The notes under the pieces were generated by a model. The model did no database searches. It was not told the origin of the DNA and saw only the letters and a program-made list of their open reading frames with translations. The translations under genes and the position numbers were made by a program. This document shows, piece after piece, positions 1-32,319 of a stretch of DNA of 32,319 nt (position 1 is the stretch's first letter; every line of letters starts with the position of its first letter). Source of the DNA: Candidatus Desulfobulbus rimicarensis (GTDB lineage: Bacteria > Desulfobacterota > Desulfobulbia > Desulfobulbales > Desulfobulbaceae); contig RKSL01000087.1 in NCBI GenBank assembly GCA_008633435.1, forward strand, positions 1 to 32,319, read 5' to 3'.

Positions 1-71
1 TCATGGCAATCCAGGTTTTCCATTGTATTTTTTTTTTGTATACCCTTTGAGAGTATAGGTGACAGATTTAT

Positions 72-1968
72 ATGCAACCATTTGATGATTTGACCATAGC
101 ACAGCTCACTTCCTGGCTTGAGGGGGATGATGATTTTGTTTTTCTGGAAAGCTCCAGGTTGACAAAAAATAATTGCCATTCCTATCTTTTTCGGCGACCG
201 CATACCTATCTTGTCTGTCATGCAGGGGATAATCCTCAGCACTTTCTTGCAGAGATCGATGCATGGCGTGCTCAGGGGTTTTTTCTGTCCGGATGGCTAG
301 CCTATGAGTTTGGCTACTTGCTTGAACCTTGCCTGTACGAATATCTTTGTGATGAAAAAATACAGGGAAAGCCCTTGGCAATGCTTGGTGTTTTTGAACA
401 TCCCACGGTTTTTGACCATACAAACAGCCTGGAGGCAGCTGAGATTTTATGTGACTTGTTGCCAGCAAAGGCAGCGTATACAGAAGACTTTATCTGTACC
501 CAGCTCACTCCAGCACTCTCGAAAGAGCAGTATCTTCAGGCCATTGCACAAATACAGAAGTATATTGGCAGGTGACAGTTATCAGGTTAATTTTACCCTG
601 CCTCTTGATTTTGACTTTCAGGGATCTGTTGCCCGACTATACCAGAGTTTGCGTCGCAATCAATCGGTTTCCTATGGTGCCTGGATCAGGCAGAACGGGC
701 GAGATATATTAAGTTTTTCTCCAGAGTTATTTTTTGAGGCTGATGCCAGCCGGGTAAAGGTTCGACCGATGAAAGGGACAATGTCCCGGGGCAGGACAAC
801 CGTAGAAGATGCCAAGTTGCGAAAATTTCTTGCCAATGATCTCAAGAACCGGAGTGAAAACATCATGATTGTTGACCTGCTCCGTAATGACTTGAGCCGT
901 TTGCTCTATGAAGGAGGTGGGGGGAGGGTGGAACCTCGTGCCCTTTTTGCTGTTGAGACCTACGAGTCACTATTGCAGATGACATCAACTGTTTACGGGT
1001 ATCCTGCAGACAATAATCGTCTTACTCTTCAGGAAATTATTTCTTCACTTTTTCCATGTGGCTCGGTGACTGGTGCTCCAAAAATTCGCAGTATGGAAAT
1101 CATCCGTGAACTTGAAATACGTCATCGGGGTATATATTGCGGTGCCCTTGGTTACGCTGGGTCGCAGTCCATGTGCTTTAACGTGCCGATCCGTACGTTG
1201 TCGATTGAAGGAAACAGAGGAAGCATGGGGATTGGCTCTGGAATTGTTGCCGATTCTGATCCTGTTAAAGAATGGCAGGAATGCCTGCTTAAAGGTAATT
1301 TTCTCACCCATCCAAGACCCCAGTTTCAACTCATAGAAACCCTGCTCTGGCAGCCGGATGCCGGTTTTTTTCTTTACGATCATCATGTAGAAAGGTTAGC
1401 CGATTCTGCGGAGTATTTTCAGTTTGTTTACAGCCAGGAAAAAGTATCAGATGCACTCAGCATGGCAGTGGCGGACAGTACAGAGCCATTGCGGGTTCGG
1501 TTGTTGCTCCACCGCGACGGGAGATGTGTTGTCACCACTACCCCCCACTGTACAACACCAACAACACGGACAGGGGAGATTTGTCTTTCTGCGCAGCAGG
1601 TAGATCTGTACAACCTTTGGCTCTATCATAAAACAACACAGCGCGATTTGTTAAATACAGAATATGAGCTGGCAACTGCACAGGGATACCAGGATTTCCT
1701 CTTCTGTAACCAGCACGGCCAGATAACCGAAGGGGCAATCAGTAATGTGTTCATCCGCAGGAATACAAGGGAGACAATACTCCTTACCCCACCGCTCTGC
1801 TGCGGCTTGCTGGCCGGAACATACCGCCGGATGCTACTGGAGCAGGGGAAAGCCGTTGAACATGAATTGAGGAGAAAAGATCTTTGCGAGGCCAGGGAGG
1901 TGTATGTTGCAAATTCTGTGCGAGGTCTTGTCAGAGTACATTTAAGGAAAGAGCATCATGAAACATAA
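72..1968 (+). CDS. pabBC: Fused aminodeoxychorismate synthase component I / aminodeoxychorismate lyase (PabB-PabC), frameshifted
   Basis: The product would turn chorismate into aminodeoxychorismate and then p-aminobenzoate for folate synthesis in the cytoplasm. The chorismate-binding domain shows PMKGTMSRG, SENIMIVDLLRNDL and CGSVTGAPKIRSMEII. The last 200 or so residues form a PabC-like PLP-dependent lyase domain with EGAISNVF near its end. The reading frame that starts at 72 runs to a TGA at 573-575, while the rest of the protein continues in the +1 frame. Removing one G near 567 restores the family sequence YIAGDSYQVNF, giving about 631 residues. No other disruption is visible, so the shift is recent, a sequencing error, or possibly tolerated by frameshifting. 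An AGGTGA stretch lies about 9 bases before the ATG. The gene overlaps the next by 11 bases, which suggests an operon. A folate gene fits a genome that depends on tetrahydrofolate for its C1 pathway. Confidence 0.85.
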
Positions 1969-2443
1969 TCAATGTCCCTGTGGTAGCGGCATTCTGTATA
2001 AAAAATGTTGTGAGCCGCTGATTACTGGTCAACAACTGGCAGAGACCGCAGAACAATTGATGCGATCACGTTATACGGCAAACGTACTTGGGGCGGAGCA
2101 TTACCTGCTGTCCTCCTGGCATGAATCAACCAGACCTGAAACCATAACCATGGCAGACAGCCCACAATGGCTCAATCTGGTGATCACCAGGGTTAAACAG
2201 GGTACAGTTACTGATAAGAAAGGTGAAGTTGAGTTTAAAGCGACGTGTCTGCTTCGGGGGAATTTACAGGTTCTCCATGAAAACAGTCGCTTTGTTCGTC
2301 AGAGAGGTAAATGGGAATATGTAGATGGTGTAGAGATGAAAAACATTGCCCAGGGCAAAGAGAGTGCAGGGGCAGTTGGCCGAAATCAGCCATGCCCCTG
2401 CGGATCAGGTAGAAAATATAAAAAATGCTGTTTGTACCTGTAG
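1958..2443 (+). CDS. ychJ: YchJ-family protein with two SEC-C metal-binding motifs
   Basis: This 161-residue protein begins with CPCGSGILYKKCC and ends with CPCGSGRKYKKCC. These are two SEC-C type zinc-binding motifs flanking a central YchJ (UPF0225, NTF2-like) domain. The architecture and length match the YchJ family, whose biochemical role is not established. The ATG overlaps the end of pabBC by 11 bases and has a GGAAAG stretch 6 bases upstream, so translation is probably coupled to pabBC. No signal peptide or membrane segment is visible, so the protein is expected in the cytoplasm. Confidence 0.85.
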   Translation: MKHNQCPCGSGILYKKCCEPLITGQQLAETAEQLMRSRYTANVLGAEHYLLSSWHESTRPETITMADSPQWLNLVITRVKQGTVTDKKGEVEFKATCLLRGNLQVLHENSRFVRQRGKWEYVDGVEMKNIAQGKESAGAVGRNQPCPCGSGRKYKKCCLYL

Positions 2444-2487
2444 CTGGTTTTAGAGGAATAGTAGCGGAATTGATTTGTGAGCAGGTG

Positions 2488-2937
2488 CTACTCGACAGCC
2501 GCGTCAGTAAATTTTTTCAATGCTCCTGCCATTTTCGCAAAGGGCTTTTCACGGTTAGTGATGGCGTGGCGTTTGGCAAGCCAGGATGGATCATTATAGC
2601 CAAGAGTAACTGTGCCTTTTTCGTCCTCCCAGGCAAGAACTTTTACGGGTAAGTCTATACCAATGCTCTGATTACTCAGCATGAGTTTACTTCCCAGTTT
2701 TGGGTTTCCGAAGATTAATACTTCTATGGGGCGTAAATTGGCTCCAATCTTCATGGCTGCTGCGCCGTGATTGATTCGTGCAAATACGGTAAAACCTTTC
2801 TCCTTGACGATTTTTTCAAGATTGTCAAGGGTCTGTTTAACACTGTGATTACTGGTTTTAGTAATCAGTCCATCTGCAGCCCAGGCTGTTGAGCAGAGAA
2901 GAAAAACTGTAGCCAGAACAGAAATAATTGTTTTCAT
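2488..2937 (-). CDS. Secreted DUF302 domain protein
   Basis: This is a 149-residue protein with a clear Sec signal peptide at residues 1-20 (MKTIISVLATVFLLCSTAWA). The mature part resembles the DUF302 family: a region around KEKGFTVFARINHGAAA, then RPIEVLIFGNPKLGSKLM and LPVKVLAWEDEKGTVTLGYNDP. The family is common in anaerobes and sulfur-metabolising bacteria, but its function is not known. The start is well supported by AAGGAG six bases before the ATG. The gene converges on ychJ and diverges from the amidase gene at 3063, so its promoter must lie in the AT-rich 2938-3062 interval. It appears to be monocistronic. Confidence 0.8.
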   Translation of the reverse strand: MKTIISVLATVFLLCSTAWAADGLITKTSNHSVKQTLDNLEKIVKEKGFTVFARINHGAAAMKIGANLRPIEVLIFGNPKLGSKLMLSNQSIGIDLPVKVLAWEDEKGTVTLGYNDPSWLAKRHAITNREKPFAKMAGALKKFTDAAVE

Positions 2938-3062
2938 TGCGTACTCCTTGGTATGATAAGTTTAAAAGGATAAATCAGAATACCTTATTACAGGAATAAG
3001 TACCAGATCAATTATAATAATTAATCTCAATTTATTTGTATTAAGGACTATACAGGGATACA

Positions 3063-4190
3063 ATGGAGAGGAGAAATACAAAACAGCTTAAACAGACTAT
3101 CCTCCGGGGAGTTTTGGAGGATAATCTGAAAATTGAAAAAGCTGAGTTCTCTGCATCTCCTTTGGCAGGCCCTCTCAAGCGCAGAACAGGAACAATACTT
3201 CCTGTAGCCGTTCTTTTGCTTGTGGCTGGACTTCTATTTACTGTCAGAGGCAACGTCCCTCTCCATCCCCCTGCACAGCAGGTTTCAAAAGAAATTTCTG
3301 CCCGTCTTCCCTGGAACGACATTTTGTTTAAAGAGCAACAAGATGTTGAAAAAACGTTTGCGCAGGGGTGGTCTGCCCCTCCGTTTGATCGAGGACGATT
3401 GCTTAAATACAACCTTTTGTTAAATCAGGCTAATGTGCGTTTAAGCAGCGTTTTTGGCCTGGCAGTTAAAACTATCGTTATTGATCCGGGGCATGGTGGT
3501 AAAGACCCGGGAGCTATTGGGGGCAAGGGAACACAGGAAAAAGATATTGTTCTTGATATAGCTCTCAAGCTGCAAACAATCCTGCAGCAGGGGGGAAGGT
3601 ATAATGTTCTGCTTACCCGTACTACAGATATTTTTGTTTCTCTTGCCGATAGAGTCCGATTTTCTAACGAGCAACAAGCCGATCTCTTTATTTCTTTACA
3701 CGTTAATGCTCTGCCGGAAAAAGAGTATAATGTGACTGAAACCTTTTATTTTGGCCCCCCATCAGATGCTTACACTCTGCATCTTGCTGAGCAGGAGAAT
3801 CATAGCTCACAGATCCCTAGTGTTGATTTTAATAATATGATCAAAAAGATTGGTGATATTCTCAAAGAACAGGAATCAGCCCGGCTTGCCTCGATCATTC
3901 AATACAGTCTCTTCACCAATATGGAAAAATATGATAGAATCCTTGCAGATAATGGAATTAAAATAGCACCCTTTGTGGTTTTGCTCGGTGTTGATGCGCC
4001 GAGTGTGCTGGTGGAAATTTCATGTATCAGCAAGGAAGAAGAAGAGATTCACCTGAACAATCCAGAGTATCGGAAAAAAATAACCACGTCCCTGGCACAG
4101 GGGATTAAGGGGTACCTCACTCAACGAGAGAAACAGGTCGTTAAAGGAGAAGATAATGACGGGAAAGAAATCGAAAACAGAAAAAGCTGA
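3063..4190 (+). CDS. N-acetylmuramoyl-L-alanine amidase (Amidase_3 family), membrane-anchored
   Basis: The enzyme should cleave the bond between N-acetylmuramic acid and L-alanine in peptidoglycan on the outer face of the inner membrane. A positively charged N-terminus is followed by one hydrophobic segment at about residues 43-60, which suggests a signal anchor. The catalytic domain covers about residues 137-365. Expected zinc and catalytic positions are visible: His in IVIDPGHGGKDPGAIG, Glu in GTQEKDIVLDIA, His in LFISLHVNA and Glu in VLVEISCISKEEEE. A start at 3063 has AGGG 8 bases upstream. The end overlaps the next gene, a MamK-like actin, by 35 bases. That overlap points to co-translation and suggests a shared role in cell-envelope or cytoskeletal organisation, which is an inference. 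Confidence 0.88.
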   Translation: MERRNTKQLKQTILRGVLEDNLKIEKAEFSASPLAGPLKRRTGTILPVAVLLLVAGLLFTVRGNVPLHPPAQQVSKEISARLPWNDILFKEQQDVEKTFAQGWSAPPFDRGRLLKYNLLLNQANVRLSSVFGLAVKTIVIDPGHGGKDPGAIGGKGTQEKDIVLDIALKLQTILQQGGRYNVLLTRTTDIFVSLADRVRFSNEQQADLFISLHVNALPEKEYNVTETFYFGPPSDAYTLHLAEQENHSSQIPSVDFNNMIKKIGDILKEQESARLASIIQYSLFTNMEKYDRILADNGIKIAPFVVLLGVDAPSVLVEISCISKEEEEIHLNNPEYRKKITTSLAQGIKGYLTQREKQVVKGEDNDGKEIENRKS

Positions 4191-5193
4191 TCAACAAATA
4201 CTGGTTGGCATCGACCTGGGTACCTCCAGGAGTGCAATTTCTGCCGATAACGGCAAAAAAAAATGGGTTGAAAGCTATGTGGGCTGGCCCAAGGATTTTA
4301 TTGCGCGAAAAGTTGTTGGTAAATCATTGCTTTTTGGCGAAGATGCTATCAAACACCGCTTGTCTCTGGATATGTACAGACCCTTGAAAAATGGCGTGAT
4401 AAAAGAGGGGACTGCCCGGGATGAAGAAGCGGTCAAGGAGTTAATCAGACATTTGATCACCCTCGTTTCCGGTGAAAAAACAGAGGCCAAAATCCGGGCG
4501 GTTGTCGGGGTTCCTGCTGAATCTTTTAAAGTTAATAAGGTGGCCATTAAAAAAGCTGTGTCTGAGTTTTCTGAGGCACTTTTTGTGGTTTCCGAACCTT
4601 TTGCTGTGGCCTATGGGGTCGGAGCTCTGGATAATGCCCTGGTTATTGATATAGGTGCCGGGACTGTCGATTTTTGCATAATGCACGGTACTGTACCTGC
4701 TGAAGAAGACCAGCGAACAGTGCTCACAGCTGGGGATTACATAGACCAGCAACTGTTCACCCTGCTTGAAGAGCGCTACCCCCAGGCTGATTTTAATCTG
4801 AACATGGTGCGCCGTTTCAAAGAGCAATACAGTTTTGTTGGCAAACCAGGAAAAGATGTTGAGGTGGAAATTCCAGTGGAAGGTAAATCGACCATCCATA
4901 CCATTACCGCAGAGATGAAACGTGCCTGCGAAAGCGTTTTACCTGCAATTGTGGAATCCACACTTGAGCTTATTGCCAAATTCGATCCTGAATATCAGGA
5001 CACCATCCGTCAGAATATCATCCTGGCTGGTGGGGGTAGCCAGATTAAGGGGCTTGCTGCCTATCTGGAGGAGACTATTGGCGAGTATGGGCCGACTAAG
5101 GTTCAGGTTGTTGAAGATTCACTCTTTGGTGGAGCAGATGGTGCCTTGGATCTGGCTAAAGAAATGCCGAAAGAGTACTGGACTGAACTGTAA
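4156..5193 (+). CDS. MamK-like actin-family ATPase
   Basis: This 345-residue protein has the actin/Hsp70 ATPase fold signatures: phosphate-1 VGIDLGTSRSA near the N-terminus, phosphate-2 ALVIDIGAGTVDFC around residue 160, and the adenosine motif IILAGGGSQIKGL around residue 285. Beyond the generic motifs it follows my recollection of MamK, the magnetosome filament actin, over its whole length: VGWPKDFI, YRPLKNGVIKEG, VVSEPFAVAYG, KEQYSFVGKPGKD and the ending PKEYW. Its length also fits MamK (about 347-360) better than the short MreB or the larger DnaK. No other magnetosome gene is in the window, so the organism need not be magnetotactic; MamK-like proteins occur outside magnetosome islands. 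The start has AAAGGAG before the ATG and overlaps the amidase gene. A terminator follows at 5214. Confidence 0.8.
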   Translation: MTGKKSKTEKADQQILVGIDLGTSRSAISADNGKKKWVESYVGWPKDFIARKVVGKSLLFGEDAIKHRLSLDMYRPLKNGVIKEGTARDEEAVKELIRHLITLVSGEKTEAKIRAVVGVPAESFKVNKVAIKKAVSEFSEALFVVSEPFAVAYGVGALDNALVIDIGAGTVDFCIMHGTVPAEEDQRTVLTAGDYIDQQLFTLLEERYPQADFNLNMVRRFKEQYSFVGKPGKDVEVEIPVEGKSTIHTITAEMKRACESVLPAIVESTLELIAKFDPEYQDTIRQNIILAGGGSQIKGLAAYLEETIGEYGPTKVQVVEDSLFGGADGALDLAKEMPKEYWTEL

Positions 5194-5213
5194 AAAATAC
5201 TTTTTCTGTTGTA

Positions 5214-5267
5214 CACCTGTTCTGCCAGGGGGAAGTCAGACGGCAGGGCAGGTGGGCTATTTTTTTT
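5214..5267 (+). terminator. Intrinsic terminator after the MamK-like gene
   Basis: Arms CACCTGTTCTGCC (5214-5226) and GGCAGGGCAGGTG (5242-5254) pair over 13 positions, two of them G-U. A run of T residues follows at 5261-5267. The hairpin lies between convergent genes and overlaps the end of the minus-strand zinc-finger gene. The reverse direction lacks an equally close T run. Confidence 0.85.
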
Positions 5268-5526
5268 CTCCCTGCTGTTTTTTGAGGTTGTCGAGTATTC
5301 GTTTTCGGGCATCTTCAGAAAGTGAGTGGCACGAGAACTCAGGTGCTTTACCTTCTTGACGAAGCAGAGACCTGATAAACAAGAGTTGTTTTCGATAGCG
5401 TCTGCATAGAACACACATCATCAGGTGAAATCTGATGCCCATCCGTTTGTATAACGGTAATCGCCGATCCATTGATTCGGAAAGAAGACGGGATATCTGT
5501 TTGCAGCTAAAAATCCAGTGGCGCAT
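5257..5526 (-). CDS. Small zinc-finger protein, putative anti-sigma factor (zf-HC2-like)
   Basis: This 89-residue protein contains SCKQISRLLSESMDR followed by an H-x3-C-x2-C motif (FHLMMCVLC), the pattern of zinc-binding anti-sigma domains. There is no transmembrane segment, so if it is an anti-sigma factor it is a soluble one. Its ATG shares one base with the TAA stop of the ECF sigma factor gene (TAATG), so the two are translationally coupled. That arrangement is the usual one for ECF sigma/anti-sigma pairs. The signal it would sense cannot be read from the sequence. The zinc motif and the gene pairing are seen; the anti-sigma role is inferred. Confidence 0.75.
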   Translation of the reverse strand: MRHWIFSCKQISRLLSESMDRRLPLYKRMGIRFHLMMCVLCRRYRKQLLFIRSLLRQEGKAPEFSCHSLSEDARKRILDNLKKQQGEKK

Positions 5527-6113
5527 TATTTTCCCTTTGCTGCCTGGTCAAACCAGTTGATTTCAAGACAGCGGCGCAGGAGCATCCGGGCGCGATGCAG
5601 GATGACCCAGCAGTTGCTCTTTTTTGTTTGATAGCGGTCACAGATTTCTCCGGTTGTTGCTCCTTCCAGCTCACGCATGCGGTACATCCCTGACAGCCTG
5701 TGAGGAAGTTCATCCATACAGGCAAAAATTACAGCGAGTAATTCTTTTTGCTGGTAAGCATTTTGAGGATCATTTCCCCAGCTCCCCGGTTGTATTTTCC
5801 ATTTTTCTCTGGCATCAAACATGGTTTCCAGAGTGGCTGCAAACTCGTCAAGGTTTTCGTCGCCCTGTTCAGGAGGCAATTTTCTGTAATAATCCATGAC
5901 CTTGTGTTTGAGGATGCCGAAAAGCCAGGTTTTGACACTGGATTTGCCGGAAAAGTTTTTGTACGAACAATACCCGGCCAGCAAGGTTTCCTGAACAAGG
6001 TCTTCCGCAGCAAAAGAATGACGAACGCGAACCAGGGCAAAACGGTAGAGGGCATCCCCATACAGATCCAGCCATTGAACCGCTTCGTGTTCGTTGTTAT
6101 CTCTTGTACCCAT
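5526..6113 (-). CDS. ECF-family RNA polymerase sigma factor
   Basis: This 195-residue protein has a sigma region 2 at about residues 14-85, including AAEDLVQETLL and SSVKTWLFGILKHKVMDYYR. Region 4 lies at about residues 130-180, including LEGATTGEICDRYQTKKSNC and VILHRARMLLRRCLE. No region 1.1 or 3 is present, which is typical of extracytoplasmic-function sigma factors. The linker between the domains is somewhat long (about 45 residues). The gene is followed without a gap by a zinc-finger putative anti-sigma gene. ECF factors often control their own operon; no convincing promoter could be fixed in the 6114-6200 region by eye. Target genes are unknown; the minus-strand DUF4079-like and cytochrome genes upstream are possible but unproven targets. 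Confidence 0.9.
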   Translation of the reverse strand: MGTRDNNEHEAVQWLDLYGDALYRFALVRVRHSFAAEDLVQETLLAGYCSYKNFSGKSSVKTWLFGILKHKVMDYYRKLPPEQGDENLDEFAATLETMFDAREKWKIQPGSWGNDPQNAYQQKELLAVIFACMDELPHRLSGMYRMRELEGATTGEICDRYQTKKSNCWVILHRARMLLRRCLEINWFDQAAKGK

Positions 6114-6415
6114 CAGTTAGCTCTGCTTTCATAGTTCGTTTAGTGTACCTGGTGGTTGTATCAAATTTTCAACCGATCCCGGGTGCATCTGAGTAGGTAT
6201 AGGCCGGTGGCTGTACAGGCTTGCAGCCCCTGCCTGAATAGTTCATTGAGTAATGAATTATGCTACCATGAAAACAGTGGTAAACGTGTATTTTTTCACC
6301 TCCGAAATAGAAAAAGCAGCTTTTCTCTCAATTGAGTGAGTCATAGTTGAGCAGAAGTCTTCCTCTCTGGGAATATCGGGGATAGATGACAAGCCGGCAT
6401 GATGGATTATCTTGC
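6114..6415. other. Intergenic region, no supported gene
   Basis: This roughly 300-base stretch separates the DUF4079-like gene from the sigma factor gene, both on the minus strand. It must contain the sigma factor promoter, but no motif stands out clearly. A short palindrome CTCAATTGAG lies near 6329-6338. Open frames here are short and lack ribosome binding sites. Confidence 0.5.
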
Positions 6416-6844
6416 CTAATTTCCCAGGACGAAAGCACTGTTTACTTGCAGTCCGCTGCTGGCTTGCAGTAGTGCCAAAAAAAGAACAGCAAGGTTTGCA
6501 CAGGCATGGAGCAGCGGTAGAAATACACGCTGTTTTTTGTGTGTGTCCATGTACCAGCCTGAAATACAACCAATACTAATCAACGGGGCAATATACAATG
6601 CCCTGATACCATGACTGCCTGTAATGAATACGCCGTGCCACTGTGTCTGGACTATCCAAAATCCCACGACCAGACCAAATAGCCATAACAGCGATGCAAT
6701 TTTCCCCAGCCGGACATGGCGCTTCCAGTTAAAATGCGAGTTTTGATGAAGATGGAGCCACCGAAAACGGTCGAATCCAAGCAGCAATACATAGAGAGCC
6801 AGCAGGGTAGCTAATATTTGGATTATCGGATGAATTATATACAT
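6416..6844 (-). CDS. Multi-pass membrane protein, DUF4079-like
   Basis: The 142-residue product has about four hydrophobic helices: around IIQILATLLALYVLLLGF, IASLLWLFGLVVGFWIV, ALYIAPLISIGCISGWY and LLHACANLAVLFLALLQA. Histidines lie near helix ends (YIIHP, KRHVRLG, LLHACAN), which resembles DUF4079, a family of small membrane proteins sometimes suggested to bind heme. An upstream ATG at 6895 would add 17 residues, but those codons fall inside a dispersed repeat (6856-6892). I therefore prefer the ATG at 6844, although neither start has a strong ribosome binding site. Being near a secreted c-type cytochrome hints at a redox role. Family assignment is moderate. Confidence 0.55.
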   Translation of the reverse strand: MYIIHPIIQILATLLALYVLLLGFDRFRWLHLHQNSHFNWKRHVRLGKIASLLWLFGLVVGFWIVQTQWHGVFITGSHGIRALYIAPLISIGCISGWYMDTHKKQRVFLPLLHACANLAVLFLALLQASSGLQVNSAFVLGN

Positions 6845-6855
6845 AATTGCGGGCT

Positions 6856-6892
6856 GGATAAACCAGCATGGCTGAACCAGGTTTGCCAGCCA
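6856..6892 (+). repeat. Dispersed repeat R1, copy 1
   Basis: The 16-base stretch GGATAAACCAGCATGG and a partly matching tail ending in CCAGCCAC also occur at 29434-29471. The copy overlaps the possible N-terminal extension of the DUF4079-like gene. Confidence 0.7.
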
Positions 6893-6932
6893 CAACAGAT
6901 AGCGAGTGCCTGACCCAAAATGGTCTTTTTGT

Positions 6933-7090
6933 CCGATCTCTGCGTTATGCTCAAAAAATAATGCGCGGAGGTAATCGTAAACTCCGTTATCACTTATATG
7001 CCTGCGCTTATTTTTTTCGCAATCCTCGGAGTCTCCCGTCGGTCGCTTACCTGAGCTCGAACAAAAATACTCATTTTTGGCCAGACACTA
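6933..7090 (+). repeat. Dispersed intergenic repeat R3, copy 1
   Basis: This segment starts with CCGATCTCTGC and contains GGTCGCTTACCTGA followed by a CTCATTTTT stretch. A diverged version with the same landmarks in the same order lies at 7743-7880. It shows no credible gene; the open frame across it probably reflects the repeat. Confidence 0.6.
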
Positions 7091-7108
7091 GCGAAGACTT
7101 CGAGTAAT

Positions 7109-7158
7109 GAAAGTTGGTCACTGCGACATGGCAACCAAGGCGCAGCGATCCAACTTTC
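7109..7158 (+). repeat. Hairpin repeat R2, copy 1
   Basis: Perfect 9-base inverted arms, GAAAGTTGG (7109-7117) and CCAACTTTC (7150-7158), enclose a 32-base centre containing TCACTGCGACATGGCA. Related copies lie at 29482-29530 (same strand) and 32267-32314 (opposite strand). The repeat lies just downstream of the P460 gene, which ends at 7173. Confidence 0.8.
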
Positions 7159-7172
7159 AGAGCATTATCAAT

Positions 7173-7652
7173 CTATTTAAATTCATGGACCAGGACAAAA
7201 TCATTTGCAGATCTGGTGCCGTGACAGCCAATACAGCCCTTGGGCTTGCCAGCTTTGAGGGGTTCTCCCTTTGGACTGTATTTTACCCAGAACCAGTCGC
7301 CGTCTTTCGGATTATATTTCTTAGATTTATACATGACAGTAATAGCTTTGAGTTCGTGGGAGGGACTGTAATTCTCTTTGACTTCAATTGCGCCGTATTT
7401 AAGTGGAGCAGAGGTTGATTCCAATGCCTGCTTGTTGACAAAAACTTTATGCAGGGGGGCATGGGGGGCACGGCCTTCCTGCATGCCTTTGTGGTCTGGC
7501 CAGTATGACCATTGCTTATACGGGGAAGTTTTGGAGATGTATGTCCATAAGGCTTGACCATCAGGGGCTGGCAGGTCATCAGCCAGACCATATGAAGCTG
7601 CGCCAAAGGCAATTGCTAACCCCAGACATCCGGTAATGAGTTGTTTAATCAT
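7173..7652 (-). CDS. Periplasmic cytochrome P460-family c-type heme protein
   Basis: This 159-residue protein has a Sec signal peptide (MIKQLITGCLGLAIAFGAAS, cleavage probably near GLA-DD). A single c-heme attachment motif CIGCH lies near the C-terminus, followed by a conserved-looking ending. The region WSYWPDHKGMQEGRAPHAPL and the pattern of a beta-rich body with a late CxxCH fit the cytochrome P460 family. Members bind heme covalently in the periplasm; some oxidise hydroxylamine and others bind NO. The special Lys-heme cross-link of true P460 cannot be judged by eye. The start at 7652 is supported by AAGGAG about 8 bases upstream. The longer frame to 7697 lacks that support. Confidence 0.8.
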   Translation of the reverse strand: MIKQLITGCLGLAIAFGAASYGLADDLPAPDGQALWTYISKTSPYKQWSYWPDHKGMQEGRAPHAPLHKVFVNKQALESTSAPLKYGAIEVKENYSPSHELKAITVMYKSKKYNPKDGDWFWVKYSPKGEPLKAGKPKGCIGCHGTRSANDFVLVHEFK

Positions 7653-8204
7653 TGTTTGTCTCCTTAAAAAATGGGAAAGGGAATCTCTTATGGCCACCTT
7701 GAAAAATTGCCTTTCGAAGTCTCGTAATATCGTTCATCCCACCCGATCTCTGCCTCACAGGAAAATGAAAAATGCCCACATATGATTACTATGCTGCGTT
7801 TGTAGTTTCCCTGCACCTCGGGCTTCCCGATGGTCGCTTACCTGACCTCAAGCGAAATCCTCATTTTTCAAGGCACCCTTATGCAATTGACTGGAGAACA
7901 CACAGTGTGTTTCAGGGGAAAGCCAGACGATTGCTGTTAATTGTCTGTCGGGCCGTGTTGGAAAAGCTTACATATTTTTTATGCAGAGAAACAAAAACTG
8001 CAGAAACGAATTATTTGCCTTCAATGTGTTATCTGTATTAAAGAAAAGTAGAGTTTTGTGAAAATGCGGGTTATGGATAGTAATTATGGCAGCCACGGGC
8101 TCCCATGGGTTGTCTCAAGGGACAGAGGGCATATTTGGTTATAACCGGCCAGTCTGACCAGCCATGTTGTCTGGAAGCTGATTGGAGATATCTGGAGGAA
8201 AATT
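7653..8204. other. Intergenic region with repeat R3, no supported gene
   Basis: This 552-base stretch holds the P460 promoter region on one side and the leader of the small gene at 8205 on the other. Repeat R3 copy 2 fills 7743-7880. An open frame from 8105 has no good ribosome binding site and overlaps the better-supported 8205 gene. No terminator or RNA gene is evident. Confidence 0.5.
7743..7880 (+). repeat. Dispersed intergenic repeat R3, copy 2
   Basis: It shares CCGATCTCTGC at its start and GGTCGCTTACCTGA, then a CTCATTTTT stretch, with copy 1 at 6933-7090. Between these landmarks the two copies are strongly diverged. Confidence 0.6.
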
Positions 8205-8399
8205 ATGGGCAAAACAGCTGCTTCATCATCAACAAATCTGCAAAAAGCTGTGAACTGGTTGAGCGAGGTCGTGCAGGATCATCCGGAAAAAGAGCGCAAG
8301 GTTGTGCTTAAAGAGGCACAGATCCGTTTTGACCTGACGCCTGCAGAAAGTACATTTTTAAGTGAGAAGTTTTCCGGAAAATCCTCTGACGTCAGCTGA
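8205..8399 (+). CDS. Small hypothetical protein upstream of recD2
   Basis: This 64-residue protein is not a family I recognise. It is supported by a strong ribosome binding site (GGAGG followed by 6 bases and the ATG) and by its position 34 bases before recD2 on the same strand. The sequence is hydrophilic and probably helical: NLQKAVNWLSEVVQDHPEKE, then KEAQIRFDLTPAESTFLSEK. There is no signal peptide, membrane segment or cysteine motif. A three-helix, possibly DNA-binding fold is conceivable but not shown. The operon-like spacing suggests a link with the helicase. Confidence 0.65.
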   Translation: MGKTAASSSTNLQKAVNWLSEVVQDHPEKERKVVLKEAQIRFDLTPAESTFLSEKFSGKSSDVS

Positions 8400-8433
8400 T
8401 ATGGTCTCTTTGGTTTAGACTGAGCCGCAGGTT

Positions 8434-10896
8434 GTGCAGTCGCCCCATGTCATTGAAACCGTTCGGGGGGTAGTCGAGCGGATAACCTATCATAATCCTG
8501 ATACAGGATGGGCCGTACTTCGGGTGACCCCTTTTGGCTCGTATGGTGATGAGGTCACTGTTACGGTGCATCAACTGCGGGTTTTTGCAGGCGCAACCAT
8601 GGAGTTTAAAGGGGCCTGGACGATTCATCCCCGATTTGGTCGACAGTTTAAGGCAGATGCCGTACAGGAGCTGAAACCTGCCACTGCCGGTGCACTGGAA
8701 AAATATCTCGGCTCCGGGCTGATTAAAGGTGTCGGGCCTAAAACAGCCCGCAAAATTGTCCGTCATTTCGGTAAATCAACGCTTGAAGTATTTGAGGAGG
8801 AAATTGACCGCTTAACTGAAGTTCCGGGAATTGCCGAAAAAAAACTCGCCTCTATTTCTGCAGCCTGGAAAGAGCATCGCGCCATCCGGGACGTGATGAT
8901 CTTTTTGCAGTCCCATGGCATTTCCACCCTCTTTGCTGTTCGCATTTACAAACAATACGGGGATCAGGCTATCAGTCTGGTCGCTGAAAATCCTTACCGG
9001 CTGGCCGCTGATTTTTATGGGATAGGTTTTTTTACGGCCGACCGGGTGGCTTTGTCCATTGGTTTTGGAGAAGATTCCCCAATACGGATTAAGGCCGGAA
9101 TCCGCCATGTCCTGTCGGCCAGCAGGGAACAGGGACATTGCTATTTGCGTTATGAGCAGATTGTGACCGAAGTAACAGCTCTGCTTGAGCTTGATCTGCA
9201 CTCTCAGATAGCTGGTTTTTTAGAGGAAATGGAGCATGATGGCAGCCTGCGGGTGCGGATGGTTGCAGGTGAAACCGGGGATGAGACGCCCTGTTATTAC
9301 GCAAAAAGTCTCTATTATGATGAAAAATATGTGGCGGAAAGGTTGCGTGGAATGGTGCGCCCGGTGCCTCTTGATCTGGGCCGCGCCCGAAAATGGCTGA
9401 CCCGGATCGATGCGCAGAATGGGGTGCAGTTAAGTGAAGAGCAGGTTGAGGCTGTACTGACCATTGCCGGTTGTCAATGTGCTGTGCTGACCGGTGGCCC
9501 GGGATGTGGTAAAACTACCACAACCAGAAAGCTGGTAGGGTTGTATCAAATGCTCGGCTACTCAGTCATGCTGGCCGCGCCAACAGGTCGGGCTGCGCAG
9601 CGCATGGGTGAAGTGATAGGTCTTGAGGCAAAGACCATCCACCGGTTGCTGGAATTTCAGGGAACGGGTTTTAAACGGAATCAGGAAAACCCACTGGAAT
9701 GTGATGTGCTGATTCTTGATGAATGCTCGATGCTCGATATCACCCTGACAGCAATTCTACTCAAAGCTGTATCCACTGAAACCGCAGTTGTTTTTATAGG
9801 GGATGCTGATCAGCTCCCTTCTGTGGGGGCGGGCAATGTACTGCGTGATATGATTTTTTCACAGAGTATTCCCTGCAGCAGGCTCACCACTATTTATCGG
9901 CAGGCCCGGGAATCTCAAATTATATCGTTTGCCCATCAGATTAATCGGGGGCAGCTGCCCGGCATTGGCTCTCCTTTTAAAAGTCCCGAAATCTGGAAGA
10001 ATTCCGATTGTTTTTTTATTGATTCTGAACAGGCAACCCAGGCCCAGCTCAGATTCATCCGTACAATAAAACAACAGTATTCTACACTTGAACAACGTGA
10101 GCAGACGGCTGGTGACGATCCGCTCTTGTTTGATACCAAACAGCCCGTCAGTGACAAAACATATGCTTCCTTTGAGCTTCCCACGCAGTTTTGCCATGTC
10201 AATCTGCATAAACTTGCCACTGCAGAAAGCGGTGCTGGTGAGCTTGCAGCAGTGCTGAAAAAAATACACCCCTGGTCATCACTCTATTACGATTTGACGG
10301 CTGAAGATGTCGTCAGAAGTCTCTATACCCAGTGGATCCCCAAATATTATGGCACAGGTTGTGAAATTCAGGTGCTGTGTCCCATGATCCGAGGCAGCAT
10401 GGGAACTGCATCGCTTAACAAAATGCTTCAGCAGGCGGTTAATCCGGCCGGTACAGGGCGGGCAGAGATGAGTATTGGTGAGCGGGTGTTCCGGGTGGGG
10501 GACAGGGTCATTCACCGTCGTAATAATTATGATTTGGGCGTCTTTAATGGGGATATTGGCAAGATAAAAACTATGAATAATCATGCCCTGACCCTTGAGG
10601 TCTGTTTTTATCAGGATGGGCGGGTTGTTGAATATCAACGCGAACAGATTACCGAGCTTGAAAATGCCTATGCCATAACCATTCATAAATCCCAGGGATC
10701 AGAGTTTGACGTGGTGATTATCCCGGTTTTGACCCAGCATTACAGAATGCTCTTTCGTAATCTGCTCTATACAGGCATAACCAGAGCAAAAAAACTGGCT
10801 GTTTTTGTCGGCACCCGACGAGCGATGGCCATGGCGGTTGCCAATCAGGATTGCGGTCAGCGTCAAACGGCCTTGTGTCATCTGCTGCACATTTAA
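8434..10896 (+). CDS. recD2: RecD2-type SF1B ATP-dependent DNA helicase
   Basis: This 820-residue protein is a 5'-3' DNA helicase of the RecD2 (RecD-like, AddAB/RecBC-independent) type, expected to act in DNA repair. An N-terminal OB-like region is followed by helix-hairpin-helix segments (IKGVGPKTARKIV, VPGIAEKKLASI, YGIGFFTADRVALSIGF). The motor shows Walker A LTGGPGCGKTTTT near residue 355, Walker B LILDECSMLD, motif III FIGDADQLPSVGAGNVL, and C-terminal motifs AITIHKSQGSEFDVVIIPV and LLYTGITRAKK. The frame opens after a TAG at 8416, and GTG at 8434 is the best start (CAGG just upstream, a weak site). A segment at about residues 530-610 appears longer than usual for the family. There is no obvious terminator after the gene. 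Confidence 0.93.
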   Translation: MQSPHVIETVRGVVERITYHNPDTGWAVLRVTPFGSYGDEVTVTVHQLRVFAGATMEFKGAWTIHPRFGRQFKADAVQELKPATAGALEKYLGSGLIKGVGPKTARKIVRHFGKSTLEVFEEEIDRLTEVPGIAEKKLASISAAWKEHRAIRDVMIFLQSHGISTLFAVRIYKQYGDQAISLVAENPYRLAADFYGIGFFTADRVALSIGFGEDSPIRIKAGIRHVLSASREQGHCYLRYEQIVTEVTALLELDLHSQIAGFLEEMEHDGSLRVRMVAGETGDETPCYYAKSLYYDEKYVAERLRGMVRPVPLDLGRARKWLTRIDAQNGVQLSEEQVEAVLTIAGCQCAVLTGGPGCGKTTTTRKLVGLYQMLGYSVMLAAPTGRAAQRMGEVIGLEAKTIHRLLEFQGTGFKRNQENPLECDVLILDECSMLDITLTAILLKAVSTETAVVFIGDADQLPSVGAGNVLRDMIFSQSIPCSRLTTIYRQARESQIISFAHQINRGQLPGIGSPFKSPEIWKNSDCFFIDSEQATQAQLRFIRTIKQQYSTLEQREQTAGDDPLLFDTKQPVSDKTYASFELPTQFCHVNLHKLATAESGAGELAAVLKKIHPWSSLYYDLTAEDVVRSLYTQWIPKYYGTGCEIQVLCPMIRGSMGTASLNKMLQQAVNPAGTGRAEMSIGERVFRVGDRVIHRRNNYDLGVFNGDIGKIKTMNNHALTLEVCFYQDGRVVEYQREQITELENAYAITIHKSQGSEFDVVIIPVLTQHYRMLFRNLLYTGITRAKKLAVFVGTRRAMAMAVANQDCGQRQTALCHLLHI

Positions 10897-11367
10897 TCGT
10901 CACTGCTCACCCCCTCCTTTTTTCGAAGTCACCGCTTTGTATGCCTTACCTGTACAAATTCGAGGTGTCTGTGAGTAATTATAGGGCTGATATAATGGAA
11001 ACACAGAGTTATCACCCTTCTGAGTGGGTATATGTAATCATATATCAGTATTGTTGATACTTTACGTTTTGTATCACGTACCCTGAAAACCTAAAAAGTA
11101 TGGAGATCTCAAAAGATATGATGAATATCCCGTTGGGAGCTCAATCGTTAAAATCGTATTTCCAGAGTGTTTGCGGGCTTGTATGCGTCATGCAACTCCG
11201 CTGGGTACGCTGATTTTACTTGAAAAAAAATTCGTTTTGAGATATGTTGGCAACTCTTACCCACGCTTCCAATCTCAAATACAAGGTGACCGGGATTTTT
11301 AAAAAGCCGGTTTTTACGGGAAAAGTGTGTGCTTTGTACCGACTTGTGGGCTATTCAAGGAGAGTTT
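10897..11367 (+). promoter_or_regulatory. Long leader region upstream of folD, structured, no gene
   Basis: About 470 bases separate recD2 from folD, and no credible gene is seen. A hairpin lies at 11173-11201: GCGG and CCGC at the base, and TTGTATG paired with CATGCAA around a CGT loop. A short ACCGG/CCGGT inverted repeat followed by TTTTT sits near 11285-11310 and could act as an attenuator. The folD ribosome binding site AAGGAG lies just before the ATG. The region probably contains the promoter of the Wood-Ljungdahl cluster, but no promoter could be fixed confidently. Confidence 0.4.
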
Positions 11368-12255
11368 ATGAGTGCTAAAATCATCAGTGGAACTGAAACT
11401 GCCAAGGCAATTCGTGAGGAACTTAAAGCTGAAGTTGCCGAGCTTACAGAAAAACACAATGTAATACCCGGGCTGGTCACTATTCTGGTTGGCGAAGACC
11501 CTGCGTCACAGTCGTATGTGGCAGCTAAAAATAAAACCGCCCATGCTCTGGGGATTCATTCTGAACAGATCACCCTTGATGCCGATACCAGTGAAGAAGA
11601 TCTGCTGGCTCTTGTTGACAAATATAACAACGACGAAAAAATTCACGGCATTTTAGTGCAGCTCCCCCTACCCAAACATATTAACGAAGCTAAAGTATTG
11701 TATGCCATTAATCCTGATAAAGATGTTGACGGCTTTCATCCTGTTAATGTCGGTAAGATGGTTCTTGGTGAGCAATGCTTTCTGCCCTGTACTCCCCATG
11801 GAGTTCTTGAGTTGCTGCAACGGGCGGGTGTTGAAACCTCTGGAGCCGAGGTCGTGGTTGTTGGCCGGTCAAATATTGTCGGTAAACCTGTGGCCAACCT
11901 GATGCTGCAGAAACGTGATGGTGGTAACGCAACTATTACTCTTTGTCATACCCGCACTAAAGATATGGAATTTCACACCAAACGTGCTGACATTCTTATC
12001 GTTGCAGCTGGTGTTGCCAATATGATCAAGGCAGACCAGGTAAAAGATGGTGTTGTTGTTATTGATGTTGGTGTGAACCGCATCGGGGTGACCGATTCTG
12101 GAAAGGCCAAACTTGCCGGAGATGTTGAATTTGATTCGGTCAAGGAAAAGGCGGCGGCAATCACTCCTGTGCCAGGCGGTGTTGGCCCCATGACCATTAC
12201 CATGCTTATGAAAAATACCGTACAGTCTGCCAAGCAGTTTGCCGGACTGGCGTAA
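11368..12255 (+). CDS. folD: Bifunctional methylenetetrahydrofolate dehydrogenase / methenyltetrahydrofolate cyclohydrolase
   Basis: FolD interconverts formyl-, methenyl- and methylene-tetrahydrofolate in the cytoplasm, the middle steps of the methyl branch of the Wood-Ljungdahl pathway. The protein is 295 residues, normal for the family. Signature motifs are present: SYVAAKNKTAHALGI with the catalytic lysine, DKDVDGFHPVN, the dinucleotide-binding VVVGRSNIVGKPVANLML and PVPGGVGPMTITMLM. The ATG at 11368 has AAGGAG 5 bases upstream; a longer frame to 11329 lacks support. It stands first in the C1 cluster, 88 bases before cooS. That intergenic stretch contains an inverted repeat GTCAGGCA/TGCCTGAC (12267-12312). 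Having a bifunctional FolD explains why no separate fchA is seen. Confidence 0.96.
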   Translation: MSAKIISGTETAKAIREELKAEVAELTEKHNVIPGLVTILVGEDPASQSYVAAKNKTAHALGIHSEQITLDADTSEEDLLALVDKYNNDEKIHGILVQLPLPKHINEAKVLYAINPDKDVDGFHPVNVGKMVLGEQCFLPCTPHGVLELLQRAGVETSGAEVVVVGRSNIVGKPVANLMLQKRDGGNATITLCHTRTKDMEFHTKRADILIVAAGVANMIKADQVKDGVVVIDVGVNRIGVTDSGKAKLAGDVEFDSVKEKAAAITPVPGGVGPMTITMLMKNTVQSAKQFAGLA

Positions 12256-12321
12256 TATAACAAACAGTCAGGCACAGGGAAAGATTGTCCACTCCCGGAA
12301 TGACTGCCTGACACCTGATAC

Positions 12322-12333
12322 CTAATGCATTAG
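12322..12333. repeat. 12-base perfect palindrome before cooS
   Basis: CTAATGCATTAG is a perfect palindrome that ends at the start of the cooS ribosome binding site (AGGAG). It could be an operator or chance; nothing else supports a role. Confidence 0.35.
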
Positions 12334-12343
12334 GAGAAATATT

Positions 12344-14332
12344 ATGGCCAAATCCAATGGATGCAACAGCTGTAATGATATAACCGGAAGTTCAACGCTT
12401 GATCTGCTCAACCAGGATCTTGCCAAACAGGTGCGTACTGCCTATGACCGCATTGAAGATCGTGGCATGTCGTCCTGTCTTTTTGGCTCAGGAGGCACCT
12501 GTTGTCGTATCTGTAACATGGGCCCCTGTCAGATTATTGACGGTGTTGATGCCATGGTTGGAGTTTGTGGTGCTACAGCAGACACTGTTGCTGCTCGAAA
12601 TTTTGCCCGGATTGTCGCTGCCGGAACTGCGGCTCATACTGACCATGCCCGGGAAATGGTGCGTGGGTTTATTGCAACAGCCAAGGGGGACACCCCTCAT
12701 GAAATCAAAGATGTTGAGAAACTGCATAAGATAGCAAAAGTTTTCGATATTGAGATCGAGGGTCGGGATAAAAATGAGATTGCTCTTGAGCTTGGTGAAC
12801 GAGCGCTTGCTGAGTTTGGTCAGCAGGAAGGTTCTGTGACCATGCTTAAACGTGCCCCCAAAAAACAACAGAAAATATGGGAAGAACAAGGCGTTGCTCC
12901 TCGAGGGATTGATCGGGAAGTTGTTGAGACCATGCATCGTACCCATATGGGGGTTGACCAGGAATACAAAAATATCATGAAGCAGGCGGCTCGCTGTTCT
13001 CTGGCAGATGGCTGGGGAGCATCAATGCTCTCTACAGAGCTTACTGATATTATGTTTGGTACTCCCGTGCCCAAACGAGCCATTGTCGATCTTGGTGTGT
13101 TGCGGGAAGATATGGTCAATGTGACCGTTCATGGCCATGAGCCTCTTCTTGCTGAGTCACTGTGCCTTGCCGCAGAAGATGAAGAAATGCTTGCACTGGC
13201 CAAAAAAGCTGGTGCCAAAGGTATTAATCTTGCTGGTGTCTGCTGTACCGGCAATGAAATCCTGATGCGTCGCGGTATTCCTGTTGCCGGTTCGTTTATT
13301 CAGCAGGAGATGGTGCTGGCAACCGGAGCTGTTGAGGCAATGGTTGTTGATGTACAGTGTGTCATGCAGTCAGTAGCCCAGATAGTAAAGAATAAGCACA
13401 CCGATATCATCACCACCAATTACCGGGCCAAAATGCCCGATGCCATCCATATTCAGTTTGAAGAAGATGCGGCATATGACTCGGCCAAGAAAATTCTGAC
13501 CCGTGCCATTGGCAACTTCAAAAAGCGGGGTGAGTATTATATCCCTGAAGATAAAAAACTGGATGTCGTTGTCGGATTTTCCCATGAGACTATCAACTAT
13601 ATGCTAGGTGGCAGGTTTCGTCAGTCATACCGACCTTTAAACGATAATATTATTAACGGACGAATTCGTGGTGTTGGCGCGCTTGTCGGTTGTGAGCATT
13701 ACAAGCATTCCGATGATGTGCATTTTAAAATTGCAGTAGAGCTTATTAAAAACAATGTTCTTGTGCTGGCAACAGGTTGTGCTGCCCAGGCACTTGGCCG
13801 ACGTGGCCTGCTGCGCCCCGAGGCTGCCACTGAGTATGCCGGAGATGGCCTGCGCGAGGTTTGCGAGACTGTTGGTATGCCTCCTGTACTTCATGTCGGC
13901 TCTTGTGTGGATAATTCACGTCTGCTTATAGCCCTTACTGAAATGGTTAACGAGGGTGGGCTTGGCGATGATATTTCCGAGCTGCCGGCTGTTGGATCGG
14001 CACCACTCTGGATGAGTGAAAAAGCGGTTGCCATTGGTCAGTACTTTGTGACCAGCGGAGCCCATGTTATTTTCCAGGATCTTCCTGTTACTGGCGCTAA
14101 AAAGTTTACTGAGTTTATTCTTAATGGGCTTAAAGAAGAGTATGGTGCATGCTGGGGCGTGGAAAAGGATCCCATCAAGCATGCCCGGGCAATGATTGCT
14201 GCCATTGATGAGAAGCGTGAAGCCCTTGGCATTAACAAGAAGCAGGAACGTGTGCTCATGGATATGGCCATGCGTCGTGATCTTGAAGGGCAGTCGCTGC
14301 CCGGCATGGGATGCGGCCAGGGTGGACATTAA
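12344..14332 (+). CDS. cooS: Ni-Fe carbon monoxide dehydrogenase catalytic subunit
   Basis: This 662-residue enzyme reversibly reduces CO2 to CO, which is passed to acetyl-CoA synthase. N-terminal cysteines for the B and D clusters are visible (SSCLFGSGGTCCRICNMGPC). C-cluster ligands are also present: His in HGHEPLLAES and Cys in GVCCTGNEILMRRG, DVQCVMQSV, GCEHYKHSD, ATGCAAQALGR and HVGSCVDNSR. It is of the bacterial CODH type, and acsB two genes downstream shows that it works in a CODH/ACS complex (it could equally be named acsA). Its start has AGGAG 7 bases upstream. No cooC nickel-insertion gene is adjacent, so that factor would have to be encoded elsewhere. A hairpin at 14354-14382 follows. 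Confidence 0.97.
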   Translation: MAKSNGCNSCNDITGSSTLDLLNQDLAKQVRTAYDRIEDRGMSSCLFGSGGTCCRICNMGPCQIIDGVDAMVGVCGATADTVAARNFARIVAAGTAAHTDHAREMVRGFIATAKGDTPHEIKDVEKLHKIAKVFDIEIEGRDKNEIALELGERALAEFGQQEGSVTMLKRAPKKQQKIWEEQGVAPRGIDREVVETMHRTHMGVDQEYKNIMKQAARCSLADGWGASMLSTELTDIMFGTPVPKRAIVDLGVLREDMVNVTVHGHEPLLAESLCLAAEDEEMLALAKKAGAKGINLAGVCCTGNEILMRRGIPVAGSFIQQEMVLATGAVEAMVVDVQCVMQSVAQIVKNKHTDIITTNYRAKMPDAIHIQFEEDAAYDSAKKILTRAIGNFKKRGEYYIPEDKKLDVVVGFSHETINYMLGGRFRQSYRPLNDNIINGRIRGVGALVGCEHYKHSDDVHFKIAVELIKNNVLVLATGCAAQALGRRGLLRPEAATEYAGDGLREVCETVGMPPVLHVGSCVDNSRLLIALTEMVNEGGLGDDISELPAVGSAPLWMSEKAVAIGQYFVTSGAHVIFQDLPVTGAKKFTEFILNGLKEEYGACWGVEKDPIKHARAMIAAIDEKREALGINKKQERVLMDMAMRRDLEGQSLPGMGCGQGGH

Positions 14333-14353
14333 CGAACAGGCGTGAAACCGTTG

Positions 14354-14382
14354 GGAAGCTGCAGTTGTTTATTGTAGCTTCC
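14354..14382 (+). terminator. Hairpin between cooS and metF-acsD, weak terminator or attenuator
   Basis: Arms GGAAGCTGCA (14354-14363) and TGTAGCTTCC (14373-14382) pair over 10 positions with one G-U. The downstream TTTATATTTT is not an uninterrupted T run and starts a few bases away, so read-through is likely. Confidence 0.5.
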
Positions 14383-14427
14383 TGTTGCGTTTATATTTTG
14401 GAGTTTTGGATCAGGTAAGGAGGATTG

Positions 14428-17106
14428 ATGAAATCGGGGAGCAATTTGGAGCGGGTGCTCAAGAGCGGTACTTTTGCCGTAACCGGTGAGCTTGGCCCGC
14501 CGAAGAACAGTGACCCAGAGGTTGTCAGGGAAAAGGCGAGAATCCTTAAAGGGAATGTTGATGCTGTAAACATTACCGATTGCCAGACAGCTATAGTACG
14601 GATGTCGTCAATCGGCGCCGGATTAATAGCCCAGTCTGAAGGGGTTGAACCGGTTATCCAGATGACATGTCGGGATCGCAATCGGATCAGCATGCAATCA
14701 GACCTGCTGGCAGCTTCTGCCATGGGGCTTAAAAACCTCCTCTGCCTGACAGGTGATCACCAGAAATTTGGTAATCATCCTGGTTCAAAGGGTGTTTTTG
14801 ATATGGACTCCATCCAGATGCTTGGCATGGTCAGGGACATGCGTGATGCGAAAAAATTTCAGTGCGGGGAAGAAATAAAGGGCAAGTCTCCTGATTTTTT
14901 TCTAGGCGCTGCTGCCAATCCCTTTGCCTACCCTTTTGAATTCCGTGCAGTCCGCATGGGGAAGAAAATCAGTAACGGTGCTGATTTTATTCAGACCCAG
15001 ATTATTTACAATGTAGATAAATTTGCCAGATTTATGGAAATGGCCTGTGATCTCGGGTTACCAGAAAAGGCGTATATCCTTGCCGGAGTGACCCCGCCGA
15101 AGTCTCTTGGCATGGCCAGGTATATGAAAAAGTTTGTCCCTGGAATGGATGTGACTGATGAGGTCATTAATCGGATGAAAGGGGCCAAGGATAAAAAGCA
15201 GGAAGGTATTAATATCTGTGTTGATATTATCAACCAGGTTAAAGAAATAAAGGGTGTGGCCGGTGTCCATGTCATGGCTATTGAGTGGGAAGAGGCTGTG
15301 GCGGAGATTTGCGAAAATGCCGGACTTCTTCCCCGTCCTGGTTTTGATGACATTGCTGAGACAGCTGTGGCGACAGAGCAGCCCGCTGCTGATGAAACCC
15401 TGGAGGTGAGAGCCCGGGAAACTGATTCCGGCGCAACTGATGCGGTGATGGACGAGGCACGCAACGAAGCTGCAAAGATTGTTGCTGCGGCTCGTACCGA
15501 GGCTGAAGCAATACTGTCCGGTGCCCGGCCGGTAACTACGACGACTGAAACTACTGCCATAGTGAGTGATGATGCAGGAGAACATGAGATGAATGAAAAA
15601 GAGCGCCAGATGGCGTTGGAATCCGTAAATCAGGGGCTTAAAGCATTAAAGAGCGCTTATGGGCTGTCAGATGATCAGTTTGAGGCCTTGTTGAATTTTG
15701 CAAGTGCTGAGGCTGTATTGAAACGTGAACCAATCCTTGGAGCGACTGAAGCCGCACCTGTCGCCCCGGTGACTGCTGTAGCTCCTGCAGCAGATGATTC
15801 TGCAAAAAAGGCAGAGGACGCTGCTGCTGCAAAAGCACAAGCTGAAGCAAAGGCAAAGGCTGAGGCAGAAGCTAAAGCCAAGGCCGCTGCGGATGCCAAA
15901 GCGCAAAAAGAAAAAGAGGAAAAAGCAGCTGAGGCTGCTGCTCAAAAAGCGCAGGCAGAGGCGAAGGCTAAAGCAGAGTCAGAAGCCAAAGCCAAAGCAG
16001 AAGCTGAAGCCCAAAAGAAGGCACAGGCTGAAAAAGAGGCAAAGGCTGCCAAAGAGAGCAAGCCTGCGCCTGTTGCAAAAGCTGTTAAAGCAGCAGCCCC
16101 GGTAGCTGGACTTGCCGCTTCTGTGCTGGCTGTTGACGGAACGCCCTTTGCTGACCGGATAACTAAAGTTCCAGCCTCTGCCTATAAAGTAGACTATTCC
16201 GGTTCAATCCGTGAAGTTACTCTGGGTAACGGTGATAATGCAGTGACCGTCGGCGGAAGCACCTCATTGCCATTTCATCTCTTTGAAGGCGATATGCAGC
16301 ATAAACCGCTTGTGGCCATGGAAATTCTCGATGTCCGTCCGGATAACTGGCCTGATACTCTGAGTCAGTATTTTGACGATGTTATGGACAGCCCTGTGGA
16401 CTGGGCAAAGAAATGCATTGATGAGTACAATGCAGACGCCTTGAATATCTGGTTGATCGGTACAGATCCAAACGGTGAGAATCGACCTTCTGCCGATGCA
16501 GCCAAGGACGCTGCAGCTGTTATTGAGGCTGTTGATGTCCCGGTTATTATCTGGGGTTGTGGAAATTCAGAAAAAGATACTGAAACTCTGCGAGAGGTAA
16601 CCTCAATTATTGGCGACAAAAAAGTCTGTCTGGCTCCTCTTGAAGATGCCAACTACCGGGCTATAGGAGCAACTGCCATGGCTTTTCAACACCCAATGGT
16701 TGCGGCCTCACCCATTGATGTCAACCTTGCCAAACAGCTGAATATCCTTCTTGAAAATCTTGGGGTTCCTCTTGATACAGTCATGATGGATCCATCCATT
16801 GGTGCTCTTGGTTATGGTATTGAGTACACCTATTCTGTCATGGAACGTATCCGGATTGCAGCCCTTACCCAGAAAGATGAAAAACTGCAGGTACCGATTA
16901 TCTGTAACCTTGGCCGTGAAGTCTGGAAGACTAAAGAGGTCGGACTTCCCAGTGAAGAGTTGATGGGCGATCAGGAAAAACGTGGCATTATGATGGAGGC
17001 CATGACTGCATCCTGTATGCTGATGGCAGGTGGAGAGGTCCTTATAATGAGGCATCCCAAGGCCATCAATATGACAAAATCACTTATTAATGGTTTGGCA
17101 GGTTAA
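14428..17106 (+). CDS. Fusion of methylenetetrahydrofolate reductase (MetF) and corrinoid iron-sulfur protein small subunit (AcsD)
   Basis: The 892-residue product joins two consecutive pathway functions. Residues 1 to about 305 are MetF-like: TGELGPPKNSD, NITDCQTAIVRMSS, LLCLTGDH and FIQTQIIYNVDKFARFME. They should reduce methylene- to methyl-tetrahydrofolate. Residues from about 590 to the end are AcsD, the CFeSP small subunit that supports corrinoid methyl transfer to acetyl-CoA synthase: GGSTSLPFHLFEGDMQHKP, MEILDVRPDNWPD and MMDPSIGALGYGIEYTYSVM. The linker (about 305-585) includes a segment from residue 388 and a TolA-like Ala/Lys/Glu stretch (about 457-551) that should form a long helix. 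ATG at 14428 follows AAGGAGG; a TTG three bases earlier is too close to that site. An internal start at 15589 also has a good ribosome binding site. No metV or acsE is adjacent. Confidence 0.92.
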   Translation: MKSGSNLERVLKSGTFAVTGELGPPKNSDPEVVREKARILKGNVDAVNITDCQTAIVRMSSIGAGLIAQSEGVEPVIQMTCRDRNRISMQSDLLAASAMGLKNLLCLTGDHQKFGNHPGSKGVFDMDSIQMLGMVRDMRDAKKFQCGEEIKGKSPDFFLGAAANPFAYPFEFRAVRMGKKISNGADFIQTQIIYNVDKFARFMEMACDLGLPEKAYILAGVTPPKSLGMARYMKKFVPGMDVTDEVINRMKGAKDKKQEGINICVDIINQVKEIKGVAGVHVMAIEWEEAVAEICENAGLLPRPGFDDIAETAVATEQPAADETLEVRARETDSGATDAVMDEARNEAAKIVAAARTEAEAILSGARPVTTTTETTAIVSDDAGEHEMNEKERQMALESVNQGLKALKSAYGLSDDQFEALLNFASAEAVLKREPILGATEAAPVAPVTAVAPAADDSAKKAEDAAAAKAQAEAKAKAEAEAKAKAAADAKAQKEKEEKAAEAAAQKAQAEAKAKAESEAKAKAEAEAQKKAQAEKEAKAAKESKPAPVAKAVKAAAPVAGLAASVLAVDGTPFADRITKVPASAYKVDYSGSIREVTLGNGDNAVTVGGSTSLPFHLFEGDMQHKPLVAMEILDVRPDNWPDTLSQYFDDVMDSPVDWAKKCIDEYNADALNIWLIGTDPNGENRPSADAAKDAAAVIEAVDVPVIIWGCGNSEKDTETLREVTSIIGDKKVCLAPLEDANYRAIGATAMAFQHPMVAASPIDVNLAKQLNILLENLGVPLDTVMMDPSIGALGYGIEYTYSVMERIRIAALTQKDEKLQVPIICNLGREVWKTKEVGLPSEELMGDQEKRGIMMEAMTASCMLMAGGEVLIMRHPKAINMTKSLINGLAG
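15577..15591 (+). promoter_or_regulatory. Possible internal ribosome binding site and start inside metF-acsD
   Basis: GGAG at 15577-15580 is followed after 8 bases by an in-frame ATG (15589-15591), codon 388 of the fusion. The following residues, MNEKERQMALESVNQGLKAL, read like a natural protein start. Use of this site would give a 505-residue AcsD form with the linker but without MetF. This is inferred from sequence only. Confidence 0.45.
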
Positions 17107-17170
17107 GTGCATACTGGCCATTACCCTCGAATATTGAACCGTTTTTAGGAAAAATAAGGGAGTTATCTCA

Positions 17171-19378
17171 ATGTCGAAGATTATCTGTTCTGCAGCTATC
17201 CGTGGCGCCCAGAAAATTGTGGATATGTCTGAGGAGACGTATGAGGAAGCCATTAAAAAATATGGCCCGGATCAGGAAGTCGCCTTTCCGAATACAGCCT
17301 ATTTTCTGCCGATTATTTACTCCATGCTTGGAGCCAAGGTGGAAAAACTCGGTGACATGAAAGATATTTTTCAGGAGTGCCGTAAATTGCTGCCGGCTAT
17401 TGTCACTGAAGATCTCTGGCTGCCTTATCTGGCTCCTGCACTTGACGCAGGGATGGCTACCTATTTTGCCGAGGAGATGTTTGAGGCGATCCGGTACCTT
17501 AATTCCCCGGATTTTTACACCAAAACCGAAGACCCAACTGCTGAGAATCTCTGGCTGGGTGCAGCTGATGATGTTATTTTTCGAAAACGTGGTGTCGAGT
17601 TTGTTGACGGCACGGCCCCTGGTTTTGCCGCCATTGTCGGTTCTCCTGAAGACAGGGAAACCGCCTCGAAAATTGCCATCGAGCTACAGGAAAAAAATCT
17701 CTACATCTTCATGCATGATCAGTCAAACGGCAAAAACATGGCTGAACTGCTGGTCGAAAATGATGTTCAGGTTGGCTGGGGGACACGCCTGGTGCCTTTT
17801 GGTAAATCCTACACATCTGTGGTCTTTGCCATAGGTTTTGCCTGCCGTGTTGCTCTGGCCTTCGGTGGCATTAAACCCGGTGATGCCATCGGTAACCTGC
17901 TCTACAATAAAGATCGTACCTTTGCCTTTGTCATGGCCTTTGGGCCGGTTAGTGACGAATGGTACGCCAATGCTGCAGGTGCCATTAACTGGGGTTTTCC
18001 AACAATTTCTGACTACGATATTCCCGAAGTCCTGCCCACCGGTATCTGTACATATGAGCATGTCGTTTCAAATATTCCCCATGATGAGATTGTCCAGAAG
18101 GCCATTGAGGTGCGTGGCTTAAAGGTTAATGTCACCAAGATTGACATTCCCATGTCTTTTGGCCCGGCTTTTGAGGGTGAGCGTATTCGTAAAGATGATC
18201 TCTATATGGAGTGTGGTGGTGGCCGGACAACCGGTGTTGAGGTGCTTATTTCCAAGGAAATGGATGAGATTGAAGATGGTGCCGTTATCATGGAAGGGCC
18301 GGATATCTGTGATATTGAACTGGGACAGAATCTGCCCATTGGTATCCTGGTGGAGGTTGCTGGACGTGAAATGCAGTCTGATTTTGAGCCTATTCTTGAG
18401 AGGCAGTTTCATCACTTGATGAACTATATCCAGGGGATCATGCATATCGGCCAGCGTAACATCATGTGGGTGCGTATTGGGAAGGCTGCTGTGGAGAAAG
18501 GCTTTTCCTTCAAACATCTTGGCGTTGTCCTGCATGGTAAACTGCATCAGGAATTCGGCGCAATCCTTGATAAGGTGCAAGTGAAAATCTACACGGTGCA
18601 GGATAAGGTCGAAGAGGTCATGGAAATAGCGAAAAGCGTCTACCATGAGCGTGATTTGCGCCTTGGTTCAATGACTGATGAAACAGAAGACGTGTTTTAC
18701 TCATGTACGCTCTGCCAGTCGTTTGCACCGAGTCATGTTTGTGTTATCACTCCGGAGCGAATCGGTATGTGTGGGGCCTATAACTGGCTTGACGGTAAGG
18801 CTTCTTTTCAGATTAACCCGACTGGTCCCAATCAACCCATTGAAAAAGGTGAATGTACTGACGAAGATAATGGCTACTATAGCGGGATTAACGAGTTTGT
18901 CAGTCAGGCTTCCCGTGGTGCTGTTACAGAAGTGAGCTGTTACTCACTCATGAATAATCCCATGACTGCCTGCGGTTGTTTTGAGGCAATCGCTGCCATG
19001 CTGCCCCAGTGTAACGGGATCATGGTGGTCAACCGTGACTACATGGGAATGACCCCGTCCGGGATGAAATTCACCACCTTGGCCGGAATGGCTGGCGGTG
19101 GTATGCAGACCCCAGGATTTATGGGGGTTTCCAAACATTACATGACCAGTAAAAAACTGTTCAAGGCAGAAGGCGGCATTAAACGTGTGGTCTGGCTGCC
19201 CAAGATGTTGAAAGAAGAGATTGCAGAGAAACTCAAGGAGGTCTGCGCGGACATCGGCATGCCTGAACTCTTTGATATGATTGCCACCGAAGAGCAGGGC
19301 ACGACCGAAGAAGAGATCATGGATTTTCTCAAAGAAAAAGGCCACCCTGCCCTTGAAATGGATGAGGCGATCGGCTAA
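17171..19378 (+). CDS. acsB: Acetyl-CoA synthase (CODH/ACS alpha subunit)
   Basis: AcsB makes or cleaves acetyl-CoA from CO, a methyl group and CoA at the Ni-Ni-Fe4S4 A-cluster. The 735-residue length shows the full bacterial form with the N-terminal CODH-binding domain, not the short archaeal CdhC. A-cluster cysteines fall at residues 512, 515, 524 and 534 (CTLCQSFAPSHVC and GMCG) and at 601 and 603 (CGC). Each is offset by six from the remembered Moorella positions (506, 509, 518, 528, 595, 597), so all ligands are present. AGGGAG lies 9 bases before the ATG. The gene follows metF-acsD by 64 bases, and a hairpin with a T-rich tail follows it. CODH, ACS and CFeSP genes being together implies a complete carbonyl-branch complex. 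Confidence 0.98.
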   Translation: MSKIICSAAIRGAQKIVDMSEETYEEAIKKYGPDQEVAFPNTAYFLPIIYSMLGAKVEKLGDMKDIFQECRKLLPAIVTEDLWLPYLAPALDAGMATYFAEEMFEAIRYLNSPDFYTKTEDPTAENLWLGAADDVIFRKRGVEFVDGTAPGFAAIVGSPEDRETASKIAIELQEKNLYIFMHDQSNGKNMAELLVENDVQVGWGTRLVPFGKSYTSVVFAIGFACRVALAFGGIKPGDAIGNLLYNKDRTFAFVMAFGPVSDEWYANAAGAINWGFPTISDYDIPEVLPTGICTYEHVVSNIPHDEIVQKAIEVRGLKVNVTKIDIPMSFGPAFEGERIRKDDLYMECGGGRTTGVEVLISKEMDEIEDGAVIMEGPDICDIELGQNLPIGILVEVAGREMQSDFEPILERQFHHLMNYIQGIMHIGQRNIMWVRIGKAAVEKGFSFKHLGVVLHGKLHQEFGAILDKVQVKIYTVQDKVEEVMEIAKSVYHERDLRLGSMTDETEDVFYSCTLCQSFAPSHVCVITPERIGMCGAYNWLDGKASFQINPTGPNQPIEKGECTDEDNGYYSGINEFVSQASRGAVTEVSCYSLMNNPMTACGCFEAIAAMLPQCNGIMVVNRDYMGMTPSGMKFTTLAGMAGGGMQTPGFMGVSKHYMTSKKLFKAEGGIKRVVWLPKMLKEEIAEKLKEVCADIGMPELFDMIATEEQGTTEEEIMDFLKEKGHPALEMDEAIG

Positions 19379-19392
19379 CTGTTTTGTATTTC

Positions 19393-19433
19393 AAGAGGTT
19401 ATTGCCTGGCACTGACCTCTTTATATTTTTTTT
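19393..19433 (+). terminator. Hairpin with T-rich tail after acsB
   Basis: AAGAGGT (19393-19399) pairs with ACCTCTT (19415-19421) around a 15-base loop and is followed by TATATTTTTTTT. This could be a partial terminator that lowers expression of the downstream genes. The next gene is only 60 bases further on, so some read-through is likely. Confidence 0.5.
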
Positions 19434-19492
19434 ACGATGTTAATCTGCAGCAGTTTATGCTGCGTTTGCGATACGCTTAAGGAGGACAGACA

Positions 19493-20842
19493 ATGGCGTT
19501 AACCGGTATACAGATTCTCAAGATGCTGCCCAAAAAGAATTGTGGTGAATGCGGCATCCCTACCTGTCTGGCATTTGCCATGAAGGTTGCAGCAGGTCAG
19601 ACTGAGATCGAAGAATGCCCGTATGTGAGTGATGAGGCGAAAGCGACCATTGGAGAGGCCTCAGCGCCGCCCATTCGTACCATCAAAATCGGGGCTGGTG
19701 ATGCCGAATTCACCGCAGGTGGAGAAACCTGTCTGTTTCGCCATGAAAAACGGTTTGAGAATCAAACCGGATTGGCAGTGCTTATCTCCACTAACGAGGA
19801 TGCAGCGGCCATAGACGGCAAGATTAAGCGGGCTAACGATTTTGAGTATGAGCGTGTCGGTGTGATGATGCGTAACAATCTTGTTGCCATTAAAGATGCC
19901 GGAGGCAGCAGCCTTGCCGACATTGTCAAAAAAGTTGCGGCTGATGCACCCAAGCAGGCCATTATCCTGATGAGTGAAGATATTGAAGCACTCAAGGCTG
20001 GAGCTGAAGCCTGCGGCGACAACAAACCGCTGCTTTTTGGGGCAACCACAGAGAGCGTTGACGGCTTTGCGGCCCTTGCCAAAGACACAGGTTGCGTGAT
20101 TGGGGTGAAGGGAAAAAACCTTGATGATCTAGTTGAAACGACTGACAAGCTTATGGCAGCAGGTGTGAAAGACATGGTCATTGACACCGGCGCACGAACC
20201 CTGCGTGAAGGGTTTGAGGACAACATTGTTGCCAGGAGATCAGCAGTAAAAGAAAAGTTTAAACCCCTTGGTTTTCCAACCATTACCTTCCCCTGTGAAA
20301 TGGCGGATGACCTGATGATGGAGGCGATGATCGGGTCTGTGTTAATGGCCAAGTATGCAGCAATCACAGTATTTTCTGATATTCAGGGCGATATTCTCTT
20401 TCCGTTACTGCTGGAACAGTTGAATATATTTACTGATCCGCAACGGCCCATGGTCGTGCAGGAGGATATTTATCCCATCACCGGGCCTGACGAGAATTCA
20501 CCGGTGCTCATTACCTGTAACTTTTCGCTCACCTATTTTATTGTTTCCGGTGAGATTGAAGGGTCGAAGATTCCCAGCTGGCTGCTTATCAAGGATACCG
20601 AAGGGTTGTCAGTTCTTACTGCCTGGGCAGCAGGGAAGTTTGGTGCTGATCTCATTGCCATGTTTGTGAAAAAATCCGGTATTGGTGACAAGGTTAAACA
20701 TCATGAGCTGATCATTCCCGGCTATCTGGCAACAATCAAGGGTGAGCTTGAAGAGGAGCTTCCTGACTGGACAATTACCATCGGGCCGCGCGAGGCTGGT
20801 CATCTGCCAGCATTTCTTAAAGAGTGGAAACCGGCCAGTTAG
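19493..20842 (+). CDS. acsC: Corrinoid iron-sulfur protein large subunit
   Basis: AcsC carries the 4Fe-4S cluster and, with AcsD, the cobamide that moves the methyl group from methyltetrahydrofolate to acetyl-CoA synthase. The N-terminal cluster motif has cysteines at residues 17, 20, 25 and 42 (NCGECGIPTC and EEC), the same positions as I recall for the Moorella protein. The 449-residue length is normal. The C-terminal region (LLIKDTEGLSVLTAWAAGKF, then HHELIIPGYLATIKGELEEE) fits the corrinoid-binding domain. A strong AAGGAGG lies before the ATG. Its usual partner acsD is not a separate gene here but is the C-terminal part of the metF fusion two genes upstream. Confidence 0.97.
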   Translation: MALTGIQILKMLPKKNCGECGIPTCLAFAMKVAAGQTEIEECPYVSDEAKATIGEASAPPIRTIKIGAGDAEFTAGGETCLFRHEKRFENQTGLAVLISTNEDAAAIDGKIKRANDFEYERVGVMMRNNLVAIKDAGGSSLADIVKKVAADAPKQAIILMSEDIEALKAGAEACGDNKPLLFGATTESVDGFAALAKDTGCVIGVKGKNLDDLVETTDKLMAAGVKDMVIDTGARTLREGFEDNIVARRSAVKEKFKPLGFPTITFPCEMADDLMMEAMIGSVLMAKYAAITVFSDIQGDILFPLLLEQLNIFTDPQRPMVVQEDIYPITGPDENSPVLITCNFSLTYFIVSGEIEGSKIPSWLLIKDTEGLSVLTAWAAGKFGADLIAMFVKKSGIGDKVKHHELIIPGYLATIKGELEEELPDWTITIGPREAGHLPAFLKEWKPAS

Positions 20843-20865
20843 TCAGCCGTTATCCGTGTTGGGCC

Positions 20866-20899
20866 TGTCAGAAGTCTTTGTGCAAAAAGACTTCTGACA
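20866..20899 (+). repeat. Perfect 14-bp hairpin between acsC and fdhA
   Basis: TGTCAGAAGTCTTT (20866-20879) and AAAGACTTCTGACA (20886-20899) are exact inverse complements around a 6-base loop. No T run follows, so it is not a standard intrinsic terminator. An RNA-stability or processing element is a reasonable guess. Confidence 0.65.
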
Positions 20900-20945
20900 A
20901 CGTGCTCAAAGCCCCTGACATTAATCCGCCAGACATCTTTATTTT

Positions 20946-23900
20946 ATGCCCACAGTCACAATTACGATAGACGACAAGGAAATCGTTGCCGAAAAAGGGT
21001 TAACCATCCTTGAGGTTGCCAGGCGTGCAGATATTGCCATTCCCACCCTCTGTTTTGTCAAAGATTCACTGTCTACACATCCCTGTGAGATTTGTGTTGT
21101 TGAAATTTCAAACTATGCAGACTCCGGTTTAAAATCGACCCTGTCTACAGACAGCTTGTTTAGAGCCTGTGTAACACTTGCCCTCGACGGCATGCAGATT
21201 ACCACCAATTCAGAACTGGTGACAACGCACAGGCAGCAGCGTCTTGCCGATATTTCTGCGACCCATTTTGGTGACTGTAAAGCACCATGTAATCTCACCT
21301 GTCCGGGGCAGATTAATGTGCAGGGCTATATAGCCCACGTTGCCAGGGGCGAATATGAAGAAGCACTTCGTCTGATCATGGAGCGTAACCCTGTGCCTTT
21401 TTCCGTGGGCAGGGTGTGTCCCCGTTTTTGTGAAACACGTTGTCGACGTATTCTGGTGGATGAGCCGGTGTCGATAAATCATCTCAAACGTTTTGTTGCA
21501 GACTGGTGCATGCGCAATGAGATTGACCTGAAAATTCCCAAAGACAAACCCACCGGCAAACGTATTGCGGTTATCGGTGGCGGGCCTGCCGGGTTGACAG
21601 CCGCCTGGTTTCTGACCAGAAAAGGCCATGATGTCACCATATTTGAAGCTGCCCCCAAATTGGGCGGTGCGCTCCGTTATGGATTTCCTGATTATAAAAT
21701 CCCCAGGGAAATTGTCGATTTTGAGGTGAATTCTATTCTGCGCATGGGCATGAATATTCGTCTTTCCCAGAGATGGGGGCGGGATTTCACCCTGCAGGAT
21801 TTAAAAGATATGGGCTATGATGCCACCTTTATCGCTATTGGTGCCACCATAGATGCCCCACTCGATGTGCCCTGTAATGAAAAGGATCATGTCTATAAGG
21901 CAACCGAGTTTTTGCGCATGATTAATGAAGGCCGTGAGCTTGATCTGGGCAAGAGTGCAGCGGTTATTGGCGGGAATAATATAGCCATGGAAGTGGCTCG
22001 CTCCCTGGTTCGTTGTGGAGTACAACAGGTTACAGTGATCTATCCCCGCGCCCGGATTGAAATGCCTGCCAACCAGCGTAATATCCGTGAGGCTGAAAAC
22101 GAAGGTGTTCAGTTTTTGCTCATGGCCTCTCCTGTCGGGTTATGTGGCACCCCCGATGATAATGCCCGTTTGAAACTCGATTTGATCAGGATGAAGCTGG
22201 GTAAGCCCGATAAACGGGGAAAACGTCCTGTGATGCCTATTCCCGATTCGAACAACTCGTTGGCTATTGATACGATTGTGTCATCACTTGGCCAGACTGC
22301 TGTGGCCAATGGCGAAATTAAGGGTGGTGAGCTTGAGGCTTCCATGAAAATCTCACCAACCGGAAATATTGCAGCCAACCCCCGCACGTCACTGACCAGT
22401 GTAGAGGGGGTTTTTGCCGGAGGCGATGCAACCTCAGGAACAAAAACAGTTATCCAGGCTGTGGTTTCTGCACGCCGAGCTGTCCCTAAGATTCATGCCT
22501 ATGTGATGAATCAGGAAAAAGAGGCACCGGAGAGTCGCTTCAATTTTCATCGGGGCCGTACCTTTGACGATGTATCGCTGAAGAATTTTGACGGCATTGC
22601 GGTCAATCTGCGCGAAAAAATGCCGGTGCGTCCCCCCGAAGTTTCCACTCAGGATTTTGATGAAGTCAAACTGGGGTTTACCGAAAAAATGGCCCGTCGT
22701 GAGGCCGAGCGTTGCCTGAAATGCGGCTGTACTGCCTTTGACCGTTGTGATCTTAAGCGTCTTGATATCGAATATGCGGTAAATATCAATAAAACAGGCA
22801 TGGGTAAAGAGCCGACCTATCCCATTGATACTGATCATCGGGCAATTACTGTAGATCGTAACAAGTGTATTTTCTGTGGTCGGTGTGAGCGATCCTGCCC
22901 CTATGACGCGCTGGAAGTGCGAGCTGACTCTTTGGACGATAAGGGGCGGCCGCTGGGGCTTGTTATTGACTTTAAAGACAACTGTGTTTCCTGTGGCAAA
23001 TGTGTGGATAACTGTTCCACCGGCGCCTTGAATAAGAAGAGCAGGATTGTGCCCATCCAGTCTGAAGAGGTACGCGATGTTCACACAACCTGTCCCTATT
23101 GTGGCACTGGCTGTCAGATAATATTAAAGGTCAAGGGGCATACCGTGATGGAGGCTACTGCTGATCCGGCAATCGGCCCGAATTATGGTGATCTTTGTGT
23201 GAAGGGCCGCTTTGGACATAATTTCATCCAGCACCCTGATCGTTTAACCCGGCCACTGATCCGTCGGCAGAAAGGGATGCCCCTTGAACCAGTGAAATGG
23301 GATGAGGCGCTTGATTTTATTGCCCAGTCCTTTTCCAGGATACGGGGAGAGAAGGGGCCGGACGCCCTGGCCGGACTTTCTTCGGCACGGTGTACCACTG
23401 AAGAGAACTATGCGTTCCAGAAATTTTTCAGATCCGGTATTGGTACAAATAATGTTGACCACTGTGCCAGGTACTGACACAGCCCAACGGTGACCGGTCT
23501 GGTCACAGTCCTGGGTTCCGGCGCAATGACCAACACCATCAACGGCATTATTGAGTCCGATGTGATGCTGGTGATTGGCTCAAATACAACAGAAACGCAT
23601 CCCATTATCGGCTTGCGCATGTTGACAGCGGCAAAAAAAGGCTCCAAACTGTTGGTGGCTGATCCTCGACGTATCAAACTCTGTGACAGCGCCACCTTAT
23701 GGATGCAGCAGCGGCCCGGCACAGATGGGGCACTTATTCATGCACTTTGCCATGTGATTTTACGGGAAGGGCTTGAAGATGCAGCATTTATTGAAGCGCA
23801 TACCGAGAACTTCGCAGCGTTTAAAGATTCTGTTGCTCAATGCACTCCTGAGTGGGCAGAGAAGATTTCTCAGGTACCGGCATCGGTCATTGAAGAGGCT

Positions 23901-25172
23901 GCACGGATTTTTGCCAGCGCAGAGAAAGCAGGTATTTACTACACCATGGGCATAACCCAGCATACTTCGGGGACGGATAATGTCTGCGCCCTTGCCAATC
24001 TTGCTCTTATTACCGGCAATCTTGGCAAACCCGGGGCAGGGCTTAACCCCCTCAGAGGGCAGAATAATGTGCAGGGCGCAAGTGACATGGGATGCAACCC
24101 TACATATTTCCCCGGCTACCAGCGCTTTGATGACGAAGCAGCCAGGGAAAAATTTTCTCAAATATGGGGAACGCCGGTTTCAGGGCGTCCTGGTCTGATG
24201 GCCACTGAGATGCCTGCTGCCATTACAGAGGGAAAACTTGCCGGATTATGGATCATGGGGGAAAATCCAATCCTGAGTGACCCCAACAGTGACCATGCCC
24301 GCAAGGCTTTTGAGCAGCTCGAGTTTTTGGTGGTACAGGATATATTCCTCACCGAAACGGCAGAGCTTGCCGATGTGGTTCTTCCTGCGGCATCATTTGC
24401 GGAAAAAGACGGTACCTTTACCAACACAGAGCGTAAGGTGCAGCGGGTTCGGCGTGCTGTGCCGCCTCGGGGAGAGGCCAGGGATGATCTTTCCATCATC
24501 AATATGGTGAGCAAACGTATGCTGGGGAGCCAGGGCGGCTATGCCGGGCCTGTTGATCCGCTGTATCATACTGTGGCGCCGCTTGCAGCTGATGTTTTTG
24601 CAGAAATTACCACCTGCTGGCAGGCAATGGCCGGAATGAGCTATGATCGGCTTGAACAGGGGGCTCTCACCTGGCCCTGTCCGGAAGCTGACCATCCCGG
24701 TACACCGATTTTACACACCCAGGGCATTGTCCGGGGCAAGGGATTGCTTTCAGCCCTTACCTGGAGTGGGCCGGAAGAGATTCCTGATGAGGAGTATCCT
24801 CTTATTCTCACCACAGGACGAGTGTTGTACCAGTACCATACCGGTACCATGACCCGTCGTTCGCCTGTGCTTGAGGGGGCCGCACCTTCTGCCTATGTGG
24901 AAATGAATCCTGAAGATGCCACTGCGCTTGACCTTGAGGATGGCAACGAAGTACAGGCATCATCACGCCGTGGTGCAATCCGGCTGCCAGTCAGGATAAC
25001 TGACCGGGTCAGGAAGGGGTTGGTGTTTATCCCCTTTCATTATAAAGAGGCAGCAGCAAACTTACTGACAAACGATGCTCTGGACCCGCAATGTAAAATT
25101 GCCGAAGCCAAGGTCTGTGCAGTTAAAGTAGAAAAAATTGCCGCAGAAAATGCAGCTATCAGCCTGAACTGA
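20946..25172 (+). CDS. fdhA: Selenocysteine formate dehydrogenase catalytic subunit fused to 2Fe-2S and GltD/NfnB-like flavin domains
   Basis: Reading the TGA at 23475 as selenocysteine gives one protein of about 1408 residues. Order: a 2Fe-2S domain (Cys 36, 47, 50, 75); a GltD/NfnB-like part with Cys 111, 115, 119, 158, 162 and 166, an FAD motif GGGPAG at 211 and a second dinucleotide motif near 340; two ferredoxin clusters (Cys 641-651 and 680-690); and a molybdopterin domain with Cys 716, 719, 723 and 751 and Sec 844 in DHCARYUHSP. The DHCARYU context matches formate dehydrogenases. It should interconvert CO2 and formate, the first step of the methyl branch, with the flavin part suggesting NAD(P)H coupling. 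No signal peptide is seen, so it is cytoplasmic. The ATG lacks a clear ribosome binding site. hdrA and mvhD follow, suggesting a bifurcating complex (inference). Confidence 0.93.
23475..23510 (+). promoter_or_regulatory. Selenocysteine TGA and SECIS hairpin of fdhA
   Basis: The in-frame TGA (23475-23477) is followed by GTGACC (23490-23495), loop GGTCT, and GGTCAC (23501-23506). The loop matches the GGUCU apical loop of E. coli fdhF, and its distance from the TGA (about 21 bases) fits bacterial SECIS elements. Confidence 0.92.
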
Positions 25173-25241
25173 TTTGATAAGTTCAGGGTTAATCCTACGT
25201 AATTGACGAAAATAACTTAGCAATACTAACTGGAGATTGTA

Positions 25242-28200
25242 ATGGGAAAAGGCATGGAACATAGGGCCGGATCAGTGATGGTCGTCGGCGGCGGAATTGC
25301 CGGTGTGCAGGCTGCCCTTGACCTGACTGAACTTGGTTACTACGTCTATTTGGTCGAAAAGGCACCTGTAGTTGGCGGGGTCATGGCCCAGCTGGACAAA
25401 ACCTTTCCTACCAATGATTGCTCTCTTTGAATACTTGCACCTAAGCTGGTAGAGGCCGGTCGGTCTCCAAATATAGAGATGCTCACCAATGCGGATCTTC
25501 TGGCATTGGATGGAAAACCCGGTGACTTCACCGCAAAAATCAGGCAGCGTCCGCGCTATATTGATGCGGATAACTGTACAGCCTGCGGGTTATGCACCCA
25601 GTACTGCCCCAAACATTTGGTGGATCCGTACAACGAAGGATTGGCATTAACCCGGCCTATTCATATAGATTATGCCCAGGCTGTGCCCGCCACCTACTAT
25701 ATTGATCCTTCGTCATGTCTCCATCTGACCCATGATACCTGCCAGATCTGTGTGCCGGTCTGTCAGAGTCATGCGATTAATTTCAGCCAGCAACCCGAAG
25801 AGATTTCGCTTAAAATTGGAGCGGTTATTCTTTCTCCCGGTTTTGGCAGGATCAGTAAAGAAACCCTTGCCAAATTCTCGTATGGCAAGCATCCAGACAT
25901 TGTTACAGCTGTTGAGTTTGAACGAATGACAACAGCCTCTGGGCCTTTTTTGGGCGAGGTAAAATGCTTTTCTGATGGACGTCATCCCAAGTCCATTGCC
26001 TTTATCCAATGTGTGGGTTCCCGTGATCTTGGTTGCAATAACGGCTATTGTTCTTCAGTGTGTTGCATGTATGCCATAAAAGAGGCACTGGTAGCGAAAG
26101 AACATGATCCTGAAGTTGATATTACAGTCTATTACATGGACATCCGCACCCAGGGCAAAGAGTTTGATAAGGCACAGCTGCGGGCCGAGGCCATGGGAAT
26201 TAAATTTGTTCGAGCCAAAGTGGCTGATGTCACCCCCTGGGAGAACAGGTTGCAGCTTACCTATTCAACCCTTGATGGCAGACACGAGTTTGTACCCCAT
26301 GACATGGTGGTGCTTTCTGTTGGTCTTGAAGCACCCAAGGATGCGCACGGGATTGCCAAAATCACCGGTATTGAACTGAATCAATATGATTTTGCCAAGT
26401 CAGACACGTTTGATCCTTTGACAACCAATGTTGACGGTGTTGTTGTGGCAGGTGCTTTTCAGGGGCCAAAAGATATTCCCGAATCTGTAACTCAGGCCTC
26501 AGCTGCAGCTGGGCTTGTTGCCGGAATGCTTGAAAAACAGCGTGGTCAGGGAATTGTTCACACCGAATATCCTGAAGAAAAGGCCATGGGCGAAGAGGTT
26601 CGTATTGGCGTTTTTGTCTGCCATTGCGGTATTAACATTGCCTCTGTTGTGGATGTGCATAAAGTTGAAGATTCTGTTGAAGACATGGAAGGTGTTGTCT
26701 ATCACACCGATTCACTCTATTCCTGTTCCGCAGATGCTGTAGAGACCTTAAAAGAGCGTATTATTGAACATAATTTGAACAGGGTCGTCATTGCGGCATG
26801 TTCTCCACGCACCCATGAACCTCTTTTTCAGGAAACACTGAAAAGCGCAGGGCTGAATCGCTGTCTGATTGAGATGGTGAATATTCGGGATCAATGTTCC
26901 TGGGTTCATGCCGGGGAGCCTGATGCAGCAACAAACAAATCAGAAGATCTGGTGCGTATGGCTGTTGCCAAGGCGCGAGGCATGCAGCCTCTTCCCGAGC
27001 AGACTGTGCCGGTAACCCCCAAGGCGGTGATTGTCGGTGCCGGTATAGCCGGTATGACAGTCGCTCTTACTCTTGCTGATCAGGGGTTTGATTCTGTACT
27101 GCTTGAAAAAGGGAAAACTCTGGGGGGCAACCTTGGTTTGCTGAACCATACCCTTGATGCCAGTGAAACGGCTGCAAAGCTGAAACAACTGGTGGCAAAG
27201 GTCAAGAAAAATAAGAAAATTGATGTGATTACCAGTGCAGAACTTGTAGATTTTTCCGGTTTTGTTGGGAATTTCTCTTCTGTTGTTGCAAGTGGCAAAA
27301 AAGAGCATACCATTGACCATGGTGTTGTAGTACTGGCCACTGGCGGACATGAGCATCGACCAGGCGGGTATTTACTGGATGAAAACAAAAAAGTACTCAC
27401 CCAGATGGAGCTTGAAAAACGGCTTGCTGGTAGAGCTAAGAATAGAGCGCCTGACTCTATAGTCATGATTCAGTGTGCCGGTTCCCGTGGCGATGATCTG
27501 AAGTATTGCTCAAAAGTCTGCTGTAATCATGCGGTAAAAAATGCATTGCAGATTAAGGAGCTGAACCCTGATTCCCAGGTCATAGTGTTGTACCGGGATA
27601 TGCGAACTTACGGCTATGCTGAGGATGCTTACCGTGAAGCGCGCTTAAAAGGTGTTATTTTTATTCCTTACGAGATCGAAAATAGACCTGAAGTCTATGA
27701 AAAAGGTCGCAAACTGCATGTTAAATTCTTTGATGAACTCATGCAGGAGGAAATGGATATAACCCCTGACCTGGTCGCACTTTCTGTTGGTATTGTTCCA
27801 GACGGAACCGAAGACTTGAGCAAGCTTCTGAAAGCGCCTCTTACCGATGATAAATTCTTTCTTGAAGCGCATGTCAAACTTCGTCCGGTGGAGTTGCCAG
27901 TGTCTGGCGTGTATGTCTGCGGGCTGGCCCATGGGCCGAAGCCTGTGGATGAGACTATTGCCCAGGCCCAGGCAGCAGCTGCAAAAGCAGCAATCCCGCT
28001 GGTCAAAGGAGCGGTTTCTGTTGATCCTATTGTGTCAACAGTAGATCAGGACAAGTGTATTGGCTGTAGTCTTTGTGTGAGTCTTTGTCCGTTTGGAGCT
28101 ATTGAGATGATTAAGGTTGGTAAGCGGCGTAAGGCACAGACGATTTCTGCCTCATGTAAGGCCTGCGGTATCTGCTCCAGCCATTGTCCGACTTTTGCAA

Positions 28201-28292
28201 TATCAATGGGTGGCTTCACCAATGAGCAGATTACCGACCAGATTATTGCATTTGGTGGCGTAAAGGAAAAAGAAACCGCCGATGTGGCGTAA
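25242..28292 (+). CDS. hdrA: Selenocysteine-containing HdrA-like flavin electron-transfer protein, double-module
   Basis: Read through the TGA at 25428, the product has 1016 residues. An N-terminal HdrA module has the FAD motif [12 protein letters not shown], then PTNDCSLU with Cys 60 and Sec 63, where HdrA proteins normally have Cys, and a ferredoxin-like motif [12 protein letters not shown] second module begins at [13 protein letters not shown], has its own FAD motif [14 protein letters not shown], and ends with two 4Fe-4S motifs ([11 protein letters not shown] and [11 protein letters not shown]). HdrA is the flavin-bifurcating core of heterodisulfide-reductase-type complexes, which couple ferredoxin to other redox partners. 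Since hdrB and hdrC are absent, this copy probably links FdhA and MvhD, as in other FdhA-HdrA-MvhD clusters. GGAG lies before the ATG. The gene is 69 bases after fdhA. Confidence 0.93.
25428..25467 (+). promoter_or_regulatory. Selenocysteine TGA and SECIS hairpin of hdrA
   Basis: After the in-frame TGA (25428-25430), GAGGCC (25452-25457), loop GGTC and GGTCTC (25462-25467) form a 6-bp stem with one G-U pair. The loop lies about 30 bases from the TGA, within the usual bacterial range. Confidence 0.82.
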
Positions 28293-28333
28293 GATATTCT
28301 GTTATTTGTGCTGAGCTTAAGCGAGGTAAATGA

Positions 28334-28933
28334 ATGAGCGATGATTTTAATCCCAAGATTTTGGGTTTTCTCTGTAACTGGTGCTGTTATGCAGCAGCTG
28401 ATGCTGCCGGGGTTTCCCGGTTTCAGTATCCTCCCAACCTGCGAACGATTCGGGTAATGTGTACGGGCCGAGTCGACCCTGCTTTTATTGTACGTGGCTT
28501 TATTGAGGGTGCAGACGGTATCTTTACCGGTGGCTGACAACTTGGCGAATGTCATTACCAGGTTGGTAATTATGATGCAATGGGCGCAGATGCGTTGGTC
28601 AGAAAAGTATTGGAAGAGGTCGGTATCCGTAAGGAACGCTATGATCTTGAGTGGGCTTCTGCTGCTGAGGCTCCCCGCTTTGTCGAGTTGATAACAAAGT
28701 TTACCGCCAGCATGAAAGAGCTTGGGCCACTTGGTGAGGCAGAAGGATTATCACCGGACGAGGTCAAAGAACGATTGCAGAAGGCGCTTGAGGTGGTGTC
28801 CAGCCAGAGGGTGAGAATCAGCTTTGGTAATGCCAGTAAAGCTGTTCGTAAAGATGGTGTCTGGACAAAAGAGCATATTGATGAGATTATTACCACGAAG
28901 ATAGCGAAATCTCTTGATAAGGCACTTGCCTGA
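28334..28933 (+). CDS. mvhD: Selenocysteine-containing MvhD (methyl-viologen-reducing hydrogenase delta-type) iron-sulfur protein
   Basis: Read through the TGA at 28535, the protein has 199 residues. It shows the MvhD 2Fe-2S domain: LGFLCNWCCYAAADAAG, RVMCTGRVDP and GIFTGGUQLGECHY, where Sec 68 replaces the usual cysteine. MvhD passes electrons between HdrA and a hydrogenase or formate dehydrogenase; here the neighbouring FdhA is the likely partner, because no hydrogenase is in the window. The C-terminal third is helical and ends in a lysine-rich tail. GAGG lies before the ATG, 42 bases after hdrA. In methanogens the equivalent VhuD is a known selenoprotein, so Sec at this place has precedent. 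A strong terminator follows at 29042. Confidence 0.93.
28535..28570 (+). promoter_or_regulatory. Selenocysteine TGA and SECIS hairpin of mvhD
   Basis: After the in-frame TGA (28535-28537), ATTACC (28554-28559), loop AGGTT and GGTAAT (28565-28570) form a perfect 6-bp stem with a GGU-containing loop, about 25 bases from the TGA. Confidence 0.87.
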
Positions 28934-29041
28934 TATTTCAGGGAAAAACGTGTACGCATCACCTTAACCTTTAACCCGGGTGAGATCGGATACGAAAAAA
29001 ACTGCATTCCCTGTGATGAGTGATGAAAACAGATGTTCATG

Positions 29042-29077
29042 GCGATGGCTTCCCTGTGGGAGTCATCGCTTTTTTTT
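29042..29077 (+). terminator. Strong intrinsic terminator closing the Wood-Ljungdahl cluster
   Basis: GCGATGGCTTCCC pairs with GGGAGTCATCGC through 12 pairs (one G-U, one bulged T) around a TGT loop at 29042-29069. Eight T residues follow. It lies only 22 bases before the ppnP start, so ppnP either has a promoter nearby or depends on read-through. Confidence 0.9.
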
Positions 29078-29098
29078 ATTGTAAAACGAGGAGAAACA

Positions 29099-29419
29099 AT
29101 GTCAGAATTTACCAATGTGACTGTTGTTAAAGAAGCCAATGTCTATTTTGACGGCAAGGTAACGAGCCGCACGGTTCTTTTTGCTGATGGCTCTAAAAAA
29201 ACACTGGGGATAATGATGCCTGGTGAATACGAATTTGGCACCGAAAAAAAAGAAATTATGGAAATCATCAGCGGAGAGCTGGAAATTCTCTTACCTGGTA
29301 CCCGGGAGTGGCAGAAAATTTCCGGAGGCCAGTCGTTTGAAGTGGAGGCAAATACACAATTCGGTATACGGATTCACACAATCACCGATTATTGCTGTTC
29401 CTATCTTGATAAAGAGTAA
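29099..29419 (+). CDS. ppnP: Pyrimidine/purine nucleoside phosphorylase (PpnP/YaiE family)
   Basis: This 106-residue cupin-fold protein matches the PpnP (YaiE, DUF1255) family: [39 protein letters not shown] and [10 protein letters not shown], ending with [13 protein letters not shown] and DYCCSYL. The family phosphorolyses several nucleosides to base and ribose-1-phosphate in the cytoplasm. The start at 29099 is chosen because GAGGAG lies 6 bases upstream and the family begins there. The longer frame to 29033 reads back through the terminator hairpin and is not credible. It stands alone between a terminator and the repeat-rich region. Confidence 0.92.
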
Positions 29420-29433
29420 TACTTCTAAAACCA

Positions 29434-29471
29434 GGATAAACCAGCATGGATGAGCCATGATCAGCCAGCCG
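29434..29471 (+). repeat. Dispersed repeat R1, copy 2
   Basis: It shares GGATAAACCAGCATGG and a partly matching tail with 6856-6892. Repeat R2 follows 11 bases later, so R1 and R2 may be two ends of one element. Confidence 0.7.
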
Positions 29472-29481
29472 CAAAAATCTA

Positions 29482-29530
29482 GAAAATCGGTCACTGCAGC
29501 GTGGCACGTTTACAGGTGCAGCACTTTCAG
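29482..29530 (+). repeat. Hairpin repeat R2, copy 2
   Basis: It contains TCGGTCACTGCAGCGTGGCA and ends in ACTTTCAG, like the copies at 7109 and 32267. Its inverted arms have decayed (GAAAATCGG against CACTTTC), so this copy may no longer form the stem. The remainder up to 29720 holds no recognisable gene. Confidence 0.75.
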
Positions 29531-29720
29531 CAAAATATGCAGAGAGTTCAACGTATCCACATTGCGAGCCATCAACAACACACTCACATGAGACCAGGCT
29601 CCTCGTGTGCCCATCCCGATACCTTCGTTATACACGTGTCCTGTCGGTTTATGGTCGTAGTCTATAAATTTAACCATGAATATCAGGCGGTCAACTTGCC
29701 TGAACTCACAAATTATAATC

Positions 29721-31223
29721 ATGAAATCATTACCAGTAATCGTTTGTTTCCTCCTGGGGCTTACAGCCGGGCAATCTCCAACCTCGTCTATTCTCTATGT
29801 GGCTGGTGACGGGAGCGGCTATTACAATTGTGACGGTAAAAGCGATCAGATCGAAATCAATCAGGCCTTGGATCTTGTTGTTGCCAGTCCGGAGTATACA
29901 ACCGTTTATCTGAAAGGGCCTCATGTCTATCGGATAAACGACCCAATCCGTATTTCAAGCCATTGCATTTTAACAGGGGATGCCAATGCCCGTGTTGAGG
30001 TTATTGATCATGCCCAATGGCCGCTCAACAAACCGTTAATTGCCCAAAAAGGCGCAGAATATTGGCATGGCGGAGAACACGAAGGTGATTTGGGAGAGCA
30101 AATATATGGCAATCCAAATGATCTGCTAACGGATGTAGAAATTTCCGGTTTTGAACTGAGCGCAGGAAATCAATCCGCAGAATCAGGGAACTTTTATTAC
30201 ATTCTCATGCTTTTTCATTTAGTCGATAACATCTCGATTCATGATATGAACCTGCATGGGCGTTATGGTGATTGTATTCGGATAATGGGTAACTCTTGGG
30301 AGGTTTCTCAAAATGCCACGTTGTATAATAACGTTATCTCTGACTCTGGTCACGAGGGGATGTACCTTGTCGGAGTTTCCCATGTAGCGGCATATAACAA
30401 CCAGATATTTCACACCCGAACCAATGATGCCATACGATGTGAAGAATGTGCAGAGGTGTCCATTCATGACAACATTATTGGGAACAGTCTGACCCGTACC
30501 CCCTCTGGCTATGCTGGAATATTACTGGGAAACCATGGAATGCAGTTGGGAGCAGCAGAGATTTTCAATAATTTTATCTATGGGAAATCCGGCTCTATTG
30601 TTCTCGAATCCGGCTCAACCAAAGATTTTCAAAATGGAGTGCATATCCATCATAATAAAATTTTCAGTACGTTTAACAATAGTGCGGGAAATGCCGATTA
30701 TTTAAACGGCGGAATCCATATTCATGGCGCGGATAATACGTTAATAGAATCCAATACCATAGAGGGCAGTCAAAAAGACGGCATAGTCTTTGAAATCGGC
30801 CAGGGCACGGAAACCGGATATACGACAATTGTCAGAAATAACATAATCTCAAACTGCGATAACTATGCAATTAACAACTTAAGTGAGCATCACCAGTTTT
30901 CTATTGAAAATAATAATACGTATTCTCTCAATAACGGTTATTACAACCACGCGCAATCTGTGACTGACATTCATGCTGATCCATTATTTAAGCAGGGTAT
31001 CAGCACAGATGATCTCGATTTAGTCGACCTCCATCTTCAATCAAAGGAGGGGCGTTGGAATGGAGCAGGGTGGATTACTGATACAGTTACCAGCCCCTGT
31101 ATTGATGCGGGTATGTTGACATCTGAGTATGCCAATGAACCAACACCAAACGGCGGACGAATAAATATCGGCGGGTATGGCAATACTTTTGAAGCGTCGA
31201 AAAGTCCAGCCAATATTCGGTGA
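29721..31223 (+). CDS. Secreted right-handed parallel beta-helix protein, Methanosarcina surface-protein-like
   Basis: The 500-residue product has a signal peptide (MKSLPVIVCFLLGLTAG). It continues with SILYVAGDGSGYYNCDGKSD and QIEINQALDLVVA, a beginning I associate with the many cell-surface beta-helix proteins of Methanosarcina and relatives. Repeated short strands of the type NNVISDSGHEGMYLVGVSHV, NDAIRCEECAEVSIHDNIIG and NTIEGSQKDGIVFEIG indicate a right-handed parallel beta-helix, as in pectate lyases and NosD-like proteins. No catalytic residues could be assigned, so a carbohydrate-binding or -cleaving role is only possible. The start at 29721 is chosen for the signal peptide; 29676 would add 15 residues, and neither has a good ribosome binding site. 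Asn-rich composition, the lack of such a site and flanking repeats suggest acquisition by transfer. Confidence 0.75.
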   Translation: MKSLPVIVCFLLGLTAGQSPTSSILYVAGDGSGYYNCDGKSDQIEINQALDLVVASPEYTTVYLKGPHVYRINDPIRISSHCILTGDANARVEVIDHAQWPLNKPLIAQKGAEYWHGGEHEGDLGEQIYGNPNDLLTDVEISGFELSAGNQSAESGNFYYILMLFHLVDNISIHDMNLHGRYGDCIRIMGNSWEVSQNATLYNNVISDSGHEGMYLVGVSHVAAYNNQIFHTRTNDAIRCEECAEVSIHDNIIGNSLTRTPSGYAGILLGNHGMQLGAAEIFNNFIYGKSGSIVLESGSTKDFQNGVHIHHNKIFSTFNNSAGNADYLNGGIHIHGADNTLIESNTIEGSQKDGIVFEIGQGTETGYTTIVRNNIISNCDNYAINNLSEHHQFSIENNNTYSLNNGYYNHAQSVTDIHADPLFKQGISTDDLDLVDLHLQSKEGRWNGAGWITDTVTSPCIDAGMLTSEYANEPTPNGGRINIGGYGNTFEASKSPANIR

Positions 31224-31546
31224 ATTGTGTTTCGGGAGAATACGTATTCCCCTTTATACCCCATAAAAAGTACAAATTGGGGCATGTAAAACAAGGTCAG
31301 TTACCAGCAAACAGATGCATCCTGATCTCACGTTTATTGTTCCTCTGTTGATGATCGTGATTTTGCCAAAGGCCGGAAAAACAATCTGATAGCTCTTTGT
31401 GAATTTTCTTGTACCAAGGCTTGTGAAGATGGTTTATATTTAAAAGTTGCTGTCTTGTTTGCAGACGTGGTAAAATATTTCAGGAGCAGCTTTCTTCATG
31501 CTGCTTGTTATTGAGAGTAAAATTTAAAGAATATCAGGAGAACTTA
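31224..31546 (+). other. Intergenic region upstream of adk
   Basis: No gene is supported in these 323 bases. A small hairpin (GGGAGAAT/ATTCCCC) lies near 31233-31251 just after the beta-helix gene, without a T run. A promoter candidate at 31447-31476 and a 6-bp hairpin AGCAGC/GCTGCT (31485-31505) lie in the adk leader. Confidence 0.5.
31447..31476 (+). promoter_or_regulatory. Candidate sigma-70 promoter of adk
   Basis: TTGCTG (31447-31452) and TAAAAT (31471-31476) are 18 bases apart, near the optimum for sigma-70, and lie about 70 bases before the adk start. Confidence 0.45.
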
Positions 31547-32194
31547 ATGAAACTTATTCTTCTTGGCGCACCAGGTGCTGGTAAAGGCACAGTTGCCAAA
31601 TTGTTGACCGCTATTGATGGCTCTGTGCAGATTTCAACCGGAGATATCCTTCGTGGAGCTGTTCAGGCCGGATCAGATCTTGGTAAAGAGGCTGAAGGGT
31701 ATATGAAACGAGGCGATCTGGTTCCCGATTCTCTTATTATGGGAATTATGGAAAAACGCCTTCAGGAACCCGATTGCGAAAAGGGCTTTCTGCTTGACGG
31801 TTTTCCCAGAACCATTCCTCAGGCTGAGGCATTGAAAGAACTGCTTGCCAAATTACATATTACCCTTGATAAGGCAGTGGATATAGACGTTCCCAAAGAC
31901 ATTATTCTGGATCGTCTCTGTACCCGTCGGACCTGTGAAAATTCTGACTGCCAGGCAATCTATAATGTAAAATCCAACCCGCCCAAGCAGGAAGGTATCT
32001 GTGATAAATGCGGGGCCAAGGTTGTGCAGCGCGAAGATGAGACTGAAGAGGCTATCAGTCATCGTCTTGCCACCTATAATGAAAAAACAGCACCGCTTAT
32101 AGGCTTTTACGAGAAAGAAGGATTGCTGTTGAGCGTTCCTGCCGAAAGCAGTGACGCTGTCATTGCTGCGGTAAAAAAGGAGTTGGGGCTATAA
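31547..32194 (+). CDS. adk: Adenylate kinase with zinc-type LID domain
   Basis: Adk converts ATP and AMP to two ADP in the cytoplasm and keeps adenylate pools balanced. The 215-residue protein shows the P-loop GAPGAGKGT at residues 7-15, the AMP-binding STGDILRGAV and the conserved GFPRTIPQAEAL. The LID region carries four cysteines (CENSDC and CDKC), as in zinc-binding adenylate kinases. AGGAG lies 7 bases before the ATG at 31547; a longer frame to 31505 is not supported. The gene is monocistronic: a promoter candidate lies upstream and a terminator follows directly. Confidence 0.96.
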   Translation: MKLILLGAPGAGKGTVAKLLTAIDGSVQISTGDILRGAVQAGSDLGKEAEGYMKRGDLVPDSLIMGIMEKRLQEPDCEKGFLLDGFPRTIPQAEALKELLAKLHITLDKAVDIDVPKDIILDRLCTRRTCENSDCQAIYNVKSNPPKQEGICDKCGAKVVQREDETEEAISHRLATYNEKTAPLIGFYEKEGLLLSVPAESSDAVIAAVKKELGL

Positions 32195-32228
32195 TCCTGA
32201 TTTTTATGAAGATGTCTGTTGTGTATAA

Positions 32229-32262
32229 TGCAGAAGTCCTTAGGGGGCTTCTGCATTTTTTT
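32229..32262 (+). terminator. Intrinsic terminator after adk
   Basis: TGCAGAAGTCC and the matching GGGCTTCTGCA form an 11-bp stem with one G-U pair around a short loop (32229-32255). Seven T residues follow. Confidence 0.88.
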
Positions 32263-32266
32263 ATCT

Positions 32267-32314
32267 GAAAGTCGCAGCATCTACCAACGTGCCATGCCGG
32301 AGTGACCGACTTTC
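32267..32314 (-). repeat. Hairpin repeat R2, copy 3 (inverted)
   Basis: Arms GAAAGTC (32267-32273) and GACTTTC (32308-32314) enclose a centre whose reverse complement, CACTCCGGCATGGCACGTT, matches the other two copies. It is in opposite orientation to 7109 and 29482 and starts right after the adk terminator. Confidence 0.8.
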
Positions 32315-32319
32315 ATAGC

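Follow-up and report, generated by a model that had tools for sequence, protein, structure and literature searches.

A metF-acsD fusion gene of the Desulfobulbales with a conserved, probable internal start and a reductase half of MetV-partner ancestry

Introduction

Two matters are open for the Wood-Ljungdahl pathway: how the folate branch hands its methyl group to the corrinoid protein, and what amount of reductase a cell makes for each corrinoid protein. Both questions are written into a single gene, kept across the order Desulfobulbales, including cable bacteria and sulfur disproportionators, that joins methylenetetrahydrofolate reductase (MTHFR, MetF) to AcsD, the small subunit of the corrinoid iron-sulfur protein (CFeSP). 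What does such a gene make? We analysed it in a window of 32,319 nucleotides from Candidatus Desulfobulbus rimicarensis (contig RKSL01000087.1), to which all coordinates refer unless another locus is named. Here we report the fusion, its conservation, the selection on its internal start and its MetV-type ancestry, and we consider it to be, with a probability of about 70%, a two-product carbon-fixation gene in which a MetV-recruiting MetF is tethered to AcsD.

The fusion itself is not new. The sequence-only reading that drew attention to it had left open whether it was already described; it was labelled in 2016, when the genome paper of Desulfurivibrio alkaliphilus AHT2 entered DaAHT2_0827 as an ‘mthfr/acsD ... 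fusion’ among its abbreviations (Melton et al., 2016, PMC5016858). In the available parts of that paper, the main text names the same gene methylene-THF reductase and cites the Moorella genome paper for related gene clusters of MLMS-1. TDIS_1006 of Thermosulfurimonas dismutans, within the pathway cluster, is listed as MTHFR only (PMC4911364), in Desulfurivibrio dismutans the genes of the cluster are expressed together as one unit (PMC12142623), and a survey of Desulfobacterota for the pathway, from 2026, makes no mention of MetF (PMC12827605). The new parts are the internal start and the relation to MetV; in the literature searched, which took in few subscription journals, no description was found of either, nor of the AcsC-AcsE fusion discussed below. 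An annotation that names only the MTHFR or only the AcsD part leaves the other half of the gene out of sight.

The fusion gene and its neighbourhood

The fusion sits in a Wood-Ljungdahl cluster, with folD and cooS on its 5′ side and acsB, acsC, formate dehydrogenase, HdrA and MvhD-like genes on its 3′ side:

11329 to 12255, forward strand: folD (Pfam)
12344 to 14332, forward strand: cooS/acsA, CO dehydrogenase (TIGR01702, over cut-off)
14417 to 14423, forward strand: AAGGAGG, a good ribosome-binding site for the long product (from sequence)
14428 to 17106, forward strand: metF-acsD fusion open reading frame, 892 amino acids, 95.2 kDa; kept as a single frame in over 100 genomes
14428 to 15345, forward strand: MetF barrel, residues 1-306, MetV-partner type by ancestry (PF02219, invariant columns, Foldseek, metV adjacency in relatives)
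16180 to 17103, forward strand: AcsD, residues 585-892 (PF03599, NF003376 over cut-off, match to 2h9a_B)
17171 to 19378, forward strand: acsB, acetyl-CoA synthase (NF040764, over cut-off)
19493 to 20842, forward strand: acsC (NF003195, over cut-off)
20946 to 25172, forward strand: formate dehydrogenase with a fused NAD(P)H/ferredoxin module, a single frame if the TGA at 23475-23477 is selenocysteine
25242 to 28292, forward strand: HdrA-like subunit, with the TGA at 25428-25430 read as selenocysteine
28334 to 28933, forward strand: MvhD/FlpD-like subunit, with the TGA at 28535-28537 read as selenocysteine

The contexts of the three in-frame TGA codons resemble selenocysteine sites (CARYUH in the formate dehydrogenase, CSLUIL in HdrA and TGGUQLGEC in the MvhD-like protein), and all three genes come out split or shortened in standard gene calling. 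Just 3′ of the carbon-fixation cluster, positions 29676-31223 encode a disaggregatase-related/right-handed beta-helix protein.

The frame runs without a stop from the ATG at 14428 to the stop codon at 17104-17106, as the sequence-only reading had claimed, and its assignment of the two ends (MetF at residues 1 to about 305, AcsD at about 590-892) is upheld by profiles over their cut-offs, with AcsD now placed at 585-892. The MTHFR family (PF02219) matches residues 7-299 with 128.4 bits against a cut-off of 24, CdhD (PF03599) matches residues 596-838 with 148 bits against 24.8, and the NCBIfam AcsD model NF003376 scores 380.9 bits against 280. Within MetF, E21, D110 and Q191 are invariant in all 76 fusions, and E18, GD and TQ of Thermus MTHFR align opposite E21, D110 and the TQ motif; the catalytic Glu, Asp and Gln of the Escherichia coli enzyme we take to be Glu28, Asp120 and Gln183. 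Profile, barrel fold and catalytic residues together identify the fused MetF as an MTHFR, and profile, fold and an acsC partner in the operon identify the other half as AcsD.

Distribution and ancestry

By count of matches, 106 of the 243 genomes sampled from the class show a single continuous match that covers some 800 or more of the 892 residues (one of them, G122, carries an internal TAG), with frame lengths of about 850-945 amino acids across the order; in other sampled genomes of the class the matches are cut by contig ends. Carriers include the cable bacteria Candidatus Electrothrix gigas and Candidatus Electronema aureum, Desulfocapsa, a Desulfurivibrionaceae bacterium and, more distantly, Thermodesulfatator atlanticus. 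No break interrupts the frame in more than 100 other genomes, among them single-contig assemblies (G009, G035, G039, G124 and G129), which rules out an assembly artefact and answers the earlier worry about a stop or frameshift in the linker.

In the wider phylum a second fusion-bearing group is found (families f42, f43, f62, f69, f75, f78, f79, f91 and f96), and most other members keep metF and acsD separate. The sequence-only reading had proposed mapping proteins with both domains in one chain on a tree; those found form one AcsD clade, all fused rows and one split row (L171) being set apart together by a branch with SH-aLRT 99, and the AcsD tree gives the fusion one origin. For MetF, the unfused, MetV-paired proteins group as a single clade in the tree, with the fused ones making up the remainder; this tree carries long-branch warnings and leaves root and direction (fusion then loss, or gain) without a call. 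The unfused genome G359 (L146) has metV, metF and acsD as three neighbouring genes, otherwise in the order of the Thermodesulfobacteria-type cluster described below, and this layout looks like the state before fusion. Several genera of family f12 with large genomes hold unfused AcsDs with about 210 extra C-terminal residues and no Pfam match there (L161 8402-9964, L162 8666-10240, L163-L167), in the gene order acsD-cooS-acsB-acsC-acsE. These are not fusion remnants, as the extra 210 residues are C-terminal and the proteins form a separate clade in the AcsD tree.

The linker

Between the two enzymes lies a linker of about 279 amino acids (residues 307-584), in which the following parts can be told apart:

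15346 to 15588, forward strand: connector, residues 307-387; disordered apart from a moderately conserved helix at 337-364, and very variable at 361-380
15589 to 15723, forward strand: conserved helical hairpin, residues 388-432 (conservation; model helices 385-411 and 415-432), also in Thermodesulfobacteria fusions
15805 to 16047, forward strand: long Ala/Lys/Glu-rich helix, residues 460-540 (model and composition); 81 residues, about 12 nm if straight

The structure model, built from 76 sequences (mean pLDDT 80.5, pTM 0.53), is largely confident for both barrels and, at this pTM, does not imply a relative placement of the domains. It places linker helices at 337-364, 385-411, 415-432 and 460-540, separated by disordered stretches at 310-333, 366-388 and 433-460. 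By Foldseek the AcsD part matches 2h9a_B (AcsD) with a TM-score of 0.94 by target length, and the MetF part matches MTHFR structures.

A linker of about 280 residues with an Ala/Lys/Glu-rich helix had been noticed from the letters, and stands (38 Ala, 20 Lys and 15 Glu at residues 458-540); the conserved helix at 337-364 and the hairpin at 385-432 had been missed. Its description as TolA-like holds for composition only, since the TolA profile reaches 18.9 bits against a cut-off of 59.45 and homology is rejected. Pfam searches with the pieces of about 305-440 and 439-581 returned no known domain at a meaningful E-value, and in particular no lipoyl or peripheral-subunit-binding domain of an E2-type swinging arm. 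Matches of the hairpin to TAL effectors in the PDB were repeat-inflated, no single stretch passing alone, and were discarded. In some relatives, TPR repeats replace the Ala/Lys/Glu helix of the MetF-AcsD linker (L125 3467-6595).

A probable internal start within the linker

The boundary between connector and hairpin coincides with a second set of initiation signals, in the context GCA GGA GAA CAT GAG ATG AAT GAA:

15574 to 15582, forward strand: internal Shine-Dalgarno (SD) sequence GCA GGA GAA, core AGGAG at 15576-15580, encoding A383-G384-E385
15589 to 15591, forward strand: internal start codon ATG (Met388), 8 nt past the SD core; invariant in 75 genes
15589 to 17106, forward strand: predicted second product, arm-AcsD, residues 388-892; 505 amino acids, 53.4 kDa, inferred from the internal start, with a stand-alone counterpart in L171

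The nucleotides of the internal start are under selection. The Gly384 codon is GGA in 75 of 75 Desulfobulbales fusions, in genes where GGA makes up 15% of Gly codons and where the next-highest GGA share among the 41 invariant Gly columns is 27%. When synonymous codons were redrawn from each gene's own usage, GGAG before Met388 was expected in 17.4 ± 3.6 genes, against the 75 of 75 seen, and a comparable excess was absent at 15 other conserved Met positions. The strongest synonymous constraint of the whole gene falls in the eight-codon windows starting at residues 378-384. A class-wide scan, partly covering genomes beyond these 75, found the GGA form of the motif in 140 of 258 genomes, a few of these matches lying outside any fusion (e.g. 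G113 and G229), and the GGC, GGG or GGT form in only two matches, both outside the fusion gene. With a canonical anti-SD assumed for the 16S tail, the SD energy at Met388 is -7.5 kcal/mol, next to -8.1 at Met1, -7.3 at the acsB start and -3.3 at other in-frame ATGs. Protein conservation follows the same boundary: it is 15-45% at residues 368-380, jumps at A383-G384-E385 and M388-N389-E390, and includes many invariant residues from 384 on. An internal promoter is rejected, as no promoter-like site was found on the forward strand near the internal start, promoter matches being at chance level.

Since the conserved internal start precedes the hairpin arm, free AcsD is probably made too, the sequence pointing to a short form of 53.4 kDa (388-892) in addition to the 95.2-kDa fusion. 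As this short form would begin with the hairpin and long helix, they count as part of AcsD no less than as part of the fusion. A separate AcsD chain in proteomics would not speak against the fusion, given the internal start.

It could instead be that the 95-kDa fusion alone is made, the linker GGAG acting as a programmed pause for MetF folding and Met388 being an ordinary residue. SD-like sites within genes can slow ribosomes, and this one lies in a disordered gap just past MetF and helix 337-364. A pause has no need of a start codon at optimal spacing, yet the ATG is invariant, and the protein 3′ of the site is conserved like a separate N-terminus. Moreover, in the f43 fusions L177 and L178 GGAGG is followed by GTG at the homologous place, and L171 uses that place as a true gene start: here (G340, L171 9180-11324) a TAA in frame directly behind MetF splits the fusion, and where Met388 would be stands a start codon preceded by a ribosome-binding site of its own; the arm stays with the stand-alone AcsD (L171 9180-10400). 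We therefore regard a pause as unlikely. Post-translational cleavage within the linker, leaving MetF and AcsD to work separately, is very improbable: the linker does offer long disordered stretches (310-333, 366-388 and 433-460), but no cleavage motif was seen in it, arm and hairpin are conserved, and the internal start would already supply free AcsD.

Invariance of the internal start is confined to Desulfobulbales. Among Thermodesulfobacteria fusions several carry a strong SD with ATG or GTG at this place, the start being clear in L154, L155, L173 and L177-L179, and absent in others.

The relation to MetV

The Thermodesulfobacteria-type cluster reads folD, cooS, hdrA, mvhD-like, hdrC, mvhD, metV, metF-acsD, acsB, acsC, acsE, fdh, with part of the hdr block missing from some f42 genomes. 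Here metV lies directly upstream of the fusion (L151-L156, L170 and L172-L179), and in many unfused relatives it lies directly before metF, with acsD elsewhere. Because metV adjoins metF or the fusion in these relatives, the fused MetF is, by ancestry and orthology, of the MetV-partner type that characterises MetVF-type reductases. In the genome studied here metV is present, unlinked to metF-acsD; an hdrC-mvhD-metV block without metF stands at another locus in this genome and in six other Desulfobulbales, and the MetV stranded there probably has the fused MetF as its partner.

Two other MTHFR-like genes occur in the same genome, a homocysteine methyltransferase-MetF-like protein and a separate MetF-MetV (MTHFR-DUF5981) fusion of 500 amino acids (L135 343-1845). 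Candidatus Desulfobulbus rimicarensis has been described as lacking metV and carrying metF twice (PMC7117923); the fusion and its relation to MetV may account for the missing metV and extra metF reported in this group.

A second fusion of adjacent steps

Fusions of AcsC to AcsE through a Lys/Glu-rich linker were found in G417 (L155 13111-15561), where Pfam confirms both halves and the operon also carries MetF-AcsD, and again in G340 (L171 4461-6863). Both genomes are of the Thermodesulfobacteria type, and sister genomes keep AcsC and AcsE separate. In a joint reading that we hold only tentatively, at slightly less than even odds, an AcsE covalently attached to AcsC would place methylene-THF reduction and methyl transfer inside one AcsC:AcsD heterodimer.

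These fusions bear on whether the MetF-AcsD junction tethers pathway steps. It may have arisen by neutral loss of the metF stop codon, with no tethering of steps and with an arm that only prevents domain clash; the unfused metV-metF-acsD neighbours of L146 are as this would have it, linkers vary widely in length and type (TPR repeats in L125), and relatives manage without the fusion. Against this, the fusion is kept across many families and two classes, even after metV and acsE have moved far off, with one clear fission only (L171), and the independent AcsC-AcsE fusion in the same operon again joins adjacent steps. Since adjacent steps are joined at two places in the operon, a functional tether is favoured over neutral accident, which we judge rather unlikely. 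Such a tether is not essential, because unfused genes persist in some relatives of the same order, in a cluster that looks complete. Loss of acsE is rejected as a reason for the fusion: acsE lies alone, away from the fusion, in this genome (on another contig) and in the six other Desulfobulbales.

Proposed mechanism

From its architecture, tethering of a MetV-type MetF to the corrinoid protein is plausible; use of the internal start, a complex with MetV and a kinetic benefit are inferred. The full frame would give a MetF-arm-AcsD protein, and the second start in the linker, just 5′ of the hairpin, arm-AcsD alone. Either form of AcsD could build the corrinoid iron-sulfur protein together with AcsC, yielding a mixed pool in which only a fraction carries MetF. 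As the catalytic half of a MetVF-type reductase, the fused MetF would recruit MetV from its separate locus and, through MetV, the HdrC/MvhD electron carriers. Methyl-tetrahydrofolate could then be made beside the corrinoid protein, at a higher local concentration for an AcsE docked on the same protein, with the hairpin and the 12-nm helix serving as spacer and docking arm. The two-product reading predicts AcsD bands of 95 and 53 kDa, the shorter of which should be lost with a silent GGA-to-GGC change.

Comparison with known systems

The AcsD barrel resembles known structures (TM-score 0.88-0.95 by target length), and the fused AcsD differs from known AcsD in its N-terminal arm of hairpin and long helix, with MetF ahead of the arm. 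In cheA and infB, an in-frame internal start gives a long and a short form; there, likewise, a ribosome-binding site and ATG are conserved and the short form lacks the N-terminal domain, whereas in metF-acsD a second enzyme of the pathway is part of the long form and the short form is predicted.

DaAHT2_0827 of Desulfurivibrio alkaliphilus is the same fusion of methylene-THF reductase and CFeSP small subunit, in the same order and beside cooS and acsB; its account, in the available parts of the paper, includes no internal start, link to MetV or distribution (PMC5016858).

The closest relation on the reductase side is the Hdr-type MetVF of Moorella thermoacetica and Sporomusa ovata, with the same MetV-partner MetF and genes for HdrC, MvhD and HdrA, a gene block also present in Thermodesulfobacteria (PMC9430772). 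The MetVF preparation purified from Sporomusa ovata contained AcsC and AcsD, AcsD being a separate native band there and so possibly contamination (PMC9430772). In Moorella and Sporomusa MetF is a separate 35-kDa protein (PMC9430772), whereas in Desulfobulbales it is fused to AcsD and hdrC-mvhD-metV stands at another locus.
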